Below are positions 1 through 64,000 of a DNA stretch of 64,000 nt, one piece after another (the stretch's first letter is position 1; each line of letters starts with the position of its first letter). A program made the translations under genes and the position numbers. The notes beneath the pieces were generated by a model. That model was not told the DNA's origin. It did not search any database and saw nothing but the letters and a program-made list of their open reading frames with translations. Source of the DNA: Mucilaginibacter sp. cycad4 (GTDB lineage: Bacteria > Bacteroidota > Bacteroidia > Sphingobacteriales > Sphingobacteriaceae); assembly GCF_034263275.1 (NCBI RefSeq), contig NZ_CP139559.1, positions 3,534,001 to 3,598,000 on the forward strand. The letters run 5' to 3'.

Positions 1-1839
1 GTGGCGGAAGCTAACTTAGAGAGCCATGGTGCCTGGGATGAGTTTAATGAAGAGCCAAGGATCAAAGCCGCCTTAATTGACAGGAATGTGGCCAACGTAG
101 AAAACTTCAAGAACCACCCTTCGGTCGTGATCTGGAGTTTAGGTAACGAGTGCGGCAGCGGCGGCTCAAACTTCAGGGCTATCCTGAAAGTAATTAAAGA
201 TATTGATACTACCCGCCCTACGCACTACCAGGGTTTCGGTATCGGTAAAAACAACCCTGCTGATATGGACAGCGAAATGTATACCGATGTTCAAAACCTT
301 GAAAAACATGCAAACGACAACACTTTAACCAAGCCGTTTTATCTGTGCGAATACGCCCATGCCATGTTCAACTCTATGGGTTCGGTTGATATTTATAACG
401 ACCTGTTTGATAAATATCCACAGTTATTAGGCGGCGCCATCTGGGAATGGCAGGATCAGGGCATCTATAACAACCGCGATCCTAAACACCCGATAACCGC
501 TTTTGGCGGCGGCTTCGGCGAATACCCGAATGATCAGTACTTTATCCATAAAGGCGTTGTATTCTCTGATCGTTCCTTGAAACCACACTACCCCGAACTT
601 AAACATGCTTACCAGTGGATCAGCATCCACCCAAAAGATCTGAAAAATGGCATTGTTACCATTAAAAATCGCTACCAGTTCATCACCCTTAACAGCTTTA
701 CAGCTAAGTGGGAAGTTAGCGAAAACGGCTCAACCATATCATCAGGCAACCTGGCATTAAAAGAAATTAAACCGGGCAACGAACTGGATGTAAAGGTTCC
801 TTACAACATTACACCTAAACCCGGAGCCGAATACTTTCTGAGGGTTTCGTTTGATCAGGCTGCAGATAATTTATGGGCGAAAAAAGGATATGAAGTTGCC
901 GCCCAGCAGTTAGAGCTTCCGATAGCCATCCCTGCGACCAAAGAACGACCTATAACAGGTAAACTATCTTTATCCGATGCCGGCAATGAGATCAAAGTAA
1001 AAGGTAATGGTTTTAGCCTGGAATTTGACAAGGAAAAAGGCACTTTCTCCAAAATGGAGAAAAACGGAGAAAATGTTTTGCAAAATAACGGTGGCCCGAT
1101 GCTGCATTTATGGCGTGCGCCTCACCGCAAGGATGACATGTGGGCTTATGATGATTATTGGGTAAAATATGGATTGAAAGAAATCGCCTGGAAAACCGAT
1201 GATGTAAAAGCTACCCAGCTTACCAACGGCAGTGTAGAGATAAAAGCAAGCCTAACCGGTACCGGCAAACACGACTTTGCTGTTCATCATCAGGCCGTTT
1301 ACACTATTGATGGTAGCGGAAACATTAAAGTTGATAACAACGTAAGCTTCAATGGCAGCGATAAAATAGTGCTTGGCCGCTTAGGCGTGCGCCTGTTCCT
1401 GAAACAGGACTTTAATCAGTTTGAATATTTTGGCCGCGGGCCGATGGAAAATTATGCCGACAGGAAAAGCGGCTTTGATGTTGGCCGTTACACCAGTACT
1501 ATAGCGCAACAAATGACACCGTATGAAAAACCGATGGACTGCGGTAATCACGAAGACGTAAGGTGGGCCAATGTAAGTACTGCTAAAGGTACCGGTATTG
1601 CTGTTAAGCAGGCAGATGAGCTGTTCCAGGTAACTGCGCTGCCGTACAGCGACGAGGAAATGACCGATGTTGAATACAAAATAGATTTGCCGAAAAGCAA
1701 AGGCACTGTATTGTGCATCAGCCATAAAACTTTAGGCGTGGGATCAAACGGCTGCGGCCCTAAACCATTAGAACAATACCGGGTTTACGCAAAACCTGCG
1801 TCGTTTAGCTACCAGATCCAATTGTTGGGCAAAAAGTAA
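1..1839 (+). CDS. GH2 beta-galactosidase (LacZ-type), 5'-truncated by the window edge
   Basis: C-terminal 612 residues of a LacZ-like glycoside hydrolase family 2 enzyme that hydrolyses terminal beta-galactosides. The fragment opens with the family's EANLESHG motif, so the GTG at base 1 is internal and the gene starts upstream of the window. The acid/base Glu is E50 in the SLGNEC motif and the nucleophile is E117 in LCEYAHAMFNSMG, both spaced as in E. coli LacZ. Residues from about 320 form the C-terminal beta-galactosidase small-chain (domain 5) sandwich, with its MLHLWRAP motif. No signal peptide can be judged because the N-terminus is missing. It is followed by a repeat element and a second GH2 gene. 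Substrate within GH2 (galactoside or other) is not decided by sequence alone. Confidence 0.93.
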   Translation: MAEANLESHGAWDEFNEEPRIKAALIDRNVANVENFKNHPSVVIWSLGNECGSGGSNFRAILKVIKDIDTTRPTHYQGFGIGKNNPADMDSEMYTDVQNLEKHANDNTLTKPFYLCEYAHAMFNSMGSVDIYNDLFDKYPQLLGGAIWEWQDQGIYNNRDPKHPITAFGGGFGEYPNDQYFIHKGVVFSDRSLKPHYPELKHAYQWISIHPKDLKNGIVTIKNRYQFITLNSFTAKWEVSENGSTISSGNLALKEIKPGNELDVKVPYNITPKPGAEYFLRVSFDQAADNLWAKKGYEVAAQQLELPIAIPATKERPITGKLSLSDAGNEIKVKGNGFSLEFDKEKGTFSKMEKNGENVLQNNGGPMLHLWRAPHRKDDMWAYDDYWVKYGLKEIAWKTDDVKATQLTNGSVEIKASLTGTGKHDFAVHHQAVYTIDGSGNIKVDNNVSFNGSDKIVLGRLGVRLFLKQDFNQFEYFGRGPMENYADRKSGFDVGRYTSTIAQQMTPYEKPMDCGNHEDVRWANVSTAKGTGIAVKQADELFQVTALPYSDEEMTDVEYKIDLPKSKGTVLCISHKTLGVGSNGCGPKPLEQYRVYAKPASFSYQIQLLGKK

Positions 1840-1880
1840 AGAGGCTCACTATACTAAAATAAGAAACATAATTAAAAAAT

Positions 1881-2019
1881 CGTCATTGCGAGGTACGAAG
1901 ACAACCGACCGAAGGGAGCTCATTAATACCTATAAAAAACAAATTATAAGTATTAATAATCCCCAAACTATACAAAGCGGCTCTGCTAATCGGGGATTGC
2001 TTCGTACCTCGCAATGACG
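1881..2019. repeat. REP/MITE-like palindromic element between two GH2 genes
   Basis: A perfect 20-bp inverted repeat (1881-1900, cgtcattgcgaggtacgaag, and 2000-2019) flanks about 100 bp. Inside is a second, imperfect inverted repeat built on attaatacctat/ataagtattaat (about 1922-1958). There is no ORF. It resembles the dispersed cgtcattgcgaggtacgaag repeats of Sphingobacteriaceae; this family link is from general knowledge and was not searched. It could act as a 3' mRNA-stabilising or terminator structure for the upstream gene. Confidence 0.7.
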
Positions 2020-2197
2020 GCTTTTGTTAACAATCAAATAAAACCCTCTTCCGGAAACGATTGCATAGTTTTAATTGGGCATATTCTTTTTTTGCAGTTT
2101 AAGGTTGAGTAATCTTGTTAACAGGCTTAAATATTCCTGTAGTACAACCAATTAACATTTTACCAACAAACTTCGCAACAGGCTTAAATAACCAGTA

Positions 2198-4954
2198 ATG
2201 AAAAAAGCACTTCTGCAACTATTCTTCATCGCTACCTGCTTCAACGCATCAGGACAACAAACCATTATTAAATATTTGTCGGGCACAGATAAAGACCACA
2301 CCGTGCAATGGGATTTCTTTTGTACCGATGGGCGTAAGAGCAATCAGTGGACAAAAATCCCGGTTCCATCCAACTGGGAGCTACAGGGCTTCGGTACCTA
2401 CAATTACGGCCATGATAAAGTTAAGGCTAACGAGCAGGGTTTATATAAGCATGAGTTTGCCGCAGGTAACTGGCAAAATAAAAGGGTGCTTATCGTTTTT
2501 GAAGGGTCCATGACCGATACTAAAGTAATGGTGAACGGTAAGCAGGCAGGCCCCATACATCAGGGCAGTTTTTACAGGTTCAAGTATGACATAACCAACC
2601 TGGTAAAGCTCAATGCTCAAAACCTGCTTGAGGTTACCGTTGATAAAACATCTGCAAATGCATCTGTGAATGATGCCGAACGCCGCAATAGCGACTTTTG
2701 GGTATTTGGCGGTATATATCGCCCGGTTTACCTTGAAGTTGTACCCGAAACTTATATTGACAGGCTTGCTATTAACGCCAGGGCCGATGGTTCATTTCAA
2801 GCAGATGTATATTCACAAAACTTAAAAGGCGGCGAAACCATAGAAGCGCAAATACAAAAATTAACCGGCGAAAAGGTTGGCCGGCCTTTTTCATTAAAAG
2901 CAAACACTCCCGGTGATCATATCGAACTAAAATCGAACATCAATAAACCTTTGTTATGGAATGCCGAGTTTCCTAATTTATACCAGGTTACCGTCGCTAT
3001 AAAAAATAAACAAGGCGTTGTTCATCAGGTTAAGCAAAAATTCGGGTTCCGCACTGTTGAGTTGCGTGTTAACGACGGCTTGTATGTAAACGGAGCCAGG
3101 ATTATCATGAAAGGCAGCGACCGCCATAGTTTTTGGCCCGAAACCGGTCGTACCCTAAGCCACGACATTCAGTTAATGGATGTTAAGCTAATGAAACAGA
3201 TGAACATGAACGCGGTACGCATGTCACACTATCCCCCTGATGCCGACTTTTTAGATGTATGCGATTCCTTAGGTATTTACGTTTTGGATGAACTTACCGG
3301 CTGGCAGGCCAATTATGATACACCTACGGGACGTAAGTTAGTAAAAGAACTTGTTGTGCGCGACGTAAACCACCCTTCCATCCTATTTTGGGATAATGGC
3401 AACGAAGGCGGTTTTAACCGTGACCTGGATAATGATTATGGCCTGTATGACCCTCAAAAGCGTACAGTTATTCATCCCTGGGAAAAGTTTAACGGTACGG
3501 ATACCAAACACTATCCCGATTATAACTATATGGTTAACGCTGCCGCCAACGGAAAGGAAGTATTTTTCCCTACCGAGTTTATGCACGGTTTATATGACGG
3601 CGGTGCCGGTGCGGCGCTTGATGATTTTTGGGCGCAAATGGTAAAGCACCCGCATGGTGCAGGCGGCTTTATATGGGCATTTTTAGATGAAGCGGTTATC
3701 CGCACCGATAAAAACGGAACCTATGATTCGGATGGTAACCATGCACCCGACGGGATCGTTGGCCCGCATCGCGAAAAAGAAGGTAGCTTTTATGCTATCA
3801 AAGAGATCTGGTCGCCGGTTTACATTGATCCCCAGCCAATTGATAAAACCTTCAACGGAAAAGTACCCGTAGAAAACAGGTATAGTTTTACCAATCTTAA
3901 CCAGTGTACGTTTAAATGGCAATTGGTCAAATTTCCATCGGCCAGTGCCAAAACAACTGCTACAACTGTAAGCGCTGTAGGTTCAATGGCCAAGTTTGAT
4001 CTTAAACCCGGCGAAAAAGGTGTGCTCAATTTGAACCTGCCAACATCGTGGGCAAAAAACGACGCGCTGTACCTTACTGCCTATGGGCCGGATAAAAAAG
4101 AGATCTTTACCTGGAGCTGGGCATTAAAAGCCCCTGCTGTTATTAACAAAATTGTCTCCTCCCCTGTTAAATCACCAATAAAAATCAATGAAACTGATCA
4201 GCAACTCCAGGTTGTGTGTGATGGCATCACTTATTATTTCGATAAAACTACCGGCTATATTCAAAAGGTAATTAAACCATCGGGCACCATTTCTTTATCG
4301 GGCGGTCCTATTTTGGCTGGTGTAAATACATCATTAAAACTGTTTACCAATAAGGCCATTAAAGGCGGGCATATTGTTGAAACCGATTATGATGGCGATG
4401 CAACCCTCCATGTAAAGTGGACTTTTACCCCGGGGCAGCCTGCAAAACTGGAATATCAATATACTCAAAAAGGCGATGCCGATTTTATGGGCATCACTTT
4501 TAACTATCCCGAAGAAAAGATCACGGGGATGAAGTGGCTGGGCCGCGGCCCGTACCGTGTTTGGAAAAACAGGCTCAAAGGGCAGCAATTTGGCGTTTGG
4601 CATAAGGCTTATAATAATACCATCACCGGTCAAACCTGGGGATATCCGGAGTTTAAAGGCTATCACGCCGAACTTAACTGGGCGGTTATTGAAACCAAGG
4701 AGTCTCCTTTTACAGTTTACACAGCTAACAAAAACATTTACCTGCAAATGCTGCGCCCGGCACGGGAACAGGCTGCGCTGAATAATAATAACGTTGAACC
4801 TGCTTTCCCCGAAGGCAGTATCGGTTTTTTAAATGCCATAAGCCCGATTGGTACCAAGTTCCAGGCGGCAAAAGTAATGGGGCCGCAAAGCCAAACTAAT
4901 CAGGCCAGTGGTGAACCGGTAAGCGGTACGCTCTGGTTCGATTTCGGGCATTAA
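2198..4954 (+). CDS. Secreted GH2 family glycoside hydrolase (beta-galactosidase-like)
   Basis: A 918-residue exported GH2 enzyme. Residues 1-20 are a signal peptide (hydrophobic core LLQLFFIATCF, cleavage near SGQ-Q). The N-terminal jelly-roll sugar-binding domain covers about 40-185 with the GGIYRPVYLE motif, then the immunoglobulin-like domain, then the TIM barrel from about 290. The acid/base Glu is E403 in WDNGNEGG and the likely nucleophile is E460 in FFPTEFMHG; the barrel motif RMSHYPP is also clear. A C-terminal domain of about 300 residues follows. The WDNGNEGG and FMHGLYDGG variants differ from LacZ, so the substrate may be another beta-glycoside. It lies 36 bp before a sugar dehydrogenase gene and may be co-transcribed with it. 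Confidence 0.9.
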   Translation: MKKALLQLFFIATCFNASGQQTIIKYLSGTDKDHTVQWDFFCTDGRKSNQWTKIPVPSNWELQGFGTYNYGHDKVKANEQGLYKHEFAAGNWQNKRVLIVFEGSMTDTKVMVNGKQAGPIHQGSFYRFKYDITNLVKLNAQNLLEVTVDKTSANASVNDAERRNSDFWVFGGIYRPVYLEVVPETYIDRLAINARADGSFQADVYSQNLKGGETIEAQIQKLTGEKVGRPFSLKANTPGDHIELKSNINKPLLWNAEFPNLYQVTVAIKNKQGVVHQVKQKFGFRTVELRVNDGLYVNGARIIMKGSDRHSFWPETGRTLSHDIQLMDVKLMKQMNMNAVRMSHYPPDADFLDVCDSLGIYVLDELTGWQANYDTPTGRKLVKELVVRDVNHPSILFWDNGNEGGFNRDLDNDYGLYDPQKRTVIHPWEKFNGTDTKHYPDYNYMVNAAANGKEVFFPTEFMHGLYDGGAGAALDDFWAQMVKHPHGAGGFIWAFLDEAVIRTDKNGTYDSDGNHAPDGIVGPHREKEGSFYAIKEIWSPVYIDPQPIDKTFNGKVPVENRYSFTNLNQCTFKWQLVKFPSASAKTTATTVSAVGSMAKFDLKPGEKGVLNLNLPTSWAKNDALYLTAYGPDKKEIFTWSWALKAPAVINKIVSSPVKSPIKINETDQQLQVVCDGITYYFDKTTGYIQKVIKPSGTISLSGGPILAGVNTSLKLFTNKAIKGGHIVETDYDGDATLHVKWTFTPGQPAKLEYQYTQKGDADFMGITFNYPEEKITGMKWLGRGPYRVWKNRLKGQQFGVWHKAYNNTITGQTWGYPEFKGYHAELNWAVIETKESPFTVYTANKNIYLQMLRPAREQAALNNNNVEPAFPEGSIGFLNAISPIGTKFQAAKVMGPQSQTNQASGEPVSGTLWFDFGH

Positions 4955-4989
4955 GCACTAAAAACATTAAACCAACCAACAAAACCTTT

Positions 4990-6228
4990 ATGAAAAAATT
5001 ATTCGTCAACAATAAAAAAAGGCCTGCCTTTTGGGGTATTATGGGCATGAGTGCTGTGATGATTATTTGTTCATCGTATGTTTTTCCGGGATCTAAACCA
5101 AACATAGCCGAACCACCACTTATTACCGTAAAAGTTCAACAGGTCAGTTCCAATTTACAATCGCCGACGGCACTCACTTTTCCGGGTAATGGCGACATCT
5201 GGGTAACCGAGCAACCCGGCAAAATCCGGGTAGTTAAAAACGGTAAACTGCTTGATGAACCCTTGCTTGATCTGCGAAGCAAAATGCTGAAAGTGAACAA
5301 GGGTTATGAAGAGCGCGGTTTGTTGGGCATCTGCCTGCACCCGCAATTTAAATCAAATAAAAAATTTTACGTTTTTTACAGCGCTAATACTACAGGTAAG
5401 TTCAACCACAAAGATGTGATAGCCGAGTATAAACTGTCAGCTAATTCAAACGGGATCGACCCAAACAGCGGCCGTATTATCCTTGAACAGGATAAACCCG
5501 ATGGTAATCACGACGGTGGCTGCATCCAATTTGGCCGTGATGGTTATTTGTATATATCTTTTGGCGACGGCGGAGGCCAGGGCGATAAGCATGGCGAGAT
5601 CGGTAACGGACAGAACTTAGGCAACCTGCTTGGTAAGATTTTGCGTGTTGATGTGAATACAAATGCAACCTATAACGTTCCCAAAACAAACCCCTTTGTT
5701 GGGAAAAAAGACGCACGACCTGAAATATGGGCTTCTGGTTTCCGTAACCCCTACCGTTTTTCGTTTGATAAAGCATCGGGACAACTATTTGCCGGCGATG
5801 TAGGCCAGGACCTTTGGGAAGAAGTGGACATTGTAACCAAAGGAGCCAACTACGGCTGGCGCTTAACAGAGGGCACACATTGTTATAACCCTGCTACCGG
5901 TTGCGACATTAAAGGAATTACGATGCCCATTGCCGAATATAGCCATACCGAAGGGGTTTCTGTAATAGGTGGTTATGTATATAACGGCAAACAAGTACCT
6001 GTTTTAAAAAGCAAGTATGTATTTGCCGATTGGGTAGGCAAAATGTTTTACCTGCAAAAAAGCGGAAGCCAATGGCAACGCGGCAAAATTACCTTTCAAA
6101 ATATCCCGGCTAATTTAAAGATCATCGGTTTTGGCGAGGATCCGGCTGGCGAAGTTTATGTGTTGACCAATTCGGATACCGGGCCGGAAAATGCCAACGG
6201 TAGTATTTATAAAATTGTGAAGAATTAA
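4990..6228 (+). CDS. PQQ-dependent aldose (glucose/sorbosone-type) dehydrogenase, exported
   Basis: A 412-residue six-bladed beta-propeller of the soluble glucose/sorbosone dehydrogenase family, which oxidises aldoses with PQQ in the periplasm. Residues about 12-35 form a signal or anchor segment (FWGIMGMSAVMIICSSYVF). Family motifs seen in order are WVTEQPGKIRVV, GLLGICLHP, DGNHDGGCIQFG followed by LYISFGDGG (His and Asp of the active site and Ca-binding loop), WASGFRNPYRFSFD, and GDVGQDLWEEVD followed by NYGWR. It sits directly downstream of the secreted GH2 gene, so it may oxidise released sugar. No PQQ synthesis gene is visible here. Some family members are not PQQ enzymes, so cofactor use is family knowledge only. 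Confidence 0.85.
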   Translation: MKKLFVNNKKRPAFWGIMGMSAVMIICSSYVFPGSKPNIAEPPLITVKVQQVSSNLQSPTALTFPGNGDIWVTEQPGKIRVVKNGKLLDEPLLDLRSKMLKVNKGYEERGLLGICLHPQFKSNKKFYVFYSANTTGKFNHKDVIAEYKLSANSNGIDPNSGRIILEQDKPDGNHDGGCIQFGRDGYLYISFGDGGGQGDKHGEIGNGQNLGNLLGKILRVDVNTNATYNVPKTNPFVGKKDARPEIWASGFRNPYRFSFDKASGQLFAGDVGQDLWEEVDIVTKGANYGWRLTEGTHCYNPATGCDIKGITMPIAEYSHTEGVSVIGGYVYNGKQVPVLKSKYVFADWVGKMFYLQKSGSQWQRGKITFQNIPANLKIIGFGEDPAGEVYVLTNSDTGPENANGSIYKIVKN

Positions 6229-6345
6229 AAAATCTCCCGCGGGTTTAGCGTAGCGTACCCCATGGTGAAACATAGCTAAAGTTTTCAACTTTAGCTCAAT
6301 TGAGTTTATAAACTTACACTCCGTCACCCGGCAGTATCGCTATTC

Positions 6346-6381
6346 GCAGTCCGAAGCCACAAGCTTCGGACTGCCTTTTTT
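6346..6381 (+). terminator. Rho-independent terminator after the sugar dehydrogenase gene
   Basis: A perfect 12-bp stem gcagtccgaagc / gcttcggactgc (6346-6357 and 6363-6374) with a 5-nt loop is followed by a run of six T at 6376-6381. It lies 118 bp after the dehydrogenase stop codon. A smaller hairpin (gctaaagttttcaactttagc) is at about 6277-6297. Confidence 0.8.
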
Positions 6382-6400
6382 AAAGCCGCCGCCCGGCTCC

Positions 6401-6604
6401 AGCCCATAGCCGTTAACTTAGGAAGAAAAAGCGCGGAATTGTGCGATTCCCCTCTTGAGAGGGGCGGAGGGGTGTGTTTCTGCTTTGATAAGCTTGTAGC
6501 AGAAACACACCCCTGCCACCACTCGTTCCTCCGCGCCCTGCTCTCGAGAGGGGATTTTTAAAGCCCGTTGTTCAATTAATTCCTTAAGTTAACGGCTATG
6601 GGCT
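6401..6604. repeat. Dispersed composite palindrome, copy A
   Basis: Outer arms of about 24 bp (agcccatagccgttaactta at the left, inverse at 6580-6604) enclose ccctcttgagaggg, an inner inverted repeat (ggggtgtgtttctgct at 6469-6484 and its inverse at 6498-6513) and a right-hand ctctcgagagggg. Related copies lie at 44573-45211 and 47589-48912, where mobile elements split them. No ORF. The whole 6229-6709 gap holds only this repeat, the terminator and a GC-rich stretch of no recognised function. Confidence 0.75.
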
Positions 6605-6709
6605 CCAGCCGAGTGGCAACTATCCAGCGGCCTCCGGCCGCCGTAGCAAAAGCAGGAACAATAGCCACTCATCTGAAGCGAACGGCAGCAGTAACGATAT
6701 CTCCTGTAA

Positions 6710-7282
6710 TCACATAAAATAAAAAAACACCAAAAGATAAATATGCTTCAAACAAACCTTAAGGTGTTTTACAGCTAAAGTTAATTGATTTTCGACAGTG
6801 CGTTTTGAGATATTGAGGCGCTCGGCAATTTCTGAATTGGAGAGGTTATCAAACCGGCTCAGTTCAAAAATTTCCTGACAACGTTTGGGTAGTTGATCTA
6901 AATGATTACTGAGCAGGTTGTCAATTTCAGATTGCCTGATCCGGGTTTCACCGTCGTTATTTTCGTGCCTTCCTTCAACAACAATATCCTCTTTAAAAAC
7001 AATTTCAAGCTTAACCGCTTTGCGCCGTTTGTAGATCTGGAAGCGGACGGAGGTTTGCATAAAATTGGAAAAAGAAGCTATTTCCAGTTCTTTTCTCCGG
7101 TTCCAGATACTTACAAAAACATCGTTAACAGCATCGGCACAAACCTCGTCATCGTCCAGGTAATAATGAGCTGTTTTATACAGGCTAATCCAGTAACGAT
7201 CAAACAACAAATCGAATGCTGTTTGATCATCATGGCGTACCGATTGCCATAGTTCAAGATCTGTTTTTGAGTATTTTAACAT
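6710..7282 (-). CDS. ECF-type RNA polymerase sigma factor of PUL-1
   Basis: A 190-residue sigma-70-family extracytoplasmic-function factor. The start at 7282 gives MLKYSKTDLELWQSV; a longer reading from 7402 would add a hydrophobic, non-family stretch and was rejected. Region 2 spans about 15-80 (AFDLLFDRYWISLYKTAHYYL, then FVSIWNRRKELE) and region 4 about 130-180 (LPKRCQEIFELSRFDNLSNSEIAERL plus a TVENQ recognition helix). It is divergent from its anti-sigma gene fecR, 123 bp away; in most Bacteroidota loci the two are co-oriented. It is expected to activate the adjacent SusC/SusD operon when released from FecR. Confidence 0.9.
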   Translation of the reverse strand: MLKYSKTDLELWQSVRHDDQTAFDLLFDRYWISLYKTAHYYLDDDEVCADAVNDVFVSIWNRRKELEIASFSNFMQTSVRFQIYKRRKAVKLEIVFKEDIVVEGRHENNDGETRIRQSEIDNLLSNHLDQLPKRCQEIFELSRFDNLSNSEIAERLNISKRTVENQLTLAVKHLKVCLKHIYLLVFFYFM

Positions 7283-7405
7283 TATAACTGGTATTATAAA
7301 AATAATCAAAAAAAATGTTAAAACCGCATAATGAAATATAAAAAAGATAAAAAAAGTATGTGAGCTTTTTGATGAACCGGGTACTATACTTATATAAACC
7401 ACAAA

Positions 7406-8563
7406 ATGTCGAAACAGGATTTTATTTCACTTTACGAGAAGTTCCTTTCCGGGCAATGCACCGACGAAGAAAAGCAGCTTTTGGAGAGCCATTACTCCGA
7501 AATAAAACTCATGGACAATGAGTGGGACAATACCCTTGGCGATGAAGAGGCTATCAAAGCCCAAATCATAGCTAAAATGCAGTCGGAGTTGGATTTTAAC
7601 AAGCCGATTGAGATTATCAAAAAGCGGTCAAATGCCTGGCTAAAGTATGCCGCCAGCATAATTTTCCTACTCTCGGCCGGGCTTTTTTTATGGCATTACC
7701 GGGAACAAAAAACACGGAATAACCAATCGGTCAATAATATTTTACCGGGTAAAAACCAGGCCTACCTTACCTTATCCAACGGACAATCTATTATCTTAAA
7801 CAATACAAAAAACGGGCAGATTGGCGGCGCTTCCGGAGTTATTATTCAAAAAATAAGCGACAGTATACTTTCATATCGTCAAAATAATAATACAAATAAT
7901 AACATCGAAAATACAATCATTCCAGATAGCAATTCGCTGACTGTACCACGCGGGGGTATTTATCAAACCATCCTGTCCGATGGCACAAAAGTGTGGCTTA
8001 ACTCGGCCTCATCTATCAAATACCCCGTGGCATTTATGGGTAAGGAACGCCGGGTGGCGCTTACAGGCGAGGCTTATTTTGAGGTTGCCAAAAACAGGAA
8101 AATGCCATTTAAAGTAGCGGTTAACGGTATGGAGGTCCTGGTTTTGGGCACACACTTTAATGTAATGGGTTATCCCGAAGATAAAACAATTAAAACCACC
8201 CTTTTAGAAGGTTCGGTTAGTCTCCATTCAACCAATAATAACACACACCTGATACCGGGCCAGCAAGGAATATTTAATGCTTCCGACTTTTCGGTGTCAA
8301 CGGTAAATACCGACGATGTGGTGGCCTGGAAAGAAGGCTATTTTGTGTTTGATAACGAAAGTATTGAAAGCACCATGCAAAAAATAAGCCGTTGGTATAA
8401 TGTGGAAGTTGTATTTGAAAACAAAAAAAGCCTGCAAAATCAGCACAGTTTCGGCGGCACAATTTCACGGCATAAAAATATCGATATCGTACTTAAAGCA
8501 CTGGAAGCAACAGGATCAGTTCATTTTAAAATTACAGGAAGGAGGATCACAGTGATGGATTAA
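7406..8563 (+). CDS. FecR-family anti-sigma factor
   Basis: A 385-residue inner-membrane regulator. The N-terminal 75 residues are the cytoplasmic sigma-binding part, followed by one membrane segment at about 78-97 (WLKYAASIIFLLSAGLFLW). The periplasmic FecR domain lies at about 180-275 (VPRGGIYQTILSDGTKVWLN, then GEAYFEVAK and VLGTHFNVMGY), and a DUF4974-type C-terminal domain ends the protein (ISRWYNVEVVFEN). It would hold the ECF sigma factor encoded divergently next door until the STN domain of the downstream SusC protein signals that substrate is present. The gap to SusC is 144 bp. Confidence 0.93.
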   Translation: MSKQDFISLYEKFLSGQCTDEEKQLLESHYSEIKLMDNEWDNTLGDEEAIKAQIIAKMQSELDFNKPIEIIKKRSNAWLKYAASIIFLLSAGLFLWHYREQKTRNNQSVNNILPGKNQAYLTLSNGQSIILNNTKNGQIGGASGVIIQKISDSILSYRQNNNTNNNIENTIIPDSNSLTVPRGGIYQTILSDGTKVWLNSASSIKYPVAFMGKERRVALTGEAYFEVAKNRKMPFKVAVNGMEVLVLGTHFNVMGYPEDKTIKTTLLEGSVSLHSTNNNTHLIPGQQGIFNASDFSVSTVNTDDVVAWKEGYFVFDNESIESTMQKISRWYNVEVVFENKKSLQNQHSFGGTISRHKNIDIVLKALEATGSVHFKITGRRITVMD

Positions 8564-8707
8564 CAGTTACCTAAAAATCTCATTACAAAACCTTTATGTA
8601 AAAAGAGACCAGGAGCAGGTCGGAGCGCCCCCGGTCAAATACCTTTCGGCATAAGGGTTAACAACCGATTATTTTCTTACAACCAATTATTTACTAACCC
8701 TAACCAA

Positions 8708-11700
8708 ATGTATAAATTTTTCATTGCATTCCCATGCAACTGGGACCGGCGTGTCCTGTTCAAAATTTTGCTGATAATGAAGCTCACGTTTGTTTTATTG
8801 CTGGTTGCCTTACTCCATGTAAGCGCGGCCACCTATTCGCAAAACATCAGTTTAAAGGTAAAAGATGTTTCACTTTTAGATGTGTTTAAGCAACTGCACC
8901 GGCAAAGCGGTGTTGAGTTTGTGTACGATAACAAAATGCTGAAAGAGGCAAAACACGTGAGTATCAACGCCGTAAACGAGCCTTTATCTGCCGTGCTCGA
9001 CAGGTGTTTTTCGCAGCAGCCCATCACCTACGAGATCATCGAGAATATGATTATTATTAAACAACGACCTGTCGATAACACGGCGGATAGTAAGTCGTTA
9101 GCCGTAACGGTAACAGGTAAAGTTACCGACGAGAAGGGCATTCCCCTCGCCGGTGTAACCGTAAAGCTAAAAGACGGCCCCGCAAGTACATCAACCCGTA
9201 AAGATGGCTCGTACTCGGTAAAACTACCCGATGGTAATAGTACGCTGGTGTTCACATTTATTGGCTTCGCCACGCAGGAAGTACCTGTAAATAATAAACA
9301 TGAGATCAATGTTGTGCTGAAGGAAACAGCTACCGGGTTAAATGATGTGGTAGTAGTAGCCTATGGCCAACAAAAAAAGGTAAGCCTGATAGGGGCCATA
9401 AGCACGATAAAAGCGGAGGAACTAAAACAACCTGTTGCCAACCTTTCAGATCTGATTGCCGGTCGTGTAGCCGGTGTTATCGGTGTACAGCGCAGCGGCC
9501 AACCGGGATATGATAATGCGGAGATCTACATCCGTGGTATCGCTACTTTTACCAGCAGCAGTCCGCTTGTATTGGTTGATGGTGTTGAAAGGGACCTCGC
9601 TAACGTAGATCCGGAGGATATAGCCAGTTTCAGTATTTTGAAAGATGCTTCGGCTACAGCAGTTTATGGTGTGCGGGGGGCCAACGGCGTTATCATTATT
9701 CAAACAAAAAAAGGTAAACCAGGCAAAGCTACCATTAACGCGCAGTATGACCAGGGTGTAACCCAGTTTACCCGCATCCCTAAATTTGCCGATGGTGTTA
9801 CCTATATGCAAATGGCTAATGAAGCCTATAAAAGCAGTAACCCTAATGATCCCCTGCCTAAATACAGTGACGATCGTATCCAGAAAACAGCCAGTGGCGC
9901 TGATCCCGACCTTTATCCTAATGTTGACTGGTTTAAAACCCTGTTTAACAAATTCGGCCAGAACCGCCGGGCAAGGGTCAACGCTAACGGCGGGTCAGAA
10001 AACGCGCAGTATTATTTATCTGTTGGATATTATAACGAGAACGGCTTATATAAAACAGATCAGCTGGCTAATTATAATTCGGCCATTAAGTTCGACAGGT
10101 ATAATTTTACATCTAACCTAACCCTTAATGTTACCAAAACCACCAAGGTTGATTTCGGTGCCTCCGGTTGGATAAGCAACGGTAACTACCCTGGCAATTC
10201 GGTTGATGCCATCTGGGGTTCGGCATATGTGATGCCCCCTATTGTGATCCCTCCGGTTTATTCTAATGGCCTGCATTCACAGATCCGTACCGGCGATGTG
10301 TTGAACCCCTACAACCTGCTTACACAAAGCGGCTATGTCAATGAATTCAGGAGCCAGTTATGGAGTAACATTCGGGTAACCCAGGATCTGGGTAAGCTAT
10401 TGAAGGGCCTCTCGGCAACAGCCATGTACTCGTTTGATAACTATAATACGCATATCATAAGCCGCACAAAAACGGTTGACGGGTACCTGGCTACCGGTCG
10501 GGATGATAAAAGCAACCTGCTCCTGGATAAAACCTCCATCGGCACCAGCTTTTTGGGTTATAACCGCTCAAATGGAGGCACGCGCCAATTTTACACTGAA
10601 GCGGCCGTTAATTACAATAATACATTTGGAAAACATGCGGTTACCGGGCTGATCCTCTACAATCAATCAGACAGGGAAGATGCCTTTGCCAATGATTTCA
10701 TCAGCTCTATCCCCTACCGTTATATGGGGCTTGCAGGCAGGGCCACCTATGCCTACAATAATAAATACCTGGCTGAGGCTAACTTTGGCTATAACGGCTC
10801 CGAAACCTTCGCTCCTGATCATCGCTTTGGTTTCTTCCCTTCATTTGGTTTAGGATGGGTAATTTCTGAAGAATCATTTTTTAAGCCGTTGGCCAATACC
10901 TTCCAGTTTTTAAAACTGAGATATTCGTACGGTGTGGTGGGTAACAGTAATATCGGCGGCCGCAGGTTTGCTTATATCTCAACTGTTGGCGGCGGTAACG
11001 GCAACTACTCATACGGCCAAAATGGTACCGACCAAAGCCTGAACGGCCTTGATATCGGCGATTATGCCGTGAGCGTAACCTGGGAAAAGGCAAAAAAACA
11101 AAACCTGGGTATTGAGTTTAAAATGCTCGATAACGCGATTTCATTAACTGCCGATGTTTTCCAGGAAAACCGCACCGGCATTTTCAGGCAGCGCGGCGAT
11201 GTGCCCACCTATACCGGGATCCGCACGCTCCCCTATGCCAACCTTGGCGAAGTGCATAACCGTGGCATCGATGCTACATTGGATATCAACAAACGGATTG
11301 GCGCCAACTGGGTAGCAGCCTTCAGGGGCAACTTTACCTGGAACAGGGCTAAAGTAATTAATGATGCCAACGCCCCCTGGCCATACCCATGGCAACAACG
11401 CATTGGGCGTAAACTTGGCCAGCGTTTTGGCTATACTGATCTGGGCTTGTTTCAGAGCGATGCCGATGTAGCCAACAGCCCTTACCAAACCGGCACGAAC
11501 AAGCCGGGCGATATCAAATACAAAGACCTGAACGGCGACGGCAAGATCGATAATTTTGATCAGGGCCCTATCGGTTACGGCAGCATCCCGGAAATTGTTT
11601 ATGGTTTTGGCCCTACCATAAGCTATAAAGGTTTCTCTATAGCGGGCTGGTTTAAAGGCATTAGCAATGTTGATGTATCCTTGAACGGAGATGGGCTGCA

Positions 11701-12079
11701 ACCCTTTAGCCAGGGTGGCGAACGTGGCAACCTGCTTGCCCAAATCACCGACAGATGGACCCCTAACAGCACCAATCCCCGCCCGTTTTACCCGCGCCTA
11801 ACTTACGGTAATGATAACATGAACTACGCCAACAGCACCTGGTGGGTTAAAAACGGCGCGTTTATGCGCCTGCAAACCCTGCAGCTTAGCTATGATTTTG
11901 CCGGCGCAAAATGGCTCCGTTCGGTAGGCATGTCAAACTTCAACATTTATTTTATCGGCTACAATTTATGGACGGTAAGTGGTTTTAAGCTTTGGGACGT
12001 AGAGCTTGGCGATGGTCGCGGCGCGCAATACCCGCTGTTAAAAACTTATAATATGGGCATCAAATGCACCTTTAAATAA
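8708..12079 (+). CDS. SusC/RagA-family TonB-dependent transporter with STN signalling domain (PUL-1)
   Basis: A 1123-residue outer-membrane transporter. The long N-terminus with a signal segment MKLTFVLLLVALLHVSA at 24-40 is typical for this subfamily. An STN (secretin/TonB short N-terminal) domain covers about 48-120, a carboxypeptidase-regulatory-like domain about 135-208 (VTGKVTDEKGIPLAGVTV), the plug about 215-345 (LNDVVVVAYG and AVYGVRGANGVIIIQTKKG), and a beta barrel fills the rest. The STN domain marks it as a transducer to FecR. Its substrate is inferred to be alpha-mannan oligosaccharide because a GH76 enzyme lies downstream. Energy would come from TonB/ExbBD, not in this window. Confidence 0.95.
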   Translation: MYKFFIAFPCNWDRRVLFKILLIMKLTFVLLLVALLHVSAATYSQNISLKVKDVSLLDVFKQLHRQSGVEFVYDNKMLKEAKHVSINAVNEPLSAVLDRCFSQQPITYEIIENMIIIKQRPVDNTADSKSLAVTVTGKVTDEKGIPLAGVTVKLKDGPASTSTRKDGSYSVKLPDGNSTLVFTFIGFATQEVPVNNKHEINVVLKETATGLNDVVVVAYGQQKKVSLIGAISTIKAEELKQPVANLSDLIAGRVAGVIGVQRSGQPGYDNAEIYIRGIATFTSSSPLVLVDGVERDLANVDPEDIASFSILKDASATAVYGVRGANGVIIIQTKKGKPGKATINAQYDQGVTQFTRIPKFADGVTYMQMANEAYKSSNPNDPLPKYSDDRIQKTASGADPDLYPNVDWFKTLFNKFGQNRRARVNANGGSENAQYYLSVGYYNENGLYKTDQLANYNSAIKFDRYNFTSNLTLNVTKTTKVDFGASGWISNGNYPGNSVDAIWGSAYVMPPIVIPPVYSNGLHSQIRTGDVLNPYNLLTQSGYVNEFRSQLWSNIRVTQDLGKLLKGLSATAMYSFDNYNTHIISRTKTVDGYLATGRDDKSNLLLDKTSIGTSFLGYNRSNGGTRQFYTEAAVNYNNTFGKHAVTGLILYNQSDREDAFANDFISSIPYRYMGLAGRATYAYNNKYLAEANFGYNGSETFAPDHRFGFFPSFGLGWVISEESFFKPLANTFQFLKLRYSYGVVGNSNIGGRRFAYISTVGGGNGNYSYGQNGTDQSLNGLDIGDYAVSVTWEKAKKQNLGIEFKMLDNAISLTADVFQENRTGIFRQRGDVPTYTGIRTLPYANLGEVHNRGIDATLDINKRIGANWVAAFRGNFTWNRAKVINDANAPWPYPWQQRIGRKLGQRFGYTDLGLFQSDADVANSPYQTGTNKPGDIKYKDLNGDGKIDNFDQGPIGYGSIPEIVYGFGPTISYKGFSIAGWFKGISNVDVSLNGDGLQPFSQGGERGNLLAQITDRWTPNSTNPRPFYPRLTYGNDNMNYANSTWWVKNGAFMRLQTLQLSYDFAGAKWLRSVGMSNFNIYFIGYNLWTVSGFKLWDVELGDGRGAQYPLLKTYNMGIKCTFK

Positions 12080-12104
12080 TTGATCATACAATATAATATT
12101 AAAT

Positions 12105-13895
12105 ATGAAAAATACTATCATAAAGTGCAGCACTGTAATACTAACAGTAACCCTGCTGTTTAGCAGCAGCTGTAAAAAATACCTGGACCAGGTGCCTAAT
12201 GACAGGATCACCATCGAACAGGTATTTCAAAAGAAAGGCCCTTCCGAGCAATACCTCGCTAATATTTACAGTTACGTAGATGACCTATCCGAACAATGGA
12301 CACAAAACCCATGGCTCGGTAATGCCGACGAGGTGGATATAACCTGGTCTAAATACACCATTTACGATCTCAACATCGGTAACATAGGCCCGAGCAACGC
12401 TATATTCGATAGGTGGAGCTACTATTACAATGGCATCCGTTCGGCCACCTACTTTTTAAACCACATTGATGGCAACGCCGAAATTCTGGCATTGAACGGA
12501 CAGCAGTTAATTGATCAGTACAAAGCCGAAGCCCGCTTTTTGCGCGCATATTTTTATTTTCTGCTGATGCGCCAGTATGGCCCGGTAGTTTTGGTTGGAG
12601 AAAAAGAGATCCCTGCCGATGCCACAGCCGATGCCATGCAGTTACCCCGAAGCCCTTATGATGATTGCGTAAGCTATGTAAGCAGTGAGTTGGATAAAGC
12701 CGCGGCTGTATTACCACGGGTTGCATCTAATAACGGCCAGGCCAGCGATGTCCAGGCCGGGCGAGCGACAATTGGGATGGCTTTGGCTGTAAAAGCGAGA
12801 ATGTTGCTTTATGCTGCAAGTCCGTTGTATAATGGCAATATCGAATATGCATCGTTTAAAGGATCGGATGGAAAACCGTTAATCAATCAAACCTATGATT
12901 TGCAGAAATGGAAAAAAGCTGCCGATGCCGCCAAGGCAGTTATCGATTTAGGGTTATATCAACTATATAAAGACGGCAGCGGCGATCCTGCAAAATCCTA
13001 CCAGGGTATTTTCTTACAACAATGGAATTCAGAACAGATCTTCAACCGTAAATCAAACAGCTTACCTACCTGGGATACCCACTGTATGCCGCGCCAGGCC
13101 GGAGGCTGGGATGGCATTGGTGTAACGCAGGAACAGGTTGACGCTTACTTCATGAAAGATGGCAAACCAATTACCGAATCATCTTTATACTCCGAAACAG
13201 GTTTTACCAACGTAAACGGCGTACAGGTTTATAATATGTATATCAACCGCGAGCCAAGGTTTTACGCGTCGGTAACTTATAATAATGCTGTTTTCCAGGG
13301 AGGGAATATGCAGTCGGCAGCACCTATCAGCTTTTTTGTGAGCGGGCCTAACAGCAAAAACGGCCACCCTACTGATTTTACCAAAACCGGCTACCTGGTG
13401 CGTAAAAATGTGGGCACGCAAACCAACGCTGGCTCAGGCGGTAATGGTGCGCAGCAAGCTCGCCCGCTGGTTTTGTTCAGATTGGGCGAGGTTTATTTAA
13501 ATTATGCCGAGGCCTTGAACGAATATAGCCCTGGTGATGCCGATATCGTAAAATACTTAAATCTGATCAGGGAGCGGGCCGGTGTACCGCAATATGGCAC
13601 TACCGATCTGCCCATACCGCCAAGCCAGGCAGATATGCGTACGCGTATCCGCCAGGAACGCCGGGTTGAGCTGGCTTTCGAATCGCTAAGGTGGTTTGAT
13701 ATCCGCCGCTGGAAAATTGCAGCACAGGTAATGGGCGATGTACATGGTATGAACATGAACAAGGATGGCAACGACTTTTATAAACGTACGGTTGTAAGTA
13801 ATCACCTGTTCAGGTCGCCGGCCTCCTATTGGTTCCCGATAAGCCAGTACGATATGGACCGTTCAAAACTGGTTGTTCAAAACCCCGGATGGTAA
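12105..13895 (+). CDS. SusD/RagB-family surface glycan-binding lipoprotein (PUL-1)
   Basis: A 596-residue lipoprotein partner of SusC. Signal peptidase II site at C23 (LLFSSSCKKYLDQ). The N-terminal SusD-like region has the tetratricopeptide-type RFLRAYFYFLLMRQYGPV motif near 147. The C-terminal half shows the RagB signatures LFRLGEVYLNYAEALNE and RIRQERRVELAFESLRWFDIRRWK. It starts 25 bp after SusC, so the two share an operon. It would form the lid of the SusC transporter and bind the glycan at the cell surface. Confidence 0.95.
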   Translation: MKNTIIKCSTVILTVTLLFSSSCKKYLDQVPNDRITIEQVFQKKGPSEQYLANIYSYVDDLSEQWTQNPWLGNADEVDITWSKYTIYDLNIGNIGPSNAIFDRWSYYYNGIRSATYFLNHIDGNAEILALNGQQLIDQYKAEARFLRAYFYFLLMRQYGPVVLVGEKEIPADATADAMQLPRSPYDDCVSYVSSELDKAAAVLPRVASNNGQASDVQAGRATIGMALAVKARMLLYAASPLYNGNIEYASFKGSDGKPLINQTYDLQKWKKAADAAKAVIDLGLYQLYKDGSGDPAKSYQGIFLQQWNSEQIFNRKSNSLPTWDTHCMPRQAGGWDGIGVTQEQVDAYFMKDGKPITESSLYSETGFTNVNGVQVYNMYINREPRFYASVTYNNAVFQGGNMQSAAPISFFVSGPNSKNGHPTDFTKTGYLVRKNVGTQTNAGSGGNGAQQARPLVLFRLGEVYLNYAEALNEYSPGDADIVKYLNLIRERAGVPQYGTTDLPIPPSQADMRTRIRQERRVELAFESLRWFDIRRWKIAAQVMGDVHGMNMNKDGNDFYKRTVVSNHLFRSPASYWFPISQYDMDRSKLVVQNPGW

Positions 13896-13925
13896 GCAAT
13901 TCATTAATTATTCAGTAAGAGGAGT

Positions 13926-14903
13926 ATGAAAATTCAACATATTTTAAAGTTCATGGGCCTGGTGGCCCTTGTTCAAAGTACCGTTTTATCGGGCTGTAAG
14001 GATAATGTAGTTTTACCTTACCAGCCCATAGACAGCTATAACCAAATTTACATGCCCGAGGCCGTAAATGGCCCGGTAGTGAAAACACTAAAAATAACCG
14101 ATAGTGTGCAAACCCTTATTTATGGGGCCAATTATGGCGGCCAGGGATATCCGGGCAGCGACATCTCCGTTAACTTCGCGGTTAATAAAGCGCTGGCCGA
14201 TAGTTTTAACGTGGCCAATAATACCAGCTACCCGCTTTTGCCCGAAGGCAGTTATACGCTATCGGCAAATTCGGCGGTTATTCCGAAGGGCAAGGTAAGT
14301 ACAGCACCTTTAACCATTAGCCTAAAAACCAATGGAACAGGCGCAATGGACGCTTTAAAAACTTATATTTTACCCGTAAGTATTAGCGGTAACCCGGTAA
14401 AAGTGCGCGAAGCTTTACGTACTACTTTCTTTATCCTTAAAGCCCAGCCCGATTTTAACGATTATGCAAATTATGATCGTGCTAACTGGGCTATTATAGG
14501 CTTTTCCTCGCAGGAGGCTAATGGCGAAGGGCCCAACAACGGACGGGCTATATTTGCACTGGACGGCAATACCTCAACTTTTTGGCATACGCAATGGTCT
14601 GGCGCTTCGCCGGGGCCACCGCATTATATCATCATTGATATGAAGGAAGCTAAAACCCTCCACGGCGTATCGTTTGTTGGCCGCCAGGCCGACGGAGGTG
14701 GTAAGCCTAATGAGGTTAATATCCAGGTAAGCCCCGATAATACTATATGGACAGATGCCGGCACATTCAACTTACTGAATAACAAAGACCTGCAAAAGCA
14801 GTTTTTGCCCAACGGGTTTAAAAGCGCCAGGTACATCAAGGTAATCGTTAATTCGGCATACAACGCCTCCTACACACAAGTGGCCGAGTTTAACGCTTTC
14901 TAA
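13926..14903 (+). CDS. DUF1735 / F5/8 type C (discoidin) surface lipoprotein
   Basis: A 325-residue lipoprotein with a lipobox Cys at C24 (VLSGCKDN). Residues about 40-170 match the DUF1735 (BT_3987-like) fold with the LPEGSYTLSANSAVIPKGK motif. Residues about 185-325 form a discoidin-type carbohydrate-binding domain (FALDGNTSTFWHTQW, then HYIIIDMKEAKTLHGVSF and SARYIKVIVN). It follows SusD by 30 bp and probably serves as an extra surface glycan-binding protein of PUL-1, in the position SusE/F takes elsewhere. It carries no catalytic domain. Confidence 0.85.
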   Translation: MKIQHILKFMGLVALVQSTVLSGCKDNVVLPYQPIDSYNQIYMPEAVNGPVVKTLKITDSVQTLIYGANYGGQGYPGSDISVNFAVNKALADSFNVANNTSYPLLPEGSYTLSANSAVIPKGKVSTAPLTISLKTNGTGAMDALKTYILPVSISGNPVKVREALRTTFFILKAQPDFNDYANYDRANWAIIGFSSQEANGEGPNNGRAIFALDGNTSTFWHTQWSGASPGPPHYIIIDMKEAKTLHGVSFVGRQADGGGKPNEVNIQVSPDNTIWTDAGTFNLLNNKDLQKQFLPNGFKSARYIKVIVNSAYNASYTQVAEFNAF

Positions 14904-15077
14904 AAAACATGATCAACAGGTGGCAGCCTAACCACCTGTTGATTAATGCCCTACACTATACTGAAAACATATTTTTTGCCGGAAAACGCCCGGCCCGGGA
15001 TGCCTTTGCCATAATAACCGCCTCTCGCTTTCATCTGCACATCAATCAATATCAATCTATAAACAAAACAACAAACC

Positions 15078-16679
15078 ATGAAGAAGAAACACCTGACAAC
15101 CAACAACCCTATGCGGCTTTTTTTGCCCCTTGCCGCCGGCCTGGCGTTAACATTATCGGCCTGTAAAAAGAACGATTTTGTAAAAGTCAATACCGATCAA
15201 CCGACAGGTCAAAAACTGGGCACTCACAATGTAGTGAACCCCGGCAATGCCGATGTGGCTTTTAACGCCTACAATAATGCCTTTCTGGTAAACTCCGGGG
15301 GGCAAACGTATTACAAAAAATCTATCAGCGACGGTACTGCCGATGGCACCTGGGTAGCCTCGCTGGATATTTTGGTGGCCGAAGATGCCTACGAGCGCAC
15401 AGGCAGCGCAGCACACAAAACATTGGTGAACAACCTCTGCGCCACCTGGCTGCAAAATACACCCGTACCCTGGACCTGGGACGGATGGAACGATGACATC
15501 GGCTGGTTTTCGCTGGCGCTGGTCCGCGGCTACCAGATCACCAATAATTCCAACTTTTTAACGCAGGCCAAATACGGCTTCGATATGGCCTATGCCCGTG
15601 GCTGGGACACACAGTACAACGGCGGAGGTATCTGGGAGCAACAACCCGATAAAACCCCGGCCGGCGAACCGATCAACAAACAAGCGCTATCCAACAACAG
15701 CCTCGGTAAGGTGGCCTGCTACATTTATCAAAGCACACATGATCAAAATTATCTGGATAAGGCCATCCAGATCTACGATTGGGTTTGGCATCACATTTAC
15801 AACTCTACCACCGGCCAGGTTTACGCCGGAATAGATCGTAATAATGTAGTTGATACAGGATCGGCAGTGTATAACCAGGGTACTTTTGTTGATTACGCCA
15901 ACTTACTTTACCAGATAACCGGGAACGTAAATTATTACAACGATGCCAAACGATCAATTGATTATGTAAAAAACAACATGACCACCAATGGTGTCATTAC
16001 CAATAACGCCGGTTACCTTAATACCTGGGGTGATGAATTTGCACGCGGGTTAGGCCATTTTGTAAGGGATAACCGTATGTGGAGTACCTATTACGCATGG
16101 ATGGTACAAAATGCCAACGCCATCTGGACCAACCGCCGCACCGATTATAACATCACCTGGAACGGCTGGAACCAGGCTACACCTACCGATAATACTTTAA
16201 CCACCAGCAAATTTGCCAGCGCGGTGGCATGGCTGCAATATACCCCCGGCGCACAACCCGACGAAATTGCCGGTATGCATTACATTGTAAGCAACCAAAA
16301 CGGTGTAGCGGTTGATAACAACAATACCAGTACCAACGGCGCAGGTATTGTGCAATGGGGCTTAAACCACGGGCAAACTCAAAAATGGAATTTCACCCAG
16401 AATGAGGATAGCTCATGGAATATTGTAAGCCAAATGAGCTGGCTGGCGCTGGATGTTCCGGGCGGTGCTGCAACCAACGGCTTGCAACTGGATCAATGGA
16501 CACCCACCCGTGCTAATAATCAACGCTGGTGGGTCGACAAGCAATCTGATGGTACCTTCAAAATCTGGAGCCAGGCTACCAGCGGAGCTTTGGATAATTC
16601 AAGCTCATCTGTAAATGGCTACAAGCTTGTGCAATGGGGATGGAATGGCGGTGCGCAGCAACGCTGGCTATTGCAGTAA
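15078..16679 (+). CDS. GH76 endo-alpha-1,6-mannanase with C-terminal ricin-type lectin domain
   Basis: A 533-residue lipoprotein (lipobox Cys C29 in LTLSACKK). The GH76 (alpha/alpha)6 barrel spans about 55-385, opening with DVAFNAYNNAFLV. The catalytic Asp pair is D139-D140 in WDGWNDDIGWFSLALVRGYQ, a good match to the family. Residues about 395-533 are a beta-trefoil ricin-like lectin domain with three QxW-type repeats (QKWNF, NQRWW, QQRWLL). It would cut the alpha-1,6-mannose backbone of fungal-type mannan while the lectin holds the glycan. It is the last gene of PUL-1, 174 bp after the DUF1735 gene, and faces PUL-2. Confidence 0.92.
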   Translation: MKKKHLTTNNPMRLFLPLAAGLALTLSACKKNDFVKVNTDQPTGQKLGTHNVVNPGNADVAFNAYNNAFLVNSGGQTYYKKSISDGTADGTWVASLDILVAEDAYERTGSAAHKTLVNNLCATWLQNTPVPWTWDGWNDDIGWFSLALVRGYQITNNSNFLTQAKYGFDMAYARGWDTQYNGGGIWEQQPDKTPAGEPINKQALSNNSLGKVACYIYQSTHDQNYLDKAIQIYDWVWHHIYNSTTGQVYAGIDRNNVVDTGSAVYNQGTFVDYANLLYQITGNVNYYNDAKRSIDYVKNNMTTNGVITNNAGYLNTWGDEFARGLGHFVRDNRMWSTYYAWMVQNANAIWTNRRTDYNITWNGWNQATPTDNTLTTSKFASAVAWLQYTPGAQPDEIAGMHYIVSNQNGVAVDNNNTSTNGAGIVQWGLNHGQTQKWNFTQNEDSSWNIVSQMSWLALDVPGGAATNGLQLDQWTPTRANNQRWWVDKQSDGTFKIWSQATSGALDNSSSSVNGYKLVQWGWNGGAQQRWLLQ

Positions 16680-16698
16680 AGATTGATGTAATAAAATA

Positions 16699-16731
16699 AG
16701 TAAGGCGCGTACATCATGTACGTACCTTACT
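16699..16731. terminator. Hairpin after the GH76-lectin gene
   Basis: An imperfect inverted repeat (gtaaggcgcgtac, a short loop, gtacgtaccttac) followed by tttaact lies 20 bp after the PUL-1 stop codon. It probably ends PUL-1 transcripts. The rest of the 16680-17002 gap shows only the opposing terminator at 16933-16970 and no ORF. Confidence 0.5.
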
Positions 16732-16932
16732 TTAACTGTAATTTTCAGAACAGCAGGCCATGTGCCGATGCTATCGCGATACGTGTTTGGTTATAAGATC
16801 GCTGAAACAGGTGGATGAGCAAAAGAGGAACAAGCTAATCGCACTCCTTCCGCAGTAGTCGAAGGAAGGGGGGCACCAGCAAAATTTTGGCTGGATTTAT
16901 TTATAAACACAAAAGTCCGATTAATATATCTT

Positions 16933-16970
16933 ATAAAAAATAAGAGCCGCCGGGTCTCAATCGGCGGCTA
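16933..16970 (-). terminator. Rho-independent terminator at the end of the PUL-2 operon
   Basis: On the minus strand an 8-bp stem agccgccg / cggcggct (arms at 16962-16969 and 16945-16952, loop 9 nt) is followed by a T-rich tail (cttattttttata). It lies about 35 bp past the stop codon of the last PUL-2 gene. Confidence 0.75.
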
Positions 16971-17002
16971 TATTAATCAACCTATTGTAACAGCCGAATT
17001 TA

Positions 17003-18184
17003 TCAGCGCGCCAAACTTAACCGGGCATACATTTCGGCAATACAGGCCTCATCCAAAAGCCATTTAGGCTTGACCAACTCGCCGGGTTTCGGCAGCCAGC
17101 TATGTGTGGTCAAACCAAATTTATCTTTCGAGTTGTTCCAGGCATAATTCAGATCATGTTCAATGGCGGCTATATATTTATTATTTCCATCCACCTTACG
17201 CAGGGCCTCATACCCCCGAAACAGCACAGCAATAAACCATGGAACATCTATTTTAAGTATTAACCGCTTATCATGCGGTAAACCTTCGTAGTATTTATAA
17301 CTTACGGATGCCAAAGCTTTAGCCTGTTGCAAATAGCGTTGCCTGCCGGTAAACCGGTAAAGTAGTACTGCCGCCTCAATCATCGATCCTGTGTTATAGC
17401 TCCAAAAGGTATGGTTTTGATCTCCACTAAGTTTAATATCATTGCTGATCATTCCGGTTGTGCTGTCACGTAACGAGCGATACATCCAGTTATAAATTCT
17501 TTCGCCTTGTTGCAGGTAATATAGCTCATGGCAGCCCTCATAGATCTTTAACGCGGTGAGCGCGGCCATTCCGTTACTGCAGGCGGGCTTTTGATCGTTA
17601 TGCCCTTCGAGCCAGGTAATTCCTCCACCAACATCGTCGTTCCATCCGCTTATGATGAATTTAAAAACGTCTTTAGCCCGTTGCAGATATATAGGTTTTT
17701 TGGTGTTGAAATAACTCTCCATATAATCAATGCCCACCAACCCGTTGTCATCATAATACCGGTCGGCCTTTTCAAATTTAACCGGGTATGCCTGGTATCC
17801 GGCCGGCTTTCTTGAGGTATCCCTATATTGCTCTATTCCGGTTACCAGGCTATCCTCGTATAATGTGTATTTATCTTTAAGGCCCGGAACGCGCATAAGT
17901 ACATTGGTTGCCGAGAACATACCCGAAAAGGGCCATAAGAAACTCACCGCTTTTTCTTTTACCGCATCGCCCTGGAAATAATTGAGCGAATCACCCTTTC
18001 CCGACGGATAGTTTTCCAGGAATAAACCCTTTTGCGAATAAACACGGTATCGCTTCCATATATTTTGAAACATACTGTCGGCACGCACCTGATAAGTATT
18101 GCGAAGGCTTTTCTGTGCTGCAACGGGCAATGAAATCCCCGATACTACCGCCGCAACGACGATAATTATAAATTTTCGATACAT
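17003..18184 (-). CDS. GH76-family exported alpha-mannanase-like protein (PUL-2, last gene)
   Basis: A 393-residue protein with a type I signal peptide (IIIVVAAVVSGISLPVAAQ, cleavage near residue 24) and no lipobox, so it may be periplasmic. The GH76 fold is shown by D145-D146 in YYDDNGLVGIDYMESY, by WNDDVGGGITW and by KPACSNGMAALTALKIYE. It is more divergent than the other three GH76 proteins in the window. It could degrade short alpha-1,6-mannan oligosaccharides after import. It starts 21 bp after the preceding GH76 gene, in the same operon. Confidence 0.85.
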   Translation of the reverse strand: MYRKFIIIVVAAVVSGISLPVAAQKSLRNTYQVRADSMFQNIWKRYRVYSQKGLFLENYPSGKGDSLNYFQGDAVKEKAVSFLWPFSGMFSATNVLMRVPGLKDKYTLYEDSLVTGIEQYRDTSRKPAGYQAYPVKFEKADRYYDDNGLVGIDYMESYFNTKKPIYLQRAKDVFKFIISGWNDDVGGGITWLEGHNDQKPACSNGMAALTALKIYEGCHELYYLQQGERIYNWMYRSLRDSTTGMISNDIKLSGDQNHTFWSYNTGSMIEAAVLLYRFTGRQRYLQQAKALASVSYKYYEGLPHDKRLILKIDVPWFIAVLFRGYEALRKVDGNNKYIAAIEHDLNYAWNNSKDKFGLTTHSWLPKPGELVKPKWLLDEACIAEMYARLSLAR

Positions 18185-18205
18185 TTTAATGATAATTATA
18201 TATGA

Positions 18206-19432
18206 CTATCTGTAATCAGACAACAAAGCCTGCGTTCTTTGCATCCAGGCCTGATCAACACCTTCCTGCCGTGTATCAAGCCCGCTTCCGTCAAAATTGC
18301 AGAAGGTATAGTAGCCAAGATTGGTGGCATTCCGCAGTTTGGAATTAATATAATCTATATTTTGCTGCGCGTAATCCAACCAGGCGGTATTACCATCACG
18401 CTGGTAAAGCCTGATCATAGCCTGCGAGCCCCAAACACACCATGCCGGGTTTACCCGCCCATCGGCAGTGTTAAACCTGTAAACATGATAAGTGCTGTTC
18501 CATAATGTAGTGTTCATGGCAATACCTAAATTCTGGGCCTTGGTTACAAAACTGTTATCGGCCATGATCTGTGCATATAACAGGAAAGCCTCTGTCATGA
18601 TCGCGTTATCATAGGTAAATTTCTCAAAATGCTTGGTCCCGGCTCCGCTGCCGTCAATTTTCCAGATGTACAAACCCGTAGCCGAATCGAACATATTAGC
18701 CAAAAGCCAGTTTTTAACAGACACCGACCAATCACGATAAAAGGTTTGCCCGGTGATTTGGTATAAGCGTAAAAACAACTGCATGGCCAGGCCGTTGGAT
18801 TGGGTGGGCTTACTTTCTTTAACGGTGTTCCACCAAAAGCCGCCGCCGTAGGTATTATCCCATTGCCCACTGTTCATCAGCCAGTTAGCACACGCCTTAG
18901 CCGCGTTCAGGTAATTGATTTGTGTAGTACCTGTTGTTACATCGTAGGCATCCAGGTAGGCAACGCCACTTAATGCATTATCATCTACATATTGATCACC
19001 TGCAGCACCCGTGCCGTTTATATTGGCTGCGGCAAAGTATCCTCCGTTGGGGTTACTGCCGTTCCACATATTGTTCATCCATGCAAAAGTATTGTTCATA
19101 TAGGGCGCATAAGCCGTGTTCCCAATCTTCACCATCGCGGCATCCGCATAGATCTGGCTTACGTTATACCACTCGTACGCAGTTCCGGTAGATGTTGTGG
19201 TGTTAACCCGGTAACTGTTATAACTGGTAAGGATGTTCCCATATACAAAATTGTGGGTTTCACCCGCCTTGATATAGTAGGCAGAGCTCGTGCTTGCCGT
19301 TTTTACTTTTTCGCCCGCATCAGTAATGCCACTTTTAGTATGTAACGCAGCGTTTTCTTTTTTACAGGCCGCGAAGCCAAGTGCCAGCATCACGTATGCC
19401 GGAATTAATTTTTGGAATAATTTAGTTTTCAT
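18206..19432 (-). CDS. GH76-family surface lipoprotein, endo-alpha-1,6-mannanase
   Basis: A 408-residue lipoprotein with lipobox Cys C23 (LGFAACKKE). The GH76 catalytic Asp pair is D150-D151 in YVDDNALSGVAYLDAY, with GGGFWWNTVKESKPTQSNGLAMQLFLRLYQ downstream in the barrel. Closely related to the GH76 gene at 21914-23134 (same DD position and shared YRVNTTT and YADAAMV motifs), so the two look like a tandem duplication split by the GH92 gene. Expected to cut the alpha-1,6 backbone at the cell surface. Confidence 0.92.
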   Translation of the reverse strand: MKTKLFQKLIPAYVMLALGFAACKKENAALHTKSGITDAGEKVKTASTSSAYYIKAGETHNFVYGNILTSYNSYRVNTTTSTGTAYEWYNVSQIYADAAMVKIGNTAYAPYMNNTFAWMNNMWNGSNPNGGYFAAANINGTGAAGDQYVDDNALSGVAYLDAYDVTTGTTQINYLNAAKACANWLMNSGQWDNTYGGGFWWNTVKESKPTQSNGLAMQLFLRLYQITGQTFYRDWSVSVKNWLLANMFDSATGLYIWKIDGSGAGTKHFEKFTYDNAIMTEAFLLYAQIMADNSFVTKAQNLGIAMNTTLWNSTYHVYRFNTADGRVNPAWCVWGSQAMIRLYQRDGNTAWLDYAQQNIDYINSKLRNATNLGYYTFCNFDGSGLDTRQEGVDQAWMQRTQALLSDYR

Positions 19433-19508
19433 AACGGTTGTTTATACAGGTTTTTTTAATTTATACAGCCAACGTCAGCACCAATTCTCCTCGCTATTTC
19501 TTTTAAAT

Positions 19509-21875
19509 TTATTGTGTCGATGGTGGAGGAAGCTTAGTTCCCCATTGTTTATTAGGCTCTTTACCCATCACAAAGCTCAAGCTGCCTCCCTGCATGAGTT
19601 GATCCCGGTAAAGCCAGCAATTATCAAGAGGCTTACCATTAAACCGGGCAGATTGGATGTAAACGTTTTCTGCCGAATTATTGAGGGTCTCGATCACCAG
19701 CACTTTACCGGTACCCAACCTGATAGTCGCTTTTCTGAATAAAGGGCTGCCGAGTTCAATGACAGGCCGCAAATCTGTAAGTCCTTTTACATCAAATAAT
19801 CCTAAAGCGTTGATCACATACCAGGACCCAAGCTGCCCCTGGTCTTCGTCCTGACCGTAGCCATATCCATGAATCGGCCCGGTGCCGTAAAATTCCTCTC
19901 CTATCAGCCTCGTCCATTTTTGTGTAAGCCAGGGGCGGCCGGAGAAGTTGAAGAGCCAGCTGATATGCAGGTTGGGCTGGTTGCCATGATTATAAATAGA
20001 GTTGATCCCGGCAAAGGCGTCGATAGTTTTACCGCCACCGAAGCCCTGTTTTTCCGAAACGGTGAAAATACTGTCCAGTCTTTTGTTGAAATTATCTCTA
20101 CCTATCGCGTCAATTAAACCGGCCGGATTTTGAGGTACATAAAATGAATATTGTACAGCATTGCCTTCCTGGAAACCTCGCCACGGCTGATAGGGATCAA
20201 ATTTTTCGATAAAGCTTCCGTTTAACCGCTTCGGCTGCATGAGCTTGTTTTGCGGGTTAAATATTTGCCGCCAGCCATTTGATAATTTGATAAGCTGTTC
20301 ATAATCTTTGCTTTTACCCAGGGCTTTAGCCATCTGCGCAGCGGCGAAAGCGCTGTAGCTGTATTCTAAGATATGCGAGCCGGCAAAATTTGAACCTGTG
20401 GAATCTGTCACGAAATCCCGTCCCGTCTGGTCAAAAAACGGGACAAAGCCATGATCAATAAACGCTTTAATATCTAATTTACCCGGACCTACCGGCCGGT
20501 TTTCATACTTCAGTTCGTTATCTTTTACTGCTTTATAGGCCAGGTTTACATCATAGTTACGAATGCCTGAATTATAAGCCCCTGCTATAGCGAGCCCAAC
20601 AAAGTTTGTACCCACACCTGATACGTATTCGCTGTTGGCAATACCATCGCCAAACCAGCCTTTATCCTTATAAAGTTGTAGCTGTGTATTTACGAAACTG
20701 CCGTACCATTGCGGGTATGATAATGCCCATAGCTGCGTGATATTCCAAAATCCGCCCCAAATGGCGTCTGTATTGATAAACTCTGCTTTCGGTTGTTGAT
20801 TTTTTATTATCGGCAACTGCCCGGTAAGTCCGGCATGTTTTGGATAAGCGCCGTTAACATCACTGGCAATGCCCCTGCCCAAAAGCGCATGGAAAAGCCC
20901 GGTATAAAATTTTGTCTTGTTTTCGGTGCTGGTATCTTCTACCGCTATCTTACCCAGTTCCGATCTCCATGTTTGCTGTGCCTGCTCCCTGGCCTTTGCA
21001 AACGTAAGCCCGCTTGCTTCTGTTACGAAATTTTTACGGGCATTAGCGATCGAGGTGTATGATAAACCTGTTTTTACCTCAATTACCTCGTTGGCGGCGG
21101 TATGGTAATTTAACGACAATCCGGCGCCATGCCCTTTAGCACTGCTTTGGTTGTTATCAAGCCGCCCGGTAGTGAAAGCTGTTACAGTTGCTGGCTTTTT
21201 GCTGATCTCGCCATAAAAATACAGGGCCACTTTACCAGCCGGATCATAAATCCTTACGTACTTTGGATAAGTATACACATAACCTTCAAAGTGCTTATCA
21301 TCAAGCATTTTGATACTTGCGTCGGTCACGGTATCACTTTCACCCTGTTTATTGCCAATATCCAGGATAATATGCGACTGACTATTCTTGGGAAATGTGT
21401 ACCGTTGGAAGCCAACCCGCTTTGTTGCTGTAAGTTCGGCAGTAATCTGATAGTCGTCCAGTTTAACTTTATAATAGCCGGGTTCGGCCACCTGGTTTTT
21501 TCTGTCGAAGCCGGAACGATAACCCGGGGTTTTCCGTTCCAGATCGCCCGGGCGGGTAATCAGCTTGCCGGTTGTGGGCATGTAGCTTACACCACCTACC
21601 TGCCATTCGTGGAAATGAACAAAGCCTTCAATCGAATTTTGCCGGGTATCATATCCAACCGCTTCCCACCCGGAAGGGTTGCCGTAGTGCCCGTTGGTTG
21701 ACGGGGCCAGTTTTGCCATACCATATGGTACCGCTGCCGGCGTGTAAAAAAACCACCTGCTGTGCGCTGTGCCAATGTTGGGATCAACGTATTTTAATAT
21801 GTCCTGTGCCGATACCTTGCTCCAGCATGGTAAAGCCAATAACAATAAAACCCCTGATTTTGATAATGATCTCAT
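19509..21875 (-). CDS. GH92-family exo-alpha-mannosidase
   Basis: A 788-residue exported calcium-dependent alpha-mannosidase (alpha-1,2 or related linkages). Signal peptide at residues 1-23. The N-terminal beta-sandwich begins with YVDPNIGTAHSRWFFYTP, and the barrel carries IWGGFWNITQLWALSYPQW, then HGNQPNLHISWLF and GYGQDEDQGQLGSWYV. D676-E-D678 in the latter is the family's conserved acidic active-site cluster. It would remove mannose branches so that GH76 enzymes can reach the backbone. It lies between two GH76 genes with gaps of 38 and 76 bp. Exact linkage cannot be read from sequence. Confidence 0.94.
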   Translation of the reverse strand: MRSLSKSGVLLLLALPCWSKVSAQDILKYVDPNIGTAHSRWFFYTPAAVPYGMAKLAPSTNGHYGNPSGWEAVGYDTRQNSIEGFVHFHEWQVGGVSYMPTTGKLITRPGDLERKTPGYRSGFDRKNQVAEPGYYKVKLDDYQITAELTATKRVGFQRYTFPKNSQSHIILDIGNKQGESDTVTDASIKMLDDKHFEGYVYTYPKYVRIYDPAGKVALYFYGEISKKPATVTAFTTGRLDNNQSSAKGHGAGLSLNYHTAANEVIEVKTGLSYTSIANARKNFVTEASGLTFAKAREQAQQTWRSELGKIAVEDTSTENKTKFYTGLFHALLGRGIASDVNGAYPKHAGLTGQLPIIKNQQPKAEFINTDAIWGGFWNITQLWALSYPQWYGSFVNTQLQLYKDKGWFGDGIANSEYVSGVGTNFVGLAIAGAYNSGIRNYDVNLAYKAVKDNELKYENRPVGPGKLDIKAFIDHGFVPFFDQTGRDFVTDSTGSNFAGSHILEYSYSAFAAAQMAKALGKSKDYEQLIKLSNGWRQIFNPQNKLMQPKRLNGSFIEKFDPYQPWRGFQEGNAVQYSFYVPQNPAGLIDAIGRDNFNKRLDSIFTVSEKQGFGGGKTIDAFAGINSIYNHGNQPNLHISWLFNFSGRPWLTQKWTRLIGEEFYGTGPIHGYGYGQDEDQGQLGSWYVINALGLFDVKGLTDLRPVIELGSPLFRKATIRLGTGKVLVIETLNNSAENVYIQSARFNGKPLDNCWLYRDQLMQGGSLSFVMGKEPNKQWGTKLPPPSTQ

Positions 21876-21913
21876 TATACCTGTTTATTTTGTTCCTCTG
21901 TATGTTGAATAGC

Positions 21914-23134
21914 CTACTTATATTTCGATAACAGTGTTTGGATCCGCTGCATCCATGCCTGATCAACACCCTCTAAATTCGGGTATCTTCCGGCTCCATC
22001 CAATGCCGCATATTGATAATAACCATTAAGGGCCGGATTTTTAAGGACTACGTTAATCGCATCTACATTACCTTTGGCATAAACCAGCCAGTTACTGTTG
22101 TTATCTGTCTCATAAAGTTTGATCATAGCTTGCGTAGCCCAGCCGCTATAGCAAGGATTGATTCTGGGGTCGTTGGTATTAAAAATGAACACATTGTGAC
22201 CTTTGTCCCAAAGTGTTTTGATCATCGCGTTACCTAAAGCCTGTGCTTTGGCCTGATAAGTGTTGTCCTGCATCGCATCGGCATAAAGCAACTGCGCTTC
22301 TACAATGATCGCATTGTCATAGCTGAATTTATAGGTGTCTTTAGTGCCGTTTTTTTCTATCTGCCAGATGTAAAGGCCGCTTACACTATCATACATCTGG
22401 GTATTAAGCCAACTATTAACCAAAATTGCCCAATTTTTATAAAGCGAGTTTCCTGTTATCTTATACAAACGACAAAATAACTGCATCGCCAGTCCGTTGG
22501 ATTGACTGGGTTTAACGGTTTTATCAGTTGACCACCAAAAGCCGCCGCCAAGGTCGTTATCCCATTGTCCGCTGTTCATCAGCCACCTGGCGCAATTTTC
22601 GGCCGCGGCAAGGTAAGCCTCCCGGTCGGTTCCTGTGGTAACATCATAGCCAGCCAGGAAGGCCATGCCCGTAAGCGCGTTATCGTCTACATATTTTCCG
22701 CCACCCGCGCCAGAACCATCCAAACCCGCGGCGGCAAAAAGCCCGCCGTTGCCATCCGTTTTATCAACAAGCTTATTTAGCCATGTTAACGTATTATTCA
22801 TGGAAGATTTATAGTTCGCATCGCCCCGTTCAACCATCGCGGCATCGGCGTACAACTGGCTCGCAACATACCATTCAAAAGCGCCGCCGGTATTGGTTGT
22901 GGTATTTACCCGGTAGCTGCCGTAAGGTGTAGCATAGCCCGACGCTACAAAAGCGTGGGTAGCTTTTGCATTGGTTAAGTAAACGGATTCAGTTGTAGTG
23001 CCGCCATTATCACCTCCGTTGTTACCACCCGAATTGTTGTTACTACCATTGTTCCCGGGATCAACCTTAGATTTTCCGCAGGAGGCGAATGCCAACGTAA
23101 GTACTGCTATACCGCAGCGAAATTGCATCTTCAT
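21914..23134 (-). CDS. GH76-family surface lipoprotein, endo-alpha-1,6-mannanase
   Basis: A 406-residue lipoprotein (lipobox Cys C19, AFASCGKS) with a flexible Gly/Asn linker at about 27-45. D150-D151 in YVDDNALTGMAFLAGY is the catalytic Asp pair; GGGFWWSTDKTVKPSQSN and GLAMQLFCRLYKITG follow. Paralogue of the protein at 18206-19432. It stands first of the hydrolases after SusE, as expected of a surface endo-enzyme that makes oligosaccharides for the SusC/SusD pair. Confidence 0.92.
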   Translation of the reverse strand: MKMQFRCGIAVLTLAFASCGKSKVDPGNNGSNNNSGGNNGGDNGGTTTESVYLTNAKATHAFVASGYATPYGSYRVNTTTNTGGAFEWYVASQLYADAAMVERGDANYKSSMNNTLTWLNKLVDKTDGNGGLFAAAGLDGSGAGGGKYVDDNALTGMAFLAGYDVTTGTDREAYLAAAENCARWLMNSGQWDNDLGGGFWWSTDKTVKPSQSNGLAMQLFCRLYKITGNSLYKNWAILVNSWLNTQMYDSVSGLYIWQIEKNGTKDTYKFSYDNAIIVEAQLLYADAMQDNTYQAKAQALGNAMIKTLWDKGHNVFIFNTNDPRINPCYSGWATQAMIKLYETDNNSNWLVYAKGNVDAINVVLKNPALNGYYQYAALDGAGRYPNLEGVDQAWMQRIQTLLSKYK

Positions 23135-23156
23135 AACTTAGATTCTGTTTTAAAAT

Positions 23157-23181
23157 TGCCCGCGGTTTTTAAAACCGCAGG
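23157..23181 (-). promoter_or_regulatory. Intercistronic hairpin between susE and the first GH76 gene
   Basis: A compact inverted repeat gcggtttt / aaaaccgc at about 23162-23178, with partly matching flanking c/g-rich bases, lies in the 90-bp gap between the SusE stop and the GH76 start. This is the largest gap inside PUL-2. It may serve as a processing or partial-termination point that lowers hydrolase expression relative to SusC/D/E. Confidence 0.35.
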
Positions 23182-23224
23182 CGGAGTAAATTAACATAGG
23201 GTTATATATGCCTTAGCCTGCACA

Positions 23225-24349
23225 TCAGTTAACCGCGACAGCCGTATGGGTATATGGCCCACCCGTATTGAAATACACATCAACTTTAGCATTATGCGTG
23301 TCAATTGAAGGGTCAAATTTATACGTGTTATCCCATTGCGCATTGGTTACCGGCAGCAGATAAAAATAACTTGCAGGCTGTCCGGCAGGCGCGATGTTGT
23401 TGACATTCGAGCTGCCTAAATATTCAATCCCATTGGTAGTATGGAGCGCAAACTTGTAACGCTCGTCCCTTCCCCACGAAAACTGGTAAAATGTAACCGC
23501 AATCTTAGGATTTTCCCAGGTACCATTACCAATATAATTTAATTGCCCGATCTCCGTGTTGTAAGCCGACATGAACAGCCCCAGCGATTGAATACCTACT
23601 ACATTACTGGTAGCCACGTTAAAATCCAGCCGCAGGCGGTAGGTTGTTTTTGCCGGGCTAATCGTTACAGAGCCGCTCCCTTGCCGGATAACGCCTTTAT
23701 CATCCAGGTAATATTTGACGCCGCTGCCGCTTGCTTTATCGGTAAACCCGTAGGTGCCCGGCGCAAGTGAGGTATACAATTCAAAAACGCCCGCTGAAGT
23801 TTGCTTGAAAGGAATTGCTTTGGAAATATCGGTGCCTCCTTCTGTAGCCGTTCCGGTAAGAAACAAGGTTGTCGGCGGCACTGCAAAGCCGGCCGGCCGG
23901 CTTACCTGCAGGGTATTAGAAATTTTGCTGAGTTGCATATTGGTAGCCTTTGAAGCAATAACCGTCCATTTCAACGTCCCTATGCTTGATGAAGCCACGC
24001 CGGCCAGCGATGCGATCTTATTCAAGGTGTCCTGCGGAATGGTGGCCTGCGCCTGTACGCCGGAACCGTCGGATAAAATACGGTATACAGGTTTACTAAA
24101 ATCGCCGCCCGCCTTATCAAAAGTAACCTCATACATGATTAACCCGCCGTCAATGGCAGTTGCGGCGCTCCACTTAAATGTTACGGCGGGGCCGCCTGCC
24201 TGGAGGTTTATGCTGCTGGCATTAAGCGGGGCCGCAAGTGTATTAACCGCGCTTATGCTGGTATCCAATGCCCGCTTATCTTTTTTACAGGAGCTGATGA
24301 CAAAAGCTACAGCCAATGCTGTTAGCGCAAGTACAAATAATCTTTTCAT
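23225..24349 (-). CDS. SusE-domain surface lipoprotein (PUL-2)
   Basis: A 374-residue lipoprotein with lipobox Cys C21 (VISSCKKDKR). The N-terminal SusE domain (about 30-150) has the family pattern of repeated immunoglobulin-like strands with INLQAGGPAVTFKWSAA and YEVTFDKAGGDFSKP. The C-terminal part holds SusE/SusF-like glycan-binding modules ending VDVYFNTGGPYT. It follows SusD by 30 bp. Probable role: additional surface binding of mannan, not catalysis. Confidence 0.85.
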   Translation of the reverse strand: MKRLFVLALTALAVAFVISSCKKDKRALDTSISAVNTLAAPLNASSINLQAGGPAVTFKWSAATAIDGGLIMYEVTFDKAGGDFSKPVYRILSDGSGVQAQATIPQDTLNKIASLAGVASSSIGTLKWTVIASKATNMQLSKISNTLQVSRPAGFAVPPTTLFLTGTATEGGTDISKAIPFKQTSAGVFELYTSLAPGTYGFTDKASGSGVKYYLDDKGVIRQGSGSVTISPAKTTYRLRLDFNVATSNVVGIQSLGLFMSAYNTEIGQLNYIGNGTWENPKIAVTFYQFSWGRDERYKFALHTTNGIEYLGSSNVNNIAPAGQPASYFYLLPVTNAQWDNTYKFDPSIDTHNAKVDVYFNTGGPYTHTAVAVN

Positions 24350-24379
24350 ATTATTCAGGAATAATTGGTGATTTAAAGT

Positions 24380-26011
24380 TTAATAACCTGGATTTTGAGT
24401 GAGCTTGGAATCTAAACTCAAATCGCCGCCGGGTATGGCCCACAAGTAATCGCGGTTTGTATTGAACCTTCTCAGCTGCGCGCGGATATAGCCGTTGTCA
24501 GTAGCGGGGTCACCGGAGAATTTAGCCCCGTGAACATAACCATTCAATACGGTTTCTGCTATCTTCCATCTGCGGATATCGTCAATACGGGCTCCTTCCA
24601 TGGCCAGTTCAACCCGGCGCTCGCGGCGGATTACATTAGTTAGGTCACCTCCCGGATAGTTTAATGCGGCAGGATCAGTAAAGCCTGCCCTTGTACGCAG
24701 CGCACCTATGGTTTTATTCCATACCGTAGCGTCCATTTGGCCAAGGCTGCTTTTTGCCTCTGCATAGTCAAGCAGTATTTCGGCATAGCGGAACAGGTGG
24801 ATATTATTACCCGAAGTAAAATTGGCCAATGCCGAAGGGTCAAAGTATTTACGCCAGTAGTACCCGGTTGGGGATGAACTTTGCCGGCCGGAAGAATACT
24901 CATCAGGCCCCGGGCGGGTTGGATCACTACCTGGCTTAATGTAAATCATCTTGCTTGTGCCATTCACGCCGCCACCGCTATTCCAGTTGTAACGGTCATA
25001 AACAATGGTAGCTGTAAGCCGGGGGTCGCGGCCCGCATAAGGATTGCTCTCATTATATCCGGACCCGGCATCATTGATCCCCTTGCCATTAAGCATGATA
25101 TAATCATTTACCAGTTCCTGGCTCGGGGCCAACGAATTCACACGGCCACCTACACTGTTTGGTGCAAAATCCCAAAAATCCGTCCAGGTACGGGTAGTTG
25201 CCGGAACATACTGCAATGACAATATCGTTTCCGGATTATTCCTGTTAGTTGCCGGATCGCTGAAAAGATTGCTGTAACTTGGATTAAGCGAATAAGTGCC
25301 GTTAGAGGTGCCGTTCATCAAGCTTTCGCATGTGGTAACCACATCAGACATACGGTTACCCTGATATAGCAGTACCCGTGCCTGTAAAGCTAACGCCGCG
25401 CCTTTGGTAATACGGCCATTTTCGGCGGCAGGCAGTTGATCTTTTGACGGAAGCGCCGGTAAAATCGCATTCAATTCGCTTAGAATAAAGTTTATCACTT
25501 CTGCTTTGGGCGTACGTTGAATTACCTTTGCTTCGTCCTGCGAGATATCCGTGCTTACCAGCGGAACGTCGCCATACCATTTGGTCAGGTTAAAATCCTC
25601 AAACGCCCTGATGAAACGGGTTTCGGCCTTTACCCTCCCAAGTGTAGCCGCGCCAAGTGTTGTATTTTTGTCAACATTAGCCAGAAACTGGTTACAGGAT
25701 TTGATCGTAGCATAGTAATAAGCCCAATCGCCCGCGAACTTAGGTGTTTGCGCGTTGGCATTACCACTTGCTATTTGAATAAGATCGGTGTTGGTTTGTG
25801 AATAAGCGTTATCTGATAACCCCTCGGCCGCGAAGTAAAGACCGCTGTTATACATCAGGCTATAGTTATTATTGAGTGCGTTATACACGTTAGCGTCCGA
25901 ACTCCAGAAGTTAAGAACCGAGTATGCATCTGTTGGTGCTATATCTAATTTACGGCACCCGCTCACCAGCACCAGTGCGGTAATGGCGAAATATTTATTT
26001 AAAATTTTCAT
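24380..26011 (-). CDS. SusD/RagB-family surface lipoprotein (PUL-2)
   Basis: A 543-residue lipoprotein with Cys C19 (LVSGCRKLD). SusD signatures: ETRFIRAFEDFNLTKWYGDV in the N-terminal helical part and LFRYAEILLDYAEAKSSLG with VIRRERRVELAMEGARIDD and IRRWK in the C-terminal part. It begins 17 bp after SusC in the same operon and would act as its surface lid and ligand-binding partner. Confidence 0.95.
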   Translation of the reverse strand: MKILNKYFAITALVLVSGCRKLDIAPTDAYSVLNFWSSDANVYNALNNNYSLMYNSGLYFAAEGLSDNAYSQTNTDLIQIASGNANAQTPKFAGDWAYYYATIKSCNQFLANVDKNTTLGAATLGRVKAETRFIRAFEDFNLTKWYGDVPLVSTDISQDEAKVIQRTPKAEVINFILSELNAILPALPSKDQLPAAENGRITKGAALALQARVLLYQGNRMSDVVTTCESLMNGTSNGTYSLNPSYSNLFSDPATNRNNPETILSLQYVPATTRTWTDFWDFAPNSVGGRVNSLAPSQELVNDYIMLNGKGINDAGSGYNESNPYAGRDPRLTATIVYDRYNWNSGGGVNGTSKMIYIKPGSDPTRPGPDEYSSGRQSSSPTGYYWRKYFDPSALANFTSGNNIHLFRYAEILLDYAEAKSSLGQMDATVWNKTIGALRTRAGFTDPAALNYPGGDLTNVIRRERRVELAMEGARIDDIRRWKIAETVLNGYVHGAKFSGDPATDNGYIRAQLRRFNTNRDYLWAIPGGDLSLDSKLTQNPGY

Positions 26012-26028
26012 GTCCCTTCAGTAAATGG

Positions 26029-29000
26029 TTAAAAAGTGATGTCAAGGCCTGCACCGTAAAAAATAGGAAGCAGGTAATTTCTCGCACTGTTAGAAGCCGA
26101 GTTCGGGCTTACGTTATTACCGAACTCCGTGGTTTCAGGATCAATGAACTTGAGTTTTGTAAGCGTTAACAGGTTTTGCCCTATGAGCGAAACACGTACA
26201 CGCTCCATTCCTGCCCTGCGCGTAAGTTCCTGCGGCAGCGTATAGCCGATATTGACATTTTTAAGGCGCGCATAAGCGGCGTTAAAGCGATACAGGTCGG
26301 AGCCGCTACGCCAGTTATTGGTATTAGACGGCGAACCGATGGTTGCCAGCCTTGGGTAACGGGCGTTCGGGTTATTTGGCGTCCAATAGTCGGTCATGTG
26401 TTCGTACAGCGTAGCACCGTAGTTGTAGTGAAAAGGTTCCACCAATTCGCCACGCAAAAATTCATCACGCTGGCCAACACCCTGGATAAATAAGGAGACA
26501 TCAAAACCTGCAACTGCAAGCCGGTAAGTAAAGCCGAAGGTGTAATGCGGGAACGGATTACCGATAACCTTTTTATCGTTATCATCTATTTTACCATCGC
26601 CGTTCAAATCTTTAAATTTTAAGTCGCCGGGGCCAACTATCGCACCTGCCGGTTTTGGATAACTGTTTACATCTGCTTCGTTCTGGAAATAGCCGTTGGT
26701 AACATAGCCATAATATTGCGTTATAGGCTCACCAACGCGGCGAATAAGCTGATAAACATCCTGGTTATAAATAATTTGCTTTGTGCTGCCGGTAAGCTGC
26801 ATCAACTTATTTTGCGTGTTGCCTATGTTAGCGCTAAAGCTCTGTGTAACCTTTGGCGTTTTCCAGGTATAGGTTAGTTCAACCTCCCAGCCCATATCAC
26901 GTACCTTGGCTACATTGGCCACCGGCGGCGCAGCACCAAAAATGGTAGGCACATCAAGCGGGGTTTGCTGGATATTGCTGGTTACTTTGTTAAAATAATC
27001 GAAAGATCCGGTTAGTTTGTTATGGAACAGGCCAAAATCAAAACCAACGTTCAATGTATGCGCCCGCTCCCAGGTAAGCATCGGGTTTGACAGGTTAGTC
27101 CCCGCCCCACCCTGAATAACGCCATTGTAACCATAAGCGCCGGGATAATTGAAATAGGTGGTTAAATAAGTATAGTTACCCGCCGACTGATTGTTACCGA
27201 CCACACCATAGCTGCCTCTTAACTTTAAATGATTAAGGGTATTTTTCAGCGGCTCCATAAAACTTTCCCCGGTGATCACATAACCAACATTCACTGACGG
27301 AAAAAAGCCATTTCTTTGCCCTTTGGCAAATTTTGACGAAGCATCATCACGGAATACAAAATCAACGAAGTAGCGGTTGTTATAATCATAGCCGATCCGG
27401 CCAAAAGCCGATTGCATACTGTTGGCCTGAATAGTAACGCTGTTGTACGAGTTGGTAGCATCAATCAGCGTTCCTGTTGTAGCATTGCCAAAAACCGGAT
27501 CGGTTAATGACTTCATCAACTGAAAGCCACGCTGGCTGTTCAATTCGCTCGAAACACCTAATGTAGCGCTGATATTATGTGAGCCAAAGGCCTTGTTATA
27601 ACCCAGATATACCTGCGTGTTAAATGAACTGGATTTGGAATTGTTATCAAAGGTGGTGAGGTCATTGCCATATACACCTACAGGAAGATAGTTGACCTGA
27701 GCGCGCCTGAAAAAATTACCGTTGTTTTGGAGGGTACCACCAAAAACACCGGTTAAACTCAGTTCGTTGGTGATGCTCAGGGTTCCGTTCAGGTTACCAA
27801 AAACGCGGTCGTTATCTGCCTGGTTAAAACCACCTTTTTCCAAAACCCCGTATTCATTATACTGAGAAGCAACAGGGTTTGTCAGATAATTACCGTTAGC
27901 ATCCGTCCAGCTGTAATTATGCGGTACGCGGTTAGCATCGGCAAAAATATTATTATCGCCTACACTGTTGGTCTTGTTCCTGGATTTGGTATATTCCAGT
28001 ATTCCGGATAATTTGAAACGACCGATGATGGTTGACTGGTTTAGGCGGAGGTTATATTTTTGATACCCGAATTTACTGCCGGAGCCGCCGCTTCCGATAA
28101 AATTGCTGAGCTGGTTAAGGTAACCTGCAGAGATAAAGTAGGTGTTATTTGCCCCGCCACCGCTCACACTAACATTCTGCGAAGTCTGCGGCGCGTTATA
28201 AAGTACATGATTGATATCCCAGTTTCCATCACCCTGAGCAGCAAGCTGCTGGATCTGTTCGGGTGTGAATGCAGGCGGAAGGCCTGAATTGGCCAGGGCT
28301 TCATTTTTGTAATAAGCATTATCGGCCCCGCTTACTTTTTTTACCAGTATATCGGGTTTCTGCCAGCCAAAGTTACCATTATAAGTTGCTGTCGCCTTTT
28401 GGTTCAGCTTACCGCTTTTTGTCGTTACAAGCAAAACACCGTTTGCGCCGCGCGAACCATATATAGCGGCCGAACCCGCATCCTTAAGCACGGTAACACT
28501 CGCAATATCATTTGGGTTAAGCAAGTTGAGGTCGCCAACTGATTGCGAAACAATTCCATCAATAACCAGTAACGGATCGTTATTTCCCGTTGTGGCCACG
28601 CCGCGAATATTGATGCTTGGACTGCTTCCAGGGTCCAGCGTGCTTTGCTGAATGATGAGATTGGGTGATTGCCCCTGCAGTGCCTGCGCGGGATTTAGAA
28701 CGGGTTTGTCATTGATATCTTTAGCGCCAACGGTGCCTATGGCACTATTAATGGTTGCACGGCGCTGTGTACCGTAACCTACAACAACAACTTCGTTCAG
28801 GGCTTTGGTAGTATCCGGCTTTAGGCTGACATTGAACTGCGTTTTATTGTTAATAGCTACAGTTTGGGTAATAAAACCGATAAAAGAAAATGACAGCGTT
28901 CCATTTATACCCGCATCCGGGACAGACAATTTGTAGTTTCCATTAATATCGCTCACTGTGCCTGTTCCTGAATTGAGCAAACGGATGCTCACTCCCGGTA

Positions 29001-29205
29001 AGGGGCGGCCCTGTTCATCGGTTACCTGTCCGGTAACAATAATGCCGGCGGCACGTCTCAGGTCGGCATGGGTAGTGCCCGGAACAGCGGCACGGGCAAC
29101 CGGCATGTTCCAGCAGAAAAACACGGCAGGCAACAGCGCCGGAATAATTGCCCGGTAAACATGCCTTTGCTTTTTTTGGGGTTTGGGTAAAAGTTTAAAT
29201 CTCAT
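26029..29205 (-). CDS. SusC/RagA-family TonB-dependent transporter without STN domain (PUL-2)
   Basis: A 1058-residue outer-membrane transporter. Export signal at about 17-41 (AIIPALLPAVFFCWNMPVARA). It goes straight into a carboxypeptidase-regulatory-like domain (VTGQVTDEQGRPLPGVSIRL, about 57-125), then the plug (LNEVVVVGYGTQ and AIYGSRGANGVLLVTTKSG) and barrel. Unlike the PUL-1 SusC it lacks the STN signalling domain, which fits control by a cytoplasmic regulator (GntR) instead of a sigma/anti-sigma relay. It lies 48 bp after the MFS gene. Inferred cargo: alpha-mannan oligosaccharides. Confidence 0.95.
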   Translation of the reverse strand: MRFKLLPKPQKKQRHVYRAIIPALLPAVFFCWNMPVARAAVPGTTHADLRRAAGIIVTGQVTDEQGRPLPGVSIRLLNSGTGTVSDINGNYKLSVPDAGINGTLSFSFIGFITQTVAINNKTQFNVSLKPDTTKALNEVVVVGYGTQRRATINSAIGTVGAKDINDKPVLNPAQALQGQSPNLIIQQSTLDPGSSPSINIRGVATTGNNDPLLVIDGIVSQSVGDLNLLNPNDIASVTVLKDAGSAAIYGSRGANGVLLVTTKSGKLNQKATATYNGNFGWQKPDILVKKVSGADNAYYKNEALANSGLPPAFTPEQIQQLAAQGDGNWDINHVLYNAPQTSQNVSVSGGGANNTYFISAGYLNQLSNFIGSGGSGSKFGYQKYNLRLNQSTIIGRFKLSGILEYTKSRNKTNSVGDNNIFADANRVPHNYSWTDANGNYLTNPVASQYNEYGVLEKGGFNQADNDRVFGNLNGTLSITNELSLTGVFGGTLQNNGNFFRRAQVNYLPVGVYGNDLTTFDNNSKSSSFNTQVYLGYNKAFGSHNISATLGVSSELNSQRGFQLMKSLTDPVFGNATTGTLIDATNSYNSVTIQANSMQSAFGRIGYDYNNRYFVDFVFRDDASSKFAKGQRNGFFPSVNVGYVITGESFMEPLKNTLNHLKLRGSYGVVGNNQSAGNYTYLTTYFNYPGAYGYNGVIQGGAGTNLSNPMLTWERAHTLNVGFDFGLFHNKLTGSFDYFNKVTSNIQQTPLDVPTIFGAAPPVANVAKVRDMGWEVELTYTWKTPKVTQSFSANIGNTQNKLMQLTGSTKQIIYNQDVYQLIRRVGEPITQYYGYVTNGYFQNEADVNSYPKPAGAIVGPGDLKFKDLNGDGKIDDNDKKVIGNPFPHYTFGFTYRLAVAGFDVSLFIQGVGQRDEFLRGELVEPFHYNYGATLYEHMTDYWTPNNPNARYPRLATIGSPSNTNNWRSGSDLYRFNAAYARLKNVNIGYTLPQELTRRAGMERVRVSLIGQNLLTLTKLKFIDPETTEFGNNVSPNSASNSARNYLLPIFYGAGLDITF

Positions 29206-29253
29206 TTGTTTGGTTTTTAATTGGTTAATTCATTATTTATAATTTGGTCATGG

Positions 29254-30714
29254 TTATGGTAAGCTTGGTCCGACCTTCTGGTTTTCAGGTGATTTTGATG
29301 GCGCGAATGATTCGGCCCAGTAAGTCTCTATGCTTTCTAATGATTTCCCCTTGGTTTCCGGGATAATTCGATACGTGAGCAACAGCGCGGGCGCACAGCA
29401 GCCCGCGAAAATCCAAAAGGTCCATGCCGGCCCTGCGCCTTCCAACAATACCGGTGTAAGCAGACCAACCAGGAAATTACCGATCCACAAAGAAAGTGTG
29501 GCTAACGACATAGCCTTCCCGCGCACAGCGCCCGGAAAGATCTCGCCTACAATAACCCAGCATACAGGACCAAAAGAGAACGCAAAACAGGCGATAAAGA
29601 GTAAAATGGCAGTTAGGATCCACGGCCCTGATGTAACCCCGGCAAAGAAAAGCACGCCGATCAGGATCAAGGCTGCAACCGCCCCACCTACTCCGGCGAA
29701 CAATAACGGTTTGCGCCCCCAACGATCTACAGTGAAAATGGCTACGAATGTAAATACCACATTGACCAGCCCTATAGTTACCTGACCACCAAGCGCATTG
29801 TTAAGGGCGAAGCCTGCCTGCTCCAAAATTTTGGGCCCGTAGTAAATAACAGCGTTTATGCCGCATAATTGCGAAAACAAAGGCAATAATATCCCTATGA
29901 GGAGCGGCCGGCGGTATACTGGCCGTAAAAGTTCCCTGAGCCCTTTTTCATCCTGGATACCTTCCCCATTTTGAAAAGCAGCGATCTCGTTTTCTGCCGC
30001 TTGTAAACCGTCAATCCTGATCAATATCACTTTGGCTTCCGCAACCCTGTTTTTCAGCAGCAGCCATCTCGGTGATTCAGGTACAGCCAAAAGAGAAAGC
30101 AGGAAAATCCCCGCGGGTAAAGCCCCAAGGCCCAGCATGGCCCGCCAAACCTGAGCTGAGAGAATAAGCTTTAGGACGGGACCAGACAAATCAATTTTTG
30201 TATGGTTTAAAAGATAGGCGTTAGAAAAGTATGCTATTACAATGCCCACGGTGAGTGCCAGCTGGTAAAGCGACACCATCATACCGCGGTAGCGGGATGG
30301 TGCAAATTCAGAAATATACAGCGGCGATACCATCGAAGCCACACCGATGCCCAAGCCTCCTATTAACCTGAAGGCGATCAGTACCGTGAAGGAGCCCGAC
30401 CACATACAGCCCAGCGCCGATGCCAAAAAGAGGATTGCCGACAGGATAAGTACTACCTTGCGGCCATACTTGTCACTCAAAGCCCCGGATAATGCTACAC
30501 CGACTACACAACCGAGCAAGGCGCAGCTAACAAACCAACCCTCTGTTACGGCATTTAAATGAAAATCATTTTTTACAAGCCCAACTGTGCCGGAAATAAC
30601 AGCCGTATCAAAACCAAAAAGGAAACCGCCAAGCGCCGCTACCAAACAAACGAGATGGAGGAAAGTGCGGTTCTTTTTTGAACCGGACTGTTGAATTTTA
30701 GATGACATTTCCAT
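29254..30714 (-). CDS. MFS sugar porter (sugar:proton symporter family)
   Basis: A 486-residue inner-membrane transporter with twelve predicted helices. Sugar-porter signatures are all present: GFLFGFDTAVISGTV in helix 1, DKYGRK in the 2-3 loop, PESPRWLL after helix 6, DRWGRKPLL in the 8-9 loop, and PETKGKSLESIE after helix 12. Its ATG overlaps the stop codon of the isomerase gene (taATG), so the two are translationally coupled; ATG two codons later is an alternative. Inferred to import mannose released in the periplasm by PUL-2 enzymes. Confidence 0.93.
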   Translation of the reverse strand: MEMSSKIQQSGSKKNRTFLHLVCLVAALGGFLFGFDTAVISGTVGLVKNDFHLNAVTEGWFVSCALLGCVVGVALSGALSDKYGRKVVLILSAILFLASALGCMWSGSFTVLIAFRLIGGLGIGVASMVSPLYISEFAPSRYRGMMVSLYQLALTVGIVIAYFSNAYLLNHTKIDLSGPVLKLILSAQVWRAMLGLGALPAGIFLLSLLAVPESPRWLLLKNRVAEAKVILIRIDGLQAAENEIAAFQNGEGIQDEKGLRELLRPVYRRPLLIGILLPLFSQLCGINAVIYYGPKILEQAGFALNNALGGQVTIGLVNVVFTFVAIFTVDRWGRKPLLFAGVGGAVAALILIGVLFFAGVTSGPWILTAILLFIACFAFSFGPVCWVIVGEIFPGAVRGKAMSLATLSLWIGNFLVGLLTPVLLEGAGPAWTFWIFAGCCAPALLLTYRIIPETKGKSLESIETYWAESFAPSKSPENQKVGPSLP

Positions 30715-32522
30715 TATTTTAAAAATGCTTTAATCACTTTTGCGCGTTGCTTACCCTTATTTACAAGGCGATAACTTCCCGATGCTGCCGGTATCACAAA
30801 TGTTTCGGCATAAGCAAAATCCTGCTTGGCGCCGCCGGATGTTTCAACTGTAATTGAGTGTCCTTCAACAAGCATCAGCACATGGCACAGGTTATTGGTG
30901 GCCACTTCAATGGCGTGGTCAAATTCAAGGCGGTGCACATCATAAAAATGATCGGGATGTGTTGGCAGGTGAACCAAACGGTAATCCCGGCCTTCGTTAA
31001 TTATTTGCGGATGTGAGATGAGCTCCTGTTGTACCTTATTGCCTTTACGGTCAAAATCAAGATTATTAAAAGCATGATCAATATTGATGGGACGCGGTTT
31101 TCCGTCGAGATCCAAACGTACCCAGTCATACATTTTGAAGGTAAAAATGTAAGGCGTCGCGCTGATTTCCAGTACCAGGTTACCCGCACCGGCACTGTGC
31201 ACAGTACCATTGGGGATCAGGAACAGGTCATGCTTTTTTGCAGGATGTACCTGCACATACTTTTCGATGTCGATAGCCTGGCCGGTAGCCTGACTGCTTT
31301 CGAGCGCCTGCTTATATTCAGACGGATCAATCTCTTCCTGAAAACCGAGATAAACGGAGGCGCTATCGTCGCAATCCAAAATATAATAGGTTTCATCCTG
31401 CGTAATCGTTTCGCCGAATTGTTCCCTGATATATTCTAATCTCGGATGGCATTGTATCGACAGGTTCCCCCCATTGTACGTATCAAGAAAATCAAAACGA
31501 ATTGGAAACTCATCACCGAAACGTGCAGCATGTTCGCCCAAAACATTCTCCTGGTTGCTGAACATGAGGGTATCAAAAGTAACCTCCAGCAGGTTGCCGT
31601 CACTTTCAAACACCAATCCGTTTTCGGGAACGATAAGCTCAAATGACCAGGCCAGGTTAACAACATCGGTATTTAGGTTACTGATATGCTCCTTTATCCA
31701 CTGCCCGCCCCAGGCACCCGGCTCAAACCACGGCCTAACCCTGAATACCGAACTGCTCAATTTATTCAGCCCGTCAATAAGGTCAGGTTGATGCATCCAG
31801 TTAATAGTTTCGGGCCATTGTGCATCTGCCATTATCGAAACCTTGCCGAGGATGGCTTTTTTGTGATCATTAAGCACCACCCAATCGACAAAATAAAACC
31901 GCTTGTACATCTGGAAAGGTTCTTCGGGTTCAGCCGCACCCAAGTTGGTGATACTGCCGGCACGCATCCTAAACTGGATCTCGTTTTTAGGAATATCAAA
32001 GTAAATTAGCGGCGCATTCCATCCTGATAAAGCCGCACCGGGACCGATAATGATGTTGATGCTGCCAAATTGATGTTGATCTTGCGATTTAATTTCGTCC
32101 ACAAAGAAATCCGCCAAACCTAAGGTAGCTTTGGTGCCCCATACCGACGTATATTCGCCCAGAAACGGCTGCACAAGTTGTTCTATGTCGTGCTCTTTTT
32201 TCAGATAATCGGCAGTTTCAATCCAGTTTATAGCTATACCTTGTTCACAAAAACATTTCTGAAGGCTTTCTTTTACGCGGCTCCAGAATACGCCCACATA
32301 ACCATCAATCATTACGGATTTATGCCCGGCGATGAACAATGCGAGGGATTCAAAACCATTAAAAATTTTTCCTGCCTGCAGCCTGGCAGCAGGATAAATG
32401 TTGTACCCCCCCTGTGGCTGGAAAGCTTTAGTTAATTGAGGCGGCATCAGGAACTGCTGGGTTTTTCTCAGTCCGGATTCCAAGCCGGTGTACGATTCTG
32501 AATTATTAAAATCAATTTCCAT
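30714..32522 (-). CDS. Class I mannose-6-phosphate isomerase-like protein (long Bacteroidota form)
   Basis: A 602-residue cytoplasmic protein of the cupin phosphomannose-isomerase type. The C-terminal part contains LIPNGTVHSAGAGNLVLEIS (metal-binding His in a cupin strand) and the core has PWFEPGAWGGQWIKEHI. The start at 32522 (MEIDFNNSESYTG) is preferred; a reading from 32567 would place 15 residues inside the operator region. The protein is longer than E. coli ManA (about 390 residues); the extra N-terminal 200 residues (FIAGHKSVMIDGYVGVFW) look like a nucleotide-handling domain of unknown role. Head gene of the PUL-2 operon; would convert mannose-6-phosphate to fructose-6-phosphate. Confidence 0.75.
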   Translation of the reverse strand: MEIDFNNSESYTGLESGLRKTQQFLMPPQLTKAFQPQGGYNIYPAARLQAGKIFNGFESLALFIAGHKSVMIDGYVGVFWSRVKESLQKCFCEQGIAINWIETADYLKKEHDIEQLVQPFLGEYTSVWGTKATLGLADFFVDEIKSQDQHQFGSINIIIGPGAALSGWNAPLIYFDIPKNEIQFRMRAGSITNLGAAEPEEPFQMYKRFYFVDWVVLNDHKKAILGKVSIMADAQWPETINWMHQPDLIDGLNKLSSSVFRVRPWFEPGAWGGQWIKEHISNLNTDVVNLAWSFELIVPENGLVFESDGNLLEVTFDTLMFSNQENVLGEHAARFGDEFPIRFDFLDTYNGGNLSIQCHPRLEYIREQFGETITQDETYYILDCDDSASVYLGFQEEIDPSEYKQALESSQATGQAIDIEKYVQVHPAKKHDLFLIPNGTVHSAGAGNLVLEISATPYIFTFKMYDWVRLDLDGKPRPINIDHAFNNLDFDRKGNKVQQELISHPQIINEGRDYRLVHLPTHPDHFYDVHRLEFDHAIEVATNNLCHVLMLVEGHSITVETSGGAKQDFAYAETFVIPAASGSYRLVNKGKQRAKVIKAFLK

Positions 32523-32533
32523 TATTTGTATAA

Positions 32534-32545
32534 ATGTATAAACAT
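32534..32545. promoter_or_regulatory. GntR-type operator box 1
   Basis: atgtataaacat contains GTATAAAC, an exact match to the HutC-subfamily GntR consensus GT-N-TA-N-AC. It lies 12 bp upstream of the isomerase start codon and is followed by ataaa, as box 2 is. Confidence 0.6.
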
Positions 32546-32623
32546 ATAAAAACGCGTTTTTAACCAATAAAAACTGGCAGAGCGGTAAGAAAAATTCAAA
32601 ATAAATTATAGGCTATAAATACT

Positions 32624-32635
32624 ATGTACAAACAT
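32624..32635. promoter_or_regulatory. GntR-type operator box 2
   Basis: atgtacaaacat followed by ataaa, so 16 of 17 bases match box 1 with its tail. It lies in the middle of the divergent isomerase/gntR intergenic region, 90 bp from box 1. Confidence 0.6.
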
Positions 32636-32725
32636 ATAAACAAATTTCAAAGTTGCAAATTTCTTTTACATTTTTAATTTACAATCATATAATCATTATA
32701 TACCAGTATTTTAAAACACATTATT

Positions 32726-32737
32726 ATGTATGAACAT
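32726..32737. promoter_or_regulatory. GntR-type operator box 3
   Basis: atgtatgaacat, 11 of 12 bases as in box 1, lying 47 bp upstream of the preferred gntR start. It includes an ATG (32730) that could be misread as the gene start. It could mediate autoregulation. Confidence 0.5.
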
Positions 32738-32783
32738 TTCATTCAACCAGCCAAAATTGTTATCATTGTGCCAATCATTTAAA

Positions 32784-33512
32784 ATGAAGTATTCCATCGA
32801 TCATAGAAGCCCCGTACCACTTCATGCCCAGGCGGAGGAAATCTTAAGAAAGTTAATTACCGAAGATATTTACCAGAACGGCAAGGTGTTGCCCAACGAG
32901 GTAGAACTTGCCAAACTTTTGGCAATATCAAGAACCACACTTCGCCAGGCTATAAACAAACTGGTCTTTGAAGGCTTGCTTATCCGCAAAAAAAGAACCG
33001 GTACCAAGGTCAACCAATCAACGGTGAGTTCAAAATCTAATAATTGGCTCAGCTTTTCACAGGAAATGAAATTACGTGGCATCGCTATTAAAAACTTTGA
33101 ACTGCACGTTACCTGGGTTGAGCCCGACGAACAACTTGTAAATTTTTTTGAGATTAAGCCTGATAAAAAATTATTAAAAATGGAAAGAGTACGCGGAAAG
33201 CCGGACGGGCCGTTCGTTTATTTTATATCCTATTTTCATCCGAGGATAGGGTTATCAGGAGATGAAGATTTCAAATTGCCTTTATACGAAATGCTTGAAC
33301 AGGAGCATTCGACCATTGCCTCACTTTCCAAAGAAGAGATCAGTGCCCATGCCGCAGACGCGTTGATAGCAGATAAATTGCAAATTAAGTTCGGAGAGCC
33401 GGTGCTGGTCAGAAAGCGTTTTGTATTTGATCAGGGCGATCGTCCTATGGAGTACAATCTTGGTTATTATAAGGCAGACAGTTTTGTCTACACAGTGGAA
33501 AGCAGGCGATAA
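32784..33512 (+). CDS. GntR-family (HutC subfamily) transcriptional regulator of PUL-2
   Basis: A 242-residue regulator. The start at 32784 (MKYSIDHRSPVPLHAQ) fits the family; an ATG at 32730 falls inside an operator box. The N-terminal winged helix-turn-helix covers about 10-75 (LPNEVELAKLLAISRTTLRQAINKL, then GLLIRKKRTGTKV). The C-terminal UTRA effector domain covers about 95-240 (KMERVRGKPDGPFVYFISYF and RKRFVFDQGDRPMEYNLGYY). It is divergent from the PUL-2 operon. A sugar or sugar phosphate (possibly mannose-6-phosphate) is the likely effector by family analogy. Confidence 0.92.
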   Translation: MKYSIDHRSPVPLHAQAEEILRKLITEDIYQNGKVLPNEVELAKLLAISRTTLRQAINKLVFEGLLIRKKRTGTKVNQSTVSSKSNNWLSFSQEMKLRGIAIKNFELHVTWVEPDEQLVNFFEIKPDKKLLKMERVRGKPDGPFVYFISYFHPRIGLSGDEDFKLPLYEMLEQEHSTIASLSKEEISAHAADALIADKLQIKFGEPVLVRKRFVFDQGDRPMEYNLGYYKADSFVYTVESRR

Positions 33513-33668
33513 ATCCGAATCATTAGGGCTTTACTATCTAACACTGATATGTTAACCGGTTAGGCCGACACGCGCTCTGGTCTTTCTATAAGGATCCCTG
33601 TTAGATGAATATTCTTCGGACGGATTAATGGTACTAAGCCTTGAGAATGTCGCTAAATACTGAACACG

Positions 33669-33713
33669 TCAGATTCTGGCTCTGAAGATTGAGGTTCGAG
33701 CCCTTGTAGGAAA
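33669..33713 (+). tRNA. tRNA-Gln(CUG)-like 3' half (remnant)
   Basis: A 5-bp anticodon-type stem tcaga/tctga with a 7-base loop ttctggc (anticodon CTG) is followed by a 5-base variable region and a T-arm tgagg-TTCGAGC-ccttg. The expected acceptor and D-arm halves upstream (about 33643-33668) are absent, so this is not a working tRNA. It looks like the 3' part left at an integration junction. The rest of 33513-33894 shows no ORF. Confidence 0.45.
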
Positions 33714-33725
33714 ACATATTTTGGA

Positions 33726-33756
33726 AAGCTCTTAGCAAATGCTGAGGGCTTTTTTA
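33726..33756 (+). terminator. Terminator hairpin after the tRNA-like remnant
   Basis: agctcttagca / tgctgagggct (G-U pairs allowed) with a 2-nt loop is followed by six T. A terminator right after a tRNA-like 3' end is what one expects behind a real tRNA gene, which supports the remnant call. Confidence 0.65.
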
Positions 33757-33894
33757 TTTAGACACTTTCATAGCTGAACTGCCCTGCTAAATTTATTTTT
33801 TCTATTCGATTTTTCATCGTATTTAATATTAGTACTTCCAAAGAGTTTGTGTTAAAATTCTTTATATTTAAATTGCTTAATTAAATATAAGGTA

Positions 33895-34974
33895 ATGCTG
33901 GAGACGAGGAATATCTTTTTAGATACACAGACATTTGTGCAGAATAATTATTTTAACAGCCCGAGACTTAATGAGCTTTTTGATTTAGCCGAAGCCGGTC
34001 ATATTAATTTGTTTTTGACTGAAATAACAATAAATGAAATCAAAAGTAATATTAAAGAAGACTTGCAACGTTCATCGTCGGAGATCAATAAATTCAACAA
34101 AGCAATAAATAATAACGGTAAAATCATCAAAAATTTATCTTATGGTAAGAACTACACTAAACTCCGACCATTTGATATAGACGAAGCATTTAAAGAACTA
34201 CTAAGCCAATTAGAAGAAATCATTAAAACTTCAAGGGTTTTTATAATAGATTATTCGGCAGTAGACCTGGGAGAAATATTTTCTAAATATTTCAAACATG
34301 AGCAACCATTTGGCATTGGTAAAAAAAAGAGTGAATTTCCTGACGCATTTGTTATCAGCGCAGTAGAGGACTGGTGTCAAAGAGAAAAACAAAACATGTA
34401 TTTTATAAGTGGCGATAAAGATTTTGATGGTTTTTCCTTTAAAAATATAATAGTTGAAAATTCTCTTTCTAGTTTACTCGATAAAATAAACAAACAACTT
34501 CATTCTGATAAATACGATTTAATTTCAAAAATCTATTACAGTAACCAGACACAAATTATTCAGAAAATAAAAGATGCTTTTATATTTAAAATAAAGGATG
34601 AGATCGGTTTCGATATAAGCATAGATAATGTATTAATAACTCATATTGAGATCACCGATTATCAAGTTGAGGATATGAGTGATAGTCTTGAAACAACACT
34701 TCAAGTTACCGGTGAAATAGAATATAAGTTAGACGTAACATATGAGGACTGCTCCTACGCCATTTATGATAAAGAGGATGATCGATATTATGGATGTGAA
34801 TCTAATACTATAACATTAGAACAAGAGCAGACCTTTCACGCGCAAATTGTTATTGAAGCAGATCTTGACGATAAAGAAGCTGAACATAATTTTGAAATAA
34901 TTTGCAAATCTGTTGATACTCCCGATGAGTCGGATATCACAGAACAATTAGATGGGTATATTTTTCAATTTTAA
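33895..34974 (+). CDS. PIN-domain-like protein (DUF4935 type)
   Basis: A 359-residue cytoplasmic protein. The first 200 residues look like a PIN nuclease fold: D10 in NIFLDTQTF, E43/E48 in LTEITINEIK, D150 in EFPDAFVISAVEDW, and D174/D176 in FISGDKDFDGF give the four acidic positions. A long charged C-terminal region (about 200-359) is unrecognised. The gene is clearly more AT-rich than its neighbours and is followed by an IS630 element, with a tRNA-like remnant upstream, all suggesting horizontal gain. PIN proteins of this group are probable RNases, sometimes in defence or toxin loci; no antitoxin partner can be shown here. Confidence 0.7.
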   Translation: MLETRNIFLDTQTFVQNNYFNSPRLNELFDLAEAGHINLFLTEITINEIKSNIKEDLQRSSSEINKFNKAINNNGKIIKNLSYGKNYTKLRPFDIDEAFKELLSQLEEIIKTSRVFIIDYSAVDLGEIFSKYFKHEQPFGIGKKKSEFPDAFVISAVEDWCQREKQNMYFISGDKDFDGFSFKNIIVENSLSSLLDKINKQLHSDKYDLISKIYYSNQTQIIQKIKDAFIFKIKDEIGFDISIDNVLITHIEITDYQVEDMSDSLETTLQVTGEIEYKLDVTYEDCSYAIYDKEDDRYYGCESNTITLEQEQTFHAQIVIEADLDDKEAEHNFEIICKSVDTPDESDITEQLDGYIFQF

Positions 34975-34982
34975 TTAGTAAC

Positions 34983-36102
34983 TATATAAAGTACATTAAA
35001 TATTTACAATTAATTTAGCTAAATTCTTTCCGAGATCATTTTCAACTTTGAAATCCTGCATAAAGACGTCAAAGCTATTGATCCGGTCTTCCAGATTGTG
35101 AACATACCGATTATGAGTAATCTTCTTTCTCATATACCACCAAACCCGCTCAATGGGATTCAGGTCGGGAGAATACGCTGGAAGGTATAGTAATTCTATC
35201 CTGTGCCTGTATCGCTCCAATATCGGTTTCAGTCTTTTGGCGTGATGATAGGGCACATTATCCAGAACCATTATCACCTTACGGTCCCGGTACATTTTCG
35301 TTACCAATAGCAGGAAACTAAAAAAGCTGACAGTATTGCCTTTGTCGGCTTTACCGGTGATTACAATCCCGGTTTCAGGTTCAATACAACCGAACAAAGT
35401 TTTCCTTTCTCTTTTTCGTTGTTTTTGATTTATTTTCGGCTGCTTACCTTTTTCTGCCCACATATACGAAACTGTAGCTGTGTTTGACAAACTTGCTTCA
35501 TCCTCAAATACGATTACCGCATCAGCTTGCCGAAACCCCCGGAGTTTTTTTTAAAGCATTTACCTTTTCTTCCCTGTCCTGTGCTTCGGGATACAGGCCT
35601 TTACCCTTTTGAAATGTCAAACCTAACTTCTTTAATATATTGTATATCTGCGCTTTTTTATATTCAACCTGATATTCCTTCCTGATCAGTTCAATCAATA
35701 ACGGCCCTGTCCAGGTGGCGCTGTTAAATCCATAATCATCGGGCTGCTTATTTAACAATACAGCTTTTATCGATTGTAGCTCATCATTCGTAAGCCGGTT
35801 ATTTCTTCCCGGTTTTACCTTATCTATTAATGCCTCTATCCCGCCTTCATTTAAACGGTTTACCCAATTGCAAATCGACTTAAAAGACGTTTCGTAAATC
35901 GATTCCAACTCCTGTGGCCGCTTACCTAAAGAAACCTGGTAACAGGCGTATAATCTTATCGCCTGTTGATACTTCTCGTCTTTCCTCAATAGGGATCGTA
36001 ACTCTTCTGAAGTATAATGTTCTATTTTTAATGCTACTTTGCTCATGTAAGCAAGTTACATTTTTTTTCTTTAATTGTAAAAATATATTAGACTTTATAT
36101 AA
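34983..36102 (-). mobile_element. IS630-family insertion sequence
   Basis: About 1.12 kb bounded by imperfect inverted repeats of about 30 bp: the left end begins tatataaagtacattaa and ends ttacaattaa; the right end (inverse) has ttaattgtaa and gactttatata. TA at both ends fits the TA target duplication of the IS630/Tc1 group. It carries one transposase gene split by a frameshift. Its right end abuts the GTG start of the small ORF at 36103. Confidence 0.8.
34996..36046 (-). pseudogene. IS630-family transposase, frameshifted
   Basis: Read from 36046, the N-terminal 174 residues contain the helix-turn-helix region (ESIYETSFKSICNWVNRL and GFNSATWTGPLLIELI) and stop at 35522. The C-terminal part continues in another frame to 34996 with FEDEASL, then MVLDNVPYHHAKRL and YSPDLNPIERVWW, so the full DDE triad is present. 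The break is at a run of five G on the coding strand (plus-strand C run 35536-35540): with four G the reading becomes PGFRQADAVIVFEDEAS, the expected family sequence. It is either a disabling insertion, a sequencing error or a slippage site. Confidence 0.85.
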
Positions 36103-36321
36103 GTGGAGAAATTGGTAATATATGTACCCAATGCAAAAAGCATTTTGGTCAAACAAATACTTAAAGAGCTTGGCGTAACCATACAACAGGGAGTTAAGTC
36201 GCAGGCTTCTTCCTACAAAAAGAAAATATCTCAAGTTTCAACCTGGACAGAAGAAGACTTAAAAGTTTTCGACGAAAGTAAAAAAGCATTCGAAAGCTTA
36301 CTTCCCCATAACGATAATTAA
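36103..36321 (+). CDS. Small unrecognised protein starting at the IS630 end
   Basis: A 72-residue ORF with a GTG start (MEKLVIYVPNAKSILVKQ). It is rich in Lys and Glu, with one beta strand then helices, in the style of small antitoxin-like or DUF2683-like proteins; this resemblance is weak. Since the IS ends at the base before the GTG, the native 5' end or promoter was probably removed by the insertion. Convergent with the SDR gene, 9 bp away. Confidence 0.45.
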   Translation: MEKLVIYVPNAKSILVKQILKELGVTIQQGVKSQASSYKKKISQVSTWTEEDLKVFDESKKAFESLLPHNDN

Positions 36322-36329
36322 TACAGGCA

Positions 36330-37235
36330 TTACGCCGACCGCGTAGCTTTCTCAATATCATCCCACATTTCATCCGGTATCATTTCAAACCCGCTGAACT
36401 GTCCGGCCCCCTGCAGCCACTCCCCACCATCGATCGTAATTACTTCGCCGTTGATATACCCTGAAAAATCAGATACCAGGAAGGCGGCCAGGTTAGCCAG
36501 TTCCTGGTGTTCCCCTACCCGTTTAAGCGGCACCCTGTTTTTAAAATCGAATTTCTGGGCCATATCACCGGGCAACAACCTTTCCCAGGCCCCTTTGGTA
36601 GGAAATGGCCCAGGCGCAATGGCATTTGCACGGATACCATGCCTGCCCCATTCAACGGCTAAAGACCTGGTCATGGCCAGCACACCACCCTTTGCACAGG
36701 CCGAGGGCACAACGTAAGCCGAGCCGGTAAAGGCATAGGTGGTAATAATATTCAATATATTACCGGGCATTTTTTCTTTGATCCAATATTTACCCAAAGC
36801 CAGCGAGCAATTGGCCGAACCCTTTAAAACAATATCAATGATAGCCGAAAACGCATTTGCCGACAAACGCTCCGTAGGTGAAATGAAATTACCGGCCGCG
36901 TTATTCAACAGTACGTCAACCTGTCCAAACGCCTCAATGGCTTGTTGCAGCATCGCTTCAACCTCATCATATTTGCGTACGTCGCAGGCTATTGGTAATA
37001 CCTTTCCGCCGGTCGTGGACTGCATTTCGGCGGCTGTTTCCTTCAACACCTCAAGTTTACGGCTGGTGATTACCAGGTTAGCGCCCAAATGCAAAAAGTA
37101 AGTCCCCATTGCCTTGCCCAAACCTGTTCCGCCGCCGGTTACTATGATGGTTTTCCCTTTCAAGGCATCATCTCTTAACATTCCACCGGCAGGGCCGGCA
37201 GTCGTAGTATTATTCGGAATTGTCGGATCTGTCAT
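36330..37235 (-). CDS. SDR oxidoreductase, probable 2,4-dienoyl-CoA reductase
   Basis: A 301-residue short-chain dehydrogenase/reductase. NADP(H) site TGGGTGLGKAMG at about 34-45, NAAGNF at about 110-115, then SPTERLSANAF, a stretch typical of 2,4-dienoyl-CoA reductases. The classical YxxxK catalytic motif is replaced by SACAKGG: Lys is kept, Tyr is missing, as in peroxisomal/mitochondrial DECR enzymes. It would reduce 2,4-dienoyl-CoA made from polyunsaturated fatty acids. Last gene of the beta-oxidation run, 6 bp after the enoyl-CoA isomerase-like gene. Confidence 0.85.
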   Translation of the reverse strand: MTDPTIPNNTTTAGPAGGMLRDDALKGKTIIVTGGGTGLGKAMGTYFLHLGANLVITSRKLEVLKETAAEMQSTTGGKVLPIACDVRKYDEVEAMLQQAIEAFGQVDVLLNNAAGNFISPTERLSANAFSAIIDIVLKGSANCSLALGKYWIKEKMPGNILNIITTYAFTGSAYVVPSACAKGGVLAMTRSLAVEWGRHGIRANAIAPGPFPTKGAWERLLPGDMAQKFDFKNRVPLKRVGEHQELANLAAFLVSDFSGYINGEVITIDGGEWLQGAGQFSGFEMIPDEMWDDIEKATRSA

Positions 37236-37241
37236 TATCGG

Positions 37242-38021
37242 TTAATTTACAGGGGTATTTTTTGATTTTAAATTTTGGATCATCATTTGCAGGCCCTGCC
37301 TGGTTTCGGGTGCCCACCATTGCTTCAGCATTTTGTTCAAGGTATCGGTCTGATCGGCCTTTAATTTGCCTGTGAGCTCCTTACGTAAATTCAATTTACT
37401 CTCCGTCCAGGTAACAGGATTCAGTTTCATATAAGCTGTAACCTTTTCTACTGCCGCGTTCATTAACTTATCCGGGGAGGAAATCTCATCGATCAGCCCG
37501 GCGTCCAGCGCTTCGTCTACTTTCAGGAGCTTACCCTCCATTAAATATTGATAAGCCTTACGCTGGCCAAGCCAGAATGCATACAGACTAAACACACTAT
37601 CAGGAACGATGATCCCTACTGGTACTTCATTTAACCCGATGATGAATGTTCCCGCTGCCATTACCCGGTAGTCGCAGCAAATGGCTAATATACAGCCCCC
37701 GGCCGGACTGTGCCCGCTTATCGCCGCTACTATTGGCTTCCTGAAAGCTGCTAAAGTGCTTTGCAGGGCCAAAAAATCTATCCAAAACTGGCGGCTTTGC
37801 TCTTCGTTATAATCATAAGCCTCAATCAGGTCGATCCCCGAGGAGAAAAAGCCTTCCTTCCCGGTTAAAATAACTCCTCCTACATTATCATCATTCTCCA
37901 GCGTTTTTATACAGGCATCCAGTTCCTTAACCATTTCGTGGTTGATGGCATTTGACCGTCCCCTGTCGAGCGTAATTGTAACCAATTTGCCCTGTATGGT
38001 TGTTTGAAATGTATTCATCAA
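37242..38021 (-). CDS. Crotonase-family protein, probable delta3,delta2-enoyl-CoA isomerase
   Basis: A 259-residue crotonase fold protein. The oxyanion-hole motif SGHSPAGGCILAICCDYRVM (about 102-121) and IGLNEVPVGIIVP (E132) match mitochondrial enoyl-CoA isomerase ECI1 better than hydratases: only one of the two hydratase Glu positions is present and it sits in GLNE. It would move cis-3 double bonds to trans-2 during breakdown of unsaturated acids. It abuts the acyl-CoA synthetase gene and precedes the dienoyl-CoA reductase gene. A plain enoyl-CoA hydratase remains possible. Confidence 0.75.
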   Translation of the reverse strand: MMNTFQTTIQGKLVTITLDRGRSNAINHEMVKELDACIKTLENDDNVGGVILTGKEGFFSSGIDLIEAYDYNEEQSRQFWIDFLALQSTLAAFRKPIVAAISGHSPAGGCILAICCDYRVMAAGTFIIGLNEVPVGIIVPDSVFSLYAFWLGQRKAYQYLMEGKLLKVDEALDAGLIDEISSPDKLMNAAVEKVTAYMKLNPVTWTESKLNLRKELTGKLKADQTDTLNKMLKQWWAPETRQGLQMMIQNLKSKNTPVN

Positions 38022-39836
38022 TTAATTTACAAGAGTAGGGTCCTCGCTCACTTCGCAGGGATACATTTTATCTATTTCTGTTTTGTATTTTTCGGTGATC
38101 ACCTTCCGTTTCATTTTACCTGTCGGGGTAAGCTCACCGCTGTCTATCGACCATTCATTAGGAAGCAAGGTTATTTTCTTCACCTGTTCAACATGGTTAA
38201 ATTCGGGGTTATAGGTACTGATAATTGAATGATAAAGCTCAATCACCCTCGCATCTTTAACCAATTCATTGTTAGTTGTAAACGCAATACCATTTTCCTT
38301 GCACCAGGGTTTTAAATGCGTGTAGGATGGAACGATCAATGCGGCAACAAATTTCTTTTCCGAACCAACAACCATCATCTGCTCAATAAAATAATTTTCC
38401 TTCATCTTAGTTTCGATGGGTAGCGGGGCCACATATTTACCGCCCGATGTTTTAAAGATCTCTTTTTTACGATCGGTTATTTTCAGGAACGAATCTTTGT
38501 CCAGCTCACCTATATCCCCGGTGTGGAACCATCCGTCTTCCAGTACCTCTGCCGTTAGTTCAGGGTTTTTATAATAGCCTAACATCACATTCGGCCCTTT
38601 GCAAAGGATCTCGCCATCGGCGGCTATCTTCACCTGCACACCGCTCAGCAAACGGCCTACGGTGCCAAATTTCCGGCCGCTTTTTTCATAACAGTTAACA
38701 GCAATTACCGGCGACGTTTCGGTAAGCCCGTAACCTTCCATAATAACAATATTAGCAGCAGTGAAAATTCTTTCCAGTTTTATGGGGCAGGCAGAACTGC
38801 CAACTACTATGGCCTTTATATTTCCGCCTATGGCAGCACGCCATTTACTGTAAACCAGTTTATCAGCTATGGCCAGCTTGATCTTATACCGCAGGCTGGT
38901 ATTATTAATTTCATACGCTTCGGCCAGTTTTACCGACCAGAAAAAGATCTTCCTCTTAATACCGGTTAGTTTCTGTCCCTGTACCATAATTTTCTCAAAC
39001 ACTTTTTCGAGCAAACGGGGCACAGCGGTAAAAAGGGAAGGCTTTACCTCTTTCATATTTGCACCGATGGTGTCCATACTTTCGGCGTAATAAATAGAAA
39101 AACCGTAGTAGAGATAAACATAGGTACACATCTTTTCAAAAATGTGGTTCAGCGGCAAAAAGCTCAAAGCACGTTTTTCTGTAACCGGGATCCGGCTAAG
39201 GATGTCGCCGGATGCCGAGGCATTGGTCATGATGTTTTTATGTGTAAGCATTACCCCTTTTGGTCGGCCCGTAGTGCCCGAAGTATAAATGATGGTTGCC
39301 ACATCGTCTTCGGTGATCTGGTCAGTTATTTGCTGTATTTTTTGCAGAGAATCCTCTTTTAAAGGATTGAGCAATGTTCCCCAATGATTACATCCGTCGA
39401 TGTTATCGAAAGTAAAAATGGCTTTTAACGATGGGATATTTAAATGAACCTCTTTAACCTTATCGCATAGATCTTTACTGCTTACAAATACATATTTAAC
39501 TCCGGCCTCGTTCAGGATCTGCTCAATTTCTTTAGTGCCTGTATTAGGGTATAGCGGGACCAATATGGCGCCAGTTTGCTGTACTGCCAGATCGGTTATG
39601 ATCCACTCGGGCCTGCCGCTGCTTATCAACCCTATTTTATCGCGGCCTTCGGTAGTGCCGTCACCGCCCGAAACTCCCAGATCCAACAAAGCCGAAGATA
39701 GCTGGTTAATCATCGTATGCACCTCTTCGGTGCTGTATGACCTCCAGGAACCATTCTCCTTTGCATTCAAAAGATCAACCTTGGGCTCCTTAGCCTGGGT
39801 AATCATGCAATCAAACAATCTTGTCGCCTTTTCCAT
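38022..39836 (-). CDS. Long-chain acyl-CoA synthetase (AMP-forming)
   Basis: A 604-residue adenylate-forming ligase that activates fatty acids to acyl-CoA. AMP-binding P-loop IIYTSGTTGRPKGVMLTHKN at about 184-203, the GYGLTETSPVI motif at about 375, and WFHTGDIGELDKDSFLKITDR at about 435 with KEIFKTSGGKYVAP after it (fatty-acid ligase FACS region). The length and the FACS region fit long-chain enzymes. It is the third gene after FadN in a closely spaced run: 30 bp after the thiolase and directly before the isomerase-like gene. Confidence 0.92.
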   Translation of the reverse strand: MEKATRLFDCMITQAKEPKVDLLNAKENGSWRSYSTEEVHTMINQLSSALLDLGVSGGDGTTEGRDKIGLISSGRPEWIITDLAVQQTGAILVPLYPNTGTKEIEQILNEAGVKYVFVSSKDLCDKVKEVHLNIPSLKAIFTFDNIDGCNHWGTLLNPLKEDSLQKIQQITDQITEDDVATIIYTSGTTGRPKGVMLTHKNIMTNASASGDILSRIPVTEKRALSFLPLNHIFEKMCTYVYLYYGFSIYYAESMDTIGANMKEVKPSLFTAVPRLLEKVFEKIMVQGQKLTGIKRKIFFWSVKLAEAYEINNTSLRYKIKLAIADKLVYSKWRAAIGGNIKAIVVGSSACPIKLERIFTAANIVIMEGYGLTETSPVIAVNCYEKSGRKFGTVGRLLSGVQVKIAADGEILCKGPNVMLGYYKNPELTAEVLEDGWFHTGDIGELDKDSFLKITDRKKEIFKTSGGKYVAPLPIETKMKENYFIEQMMVVGSEKKFVAALIVPSYTHLKPWCKENGIAFTTNNELVKDARVIELYHSIISTYNPEFNHVEQVKKITLLPNEWSIDSGELTPTGKMKRKVITEKYKTEIDKMYPCEVSEDPTLVN

Positions 39837-39866
39837 GCTTGCAATGGTTTAGATAAAGGTAATTTC

Positions 39867-41042
39867 CTATAACAGTTCAAATACACCCGCTGCGCCTTGC
39901 CCGGTGCCTACACACATGGTAACCATGCCATACTTTTTTTCGCGCCTTTTCAATTCGTTAAAAAGCTGAACAGAAAGTTTGGCCCCGGTGCAGCCAAGCG
40001 GATGCCCAAGCGATATGGCGCCGCCGTTTACATTTACAATGTCGGGGTTAAGCTCCAGGCCTTTTATTATGGCCAATGATTGTGAAGCAAAGGCTTCATT
40101 CAATTCTATCAACTCTATGTCCTGCTGCTTCATCCCGGCCATTTTTAACACTTTGGGAATGGCTACCAGCGGACCTATCCCCATGATCCGGGGCGGTACA
40201 CCTGCAACGGCATAATTAACCAGCCGGGCAATGGGTTTAAGGTTATTTTCTTTCAAAAAGCGTTCGCTAACTACCATTACAAAGGCTGCCCCGTCACTGG
40301 TTTGCGACGAGTTGCCGGCAGTCACCACGCCTTTTGCATCAAATACAGGTTTAAGCTTAGCCAATGCTTCAATTGAGGTATCGCTGCGCGGACCTTCATC
40401 TGTATCAACCTTAAATTCCCGTTTCTTTTTTTTGCCGCTCTCATCGACATAAGTCTCCACGATATTTACCGGTGCTATTTCCTCTTTAAACTTGCCCTCC
40501 TTAATGGCGCTGATGGCTTTTTGATGCGAGTTATAAGCAAACTGGTCCTGCTCTTCGCGGCTGATATGATATTCCCTGGCAACAGCTTCGGCGGTGAGGC
40601 CCATGCCCCAGTAATAATCTGGATGAGCAAGGGCAATATCGGCGTTAGGAACAATGCGCCATCCCCCCATCGGGATCAGGCTCATACTTTCCACCCCACC
40701 CGCAATAATGCAATCAGCAATGCCGCTGTGTATTTTTGCCGACGCGATGGCTATTGTTTCGAGGCCCGATGAACAATAGCGGTTTACCGTCATGCCGGGA
40801 ACCTTGTCCGTATCAAGCGCCATTAACGAAATGAGCCGGGCTACATTCAATCCCTGTTCGGCTTCGGGCGTAGCGTTGCCTACTATCACATCGTCTATCT
40901 GCTCTTTATCAACGTTGGGCACCGATGCCAGCAGATGCCTGATAACATCTGCCGCAAGCGTATCCGGACGGGTAAACCTGAACCCGCCCCGGGTAGCTTT
41001 TCCAACAGCGCTGCGGCTGGCTGCCACTATATATGCGTTCAT
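39867..41042 (-). CDS. fadA: Acetyl-CoA C-acyltransferase (3-ketoacyl-CoA thiolase)
   Basis: A 391-residue thiolase that cleaves 3-ketoacyl-CoA in the last beta-oxidation step. Nucleophile Cys C90 in VNRYCSSGLETIA, the GGAISLGHPLGCTGAKL motif with the catalytic His near 350, and the C-terminal CVGTGQGAAGVFE with the second active Cys near 380. It follows the FadN-type gene by 28 bp, the same pair as fadN-fadA in Bacillus. Confidence 0.95.
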   Translation of the reverse strand: MNAYIVAASRSAVGKATRGGFRFTRPDTLAADVIRHLLASVPNVDKEQIDDVIVGNATPEAEQGLNVARLISLMALDTDKVPGMTVNRYCSSGLETIAIASAKIHSGIADCIIAGGVESMSLIPMGGWRIVPNADIALAHPDYYWGMGLTAEAVAREYHISREEQDQFAYNSHQKAISAIKEGKFKEEIAPVNIVETYVDESGKKKKREFKVDTDEGPRSDTSIEALAKLKPVFDAKGVVTAGNSSQTSDGAAFVMVVSERFLKENNLKPIARLVNYAVAGVPPRIMGIGPLVAIPKVLKMAGMKQQDIELIELNEAFASQSLAIIKGLELNPDIVNVNGGAISLGHPLGCTGAKLSVQLFNELKRREKKYGMVTMCVGTGQGAAGVFELL

Positions 41043-41070
41043 TTTATTGAGATTTTATACTTATTAAAAT

Positions 41071-43452
41071 TTAGTTCCTTAACACTTTTCCGCCGGTTAA
41101 AATAGATTGGATCCGTTCAAGCGTTTTCTTTTCGGTGCAAAGCGAAACAAAGGCTTCACGTTCCAGCCCCAGCAAATATTCCTCGCTCACCATTGAGGGC
41201 TGGGACAGATCGCCCCCCGAAAGCACATAAGCCAGTTTCTGCGAGATCTTTACATCATGCTCGCTGATGTAATTACCGCTGTACATGGTATTGGCACCTA
41301 CGTAACCCAGGCCCAGCGCCTGCTTGCCCAGCACCCTGATATCACCGCGCGGAATAGGTTGTATGTACCCTTCATTTGCCATTTGCAGGCACTGTTGTTT
41401 AGCTTCGGCGAGTAACCTGTCGCGGGATACCACGACTACGTCCCTGCCTTTTTTGAGGTAGCCAAATTCAAAAGCCTCATAGGCCGACGTTGATACTTTG
41501 GCCTGGCCGATGGTTAAAAAACGGTCGCGGAAATTATTGAGTTCAACATCGCCTTCCTGCAGTTCGTCTGAAAGGCGCAGGGCAAACTCTTTCGTTCCTC
41601 CGCCTCCCGGTATCAAACCAACACCAAACTCAACCAGGCCCATATATAGTTCGGCATGCGCTACCACTTTATCGGCGTGCAGGCACATTTCGCAGCCGCC
41701 GCCCAAAGCCATTTGATGAGGCGCTATCACCACCGGAACAGACGAGTAGCGGATCCGCATCATCGTATTCTGAAAGGCCTTGATTACCATATTCAGCTCG
41801 TCGAACTCCTGCTCAACGGCCATCATAAATATCATACCCACATTGGCCCCGGCGCTGAAATTAGCACCCTCGTTTGAGATAACGAGCCCTTTGTGACTTG
41901 CTTCGGCAAGGGTGATGGCTTTATTGATGCCCTCTATTACCTCGCCGCCTATCGTATTCATTTTGGTATGAAACTCCAGGTTCAGGATGCCATCGCCAAT
42001 ATCGGTAATGGTAGTACCGCTGTTTTCCCACACCGTATTTGTTTCCCGGATATTATTGAGCAAGATAAGCCCTTCCGTACCCGGAATTACCTTGTAGCTT
42101 TTCGATTGGATATCATAATACAGGCGTTTGCCATCCTCTACTTTGTAGAAGCTCTTTGCTCCCGCCGCAAGCATGTCGTAAACCCATTGAGCCGGTTTAT
42201 TCCCGGCAGCTTCCATGGCTTTTACCGTATCTTCAACACCAAGCGCGTCCCATTTTTCAAAGGGGCCCAGTTCCCAACCAAAACCGGCGTTGGTGGCAGC
42301 ATCTATTTTATAAAGTTCGTCGGCTATTTCAGGGATGCGGTTACTGGCATAAGCAAATAACTGGTAAAAGGTGCTGCGGTAAAAATCGCCGGCTTTGTCT
42401 TTTGCCGCAATCAGGATTCTGAGCCTTTCTTTCAGGTTATCAACCGCTTTTGTAGTTTCAAGCGATGCAAATTTTACCTTTTGAGAAGGTTTGTATTCAA
42501 GCGTTTTCAGGTCAAGCGCATAAAACTGGTTTCCTCCTTCACCTTTTTCCTTTTTATAAAATCCCTGACCGGTTTTGCTGCCCAGCCAGTTATTTTTCAC
42601 CATCCCATCTACAAATTCAGGGATCTTGAATAACTCCCTGGCCTCATCATCAGGAGCGTTTTGGTAAAGCCCGTTAGCAACGTGCACCATGGTATCCAGC
42701 CCCACCACATCATTGGTGCGGAATGTGGCCGATTTAGGGTGACCTATCACGGGGCCAGTCAACTTATCAACCTCTTCAACAGTCATACCGGTTTGCTGTA
42801 CATAATGCAACACGCTCATGATGCTAAACACACCGATACGGTTGCCTATGAACGCAGGGGTATCTTTGGCTAACACCGTGGTTTTGCCCAGGTACTTTGT
42901 GCCATATTCCATCAAAAAATCAATGACGCCTGCCTGTGTATCTTTTGTGGGGATGATCTCCAAAAGTTTTAAATATCGCGGCGGGTTAAAGAAATGGCTG
43001 CCGCAAAAATGTTTTTTAAAGTCATCGCTCCTGCCTTCGGCCATTAAATGTATCGGGATCCCGGATGTGTTTGAAGTGATGAGCGTTCCGGGTTTTCTGA
43101 ATTTCTCTACAGTTTCAAACACCTGCTGCTTAATGTCCAGCCGTTCAACCACTACCTCTATCACCCAGTCGCAATCCGCAATTTTGGGCATATCATCTTC
43201 AAAATTGCCGGTTGTAATACGTTTTGCAAACGATTTGAGATAGATGGGCGAAGGGTTTGATTTCAGAGCAAAATCCAGCGCGTCATTCACAATTTTGTTC
43301 CGCGCTTTCTTATCTGCCGGCGGGGCATCCTTGGGTACAATATCAAGCAACAGTACCTGTACGCCGACATTTGCAAAATGGCAGGCGATACGACTGCCCA
43401 TTACTCCCGACCCCAATACTGCAACCTTTTTTATAATTCGTTTAGCATCCAT
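41071..43452 (-). CDS. fadN: Bifunctional 3-hydroxyacyl-CoA dehydrogenase/enoyl-CoA hydratase (FadN type)
   Basis: A 793-residue multifunctional enzyme. The NAD-binding Rossmann site AVLGSGVMGSRIACHFA is at about 12-28, followed by the hydroxyacyl-CoA dehydrogenase C-terminal domains (FIGNRIGVFSIM, then VDKLTGPVIGHPKSATFRTND). The crotonase-type hydratase module is C-terminal (about 480-760: QMALGGGCEMCLHADKVV, then GVGLIPGGGGTKEFALR). This order, dehydrogenase first, is that of B. subtilis FadN and not of E. coli FadB. It heads the fadN-fadA-synthetase-isomerase-reductase run. Confidence 0.92.
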   Translation of the reverse strand: MDAKRIIKKVAVLGSGVMGSRIACHFANVGVQVLLLDIVPKDAPPADKKARNKIVNDALDFALKSNPSPIYLKSFAKRITTGNFEDDMPKIADCDWVIEVVVERLDIKQQVFETVEKFRKPGTLITSNTSGIPIHLMAEGRSDDFKKHFCGSHFFNPPRYLKLLEIIPTKDTQAGVIDFLMEYGTKYLGKTTVLAKDTPAFIGNRIGVFSIMSVLHYVQQTGMTVEEVDKLTGPVIGHPKSATFRTNDVVGLDTMVHVANGLYQNAPDDEARELFKIPEFVDGMVKNNWLGSKTGQGFYKKEKGEGGNQFYALDLKTLEYKPSQKVKFASLETTKAVDNLKERLRILIAAKDKAGDFYRSTFYQLFAYASNRIPEIADELYKIDAATNAGFGWELGPFEKWDALGVEDTVKAMEAAGNKPAQWVYDMLAAGAKSFYKVEDGKRLYYDIQSKSYKVIPGTEGLILLNNIRETNTVWENSGTTITDIGDGILNLEFHTKMNTIGGEVIEGINKAITLAEASHKGLVISNEGANFSAGANVGMIFMMAVEQEFDELNMVIKAFQNTMMRIRYSSVPVVIAPHQMALGGGCEMCLHADKVVAHAELYMGLVEFGVGLIPGGGGTKEFALRLSDELQEGDVELNNFRDRFLTIGQAKVSTSAYEAFEFGYLKKGRDVVVVSRDRLLAEAKQQCLQMANEGYIQPIPRGDIRVLGKQALGLGYVGANTMYSGNYISEHDVKISQKLAYVLSGGDLSQPSMVSEEYLLGLEREAFVSLCTEKKTLERIQSILTGGKVLRN

Positions 43453-43483
43453 TAGTATCTGCTTGTTTTATTAATTCTTTAAT

Positions 43484-43936
43484 TTATTCGGCCCGCGACC
43501 AGGTTGTTGTACGCCCGAAAAGCGAAATACCGATGTATCCGCGGATATCCAAGGTTTCACCTTTGTAGGTCATTTTGCAGGAGTACGTTTTACCGTTATT
43601 AGGGTCATAAATTGTTCCGCCCGAATATTTGTTATCGCCGTCTTTTACAAAATCGGCCAATACAGGTAAACCCAGCCTCGGTCTGGAGCGTAGTTTTTCA
43701 TCGGTATTCATTTCGTCGACCTTAGGCTTCCCGTTTTTTAAGGGTTCCTTAAGCCATACCACCTTACCATAAAACTTGCCGTTGCTTTCCTTAGTGATCT
43801 GGATTTTGGCACTCTTTACATCATTGTACCATAAGCCTTCAATTTTATCGGTTTGCGCTTTTGCGTTGATACTTACAGCTACAACCGTTAGCAGGATTAA
43901 TGCAAAACGGACGAAATGTTTTTTTGATACTGACAT
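43484..43936 (-). CDS. DUF2147 exported protein
   Basis: A 150-residue exported protein with a signal peptide (HFVRFALILLTVVAVSINAKAQ, cleavage near 28). The mature part starts DKIEGLWYNDVKSAKIQI and ends KGETLDIRGYIGISLFGRTTTWSRAE, the DUF2147 pattern of a small beta-barrel, found widely in Proteobacteria and Bacteroidota. Function unknown. It lies 31 bp before fadN on the same strand, so it may be co-transcribed with the beta-oxidation genes. Confidence 0.85.
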   Translation of the reverse strand: MSVSKKHFVRFALILLTVVAVSINAKAQTDKIEGLWYNDVKSAKIQITKESNGKFYGKVVWLKEPLKNGKPKVDEMNTDEKLRSRPRLGLPVLADFVKDGDNKYSGGTIYDPNNGKTYSCKMTYKGETLDIRGYIGISLFGRTTTWSRAE

Positions 43937-44185
43937 TGCCTTAGGTGTTTTTTATAATTAAAAACAGCTCTTTTTTAAAGCAGGTACATGCTTTTCAGAT
44001 TTTACCGAATAGTAAGATCCGGCATCAGAAGCCTTCTAAAAAAGAGACAGGTAGAATTATAAAATGGTTAAATAATTTAGTCCCGGCATAATTACCGGGC
44101 GGTTTATAATAACAAATATCTATTTCTGCAGCGCTTTATAAAGGTCTAAACGGCGGAAACATTTGTCAATATTTCGGAATTAAAT

Positions 44186-44455
44186 TTAGCTGGTTTTATT
44201 TGATAATTGCGCTACAAGCCGGATATATTGCTGCATGGCATCATCGGCAGTAGTGCCTTTCTGTTTTAACCATGCGTCATACTTTGCTTTAGCCACAAAA
44301 TCAAACATACCCGGAGGGTTTTCTGTATTAATATCACCTTCCGTTGCCTGTTTGTATAAACTGTACAGGCGTAATAATGTTTCATTATCAGGCTTTGAAG
44401 GCAATTCTTTACTCTCTTTAACTGCTTTTTCAAAAGCATCATTCAGGTCGGTCAT
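44186..44455 (-). CDS. Acyl-CoA-binding protein (ACBP)
   Basis: An 89-residue four-helix acyl-CoA-binding protein. [16 protein letters not shown] begins helix 1, [15 protein letters not shown] is the family core with the Tyr and Lys that hold the CoA, and [22 protein letters not shown] completes helices 3-4. It buffers and delivers long-chain acyl-CoA in the cytoplasm. ACBPs are mainly eukaryotic but occur in Bacteroidota. It sits inside the beta-oxidation cluster, with 249 bp to DUF2147. Confidence 0.93.
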
Positions 44456-44628
44456 AGATAAATTATTTAAAAGCTAAAAGCAGAAGGTTTAAAGCTTAAA
44501 GCTGATTAATTAGTTTCGGTTAATTGTTATATTAAATTATTTCAGGTTGGATTGGCCTCTTCAACATAGCTTAGCCGTTAACTTAAGCAATTAATTGTAT
44601 AAAGATTTTAAAATCCCCTTTTGAGAGG

Positions 44629-44868
44629 GCTACTGTGTGTACACATCTTTTAAATTCTATCAATAATTGAAAAAAATGTCATTTCGAACGAACCTGGTGG
44701 AAGAATTAGCGCGCAGGGGGGTGAGGAGAAATCTTCTACGCCCTGCTTTTATAAGTATGATTGTAGAGCCTGATGTAGAAGATTTCTCTTTCGCCCCACT
44801 TCTTAGCCCGCCCCTGCTCAATCGAAATGACATTTTCTTTTATATAATACTTGTGTACACACTGTAGC
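44629..44868. mobile_element. MITE-like element with gctac(t/a)gtgtgtacaca ends
   Basis: 240 bp with 17-bp terminal inverted repeats (gctactgtgtgtacaca at 44629-44645; inverse at 44852-44868, one mismatch) and an 8-bp direct repeat ttgagagg on both sides (44621-44628, 44869-44876). Inside is a second perfect 15-bp inverted repeat (44673-44687 and 44822-44836, with tgtcatttcga) and a third (agaaatcttctac / gtagaagatttct). No transposase. An ORF reading across it is taken as chance. Confidence 0.75.
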
Positions 44869-44963
44869 TTGAGAGGGCGCGCGGAGGCACGAGTGATGGC
44901 AGGGGTGTGTTTCTGCTACAGGCTTATCAAAGCAGAAACACACCCCTCCACCCCTCTTGAGAG

Positions 44964-45157
44964 CAGGGCTGTTGCATTCTAATTTATGTTTCGCAAGTTC
45001 AAGCGTCCTTCGCTTGAATTATAACCAAAGTAAGCGTCCACGCTTACGTTTATAACATATTACGGGAGCGTGGACGCTCAATTAAGGCAAACGACCAAGC
45101 GTAGACGCTTAATCGTGCGTGTTATTAAGAACTGAATATTAGAATGCAACGGCCCTG
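44964..45157. mobile_element. MITE sharing the ends of the ISAs1-family IS
   Basis: 194 bp with terminal inverted repeats cagggctgttgcattctaa (44964-44982) and its inverse with one mismatch (45139-45157), the same ends as the IS at 47640-48802. The flanks are also identical to those of that IS: cccctcttgagag on the left and ctctcaagagggg on the right. It carries four small hairpins in place of a transposase: 44998-45018, 45030-45047, 45066-45079 and 45097-45110. Confidence 0.8.
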
Positions 45158-45203
45158 CTCTCAAGAGGGGAATCGCGCAATCCCGCGCTTTTTTCCCCTT
45201 AAG

Positions 45204-45641
45204 TTAACTGCCCTCTTCAACGTAATCGCTGCTGCGGGGCGCTTTCATAAACATTTCGCTTAGCGCTGCAGGTAATACCGCGAGTTTGCGTTTTTCCATA
45301 TCTATCCATGAACCCTCGGCATTTATTATCGCAGCTTTAACCCCATCGCCCCGGTACAGCTCGTGCCTGATTGCCCAGCGCGAACCATCAGGCCGGGATT
45401 TGATCAGCTCGCATGTTACTTTTACCTGCTCGTTAATCCCAATCTCGCGCAGGTAGATCAACTCTTCCCTGAATAATACAGGTCCTATTTTGTATTCATA
45501 AAGTGTAGGCAGCTTTAAGCCCAGGCTTTCAAGCATGGTGATACGCGCCTGTGCTGCAAGATCGGCATAGGCGGAGTGCCGCATGTGCTGGTTCGAGTCT
45601 ATCTGCGACCACAGCACCTGTCCTTCATAAAAAAACTCCAT
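45204..45641 (-). CDS. Hotdog-fold acyl-CoA thioesterase (4HBT type)
   Basis: A 145-residue single hotdog-domain protein. The 4HBT motif WSQIDSNQHMRHSAYADLA carries the catalytic Asp D15. The central strand pattern EELIYLREIGINEQVKVTCEL and GSRWAIRHELYRG fits YbgC/FadM-like thioesterases. It would hydrolyse acyl-CoA, perhaps to relieve CoA trapping. Start 13 bp downstream of etfA. The last codons (DYVEEGS) and the stop lie in the arm of dispersed repeat copy B, so the native C-terminus may have been replaced. Confidence 0.88.
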   Translation of the reverse strand: MEFFYEGQVLWSQIDSNQHMRHSAYADLAAQARITMLESLGLKLPTLYEYKIGPVLFREELIYLREIGINEQVKVTCELIKSRPDGSRWAIRHELYRGDGVKAAIINAEGSWIDMEKRKLAVLPAALSEMFMKAPRSSDYVEEGS

Positions 45642-45654
45642 AGCCTTGATTATT

Positions 45655-46632
45655 TTATTGATGATGTTCCTTAAATTTTTTGACTGCGGCTGTCAGCTTC
45701 GGTAAAATCTCCATTGCATCACCCACAACACCATAATTGGCTGCTTTAAAAAATGGGGCTTCGGGATCTTTATTGATCACTACAATAGTTTTTGAACCGT
45801 TAACCCCTGCCAGGTGCTGGATAGCCCCGGAGATCCCCACCGCGATATACAGGTTTGGGCGAACGGTGCCGCCTGTTTGCCCCACATGCTCATGATGCGG
45901 CCTCCAGTGCGAATCGGCCACCGGGCGCGAGCAGGCCGTAGCGGCACCCAACTCTTTTGCCAGGTCCTCCAGTATGCCCCAATTTTCAGGGCCTTTCAAA
46001 CCTCTACCTCCCGAAACAACCAGCTCGGCATCAGCAAGTGGTACCTCGCCAACTACTTTGTTCACCGATTTCACTTTTACGCCGAAATCGTTTTCGCTAA
46101 AAGTAATACCCAGCTGCTCAACAACTGCTTTACCCTCCAGCTTTTGAAGTGGAAAGGTGTTAGGCATCAGCATAATTACTTTTACCTCACTTACAATGTT
46201 TACATAGGCAAACGCTTTGCCCGAAAACACGGCCTTTTTAATCACAAAGCCTTTGTCTGTATCAGGATATGAAAGCGCTCCGGCTACCAGGCCAGCTTGT
46301 AACTTTACAGCCACCCGCGGGGCGACTGCCCTGCCTTTAACATCATGAAGGGTTACAATTATTTTACTATTCTCCTTTTGCGCTGCGGCTATTAATGCGC
46401 CGGCATAGGCCCTTGAATGCAGTTCGTCCAATCGGCCATCAGCAACGCGCAGCACTTTTTGCGCACCATACTGACCAAGGTTTTCCATTTCGGCAGCGGT
46501 AACGCTTCCTAAAGCAAGTGCGGTTACCGTAGTATCCATTTTTTGGGCTATTTGCGCGGCATATTGCACTGCTTCAAAGCTTTGTTTTTTTATAATTCCT
46601 CCGGTATGTTCTACCAATACTATTACAGACAT
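45655..46632 (-). CDS. etfA: Electron transfer flavoprotein subunit alpha
   Basis: A 325-residue ETF alpha chain that accepts electrons from acyl-CoA dehydrogenase through FAD. The C-terminal FAD domain has [13 protein letters not shown], then [19 protein letters not shown] and [20 protein letters not shown] with [20 protein letters not shown], the family signature. The N-terminal ETF domain spans about 1-180. It is 146 bp after etfB; the gap contains a near-perfect 22-bp palindrome at 46696-46717 built on attccctccc. Confidence 0.96.
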
Positions 46633-46695
46633 TTTTTATTTTTTTTAGTTGAGATGTTCCGGTGCGGACACCATAAGTGTTCAGTAGATTTTTTA

Positions 46696-46717
46696 ATTCC
46701 CTCCCCTGGGAGGGAAT
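46696..46717. repeat. Intercistronic palindrome between etfB and etfA
   Basis: A 22-bp near-palindrome starting attccctccc and ending gggagggaat, followed by cgcacaatc. It resembles the gattcccctcttgagagggg core of the dispersed composite repeat and is probably a reduced member of that family. Confidence 0.5.
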
Positions 46718-46778
46718 CGCACAATCTCCATGCTTTTCAAATCTTCCGGGCACCTATCGCCGGGCAATAAACATGATA

Positions 46779-47522
46779 TTAAATAACCTTAGCTTCCGTA
46801 TGCAACAGTTGCACCAGTTCATCCAGGTTGTCCGGGTTTACCAGTTTGATACCCGACTTGGCAGGCGGTAACTCGTAGGACAATATTTCGGTTACAGCAG
46901 TTATTCCTGAAGGCGTAATAACCTTTAACGGACGGGTACGGGCAGCCATTATCCCGCGCATATTGGGGATCCGGGCTTCGGCCACACCTTTTTGGCAGGA
47001 AATTACTACCGGCAAATTACAGGCATCTGTTTCTTCGCCGCCTTCAATTTCACGTGTTACCACAGCAGTATTGGCCTCTATGCTGATCCCGGTTGCAAAA
47101 CCAATGTAATCGAGATCAAGCAATTCGGCCAGCATGGCGCCTGTAGTTCCGTTATTGTAATCGATAGATTCTTTGCCACATAAGATGAGATCATAGCCAA
47201 CCCCGGCAGCATATCCAGCTATATAATGAGCGATTTCATAAGGGTCGTTGCTCTCTGCATCGATGCGGATGGCTTCATCGCCACCCAACGCCAGCGCTTT
47301 CCTGATCACGGGCTCAACATCGGCCCTGCCCACAGTTACCAGGTGAACATCGGTGGCTATACCGTTTTCTTTTAATTCGATAGCTTTGATCAACGCATAC
47401 CATTCATCGTACGGGTTGATCACCCAGGTAACACCATCACTGTTAACCGAGGTATTATTATTTTTCAATACAATTTTGGTGCTCGTGTCCGGCACCTGGC
47501 TTATGCACACTAATATTTTCAT
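46779..47522 (-). CDS. etfB: Electron transfer flavoprotein subunit beta
   Basis: A 247-residue ETF beta chain. It begins KILVCISQVPDTSTKIVLKN, followed by NPYDEWYALIKAIELKENG, the AMP-binding region LILCGKESIDYNNGTTGAMLAELL, and the signature VTREIEGGEETDACNLPVVISCQKGVAEARIPNM at about 153-186. It pairs with etfA downstream. An ISAs1-family IS separates it from the acyl-CoA dehydrogenase gene, so it may now depend on its own promoter. Confidence 0.96.
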   Translation of the reverse strand: MKILVCISQVPDTSTKIVLKNNNTSVNSDGVTWVINPYDEWYALIKAIELKENGIATDVHLVTVGRADVEPVIRKALALGGDEAIRIDAESNDPYEIAHYIAGYAAGVGYDLILCGKESIDYNNGTTGAMLAELLDLDYIGFATGISIEANTAVVTREIEGGEETDACNLPVVISCQKGVAEARIPNMRGIMAARTRPLKVITPSGITAVTEILSYELPPAKSGIKLVNPDNLDELVQLLHTEAKVI

Positions 47523-47639
47523 TATCAGAATTTTGTTTTTTTAGGTTGATATTATTTAGGGAAATGAAGACTCCATGCCGCTATTATCGTTAACACAAGG
47601 AGTAAAAAGCGTGGGCTTGTGCGATTCCCCTCTTGAGAG

Positions 47640-48802
47640 CAGGGCTGTTGCATTCTAATTTAATAGTTGTTTCAACCTGTTGATATCGTTGCAAACAAGC
47701 CTTTGCGCTTGTGCGAGGTTTGGGTAATCATTTATTCTAAATACATTAATAACTATGTTTCTGAACACAGAAGTATTTTCAGGCGCATTGGATGTTCTAA
47801 TTCGTGAAGCGTCTTCGTTAAATGTCACGTCCTTTACCCAATGAAGACTGTTTTCTATACTCCAATGGCTTTTAATACCATGGCAGAATATTTGCGCATT
47901 ACCGATTAAGCTACTGATGAAAAAGGCGTATTCTTCCCGGATACGTCCTTTTTCTTTTACCCAGCGATGCACTTTAATAAGTTGGCTTACCCCAGCCCAT
48001 GTGTTACTGATTTCCTCTGTTCCCGGGTACACCCAAACTGTTCTACGTTCTATTCGCCCTTTGTTTTTCAACAACTCAACAAACTTACTACAAACCATTG
48101 CCTCGTCCGATGTAATGGTTTCGATCTTTTTGTAAAGGTTCTTTTGATTCTTCTTCACACCTATTATATAATTGTTATCTGTATCAATAATAGCCTCTAC
48201 CGTTTTTTTTGACAATGTAATGCGTCAAGTGTAAACGTTACCCCCTGTAATCCTAAACTGGAAATAAGCTGCTGAACTACAGAGATTTCACTTTGTTTTG
48301 AGTTGTCAACTAAACCATGGCCAACGACTTGATTACTCCTGCTACTATACAAGCTTACCAGGCTTACAAATCGTTGTTTGTCAAGAGAATAATCGCTCAT
48401 CGTCCCTTTCATTGCCTTACCATCTATATGTAGCCATTCATTTTTAGACAAATCAATATGCTGACTGGCCCATTTATGGAAACTCTCATTTAAGCTGTTA
48501 AAGTCTAAATCTTGTATTACACGTCTTATAGTATAAAAGCTTGGAAGGCGGGCTTTATTAGGCTGAAAGAAGGCCAAAAGATCGACTTCATTCCGCTTTA
48601 TAAAATCACCCATCGAACGATAGCCATGATAACCGCTCATTGTACTCATTAACACAAGCAACAGAATGAAAGTCTGGTCATGGCGCTGGCCTGCCTTTCG
48701 CCTTATATCCGGTAACTCTGATAAATACGCTAATATGCTCTTATCCATCCTAACTTTTTTGACCTCAAGTTAACTTATAATATTTAGAATGCAACAGCCC
48801 TG
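47640..48802 (-). mobile_element. ISAs1-family insertion sequence
   Basis: 1163 bp with 19-bp perfect terminal inverted repeats cagggctgttgcattctaa (47640-47658) and inverse (48784-48802). The flanks cccctcttgagag and ctctcaagagggg continue the inverted repeat to 32 bp. CAGGG ends and the transposase type fit the ISAs1 family. It lies between the acyl-CoA dehydrogenase and etfB genes. Confidence 0.85.
47655..48748 (-). pseudogene. ISAs1-family transposase, frameshifted in a poly-A run
   Basis: The N-terminal part (from 48748, 183 residues: LSELPDIRRKAGQRHDQTF, then WLHIDGKAMKG with the first catalytic Asp, and FTLDALHCQKK with the second) stops just after the A run. The C-terminal part (to 47655) carries DNNYIIGVKKNQ and SHWSIENSLHWVKDVTFNEDASR with the expected Glu. 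The run is eight A on the coding strand (plus-strand T 48203-48210); nine A would restore QKKTVEAII. Polymerase or ribosome slippage could still make full protein, so inactivity is not certain. Confidence 0.85.
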
Positions 48803-48915
48803 CTCTCAAGAGGGGTGGAGGGGTGTGTTATTCTACGTGCGGCTTATTGCTTGTATAACACACCCCTGCCACCACTCGTTCCTTCGCGCCCCCTCTCAAG
48901 AGGGGATTAAAAAAG

Positions 48916-50712
48916 CTAAAAGCAATATCTATTTTCAGCGATGAGCTTTGCAGCAATATTTCTGCGTGCCTGGGTGGTATTGATGTCTTCTGTTTTGGTG
49001 AAACGCTTCAACCCCATCAGCATCATCCTTCTTTCGTCGCCTTCGGCAAATGAGTTTAGCGCCTCCTTGCCCGATTTGGCAATGTGTTCAGCAGCATCAT
49101 TGATGTACACCCGCATCATATCCAGTTGTTCTTTACAGGCATCTTCGCCCCTTAAACCAACCAGTTTCTCCACCCTCAACTGCAGCGATTCGCTCACATA
49201 AAGCTCAATCAGCATATCGGCCAGGTTCATCAATACTTCCTGCTCTTTGCTCAATTGCGTCATTAGTTTTTGAACAGCCGCACCGGCTACCATCAATATG
49301 GCCTTTTTAAAATTGGCTATGTATTTTTTCTCTTTGGTAAACAAGCCATCCTCTTCGGCTGCGCCAAAATCGGGGATGCTCATCAATTCACCCGCCACTT
49401 TCTGGGCCGGCCCCATCAGGTCGAGCTCGCCTTTCATGGCGCGTTTCAGCATCATGTCAACCGTTAACAAGCGGTTAATTTCGTTGGTACCCTCAAAGAT
49501 GCGGTTGATCCGTGAATCGCGGTACGACCTGTCCATCGGCGCCTCGGCGCTGTAGCCCATGCCACCGTAAATCTGTACACCTTCATCGGTTACATAATCC
49601 AAAACTTCCGATGCGTGAACTTTAAGGATCGCCGCTTCTATTGCGTATTGCTCAGTCCCTTTTAATTTGGCTTTGGTTTCATCAAGGCCGGATGCTATTA
49701 ACATTTCTGTAGCCTCCTCCATATTCTGACTGGCACGGTACACCGCCGATTCCGCGGCATAGGTACGGATAGCCTGCTCAGCCAGTTTATATTTTATCGC
49801 TCCGTATTTGGAAATAGCCCGACCGAACTGTTCCCGTTCATTGGCGTAACGTACCGATGAGGTGATCACATCCTTACTTGCGCCAACTGTGCCGCCTCCT
49901 AATTTAATGCGGCCAAGATTCAGTATATTAACGGCTATCTTAAAACCATTCTGCCGTTCGGAAAGCAGGTTTTCAACCGGCACTTTGCAATCGTTAAAAA
50001 ATACCTGGCGGGTTGAGCTGCCCTTGATCCCCATTTTGTGTTCTTCCGTATTGAGAGAAAGTCCCTCAAAATCCTTTTCAACAATAAATGCGCTCAGGTT
50101 TTCATCATCGTCTATCTTGGCGAAAACGGTAAACACATCTGCGAAACCCGCGTTGGTAATCCACATTTTTTGCCCGGTGATGAGATAATGTTTGCCATCG
50201 GCCGAAAGCTTTGCCCTGGTTTTACCCGAATTGGCATCCGAACCCGCAGCAGGCTCTGTAAGGCAATAAGCCCCTTTCCACTCACCGCTTGCCAGCTTAG
50301 GAATATATTTTTGTTTTTGGGCATCATTGCCATAGTATAATATAGGCATGGTTCCGATACCCGTATGTGCCGAAAAAGCAACGGAAAATGAGTGACCGGC
50401 ACCCAGCTTTTCAGTAACCAGCATGGCAGTTTTAAAATCCTTACCAAAACCGCCGTATTCTTCGGGCACGGAAATGCCTAACAATCCAAGTGCCCCTGCC
50501 TCGTCCATTAAATGACGCATTAATCCCTCCTCCTGTTCGTCAATGCGCTGCAAATTTGGGGTTACCTGCTGTGCCAAAAAATTGGTACATGTTTCGGCGA
50601 TCATCAACTGCTCTTCATTCCATTCTTCAGGAATAAAAACGCTATCGGCGGAAGTTTCCCTGATCAGAAACTCACCTCCTTTTATGGCTTTCATCGGTTC
50701 TGTGGCATTCAT
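48916..50712 (-). CDS. fadE: Acyl-CoA dehydrogenase (FadE type, long form)
   Basis: A 598-residue FAD enzyme for the first beta-oxidation step. ACAD signatures: WKGAYCLTEPAAGSDANSG (about 137-155), KMWITNAGFADVFTVFAK, and IYGGMGYSAEAPMDRSYRDS leading to RINRIFEGTNEINR with the catalytic Glu near 410. A further C-terminal domain of about 170 residues fits the long ACADs of Bacillus FadE and mitochondrial VLCAD/ACAD9. Electrons go to EtfAB encoded downstream, now behind an IS. Upstream lies a 29-bp element shared with the fadL-like gene. Confidence 0.94.
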   Translation of the reverse strand: MNATEPMKAIKGGEFLIRETSADSVFIPEEWNEEQLMIAETCTNFLAQQVTPNLQRIDEQEEGLMRHLMDEAGALGLLGISVPEEYGGFGKDFKTAMLVTEKLGAGHSFSVAFSAHTGIGTMPILYYGNDAQKQKYIPKLASGEWKGAYCLTEPAAGSDANSGKTRAKLSADGKHYLITGQKMWITNAGFADVFTVFAKIDDDENLSAFIVEKDFEGLSLNTEEHKMGIKGSSTRQVFFNDCKVPVENLLSERQNGFKIAVNILNLGRIKLGGGTVGASKDVITSSVRYANEREQFGRAISKYGAIKYKLAEQAIRTYAAESAVYRASQNMEEATEMLIASGLDETKAKLKGTEQYAIEAAILKVHASEVLDYVTDEGVQIYGGMGYSAEAPMDRSYRDSRINRIFEGTNEINRLLTVDMMLKRAMKGELDLMGPAQKVAGELMSIPDFGAAEEDGLFTKEKKYIANFKKAILMVAGAAVQKLMTQLSKEQEVLMNLADMLIELYVSESLQLRVEKLVGLRGEDACKEQLDMMRVYINDAAEHIAKSGKEALNSFAEGDERRMMLMGLKRFTKTEDINTTQARRNIAAKLIAENRYCF

Positions 50713-50739
50713 AAAGTTTTATTGGTTTATAATCAAGGG

Positions 50740-50747
50740 TAAAATTA
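50740..50747 (-). promoter_or_regulatory. Promoter -7-like box for the acyl-CoA dehydrogenase gene
   Basis: TAATTTTA on the minus strand, close to the Bacteroidota -7 consensus TAnnTTTG, 27 bp upstream of the start codon and 30 bp past the shared 29-bp element. The fadL-like gene has the same octamer 29 bp past its own copy of the element. Confidence 0.45.
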
Positions 50748-50777
50748 GAGGCATTATCAAGCCAAAGAAAGGGCAGC

Positions 50778-50806
50778 AATGCGGAGATATTAGTCAAAAA
50801 GTCGGA
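50778..50806 (-). promoter_or_regulatory. Conserved 29-bp operator-like element, copy 1 (before fadE)
   Basis: Read on the minus strand it begins tccgactttttgactaatat and ends ctccgcatt. It is identical over 29 bp to 52061-52089, with the same direction relative to the downstream gene. A further gccctttNttt match follows after 3 bp in both copies. It starts 66 bp upstream of the start codon. Probable binding site for the AraC-type protein encoded at 51085-51972. Confidence 0.7.
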
Positions 50807-50912
50807 AATGTCTGGAGTGATGGATGGCGTGAGGTGATAATGGTAGAAGTGTTTGACGACACAAAAAATATCATTAAGAGGAGGAGCGGCGCTATGACAT
50901 ATAAAAATTAAA

Positions 50913-51011
50913 GTCATGCTGAACTTGTTTCAGCACCCCACTCACTAAGCAACCATGCTAAGCAAAGCGGTCTACCTGTCCTATGGGATGCCGAAATAAA
51001 TTCGGCATGAC
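50913..51011. repeat. Dispersed gtcatgctgaacttg repeat, copy 1
   Basis: Starts gtcatgctgaacttgtttca and ends with the hairpin tgccgaaataaattcggca then tgac, giving outer arms gtcatgc/gcatgac. A second copy sharing the first 28 bases is at 60912-61004. It lies between the fadE and araC genes; the 50713-51084 gap holds only this, the operator and promoter boxes. Confidence 0.65.
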
Positions 51012-51084
51012 AAGGGTATGTCACTTTCCTTCGGAGGCCGCTGATTTTACGCACTAATAACACGTTTTGGTTTCCTTTAACCAA

Positions 51085-51972
51085 TCAATGCGCCGATATC
51101 GCCCTATAATCAGAGGGCGACATACCGGTATGTTTTTTGAAATATTTGCCAAATGACGATTGATCAGGGAAATGGATACTTTCGGCGGCCCGCGCTATGC
51201 TTATCTCATGGTTTCTCAGCAATACCTTGGCTTCCAGTATTACGGCATCGTCTATCCATTCGCCTGCGGTTCTCCCGGTTACTTCCTTAATGGTTTCGGT
51301 TAAATGTTTGGGAGATACATACAGCGCATCGGCATAATACTGCACGCTGCGGTGTTCTTTGTAATGATGGAAAATGAGGGACTGGAAAAGCACGTTCAGT
51401 TCCTGTTTCCTGGTTTGTTTACCTTTTATTATGAGGTGTTGCTTTTCGTAAATAGCCTGTATTTCATAAAGCAGTGTCATTAAAATGCTCCTGGATATTT
51501 CAACATCGTAAGGGTGACCTTCCCTTGCTAATTTTCGCTGGATCAGTAAATAAATCTCCAGTATCATTTTCGCATCGGCATTGCCCGGATAAATTACAGG
51601 GATAGATGCGCTATTGAAATAACTGAATGATTCAAGGAAATGGCTGTTGGCATTATTTTCGATTAAAAAAGCTTTGCTGAAAACAACAAACCGGCATAAA
51701 AAATCGGCACTGCTATCGTAGATCCTTAAAACATGAAAAGGGGTTGCCAGAAGCATGGCATCCGGCCGGGCATCATAGATCTGCAGGTTTACTTCAACCT
51801 TGGCTGTGCCCCGGGTACAAATGCCTATAATATAACCATCCGAACGATAAGGATATTCGCTCAAGCTCAATAATTGCTTTTCGTCAACAACAAAAAAATC
51901 GGCACCAGCCAGCTTGTCTGCATACAGATCTGCAAATTTCGACAGGCTTAATTGTCCAACTTTATTATTCAT
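51085..51972 (-). CDS. AraC-family transcriptional regulator
   Basis: A 295-residue regulator. The N-terminal half (about 1-170) is a cupin-like effector domain (YIIGICTRGTAKVEVNLQ). The C-terminal pair of helix-turn-helix motifs spans about 190-292: HRSVQYYADALYVSPKHLTETI, followed by GRTAGEWIDDAVILEAKVLL, and AAESIHFPDQSSFGKYFKKHTGMSPSDYR, the AraC signature. It sits between two copies of an identical 29-bp element: one before fadE, the other in the divergent region to the fadL-like gene. It is the natural candidate to control both. The effector is unknown; a fatty acid or acyl-CoA is a guess. Confidence 0.93.
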   Translation of the reverse strand: MNNKVGQLSLSKFADLYADKLAGADFFVVDEKQLLSLSEYPYRSDGYIIGICTRGTAKVEVNLQIYDARPDAMLLATPFHVLRIYDSSADFLCRFVVFSKAFLIENNANSHFLESFSYFNSASIPVIYPGNADAKMILEIYLLIQRKLAREGHPYDVEISRSILMTLLYEIQAIYEKQHLIIKGKQTRKQELNVLFQSLIFHHYKEHRSVQYYADALYVSPKHLTETIKEVTGRTAGEWIDDAVILEAKVLLRNHEISIARAAESIHFPDQSSFGKYFKKHTGMSPSDYRAISAH

Positions 51973-52060
51973 ATAGTTTCGATATTATAATTTAACTATT
52001 GTATTTATTAAAGACGGTTGTAAAGCAATTTTTCTTATCTGATATTAAAAATAAGCTTTA

Positions 52061-52089
52061 TCCGACTTTTTGACTAATATCTCCGCATT
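52061..52089 (+). promoter_or_regulatory. Conserved 29-bp operator-like element, copy 2 (before the fadL-like gene)
   Basis: Identical to 50778-50806 in inverse genome orientation, so it reads the same way toward its own gene. It starts 128 bp upstream of the fadL-like ATG and lies 88 bp upstream of araC, in the shared divergent intergenic region. It is followed after 3 bp by gccctttttttc, as in copy 1. Confidence 0.7.
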
Positions 52090-52118
52090 ATAGCCCTTTT
52101 TTTCTTTTTAATCCAAAC

Positions 52119-52126
52119 TAATTTTA
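52119..52126 (+). promoter_or_regulatory. Promoter -7-like box for the fadL-like gene
   Basis: TAATTTTA followed by tccc, the same octamer as before fadE, 29 bp past operator copy 2 and 62 bp before the start codon. Confidence 0.45.
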
Positions 52127-52188
52127 TCCCTGACAGTTTCAAATTGTAACCTACAAGCAATTTCCTGTCACGAACCAATTATATTTTT

Positions 52189-53412
52189 ATGAGAAAAATT
52201 CTACTATTGGTGCTCACCGCAGCACCGCTGTTAGCTTTTTCCCAGGGTTTCCAGGTGAACCTGGGGGGGCAAAAGCAAATAGGAATGGGCCATACAGGTA
52301 CGGGGATCGTGCAGGATGGCGCTTCCGTATTTTTTAACCCGGGCGCAGTGGCTATGCTGTCCGAAAATTACATACAGGGCGGGATAAGCCCCTTATTGTT
52401 CAAATCTGTTTTCAATCCTGCCGGAACATCAATACAAAACCATACTTCCGATAAAGTTGCTACTCCGTTCCATGCTTATGCGGTATGGGGGCCCAAATCG
52501 TCCTTCTGGAAACTGGGGATTGGCGTTTATACCCCTTTTGGCGGTTTAACCGACTGGGGCAATACCTGGCAAGGCAAATATGTGCTGGAAAGCCTCGACC
52601 TGAAAGCCATTTATATTCAGCCAACACTAAGTATAAAACTGGCCGACTGGATGAGCATTGGCGGAGGCTTCGTTTACAACCATGGCAGCGTTGATTTGAC
52701 GCGGGCCATTCCACTTGCCAACAGCAACGGTGAAGCAGGCCAGGCCCGGTTGAAAGGCAGCGGCAAAGGCTATGGATGGAATGCGGGCGTTTACTTCAAA
52801 ACAGAGGCGGGCATTACCATAGGCATCACACACCGGTCGCAGGTAAATACCACAATTTCGGGAGGGAATGCTATTTTTAAAGTACCGGCATCGCTGCAAA
52901 GCAGCTTTCCGCAACCTAATACTTTTAGCTCAACCATACCGCTGCCGGCCACTAATTCCATCGGTTTCGGCTTTTACCCCAGTAGCAAATGGATATTGGC
53001 CATGGATGTTAACCTGGTTAACTGGGATAGTTATAAAACCCTATCGTTTGATTATAAAAACAATACGGCTGTATTACAGGATACCCACTCTGCCCGGAAT
53101 TACCAGCAGGCATTTAGCTTACGCGGAGGCGCTCAATATAAGGCTGCCGATAAACTGGCCCTGCGCTTTGGCGGCGGCTATGGCGGTACCGCTGTTTTGG
53201 ATGGTTATGTAACTCCTGAAGTTCCGGACGCCAACAGGGTTTATGGTACCCTGGGCTTAGGTTATACCGTAGCCAAACACCTCGATATAGATATCTCCTT
53301 TGAGTATGAGCACCTGATGCAGCGTACCCAAACCAATATCGAATCGCAGCTATCGGGCACATTTAAAACCGATGTTTATATACCAGGTATCTCAGTGGCT
53401 TATCATTGGTAA
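52189..53412 (+). CDS. FadL/OmpP1/TodX-family outer-membrane hydrophobic-compound transporter
   Basis: A 407-residue outer-membrane barrel with a signal peptide (ILLLVLTAAPLLAFSQ, cleavage near 19). The mature N-terminus GFQVNLGGQKQIGMGHTGTGIVQDGASVFFNPGAVAML is the FadL hatch region, with NPG in place of the usual NPA. Alternating strands to the C-terminal DVYIPGISVAYHW, ending in an aromatic residue, support a barrel. It would bring long-chain fatty acids across the outer membrane. The GDSL lipase lipoprotein gene follows by 19 bp, and the shared operator element links it to fadE. Confidence 0.92.
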   Translation: MRKILLLVLTAAPLLAFSQGFQVNLGGQKQIGMGHTGTGIVQDGASVFFNPGAVAMLSENYIQGGISPLLFKSVFNPAGTSIQNHTSDKVATPFHAYAVWGPKSSFWKLGIGVYTPFGGLTDWGNTWQGKYVLESLDLKAIYIQPTLSIKLADWMSIGGGFVYNHGSVDLTRAIPLANSNGEAGQARLKGSGKGYGWNAGVYFKTEAGITIGITHRSQVNTTISGGNAIFKVPASLQSSFPQPNTFSSTIPLPATNSIGFGFYPSSKWILAMDVNLVNWDSYKTLSFDYKNNTAVLQDTHSARNYQQAFSLRGGAQYKAADKLALRFGGGYGGTAVLDGYVTPEVPDANRVYGTLGLGYTVAKHLDIDISFEYEHLMQRTQTNIESQLSGTFKTDVYIPGISVAYHW

Positions 53413-53431
53413 TTCTTAAAGAAATTAATAC

Positions 53432-54751
53432 ATGAAAACGTTTAAACACAATATTTATATTATTGCAGGGTTGCTGCTATTAGGCGCCTGCAAACCCGAA
53501 ATCCATACACCAAAACCATCCGCAGGCTCTGTTGATTTTTCACGGTTTATCTCGTTAGGTAATTCGCTTACCGCCGGGTATGCCGATGGGGGCTTATACC
53601 TTGCAGGTCAGCAGGTATCTTATCCCAGCATCATGGGTAAACAAATGCAGTCGGTTGGCGGGGGCGCATTTACACAGCCATTATTTAATACTGCCCAGGC
53701 AAACGGATCGGGCTATTTATCACTCACCGGGTTTAATGCTGATGGTACACCTATTACAACTCCTGTAACTACCAATCTCGCGGTACGCGGAAAACTTACA
53801 GTACCCGGCTTTGGAGATGTTACCCTGTACACCAAATATACCGGCGATATTAATAACTATGGTGTACCCGGCATTAAGCTGATGCACATCACTTATGCAC
53901 CCTATGGTAACGTTAACGGATATTTTGAACGCCTGCTGCCCGGTAATGCGCCAACAAATTCCACCACCTATCTTGATTTTGTTATGGCTAAGCCATTCAC
54001 CTTTTTCTCTAACTGGCTGGGGAATAATGATGCCTTAGGCTATGCCACATCCGGCGGGGCAGGCGATGTGCTGACAGATAAAAATACTTTTGCCGCCTTA
54101 TATAATGTATTGATCAACACCCTCACTGCCAAGGGGCAGAAAGGCGTGGTTGCAACCGTGCCCGATGTAACCTCGATACCTTATTTTAATACCATCACCG
54201 TTTCTGCAATACTGGCCGGTGTACAAAAAGCAAACCCGAATGCGAAGGCATTGTATATCAACGCGCTGGTTTCGGGTAGCACCTATGTACCTCGCGCAGC
54301 AACAACTAATGATCTTATCATACTTACCTTCCCGACAAGCAAGATCGGACAGCCGGTTGCAACACCTGTTGGCAACCTGCCTTATGGTTTAACGCCATAT
54401 ACCCCAATAGACAACCAGTATGTGCTTGATGAAAAAGAGACGGCCCTAACCGAGGATTATGTTACTTCTTATAACACCACCATAAAATCAATAGCAGCGG
54501 CAAAAGGTCTGGCGGTATTTGATGCTTATACTTTTCTGCAAAATATCAAACTGAATGGCCTGGTGGTTGACGGCGTAAGCGTTAATTCTAATTATATCAG
54601 CGGTGGCCTGTTCTCGCTGGATGGGGTACACCTCACCCCGCGCGGGTATGCTATTGTAGCCAATGAATTTATCAAAGCCATTAATGACAAATACAATTCA
54701 TCAATACCACAGGTAAATATATCTGATTATAATGGGGTTAAGTTTCCTTAG
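53432..54751 (+). CDS. GDSL/SGNH-family hydrolase lipoprotein
   Basis: A 439-residue lipoprotein (lipobox Cys C20, LLLGACKPE). SGNH blocks: S45 in SLGNSLTAGYADGG (block I), LGNNDALGY (block III, about 195-203), and FSLDGVHLTPRGYAIV (block V, Asp and His near residue 395). It is probably an outer-membrane esterase/lipase that frees fatty acids for the FadL-like porin encoded just before it; such porin-lipase pairs are common in Bacteroidota. Substrate not defined by sequence. Confidence 0.88.
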   Translation: MKTFKHNIYIIAGLLLLGACKPEIHTPKPSAGSVDFSRFISLGNSLTAGYADGGLYLAGQQVSYPSIMGKQMQSVGGGAFTQPLFNTAQANGSGYLSLTGFNADGTPITTPVTTNLAVRGKLTVPGFGDVTLYTKYTGDINNYGVPGIKLMHITYAPYGNVNGYFERLLPGNAPTNSTTYLDFVMAKPFTFFSNWLGNNDALGYATSGGAGDVLTDKNTFAALYNVLINTLTAKGQKGVVATVPDVTSIPYFNTITVSAILAGVQKANPNAKALYINALVSGSTYVPRAATTNDLIILTFPTSKIGQPVATPVGNLPYGLTPYTPIDNQYVLDEKETALTEDYVTSYNTTIKSIAAAKGLAVFDAYTFLQNIKLNGLVVDGVSVNSNYISGGLFSLDGVHLTPRGYAIVANEFIKAINDKYNSSIPQVNISDYNGVKFP

Positions 54752-54760
54752 TTCTGAGTG

Positions 54761-54825
54761 GAAAGTCTTAAGTTCTAAGTCATGAGCGGGGTTCGCTTTC
54801 TTTCGACTTAGAACTTAAGACTTTC
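54761..54825. terminator. Long perfect hairpin between convergent genes
   Basis: Perfect 21-bp inverted repeat with arms at 54761-54781 and 54805-54825 (core cttaagttctaagt) and a 23-nt loop with its own agcgg..ttcgct pairing. It lies between the GDSL gene and the convergent VOC gene, so it may terminate both. It could also be a dispersed repeat, since gtcttaagttctaagtc strings are common in this group. Confidence 0.6.
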
Positions 54826-54840
54826 GGCTAAAGACTAAAA

Positions 54841-55245
54841 TTACCCTGCTGCATTATCCAGATCCGATTCATCGCCCGGCTCCCAAAGCTCAATGATATT
54901 CCCTTCCGGGTCAAGAACATGGACAAATTTGCCATAATCATATTCAGCAATCTCATCAATAATGGTTACGCCGTCCTTTTTTAGGTCGTTTACCAGTGCA
55001 GCGAGATTTTCTACCCGGTAATTAATCATAAAAGGCTTAGTCGAGGGATTGAAATATTTGGTATCCTGCGGAAAAGTGCACCAGGACGTGGAACCTATTT
55101 TCGACGGATCATCTGCATGCCGCCACTCAAACGTAGTTCCGTATTCACCGGAAGGCAGCCCAAGGTTTTTGGCATACCATTCGTTCATACCTTTCGGATC
55201 GTCGCATTTAAAAAATACGCCCCCAAAGCCTGTTACTTTTTTCAT
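54841..55245 (-). CDS. VOC-superfamily (glyoxalase-like) protein
   Basis: A 134-residue vicinal-oxygen-chelate fold protein. The start at 55245 (MKKVTGFGGVFFKCDDPKG) is chosen; a reading from 55320 adds an unrelated hydrophobic stretch. Two beta-alpha-beta-beta-beta halves: MNEWYAKNLGLPSGEYGTTFEWRH in the first and FVHVLDPEGNIIELWEPGD (metal-binding Glu in IIELWEP) in the second. No specific substrate can be named. It is a single-gene unit convergent with the GDSL gene. Confidence 0.85.
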   Translation of the reverse strand: MKKVTGFGGVFFKCDDPKGMNEWYAKNLGLPSGEYGTTFEWRHADDPSKIGSTSWCTFPQDTKYFNPSTKPFMINYRVENLAALVNDLKKDGVTIIDEIAEYDYGKFVHVLDPEGNIIELWEPGDESDLDNAAG

Positions 55246-55460
55246 TTTATATGTGTTTATATGATTAAAAGGGTGATAAATATGGAAAAAATTGGCACAA
55301 ATATAAAACCCAATCAACACTGGTTAATTGGCCCCTTATGTCGAACCTTTTGAGCAAGTTCCCTCTATTTTCAGACATTATCAAATCTGTTTTCAAATCT
55401 CTCAATAACGCTGATTGTAATTTTTAAGCCTCCATTTCGGTGTGGTTTCCAAAGTGGTTT

Positions 55461-56270
55461 TTACTTTTTTTGTGCCAGGATAACTTCTTTCAATTTTTCG
55501 TTACTCTTGATGGTTTTTAAACCTTCCTCGTAACCTATCATATAAATCTCTTCGGCCGCATCGGTATCAAAAATACCATAACCACCCAAGCCATGCGGCT
55601 CAATAATTATATCGCACAGCATTTTATGTGCATTAAGGCCCGAATTAATAGTTATCATCGCAGCCCTGTCAACCAGGCTTCCAAAGGATTTGATTTTTGT
55701 AACTACAGGCAAATGGTTACAGCAAGAGCCAATGATCAGGTCGCAATTACCTACCAATGGTTCAACCGGAAAATTATTAAGTATGCCGCCGTCAACAAAC
55801 ATATGGTCGTTAATAATAATGGGCCTGAAAATGCCGGGCAAACAGCATGAAGCTAAAATTGCTATGTCCAGTTCACCCTCGGTAAAATAAACCAGCTTTG
55901 CTTCCCCAATGTCAACTGCAGGAATGGTAACACGCGTTTTAAGATTTTGAAAAGAATTGTGCGGAATATATTTATTAATTAAAGTCCGGGTGTGTAAAAT
56001 AGAGAGCAAACCGTTGCTGCCAAATGCAGGCCGCAACAATTTAAGCAGGCTGTTATCTTTAATGATCCGTAAAATTTCTTTGGGTGCAAACCCCTCTGCA
56101 AAAAAAGCTGCTGCAATTGACCCTGCGCTTGTGCCCGAGATATGCGAAAATTTGATACCGTGATCGGTCAGGGCCTGTATCACACCCAGATGCGATACCC
56201 CCCTTACACCACCTCCCGAAAGCACTAAGCCTATCTTTTTGGAGCCATTTTCATCAATGTTTGTATTCAT
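55461..56270 (-). CDS. Patatin-like phospholipase
   Basis: A 269-residue cytoplasmic patatin-fold acyl hydrolase. Oxyanion loop GGGVRG at about 19-24, nucleophile Ser S48 in SGTSAGS, and catalytic Asp D160 in FVDGGILNNFP form the Ser-Asp dyad. There is no signal peptide, so it acts inside the cell or at the inner membrane face. A possible source of fatty acids from phospholipid, though it is 1.5 kb from the fadL-lipase pair and shares no operator copy. Confidence 0.92.
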   Translation of the reverse strand: MNTNIDENGSKKIGLVLSGGGVRGVSHLGVIQALTDHGIKFSHISGTSAGSIAAAFFAEGFAPKEILRIIKDNSLLKLLRPAFGSNGLLSILHTRTLINKYIPHNSFQNLKTRVTIPAVDIGEAKLVYFTEGELDIAILASCCLPGIFRPIIINDHMFVDGGILNNFPVEPLVGNCDLIIGSCCNHLPVVTKIKSFGSLVDRAAMITINSGLNAHKMLCDIIIEPHGLGGYGIFDTDAAEEIYMIGYEEGLKTIKSNEKLKEVILAQKK

Positions 56271-56593
56271 TTTATATACGCTATCATTAGCCGCTAACTA
56301 CGGCAGGTTATCTGAGCATTGAGGTCAATATATTACTTTTTTAATTTAAATAAGGTTAACTTTTTTTGTGTAAATCTTTTTACATTCAACAATCACCGGC
56401 ATAATATCTATACACCCATTGTGCCAAATATGGCTGCTTTCGGAATTTTTTTTATGCAATTGTTCATAGCTGCAAAGAAATAGTCATTTACATACCTCTA
56501 CCTCCCCCGGAAGAAATTGTGCATTTTTAAAGATTTAACAGAAAATTAATTTCATAACAAGCTATTTGGTACAATTTTTCGGCTCATTATCCG
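56271..56593. other. AT-rich divergent intergenic region
   Basis: 323 bp between the patatin gene (minus) and the exported protein gene (plus). AT-rich, as expected for two divergent promoters. No ORF, clear inverted repeat or shared operator was seen. Confidence 0.4.
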
Positions 56594-58003
56594 ATGACAA
56601 AAAACCTTCTCCTCTTCCTGTGCCTGTTTATTGTAAAAACATTTACATCCTGCGCTCAATCGCCGGTGCTTAATGGCGTATATGTTGGGGCCGAATTATA
56701 CAACACACCTTTTGACGGCATGCAGATCAATAATATCGTGATCAGTTTCAGGAACGATGGTACTTTTAACAACACATTGAACCAGCCCGATTGGAAAACA
56801 AAGGCAAGCGGTTCCTATACTGTTAAAAATAACCTTATACAGCTGACATTCAGAAATGGCGACGAGAGCAAAAAATATAAACTGGCTGCTAACGGTAACC
56901 TCGAAAGCACGGCTGGGATAAAACATACCCTGCACAAGGTAAAAAAAGTGGCTGCCATTCCCGCCGGCATGTATGAAAAAAGAAGCGCTTCCTCCAGCGG
57001 TGGAATGGGTACCGGAATGCCGGCGGTGGGTGCTTTTTCTTCTGAATTAATCTACTTTGATGGTAAAGGAAATTTTTCGACCGACCGCTCAAGTGTTGTA
57101 GGAGTAACGGGAGATGCAGCAGGCGGCACAGTTGGCGGGAAATTTGAAAAGAACGGAAAAACCAGCGGAACCTATAAACTGGGCGATGGAGAAATAACTT
57201 TAACATTTGGTAATGGCAATATTGCCAGGCAAAGCTTTTTTTACAGTCCCCCGAATGAGGAAGACCTGGTTTTGTTGAATGGCGAATTCTATTTCAGGAA
57301 GGATGATGAGAAAGAAAAGCCTGCAATTGCACAAAGAACCACCATTGGTTCAAAGACAAATACAAGTGAACCTGTAGCAACCGGCATGCCTGCGCCGGCC
57401 AGTCTGCTTACCAAACTTAGGGCACAATATGGTGGTGAAAACATTGACAAGTTAACAACTGTTAGGGAAACGGCTACGATAACAGGCAACATGCAAATCA
57501 TTGCTTTAACAGATATCGCCAAGAACAGGATCCGTGCCGAAGTAAGGCAGAACGGGAAGTTGTTACTGGTAAAACAACTGGACAACAACGAAGGCTGGCA
57601 ATGGATGAATGGAACAAAAAAACCTTTAACGCAGGATGAAAAAGACGAGCTAACTTTAAGCCTGTACCAGGGGATCCTGGGTTTGCATAAAAAGCTAAAC
57701 AGCTCTTTCCTTACAGGCACAGTGTCGGTATCGGGGAATGATTATATCGTCACTTTTTACAGAAATAAGAGTAAGCTGGTGTACCTGGTTGGCAGTGATT
57801 ATAGCCTGAAAGGGAATGCTTACTCTATTAATTCAACATCTCCTAATATTTCTATCTACAAAGATTTCACTAAAACCAATGGTATCACCTACCCTGTTAC
57901 AACCGAATCATCTGACGGAAAAAGCAAGGTCACATCAAACACAACCTCAATAGAGTTTAATCCTGTTTTGACGGATGATAGCTGGAAAATGCCGGGAAGC
58001 TAA
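56594..58003 (+). CDS. Exported protein of unknown function with a LolA-like C-terminal half
   Basis: A 469-residue protein not recognised as a whole. Signal peptide at 1-20 (LLLFLCLFIVKTFTSCAQS; Cys20 could be a lipobox, but the preceding FTS is weak). Residues about 22-120 and 125-235 look like two similar lipocalin-like sheets (FRNDGTFNNTLN, SYTVKNNLIQLTF; then FDGKGNFSTDRS, GTYKLGDGEITLTFG). After a Pro/Thr linker the region from about 270 (KLRAQYGGENIDKLTTVRETATI to SIEFNPVLTDDSWKMPGS) resembles outer-membrane lipoprotein-sorting (LolA/DUF4292-like) domains. No catalytic motif. It stands alone on its strand. Confidence 0.6.
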   Translation: MTKNLLLFLCLFIVKTFTSCAQSPVLNGVYVGAELYNTPFDGMQINNIVISFRNDGTFNNTLNQPDWKTKASGSYTVKNNLIQLTFRNGDESKKYKLAANGNLESTAGIKHTLHKVKKVAAIPAGMYEKRSASSSGGMGTGMPAVGAFSSELIYFDGKGNFSTDRSSVVGVTGDAAGGTVGGKFEKNGKTSGTYKLGDGEITLTFGNGNIARQSFFYSPPNEEDLVLLNGEFYFRKDDEKEKPAIAQRTTIGSKTNTSEPVATGMPAPASLLTKLRAQYGGENIDKLTTVRETATITGNMQIIALTDIAKNRIRAEVRQNGKLLLVKQLDNNEGWQWMNGTKKPLTQDEKDELTLSLYQGILGLHKKLNSSFLTGTVSVSGNDYIVTFYRNKSKLVYLVGSDYSLKGNAYSINSTSPNISIYKDFTKTNGITYPVTTESSDGKSKVTSNTTSIEFNPVLTDDSWKMPGS

Positions 58004-58011
58004 ATGTATAC

Positions 58012-58164
58012 TTATCTATTGCGGTTCCATTTAAGCCTGCGGATACGCTTCCAGTCGGTAAGTAACAGTCCAGCTAACAAATCGAGTATGGCAATCATAT
58101 ATCTGACAAATTGATAACTAAAGGTACCTATTAAATCATAAATTAAAAGATTTTCAGAAATCAA
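58012..58164 (-). CDS. Possible small ORF directly downstream of the PAP2 gene
   Basis: A 50-codon TTG-started (or 28-codon ATG-started, from 58098) reading frame. It lies in the same frame as the PAP2 gene, after its stop and one more stop codon. It contains a short hydrophobic stretch (YMIAILDLLAGLLL) then a basic tail (KRIRRLKWNRNR), the shape of a small membrane-anchored peptide. It might also be a decayed C-terminal extension or chance. Confidence 0.2.
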   Translation of the reverse strand: MISENLLIYDLIGTFSYQFVRYMIAILDLLAGLLLTDWKRIRRLKWNRNR

Positions 58165-58170
58165 TTACCG

Positions 58171-58827
58171 CTATTTTTTCAAAAACGACATAGCCGCCGC
58201 ACTACCAACACCCAATGTTAGCCCGGCAGCCACATCAGTAGGATAATGAACACCGAGGTACATTCTCGAATAACTGGTAGCTCCTGCCCAAAAGAAAGAT
58301 GGTGCTATCACATACCATTTAGGATAAGCCGCCGATAAAGCCGTAGCCGTAGCAAAACTTGACGAAGTATGGCCAGAAGGGAACGAGGTACCGCCCGCCC
58401 GGTAAACCGGCGTGATATTGATATTTTGAATAAATGGCCGCGGCCTCTTCACCAGGTGCTTGATCAGCAGCATAAAGCCGTATGATATGGCCGTGCTGCT
58501 GGCCACATAACCCGCGTTTTGGCGCATTTCTTTATTATTGCTTGCAATACCTCCTAATAGTAAACCCGCCGGGATCCCAATATCGCCATACAAAACATTC
58601 TTGCTCAGGAACATGAAAAAGCCCGTTTGACCGGGTGTGCGCTGATTTTGCAGATCGATCATCACACGATCGTCCCAGCGCCGGACAGCCGGGGGGATAA
58701 ACGCCGGACTATTCACAGTAACCATCGCCGAATCGGCCTGGGCAGCAGCTTTATCTGTAAAGCAAAAAAGCAAGCCCTGCAAATGAACTAAAACTACCAG
58801 GAATTTAAGCGGGGAGATTTTTTTCAT
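58171..58827 (-). CDS. PAP2-superfamily phosphatase
   Basis: A 218-residue type 2 phosphatidic acid phosphatase-fold protein. The start at 58827 (MKKISPLKFLVVL) gives a clean signal peptide ending near AAAQA; a start 15 bp earlier is possible. The three phosphatase motifs are present: KHLVKRPRPF, PSGHTSSSFA and SRMYLGVHYPTDVAAG. It may dephosphorylate lipid phosphates or undecaprenyl pyrophosphate in the periplasm. It is a single gene, with IS3 inserted about 150 bp upstream. Confidence 0.9.
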   Translation of the reverse strand: MKKISPLKFLVVLVHLQGLLFCFTDKAAAQADSAMVTVNSPAFIPPAVRRWDDRVMIDLQNQRTPGQTGFFMFLSKNVLYGDIGIPAGLLLGGIASNNKEMRQNAGYVASSTAISYGFMLLIKHLVKRPRPFIQNINITPVYRAGGTSFPSGHTSSSFATATALSAAYPKWYVIAPSFFWAGATSYSRMYLGVHYPTDVAAGLTLGVGSAAAMSFLKK

Positions 58828-59020
58828 AGGCGATAGATACATAGTTTCTCAACTATGGCAAATCATGCTACTAATATAGCTATTCTGTATAGATTGTTTG
58901 AATGCCGGAGTGTTAATGCAGGCAATCGCTTTTAAAAAAGGAGGCACCTACGGAGCCCCAAACACTGTTTTAAAATGTGTCTCGTCCTAAAAAAAGTTTA
59001 CATTTTATGAGATAGTCCTG

Positions 59021-59968
59021 TTATGTATTTACAAGTGTAGTGATGTCCTGTGATACGTTTACAATGTTAGTGTTTTTGCGATAATAGTTCTTCCACAATT
59101 TTTGAGGTAGCAAGCTTTTATCATGCACATGTTGGGGCGTTAGCAGACCGATACTGAAGTGTGGCCGGTGTTTGTTATACAACTCGATAGCTCTATCCAG
59201 TAATTGTTTTGCTTGTTGCTTATTCTCAGGCCGGTGATGCTTAAGATATTCTTCTTTAAGAATGCCGTTCATTCGTTCAGCAACGGCATTCTCTAATGGG
59301 TCACCGTTCTCGGTCATACTGATCTTGATGTATCTGTCCTGTAATAGCTTTACATAGCTTTCTGTGCAATATTGCACTCCCCGGTCCGAGTGATGTATAA
59401 GTGCCTCCGGCAATTGTTCAGGCAGGTCTTTTAAAGCCATTTTCAAGGCCTGTATCGTTTCGATCGTTTCTAAGGTATCAGCCAAATGATAGCCAACTAC
59501 TTTGTGCGAATAAGCGTCCGTTATCAAACTGATGTACAAATGTTCTTCTTTTACTTTCCAGTAGGTGATATCGCTTACCCACAGTTGGTTAGGCCTGACG
59601 ACCTCCAGGCTGCGTATGATATTCGGCCATCTGTTGAACCGGTGACCCGACCAGGTCGTCACATGCCGCCTGCGGCGTTTCTTTACTAACAGTCCATTAG
59701 CTGACAACAGGTCGAACAGTGCATCCCGTCCCATTTTAATGCCATGATCAAGCAAAAAAGGGTGCAGCTTTTCATAAAGCTTCCTGCCACCCATTGCCCG
59801 GTGGTCTTGGCGAATGCTGACAACCTCCTGCAATATAAGTGTATCCTCTATTCCAGATGCTTCTTGTTGCCAAAAGTGCTGATAATAGGCCTGACGGGTA
59901 ATACCAAGTAACCGACATAATCGTACAAGGCTGATCCTTGTATACATGTCTTTCATCTCATGGATCAC
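59021..59968 (-). CDS. IS3-family transposase OrfB (DDE integrase domain)
   Basis: A 315-residue rve-domain transposase. HTH_21-like N-terminus (RISLVRLCRLLGITRQAYYQHFW), then the catalytic core: WVSDITYWK with the first Asp, IHHSDRGVQYCTESY with the second, and NAVAERMNGILKEEYL with the Glu; the ending NKHRPHFSIGLLTPQHVH is also typical. The GTG at 59968 overlaps the orfA stop by 4 bp. Translation probably comes from a -1 shift on A-AAA-AAG (plus-strand 59980-59986), giving KKVGYQVIHEMKDM across the junction. Appears intact. Confidence 0.93.
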   Translation of the reverse strand: MIHEMKDMYTRISLVRLCRLLGITRQAYYQHFWQQEASGIEDTLILQEVVSIRQDHRAMGGRKLYEKLHPFLLDHGIKMGRDALFDLLSANGLLVKKRRRRHVTTWSGHRFNRWPNIIRSLEVVRPNQLWVSDITYWKVKEEHLYISLITDAYSHKVVGYHLADTLETIETIQALKMALKDLPEQLPEALIHHSDRGVQYCTESYVKLLQDRYIKISMTENGDPLENAVAERMNGILKEEYLKHHRPENKQQAKQLLDRAIELYNKHRPHFSIGLLTPQHVHDKSLLPQKLWKNYYRKNTNIVNVSQDITTLVNT

Positions 59969-60366
59969 TTGGTATCCGACTTTTTTCGGATAGGAATATT
60001 AAGATCACGTTCAGCAATCTCGATCATACGCTTGTACATTTCACTGCGAAGCTGCTCATCTTCAAGCTGACGTTCGAGTTCTTTGATGCGTTGTTGTTCT
60101 TGCGACAAGGCACCTGTAGGCGGATCTTTATGGGGCTTCTTTGCGGGCAAGGATAGTGGTTTTACTGATGACAAATATCTGTCTTTTTCCGGAACTTCTG
60201 CATAACCTAACTTCTGCATCCAACGCGTTATGCCACTATGTATCTTGATATCATATTTCCTCAACAACGCCTTTTGACTAACACTGCCAGCCAAATACTC
60301 TTTGATAACTGAATGCTTAAATTCAAGTGAATAATGTCCTTTTCCATCAATAATGATCTTTTCCAT
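59965..60366 (-). CDS. IS3-family transposase OrfA
   Basis: A 133-residue DNA-binding subunit. Helix-turn-helix of the HTH_8/transposase_8 type at about 12-60 (YSLEFKHSVIKEYLAGSVSQ and ALLRKYDIKIHSGITRWMQ), then a leucine-zipper-like coiled coil (LSQEQQRIKELERQLEDEQLRSEM). It ends IRKKSDTK just after the A6G slippery run that feeds into OrfB. Confidence 0.92.
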   Translation of the reverse strand: MEKIIIDGKGHYSLEFKHSVIKEYLAGSVSQKALLRKYDIKIHSGITRWMQKLGYAEVPEKDRYLSSVKPLSLPAKKPHKDPPTGALSQEQQRIKELERQLEDEQLRSEMYKRMIEIAERDLNIPIRKKSDTK

Positions 60367-60549
60367 GTAGTTTATTTTTGTGTAAACTCATTTCAGGACA
60401 AGACAGTAAACTTTTTAGGACGAGACACTTTCTTAACTCCGTAGGAGTATCATGTTTATAGCTTGAAAAGCAAAATATCAGGGCTCCGTAGGCGCCTCCT
60501 GTTTACTTTTTATTTTAAACATGATTTCCCTGAGTATTAATGGCATTAA

Positions 60550-60760
60550 CATATCAAACACAAAAACGGTCATTGCGAATAACCACCAGGGAAGTTCCGG
60601 AAAAAGTCGTAATGAAGTTTAAAATATATTTTGGCGATGGTGCAAGGGGCTGCGTTAGGGATGGAAGCGGATACCGTCCGTCAGCTGACGGATAATGCCG
60701 GTGCGTTATGAGCGTACAGCCCGGGCCGCAGGCAACGCCCATGTTTATAAAATCGAACCA
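60550..60760. repeat. Putative conserved structured intergenic element
   Basis: The string gcaaggggctgcgttaggga (60637-60656) to gcccgggccgcaggcaacgc (60719-60738) belongs, as I recall it, to an element found often in Sphingobacteriaceae intergenic DNA; this was not searched. A perfect 16-bp palindrome tccgtcagctgacgga lies at 60677-60692. The minus-strand reading frame over it (GVACGPGCTLITH) is considered a by-product. Function unknown. Confidence 0.4.
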
Positions 60761-60808
60761 AAAATACGCTTAATAATCAGCTATTTACAATCACGCCATT
60801 ATAAAAAG

Positions 60809-60923
60809 GTAAAAACCCGGGGTCTCTGAAGGTATAATGACATCTCTACCACGTCATGCTGAGCAGGTAAAATCCGGGGCCTCTGAAGGTGAAATGACAT
60901 CTTCACCATTCGTCATGCTGAAC
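60809..60923. repeat. Imperfect tandem duplication
   Basis: Two units of about 57 bp (60809-60864 and 60866-60923) share ctctgaaggt, atgacatct and cgtcatgctga. The second unit runs into the gtcatgctgaacttg repeat. No coding content. Confidence 0.55.
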
Positions 60924-61004
60924 TTGTTTCAGCACCCCACCTGCTAAGTGTACTTCATGCGGGATATTTGTCCTGTGGGGTCCCGAAACAAGTTCGGGAT
61001 GACG
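60912..61004. repeat. Dispersed gtcatgctgaacttg repeat, copy 2
   Basis: Shares its first 28 bases (from gtcatgctgaacttgtttca) with 50913-50940 and ends gttcgggatgac, so the ends pair: gtcatgctgaacttgtttc with gaaacaagttcgggatgac. It could form one long hairpin downstream of the isochorismatase-like gene. The remainder of 60429-61108 has no ORF that can be supported. Confidence 0.65.
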
Positions 61005-61108
61005 CCTTTTTTTCAACTTGTCATGGATGTGATTTTCCCTTCACAGTCTGCCGGATTTTCACAATTCAATAGCGCCTTTTTATTTGTAATTGAAGACTAT
61101 GCTCTTAA

Positions 61109-61669
61109 CTACCCCAATTTCTCAATAATCTCAGCCGTAGTCCCAACCTCCCCTATCCTCGGGAAAATGTATTTAAAACTGTGGGCATGCGCTTCGGCAA
61201 ACATATCGGTCATGGCATCGCTGGCAAAGGCTATGTTGTAGGCATACTCATTGGCCGAGCGGGCCGTAGCTTCAACACCGATACTGGTAGCTACACCTGC
61301 CAGTACAATTTGTGTGATGCCTCTTTTTTGCAGTTCTTCGTGCAAGCCTGTGTTATAAAAAGCGCCCCAGGTTTTCTTGGTGATAAAAATATCTGTTGGC
61401 TCGGTTTTTATTTCAGGGGCTATTTCGTTCCAGTCGGCCGGGAGTTCGGTCATGCTGTTTCTGTTGTTGTCGCGCCTGATTTTAAACGCGTTGCCGGTTG
61501 GCTCAACACGAACAACAACCACGGGTTTACGTGCTTTACGAAAGGCATCGACCAACTCTGCCGATTTTTCAAGGATGCCGGCCATTGGGTGCGCACATGA
61601 AAGTTGCACAATGTATTTCTGCAAGTCTATCAGTACCAGTGCTGTATTTTGATCCAATGTAGTTATCAT
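61109..61669 (-). CDS. Isochorismatase-like cysteine hydrolase family protein, nucleophile Cys replaced
   Basis: A 186-residue alpha/beta hydrolase of the isochorismatase superfamily. Catalytic Asp D15 in VLIDLQKYIV and Lys K98/K99 in FITKKTWGAFYNTGL are present. At the nucleophile position GVATSIGVEATAR has G131 where amidohydrolases have Cys, so an amidase reaction is unlikely; the pattern is nearer to isochorismatase proper or to a non-hydrolytic branch. Substrate unknown. Same strand as the MFS gene but probably a separate unit. Confidence 0.85.
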   Translation of the reverse strand: MITTLDQNTALVLIDLQKYIVQLSCAHPMAGILEKSAELVDAFRKARKPVVVVRVEPTGNAFKIRRDNNRNSMTELPADWNEIAPEIKTEPTDIFITKKTWGAFYNTGLHEELQKRGITQIVLAGVATSIGVEATARSANEYAYNIAFASDAMTDMFAEAHAHSFKYIFPRIGEVGTTAEIIEKLG

Positions 61670-61690
61670 GGTAATTTGATTGTTTAATGT

Positions 61691-62949
61691 TTAAGAAATA
61701 ACTTCGGCAGGTTGCTGCATAGCAGCGATGGCTTTCTTTTTAAGCCTGCTGCGCCTTAAAAAACTAAAATGTATAATGCCCAAAAGCAGCGCTATCATAC
61801 CTTCGGCCATAACGGTATCGGGCACGCCTATTTTTTGCGAAACCGCACCAATGAGCAAACCGCCAAGCGGCTGCATCCCAAAAAAGCCATAGCATAATAG
61901 CTGATAACCCGGCCGCGCATTTCGGGGCTTGCCGTAGTCTGGATAATGGTATTGCCAATGGTGATCTGCGACATCATACCGAAACCGATAATGGCCGAAA
62001 ACAACAGCGCAACAGGATAATTATGCATGTGCGAAAACACGATCAACCCTACGCCAAATACCAGCGTATTGATAGCGAGGATCTTTTTCAGATCGGTGCC
62101 CGCACTCAGTGAGGCCAGGAAGATCCCTCCGCCAAAAGCACCGAGCCCTATCACACTATCTATTATCCCGAAGGTTGAGGCGGTACCTTTAAATATATCT
62201 TTGGCATAAACCGGGATCAGTGTACTGAAAGGCAGCACAAAAAGGCTTACCGAGGCCAGCATCAGCAGTATAAACTTAATGGTTGGGGTATTTTGGATAT
62301 ATTGAAAGCCTTCCTTTAAATCGGTAAGTACATTTTTGCTCCGTCTCCTTTCCGCAACTTTAGGCAGATGCATCATCAGCAACGAACCAATCACGGCTAT
62401 AAAACTTACCGCGTTTGCGCCGAAACATACCGAATCGCCAAATTTTTCAAGTATCAGGCCCGCTATGCCCGGCCCTATCAGCCTTGATAAATTAACCATG
62501 GATGAGTTGAGTGCAAGTGCATTAGGCAGGTCGGCCTTGTCATTAACCATTTCATAAACCAGGGATTGGCGTGCAGGTACATCAAATGCGTTGATGAGCC
62601 CCAACAGGGCGGTTAAAGCCATGATTACCCAAACCGAGTACGAGCCAAAAAACACCAGTGCGGTAAGCAAAATTGCCTGTACCATTGATGCTACCTGTGT
62701 AACCAGCAGTACCTTAAAGCGGTTGTACCTGTCGGATACCACACCACCCAAAAACGAGAACAGGAACGAGGGGAACAGGCTGGCAAACAAGGTTAAACCA
62801 AGCATAAACTTGGAGTGTGTTTGTGAATAGATCACCCAGCTTACAGCGGTTTTCTGCATCCAGGTACCCAACAACGAAACGGATTGCCCGGCAAAATACA
62901 ACCGGTAGTTGCGGCTTTTAAAAGCATTGAACGTGCTTATTTTACTCAT
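61691..62949 (-). pseudogene. MFS exporter (DHA3/EntS-like), frameshifted near the C-terminus
   Basis: From 62949, 12-helix MFS_3 type transporter: FAGQSVSLLGTWMQKTAVSWV, then SFLGGVVSDRYNRFKVLL and FDVPARQSLVYEMV are typical. At FLG the frame breaks and reads CSRLAVCSLVRFRKK to 61828. The true end (GMQPLGGLLIGAVSQKIGVP and on) continues in another frame to 61691. The site is a run of six T on the coding strand (plus-strand A 61880-61885); seven T restores AMAFFGMQPLGG. Recent mutation or a base-calling error. It follows marR by 30 bp, so it is probably a MarR-controlled efflux pump. Confidence 0.82.
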
Positions 62950-62979
62950 CTATCTCTTTTCTCTTCAGTCAATTTTCAA

Positions 62980-63417
62980 CTAATCAAACTCAACCAGTTT
63001 GGCCAGGGGAACCAGTGCCTTTTTCAGCATCTCCTGCTCCCCGGCGGTGCAGGTAGCTTCGAGGGCGCGGTTAAGCCATTCATCTTTTTCGCTCCGGGAT
63101 TTATGGATGAGGTTGATCCCCTCTTCGGAAAGTGAAATGATCACCTTACGTTTATCCAGTTCGGAGATGCGCCTTTTGATCAGCCCGAGATTGAGCAGGT
63201 TACTCAGGATCTGCGACATGGATTGTGTGGTGATCTTTTCCATGGCAGCCAGCTCATTAGGCAGGATCTCTTCATGCTGAAAGATCAGCGCCATGGTTGA
63301 TCGCTCGGTCAGCGAAAGCCTTTCGGCAGTGGCCGAAGTCTTCCTGATCTTTTTACTCAGCCGGCCTATGATAAACCGCAATTCGGAAGCCAGTTGGATC
63401 TCTTTTTCTTCACTCAT
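62980..63417 (-). CDS. MarR-family transcriptional regulator
   Basis: A 145-residue winged-helix regulator. Helix-turn-helix at about 52-78 (LPNELAAMEKITTQSMSQILSNL) and wing LGLIKRRISELDKRKVIISL, the family signature (DKR in the wing). Dimerisation helices at both ends. It lies just upstream of the MFS exporter on the same strand, the usual layout where MarR represses its own operon until a toxic ligand binds. Confidence 0.92.
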   Translation of the reverse strand: MSEEKEIQLASELRFIIGRLSKKIRKTSATAERLSLTERSTMALIFQHEEILPNELAAMEKITTQSMSQILSNLLNLGLIKRRISELDKRKVIISLSEEGINLIHKSRSEKDEWLNRALEATCTAGEQEMLKKALVPLAKLVEFD

Positions 63418-63489
63418 ATAATTATTCAGTTAAACTTATAAGTTTACCTTACAAATATAAAGATTGTTTTGTTAAGGGAGTGTAAAACC

Positions 63490-63619
63490 GAACCGGGATT
63501 TGGGTGAATTTTCCGGATTACGCAGATTTTCCAGCTAATCTTTGATTTAGAACAGGAAATTTATTTATTAAAAAAACACAAATCCCCAAAATCCGGAAAA
63601 TCCACCCAAATCCCGGTTC
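63490..63619. repeat. Inverted repeat between divergent marR and GH25 genes
   Basis: 30-bp arms (63490-63519, gaaccgggatttgggtgaat onward, and 63590-63619 inverse, one mismatch) around a 70-bp AT-rich centre. It lies in the divergent promoter region. It looks like a dispersed REP element, but might act as a shared structure. The right arm ends 20 bp before the GH25 start. Confidence 0.6.
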
Positions 63620-63638
63620 AGATTATTATTTTTACCCC

Positions 63639-64000
63639 GTGCCTGCTCCTGAAAAGAAAACACCTGTAAGAAAGAAAGCGCCTGCCCGAAAAAAACCGGC
63701 AGCCAAAGCAAAACAGCAAGCTGGCTTTTCTACACAGTGGGCGGTGGCTATAGGCGCTTTGCTGCTCATCCTGCTCTCCCCCTTCTACTATGGTTACATT
63801 TTAAAATTCGGCAGCGCCACCTGGCGGTGGATCATGGACTCGGGCGAAGACACTCATTACCGGAAATACAAGAACTTTGCTATCCATATTCCCGACGGTT
63901 ATTCGGTATATGGTATTGATGTGTCGTCATACCAGGGCCGCATTAACTGGAAACAGGTAAAGGCCATGCGCGAGGGCGATGTTCACATCAGCTTTGCATT
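63639..64000 (+). CDS. GH25 family lysozyme, 5' part (runs off the window)
   Basis: Open from a GTG at 63639 to the window end (120 codons). The N-terminus is Lys/Pro/Ala-rich (KKTPVRKKAPARKKPAAKAK), a cytoplasmic basic tail, then one membrane segment at about 35-53 (WAVAIGALLLILLSPFYYG). The GH25 domain starts GYSVYGIDVSSYQGRINW with the active-site Asp in GIDVSSYQG, then HISFA at the edge. This is a membrane-anchored muramidase facing the periplasm. No ATG fits upstream, so GTG is the best start; the frame is open further upstream. Confidence 0.75.
   Translation, partial: MPAPEKKTPVRKKAPARKKPAAKAKQQAGFSTQWAVAIGALLLILLSPFYYGYILKFGSATWRWIMDSGEDTHYRKYKNFAIHIPDGYSVYGIDVSSYQGRINWKQVKAMREGDVHISFA

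Follow-up and report, generated by a model that had tools for sequence, protein, structure and literature searches.

A Target-Specific ISAs1-Family Insertion Sequence and a MITE With Its Ends at the Palindromic Ends of a REP-Like Repeat in Mucilaginibacter

Introduction

Why do an insertion sequence (IS) and a much smaller MITE, situated on either side of one etf locus, occupy the same point of the same palindromic repeat, and where do the elements end and their target begin? This question is raised by a 64,000-nucleotide stretch of the Mucilaginibacter sp. cycad4 genome (hereafter the window; its genome, G000, is a single contig of 7.11 Mb). A sequence-only reading of the window had offered two answers, namely that the IS family targets the palindrome precisely, or that the flanks of both elements belong to 32-bp ends. 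From comparisons within the genome and across the genus, we hold it to be highly probable that a target-specific ISAs1-family IS and a MITE with the ends of this IS account for the locus, by the mechanism proposed below. The features concerned are collected in Table 1.

Elements and Target Repeat

The boundaries given earlier for the IS, the MITE and their common 19-bp ends hold, except that one end of the MITE has a single substitution (CAGGGCCGTTGC...). The IS has the short terminal inverted repeats starting with CAGGG that mark the ISAs1 family, with CAGGGCTGTTGCATTCTAA at both ends, and CAGGG ends are also found in ISAs1-type relatives. Sequence common to the MITE and the IS is limited to these ends; internal derivation of the MITE from the present IS was considered and rejected, as no common stretch of at least 10 bp is found beyond them. 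The MITE has no coding capacity and matches the IS in its ends, target and duplication length, as a MITE of this IS should. A census of the genome gives 17 IS copies, each exactly 1163 bp long and at most nine substitutions from the consensus, and five MITEs of 194–197 bp. One of the MITE copies (L065) forms a single long hairpin of -93.3 kcal/mol (RNA parameters) and contains several AGCGTCYACGCT palindromes.

The window's IS and MITE are both held by the 16-bp sequence CCCCTCTYRAGAGGGG, which is the palindromic end of a dispersed REP-like element. In the window this palindrome occurs at 10 places with at most two mismatches, against 0.62 expected in shuffles. The REP-like element is about 105 bp long and reads, from outer end to outer end, gattCCCCTCTTGAGAGGGG-(C/T)GGAGGGGTGTGTT-variable core-AACACACCCC-~30 bp-CCCCTCTYRAGAGGGGatt, with a 16-bp near-palindrome at each end. 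The unoccupied palindromic element already recognized as copy A is such a REP-like element. A shortened REP elsewhere in the genome (L081, G000:C1:6273616-6274695) has lost its right part, ends in ...CACCCCTGCTCTCAAGAGGGGAATC and is possibly a deletion product. RAYT (Y1) genes were rejected as the source of the repeat: the genome has six Y1_Tnp (RAYT-like) genes (L099–L104), the palindrome is absent from all six fetched loci and flanks none of the genes, and the repeat does not stand beside a Y1 transposase gene as a RAYT-mobilised REP would. No Rfam family matched in 44800–48950, and a literature search with the palindrome sequence returned no paper.

Table 1. Coordinates of the elements, repeats, duplicates and reading frames in the window, and the insertion sites outside REP ends in sister species
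Feature	Position	Strand	Remarks
ISAs1-family IS, 1163 bp	47640..48802	-	one of 17 near-identical genome copies
Terminal inverted repeat CAGGGCTGTTGCATTCTAA	47640..47658	+	19 bp
Other-end terminal inverted repeat	48784..48802	-	identical to CAGGGCTGTTGCATTCTAA
MITE, 194 bp	44964..45157	+	IS ends; long single hairpin
Unoccupied REP-like element (copy A)	6449..6553	+	palindromic ends 6449-6464, 6538-6553
Remainder of IS-struck REP-like element	48813..48905	+	other palindromic end CCCCTCTCAAGAGGGG at 48890-48905
MITE-interrupted REP-like element	44869..45170	-	reverse orientation, far end degenerate, start approximate
Outer IS duplicate	47630..47639	+	CTCTTGAGAG, ancestral, same in four sister species
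Inner IS duplicate	48803..48812	+	now CTCTCAAGAG, derived; ancestral CTCTTGAGAG
Inner MITE duplicate	44954..44963	+	now CTCTTGAGAG on +, derived
Outer MITE duplicate	45158..45167	+	CTCTCAAGAG on +, ancestral form
Transposase ORF1, 183 aa	48197..48748	-	NF033564 positions 1-151
Transposase ORF2	47655..48215	-	NF033564 positions 150-313; -1 frame after ORF1
A8 slippage run (T8 on +)	48203..48210	-	at CQKK
Non-REP IS insertion	G700		CCC^CTGTTAAAAG^GGA
Non-REP IS insertion	G700		GCC^CCCCCTATAG^GGG
Non-REP IS insertion	G704		CCC^CTTTTAGTTG^GGG

Insertion Rule

The same point of the palindrome is occupied by all 22 elements of the genome (17/17 IS and 5/5 MITE), and in one REP (L062) each end holds an IS. 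Known REP ends make up about 0.02% of the genome, and chance is thereby excluded. Identical direct 10-bp duplications lie beside 20 of the 22 copies, mostly CTCTCAAGAG, CTCTCGAGAG or CTCTTGAGAG, with CTCCCAAGAG and CCCTGAAGAG once each, and for this reason the flanks are duplicated target that lies outside the element ends. ISAs1-family elements usually duplicate 8–10 bp of their target. The 10 bp found here, in 20/22 elements of the genome and 41/52 of the genus, agrees with this.

The ends are carried by 12 of 149 genomes of the genus, the window's included. Among the sister species, 12 IS copies are present in G704 and two in G700, with ORF1 identities of 69% and 73%, respectively; in a further six genomes, all of which carry MITEs, ORF1 detects no IS. 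The genus comparison comprises 52 complete elements, 31 IS and 21 MITE, and those that lack identical 10-bp duplications show small changes or rearrangement. In the 41 elements with identical duplications, C at positions -2 and 0 and G at positions 9, 10 and 11 are invariant; 40 of the 41 have C at -3, and 39 have G at 12. The insertion consensus is CCC^CTCTYRAGAG^GGG and the rule CCC^C-N8-G^GGG. In this notation, CCC^CTCTNNNNNG^GGG is a linear, non-palindromic form of site with the C/G frame, and CCCCTCTTGAGAGGGG is a target form with paired half-sites and an unscrambled core. Use of REP ends is not exclusive in the other genomes, since copies lie outside them in G700 (2/2; only 11 exact palindromes in the genome) and in G704 (1/12; 81 exact palindromes). 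These three insertions, all IS and all in sister species, retain the C/G frame, which indicates that the frame of C-run and G-run is essential and the REP core preferred.

The etf locus between the window's two insertions is conserved in the genus and provides matching empty sites, with the joining of flanks confined to intergenic sites. An unoccupied IS site lies upstream of etfB in G702, G690, G234 and G708; its palindrome is TTG-centred in all four species, and in G690 a single substitution falls outside the duplicated 10 bp. G698 has the MITE site, likewise unoccupied, with the sequence CACCGCTCTCAAGAGGGGAATC. In the same genome the position orthologous to the IS site of the window holds a decayed MITE-like sequence (L280), and the same REP end has therefore been struck in two lineages.

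Precise targeting of the palindrome is thus borne out by 22/22 copies, by nearly all sister-species copies, by exact 10-bp duplications and by orthologous empty sites. The other answer offered, that CCCCTCTTGAGAG belongs to true 32-bp ends of the IS and the MITE, with the palindrome a relic of the element and not its target, draws on the perfectly inverted 13-bp flanks of the two window copies and has become scarcely credible: next to the 19-bp ends, 20/22 copies have direct 10-bp repeats of several sequences, the duplications in sister species are wholly different (CTGTTAAAAG, CTTTTAGTTG), so that CTCTCGAGAG, CTCCCAAGAG, CCCTGAAGAG, CTGTTAAAAG or CTTTTAGTTG stand as direct repeats outside the 19-bp ends elsewhere, and orthologous sites hold empty palindromes. 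Judged from these comparisons, the apparent 32-bp ends arose secondarily and only in the window's two copies. It is also improbable, to a lesser degree, that the transposase recognizes the REP element or an extruded hairpin instead of a linear pair of C/G half-sites. All 22 insertions are within REP ends despite 26 other free C4N8G4 sites (of 71 free sites in the genome, 45 are REP-type; p ~0.0007 under equal preference), as such recognition would explain, but the three non-REP insertions keep only the C/G frame, and several insertion sites of a Scytonema relative (see below) have no internal hairpin and are still bounded by C..G.

The preferred explanation is target choice by a linear frame: each insertion duplicates exactly the 10 bp enclosed by a C-run and a G-run (CCC^C-N8-G^GGG), as the flanking sequences show. 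In the genus, the frame with its preferred core, CTCTYRAGAG, is available mainly as the palindromic ends of the REP-like element, so that the IS accumulates in REP ends and spares genes. From the symmetry of the insertion site, we infer that both transposase subunits of the synaptic complex may read the half-site CCC^CTCT, inverted and about one helical turn apart; the palindrome would be an ideal target because both would read the same half-site. The transposase would be an ORF1-ORF2 fusion made by slippage on the A8 run. The common ends, target and duplication length suggest that it mobilises the MITE in trans, which in the six sister genomes with MITEs and no detectable IS could therefore be only historical. 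In the window's two copies, the inner duplicate would after insertion have been replaced by the outer one's reverse complement, with fold-back templating or ectopic gene conversion as the most likely route.

Altered Flanks in the Window

The window's IS and MITE are alone among the 22 elements in having duplicates that differ, and both are altered alike. Their 13-bp borders are CCCCTCTTGAGAG (left) and CTCTCAAGAGGGG (right). The sequence-only reading was right about these sequences, which it described as identical flanks, but cccctcttgagag and ctctcaagagggg are inverted and not direct repeats. Read along the REP, the outer duplicate is CTCTTGAGAG, as in empty sites, and the inner one is its reverse complement, CTCTCAAGAG (TG to CA). 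Flanks and ends together form a perfect 32-bp inverted repeat, which in the MITE is perfect save for the one end substitution. Because the orthologous empty sites show the outer form, the inner-duplicate change of two adjacent bases is, by this comparison, derived. In G702 a further example (L230) shows TG to CA accompanied by an AG insertion. As a candidate cause, inversion between the MITE and the IS of the window was worked through and discarded, since it would yield matching duplications.

Fold-back templating, for which the arms are nearly complementary, or conversion from a CTCTCAAGAG-flanked copy would together probably explain the inner duplicates, a model based on the two window copies and the one in G702. 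It is unlikely that point mutations, arising independently at a central dinucleotide prone to change, have done so. The centre is freely TG, CA or CG among copies and one-step mismatched duplications exist (L236), both of which speak for mutation; however, mutation would have had to alter two neighbouring bases, on the inner side and in the same direction, at each of two sites 2.7 kb apart, none of the 20 other genome copies has such changes, and the TG to CA change with AG insertion in G702 is a concerted one.

Transposase and Putative Slippage Run

The two transposase ORFs score 108.8 bits (ORF1) and 150.9 bits (ORF2) against the ISAs1 model NF033564 (cut-off 70, model length 314), which assigns the IS to this family. 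Inspection of the DDE triad places its first two acidic residues in ORF1 (HIDGKA, TLDALHC) and the E in ORF2 (HWSIEN). The ORFs meet at CAA AAA AAA CGG, where a -1 shift or one added A would lead to CQKKTVEAI, and the transposase would by implication be a recoded ORF1-ORF2 fusion. The A8 run and the split are kept in 17/17 IS copies, with no copy in an intact frame, and also in both sister ISs (G700 73% aa, G704 69% aa). The closest relative outside the genus, from a Flavobacteriales MAG (59%), has kept the A8 and has identical 19-bp ends. Relatives in several phyla (31–59%) have A7 or A8 at the same codon and likewise need a shift; among the distant ones A8 needs -1 and A7 needs +1, and one A9 copy and members without a run are in frame. 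A single transposase ORF is usual in the ISAs1 family but not universal. Here two ORFs are found in all 17 copies, and since the same split is frequent in close relatives, it is treated as variation inside the family and not as grounds for exclusion.

That the split is a plain inactivating frameshift, with a lost intact copy having spread all the others in trans, is very improbable. It would agree with the lack of an intact frame in 17 copies, yet the same run and split recur in independent ISs of two sister species at 69–73% aa and in other phyla at 31–59%. An A7/A8 run at the same codon suggests conserved transcriptional slippage, which fits better than ribosomal -1 frameshifting because A7 and A8 coexist and a 2016 review (PMC5009743) knew of no IS with +1 ribosomal frameshifting. 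Slippage on A-runs in ISs is documented in the accessible portion of Baranov (2005; PMC1088944), in which A8–A10 runs join two transposase ORFs and are conserved among copies, as here; that portion does not name ISAs1, whereas the present run is traced across the family and may be a ready case of conserved transposase recoding. In the transposase tree, which has few supported forks and four wrongly picked rows (L170, L188, L190 and L269), slip and non-slip forms are interspersed.

Relatives and Known Systems

Target data for more distant ISAs1 elements come from the best 80 loci, a biased sample, and the patterns are leads. In Scytonema sp. NIES-4073, a relative (41%; L134–L160) has exact 19- or 20-bp duplications in 21/25 copies, twice the usual length for the ISAs1 family; 20/21 start with C and 20/21 end with G, mostly inside C-runs and G-runs. 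Duplications of 20 or 19 bp are found again, among these best 80 loci, in related ISs of Scytonema hyalinum, Leptolyngbyaceae, Nostoc and Amazonocrinis. A Planktothrix relative has 9–10-bp duplications with mostly C..G boundaries, and the single-ORF ISAs1 elements of G400 and G700 have 9–10-bp duplications without the C/G rule. It is conceivable, and we put it forward tentatively, that a widespread branch of ISAs1 uses two inverted half-sites, C^C and G^G, at a spacing set by the transposase, that palindromes are hit for such pairs and that the duplicates tend to symmetrise; the spacing would be about one helical turn here (10 bp) and about two in the cyanobacterial relatives (19–20 bp). If this is true, independent palindromic repeats in different phyla would be struck because such half-site pairs lie inside them, and duplicates beside insertions would tend toward perfect inverted repeats. 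One-turn and two-turn duplications within one family would also make possible a direct structural test of strand-transfer spacing.

The IS resembles the ISAs1 family (NF033564) in its model match over both ORFs, CAGGG ends and 10-bp target duplication, and differs in its A8-split transposase and strict CCC^C-N8-G^GGG targeting. Insertion of ISs into REPs is already known: the REP-specific ISs in 'type 1 association' include ISPsy8, ISPa11, ISPpu9, ISPpu10, ISRm22 and ISRm19 (Tobes and Pareja, 2006; PMC1525189), a paper from which the word ISAs1 is absent. As in those systems, 100% of the copies of one genome (22/22) lie at the same REP point, and ISRm22 likewise inserts on the axis of a palindrome with some non-matching duplications. 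The present case differs in having a MITE with the same target, a 10-bp duplication and a rule exposed by non-REP insertions in sister species. For ISPlr1 and its ISAs1 relatives in Planktothrix, the authors suggest, in the accessible part of their account, that REP-like repeats may direct these elements (PMC9366434), a similar link; the exact target and duplication are absent from that part. A search of the literature for ISAs1 frameshifting or target specificity, with subscription journals mostly outside its reach, found nothing stating either. What is added here is the exact rule, the matching empty sites, the common MITE, the symmetrised flanks and the conserved slippage run. Dozens of natural insertions, with empty sites to match, show the target choice of a DDE transposase at single-base resolution, which suggests that some transposases use palindromic repeats as safe harbours through a simple symmetric half-site rule.

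Possible Rearrangements Between Copies

Two IS copies of the genome have identical haplotypes and complementary REP junctions. One, at 4.50 Mb (L071, G000:C1:4503027-4505189), has the arrangement REP-inner/IS/REP-inner inverted, and the other, at 6.29 Mb (L078, G000:C1:6286090-6288252), has the arrangement outer/IS/outer; from their structure, they look like the two joints that IS-IS recombination would leave after inverting about 1.8 Mb. In G704, an IS that has an outer REP flank on either side and whose duplications are unequal (L240, G704:C1:6779780-6781780) is likely another joint of an IS-mediated rearrangement.

Follow-up and report, generated by a model that had tools for sequence, protein, structure and literature searches.

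The product of the gene at 51085-51972, on the minus strand of the 64,000-nucleotide stretch of Mucilaginibacter sp. cycad4 DNA analysed here (the window), can with good confidence be regarded, from sequence comparison, as a local AraC-family activator of fatty-acid uptake and β-oxidation in Mucilaginibacter. The matching element that stands before fadL and fadE is very probably the docking site by which this neighbouring AraC-type regulator would switch the pathway on. A first-pass annotation had proposed a regulon in which AraC joins FadL/GDSL uptake to the first step of β-oxidation; this proposal is supported by the co-occurrence of gene and site, by a 21-bp direct repeat within the site and by variant sites beside AraC paralogues. 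By gene order, the regulon appears to be wider than proposed and would also take in etfBA, the thioesterase and ACBP genes, fadB, fadA, fadD and probably an enoyl-CoA hydratase gene.

The fad locus and its three sites

FadL, FadD, ACBP, FadE with EtfAB, FadB and FadA constitute the set of proteins for fatty-acid uptake and β-oxidation. The genes and predicted control elements of the locus are the following.

37242-38021, minus: enoyl-CoA hydratase, likely the last gene of the operon, adjoining fadD
38022-39836, minus: FadD acyl-CoA ligase
39867-41042, minus: FadA thiolase
41071-43452, minus: FadB, 3-hydroxyacyl-CoA dehydrogenase/enoyl-CoA hydratase
43484-43936, minus: DUF2147 protein, first gene past the third site
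44113-44120, minus: −7 box GATATTTG of the fadB operon promoter
44140-44178, minus: third predicted regulator site, TCCGAAATATTGACAAATGTTTCCGCCGTTTAGACCTTT, before DUF2147-fadB-fadA-fadD (profile E 1.3e-11)
44186-44455, minus: acyl-CoA-binding protein, ACBP (PF00887, 1.5e-31)
45204-45641, minus: thioesterase (4HBT_2)
45655-46632, minus: EtfA
46779-47522, minus: EtfB, electron-transfer flavoprotein subunit; an IS element separates etfB from fadE in this strain
48916-50712, minus: FadE acyl-CoA dehydrogenase (NCBIfam NF058590, above cut-off)
50740-50747, minus: −7 box TAATTTTA of the fadE promoter
50768-50806, minus: predicted regulator site before fadE, the 29-mer plus GCCCTTT (profile E 8.1e-15)
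51085-51972, minus: AraC-family regulator, 295 aa, C-terminal HTH_18; proposed activator
52061-52099, plus: predicted regulator site before fadL (profile E 1.4e-16)
52061-52077, plus: half-site 1 of the fadL site
52082-52099, plus: half-site 2 of the fadL site (TCCG...GCCCTTT)
52119-52126, plus: −7 box TAATTTTA of the fadL promoter (consensus TAnnTTTG)
52189-53412, plus: FadL/OMPP1 outer-membrane transporter (PF03349, 2e-45)
53432-54751, plus: GDSL lipase/esterase, likely cotranscribed with fadL (19-bp gap)

Pfam upheld the earlier gene calls, i.e., acyl-CoA dehydrogenase, HTH_18/AraC, OMPP1/FadL and GDSL. The AraC of an M. gossypii record (L207) is 99.7% identical, with a DNA identity of 87-94% over the locus.

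The two 29-bp copies that the first-pass annotation had placed at 50778-50806 (minus) and 52061-52089 (plus) are exact, and each is oriented toward its gene (C1:3584778, minus, and 3586061, plus, in genome coordinates). Also borne out are the similarity past the 29-mer, which continues as GCCCTTTnTTT after both copies, and the TAATTTTA octamers, which lie 29 and 30 bp beyond the 29-mers, at 52119-52126 (plus) and 50740-50747 (minus). Comparison of the relatives' loci revealed a third, diverged copy, TCCGAAATATTGACAAATGTTTCCGCCGT, at 44150-44178 (minus), which is absent from that annotation and sits between the ACBP gene and the run DUF2147-fadB-fadA-fadD-enoyl-CoA hydratase. At up to 3 mismatches, the first 20 bases of the 29-mer match twice in the window (mean of 0.02 in shuffles), and no further copy of them was found at this tolerance across the whole 7.11-Mb genome.

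Sites, conservation, spacing and AraC linkage were all computed. The profile used has 66 positions, is based on sequence only and was built from 49 of the 78 sites mapped in 30 genomes. Asked whether the element is a dispersed repeat, the 7.11-Mb genome returned only 3 strong profile matches, all upstream of fad genes: E values were 1.4e-16, 8.1e-15 and 1.3e-11 at the three fad promoters and 0.027 at the next place. Since the set of 49 includes the three window sites, part of their score is built in, and what counts is how far they stand from everything else in the genome. The pattern TCCGANNNNTTGACNAANNNNTCCGC likewise has exact matches genome-wide only at the three fad sites. At 3 mismatches, a reversed control pattern gave 39 matches vs. 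14 for the pattern itself, and therefore only the three exact matches were used. Two near matches, both absent among the profile hits, were taken as chance: one at 778267 (1 mismatch), in a 511-bp gap flanked by ORFs that are not recognisable by eye as fad genes, and one at 497282 (2 mismatches), inside a 393-aa open frame.

The identity of two copies over 29 bp might suggest a dispersed repeat or the product of a recent duplication, but the probability of this explanation is negligible. The genome holds only two such copies, the same two promoters keep their sites across species in which FadL is 63-94% identical while flanking columns carry at most 0.5 bit, and 24 of the 30 mapped genomes also have the third, diverged copy.

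The locus also contains mobile and repetitive DNA. An IS element (DDE_Tnp_1; overlapping ORFs of 186 and 183 aa) lies between fadE and etfB at window positions 47564-48857; two relatives (L056 and L207) align on both of its flanks and are without it. Because of this insertion, etfBA may be uncoupled from the fadE promoter in this strain. At least 17 near-complete genomic copies of the IS, this one included, share 99-100% identity. Its transposase, at 47655-48748, is split into 183- and 186-aa ORFs with a short overlap, and the same split in the one other copy inspected (L280:1553-2646) suggests a programmed frameshift rather than decay. Palindromic, repeat-rich intergenic DNA of the GGATGCCGAAATAAATTCGGCATGACA and GCAACAGCCCTGCTCTC types occupies 50900-51040 and 44600-45160, and short fragments resembling the GCAACAGCCCTGCTCTC-type DNA, beside the IS, are found at many places in the genome.

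Site architecture and the proposed mechanism

The element can be read as two direct half-sites, TCCGnnTTnnTGnC, 21 bp apart and at a near-fixed distance from a Bacteroidota −7 box. Numbered from the first T, TCCG occupies positions 1-4 and 22-25, TTGAC 10-14, CCTTT 35-39 and the TTT of the −7 box 63-65. Over the 78 sites, the best-conserved site columns reach 1.9-2.0 bits and the TTT columns of the −7 box 1.8-2.0 bits, with at most 0.5 bit in the columns upstream and between site and −7 box. The spacing from site to TTT is nearly constant (many fadE sites are 1 base longer), and no conserved TTG −33 element was found in these 78 sites apart from CCTTT. Self-similarity of the profile is maximal at a shift of 21 columns (z 3.69; best of 25 shifts, a value reached by none of 2000 column shuffles). 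Among the inverted arrangements tried, a partial dyad scored best (z 3.2), and because of it the direct-repeat reading is favoured, not proved. A direct repeat of ~21 bp is typical of AraC-family sites, and the predicted layout is that of an AraC-type activator.

A scan of 50700-52300 for E. coli-type sigma-70 promoters was uninformative (5 found vs. 4.9 expected), and the Bacteroidota −7 box was adopted instead. The TAnnTTTG box of Flavobacterium psychrophilum occupies −12 to −5 (PMC9723704). If this position is transferred, half-site 1, and with it the site, would start at approx. −70, the second TCCG would lie at −49 to −46, and CCTTT would lie at −36 to −32, over the −33 region.

In the mechanism that we propose, AraC would bind the ~39-bp site through its two direct half-sites of 21-bp period at three target promoters, namely those of fadL-GDSL, of fadE-etfBA-thioesterase-ACBP, and of DUF2147-fadB-fadA-fadD and possibly the enoyl-CoA hydratase gene. 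In the presence of fatty acid or acyl-CoA, bound AraC would make up for the absent −33 contact and bring in RNA polymerase. Acting at three promoters, such an AraC-type activator would raise the uptake and β-oxidation set together. Here, it is binding, activation over repression, the operon limits, the transcription starts and the inducer that we infer.

It is improbable that AraC binds as a repressor that fatty acid or acyl-CoA would free: AraC-family members are mostly activators, and the site does not cover the −7 box but extends from further upstream as far as the presumed −33 region. Also in line with a promoter that needs help, its distance to the −7 box hardly varies and a conserved TTG −33 element is lacking. 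Nonetheless, the site is near the promoter, and such classical FadR logic has a precedent in E. coli, where FadR represses the fad genes (PMC5343134 and PMC9329746).

Distribution of gene and site among relatives

The mapped set comprises 30 genomes with an AraC orthologue (71-100% identity), i.e., the window, the loci of 21 relatives and 8 loci from a family sample. The question of whether the element is conserved near orthologues was answered by 78 sites in these 30 genomes: 26 before fadL, 28 before fadE or etfB and 24 before the fadB operon. Wherever fadL is contained in the fetched stretch the site is present (25/25); the 26th fadL-type site, in L071, is at a contig end, and this locus (G015, an incomplete genome) has no queried fad gene after araC within the 11.9 kb present. 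Three loci (L073, L076 and L222) are cut by contig ends, and two (L070 and L075) are without fadL in the stretch. The site is equally constant where fadE or etfB follows araC (28/28). In six loci (L072, L074, L221, L224, L226 and L228), etfB leads the operon and fadE is found behind fadA, and there the site stands before etfB. No fadB site was found in L070, L075 and L225, where fadB comes straight after fadE or after the thioesterase gene. The site thus tracks promoters, which is the prediction for an operator. It should be noted that the 78 sites were gathered at the locus and that three weak ones were accepted by position, two before etfB in the etfB-leading loci L074 and L221 (4 mismatches each) and one before fadL in L222 (3 mismatches); two of these three are among the 49 sites of the profile. 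In a separate observation, the AraC match of G077 (L076:1896-2246) covers only residues 180-295 although ~1.4 kb of contig is left on the 5' side, and the fadE site is kept; this is either a broken araC or a misassembly.

Among 100 relatives, 61 of them of the genus (own genome included), an AraC homologue at E ≤1e-30 occurs in 34 and an orthologue (≥72% identity) in 22, that of G077 being only partial, and all 22 have the site beside it (≤2 mismatches). Of the 78 relatives without the orthologue, four (G005, G008, G044 and G063) have one match each, inside stop-to-stop frames of 347-688 codons. With the reversed pattern as control, 13 matches were obtained in 12 of the 100 genomes, so these four stray matches are at chance level, as are, by the same control, single extra off-locus matches with 2 mismatches in G018 and G029. 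In the family sample of 201, AraC is present in 13 genomes and the site in all 13, at ≤1 mismatch in 10 and more weakly in three (G034, G101 and G126, best 2 to 3 mismatches). Scanned for the exact consensus, an 84,980-species collection returned 57 stretches, all titled Mucilaginibacter, Sphingobacteriaceae or Bacteroidetes. The pathway itself is commoner than AraC and site, since 59 of the 100 relatives have FadB. However, AraC, sites and targets form one linked locus, and the co-occurrence is therefore partly due to common descent.

Evidence from outside the linked locus comes from paralogues. When the 100 relatives were searched with the profile, three more clear matches appeared (G025, 2.8e-9; G082, 9.6e-7; and G081, 6.2e-6), all in genomes without the orthologue. 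Variant sites, none of which had been used in building the profile, have E values of 9e-11 to 3e-7 in three fetched loci. Each lies 9-193 bp past the 3' end of a divergent AraC gene and before a run of efflux-type ORFs, with ungapped spacing to the TTT box. The AraC paralogues concerned are 32-33% identical overall, 16-20% in the N-terminal part and 56-57% in the HTH. In L266, the run after the site encodes, by Pfam, a cupin (Pirin_C_2), an outer-membrane efflux protein, HlyD and MFS; L267 and L268 are alike by eye. Since divergent paralogues have variant sites before an efflux operon, the site type seems to follow AraC-family genes and not lipid genes. The sharing of an AraC-family gene and a site in the absence of fad genes is the best evidence that the AraC protein would read the site. 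These AraC/efflux modules (L266:7343-13115, L267:4366-10380 and L268:7937-13725) have the operator layout of the fad locus, and genes for cytochrome oxidase, globin and oxidoreductase lie next to them (Pfam assignments from L266 only).

The three efflux loci had been fetched for their profile match; ten other AraC-homologue loci, chosen by AraC similarity, contain no strong site, and only L269 has a partial one (E 0.24). Because the HTHs of L269, L270 and L271 are equally similar (57, 61 and 60% identity) and these loci are without a strong site, HTH identity alone does not predict the site. A looser pattern picked out a faint remnant just after araC in L271 (10 of 27 positions off) and fainter ones in L277 and L278 (9 and 10 off), but chance matches as good occur elsewhere in other loci and position alone is in their favour. 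In the latter two, the faint related sequence, TTTCGACGAAC ... AAATTTGTCC, is seen at L277:9086 and L278:8927, just past the 3' end of two more AraC paralogues, hinting that in this AraC group an operator may commonly lie right behind araC.

The genus also contains four fad clusters that lack AraC (L230-L233). No site was found in these four, the 5-mismatch matches in L232 and L233 being inside fadE; three further genomes with FadB and without the AraC orthologue (G005, G012 and G082) were left out of the negatives because of contig ends close to fadB. Each of the four AraC-lacking clusters has a MarR gene between fadD and fadB (e.g., L231:8355-8789, minus), and none was found in the 31 other loci searched. 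The MarR-family gene is a possible alternative fad regulator in the genus, and there is an apparent MarR-to-AraC exchange at the same pathway.

These distributions also bear on whether another factor (e.g., MarR, TetR or an alternative sigma factor) reads the element, with araC being a mere neighbour. Linkage could yield the co-occurrence, the partial dyad is present, and the −7 and CCTTT elements could by themselves simply belong to the promoter. Such a factor is nevertheless very unlikely, given that the variant sites adjoin divergent AraC paralogues before an efflux operon, that the MarR gene is confined to the site-lacking fad clusters (4 of 35 loci searched), and that the ~21-bp direct repeat is of the kind found at AraC-family sites, that of SphR among them.

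The regulator, its inducer and known systems

By its C-terminal double HTH (PF12833, 2.1e-20; PF00165, 7.6e-12), the product of 51085-51972 belongs to the AraC/XylS family; the locus-linked regulator, the only one considered here, is HTH_18/AraC and not GntR or TetR. The N-terminus has no Pfam match, and in a low-confidence model (pLDDT 63.6) it appears as seven short strands followed by helices. Only the C-terminal part matches solved sequences, the best match of the HTH being 2k9s. When the whole model was submitted to Foldseek, ToxT and several Rns entries, some of them fatty-acid-bound, were the best matches over the whole model length, but with a TM of ~0.46 at best and at this low model confidence no membership is claimed. 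The highest target TM among the matches listed (0.68) belongs to a RhaR domain, and AraC was also matched. A ligand derived from the fold search was rejected in view of the weak model and the few full-length AraC-family templates; as the model is weak and the RhaR domain tops the target TM, no ligand is claimed.

Judged from the target genes, the inducer is most likely fatty acid or acyl-CoA. FadL-family proteins carry many hydrophobic compounds, a GDSL gene adjoins fadL in all 25 fetched loci containing fadL, and the N-terminal domains of the paralogues diverge freely. An AraC activator responding to something other than long-chain fatty acid, such as an alkane, a wax ester, a branched-chain acid or a plant lipid, would accommodate these facts and overlaps with our main reading, differing only in the inducer; it is a possibility of some weight, yet a doubtful one, since the targets form the full β-oxidation set with FadD and ACBP. 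In a reading that is also tentative and that we rate slightly above that alternative, the AraC N-terminal domain may itself sense a long-chain fatty acid or acyl-CoA, much as ToxT, Rns or SphR would, and the protein may act as an activator-type master switch of β-oxidation that replaced MarR within one genus, with the same HTH-and-site module controlling efflux operons under other sensor domains.

The araI1/araI2 layout at araBAD consists of direct repeats with the proximal site at the −35 region. The predicted fad system resembles this case of class II activation in the AraC-like HTH, in direct repeats of ~21 bp and, should the Flavobacterium box position apply, in a proximal half-site that would reach the same region, whereas nothing at the fad locus suggests a sugar ligand or DNA looping. 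The nearest working analogue, by description, is SphR of Pseudomonas aeruginosa, a sphingosine sensor of the AraC family that is needed for induction (PMC3900636). There, too, an AraC-type regulator is divergent from a predicted porin gene (sphA), a few lipid-use promoters are controlled, and two direct-repeat half-sites are present, the 15-bp half-site and 6-8-bp gap giving a period of 21-23 bp. However, SphR differs in consensus (TGNCCSNNRNNSNCC), in ligand and in its targets, which are sphingosine genes and not core β-oxidation, and no orthology is claimed. FadR, PsrA and FadP have the same role, coordinated control of fatty-acid degradation, but FadR is a GntR and PsrA and FadP are TetR regulators of Proteobacteria (PMC5343134 and PMC9329746), whereas here an AraC-family regulator with a direct-repeat site is predicted in Sphingobacteriaceae.

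For Proteobacteria, it is well described how GntR and TetR regulators control fatty-acid degradation. In the open-licence literature searched, we found no description of an AraC-type β-oxidation regulator in Bacteroidota, nor of a fad regulator for Sphingobacteriaceae. The locus offers a precise, testable regulon of one predicted regulator, a 39-bp operator and three promoters. With the operator and the promoter spacing defined this closely, they could be tried as an inducible expression tool in Bacteroidota. The MarR-to-AraC exchange, if true, would be a clean case of regulator replacement at one pathway.
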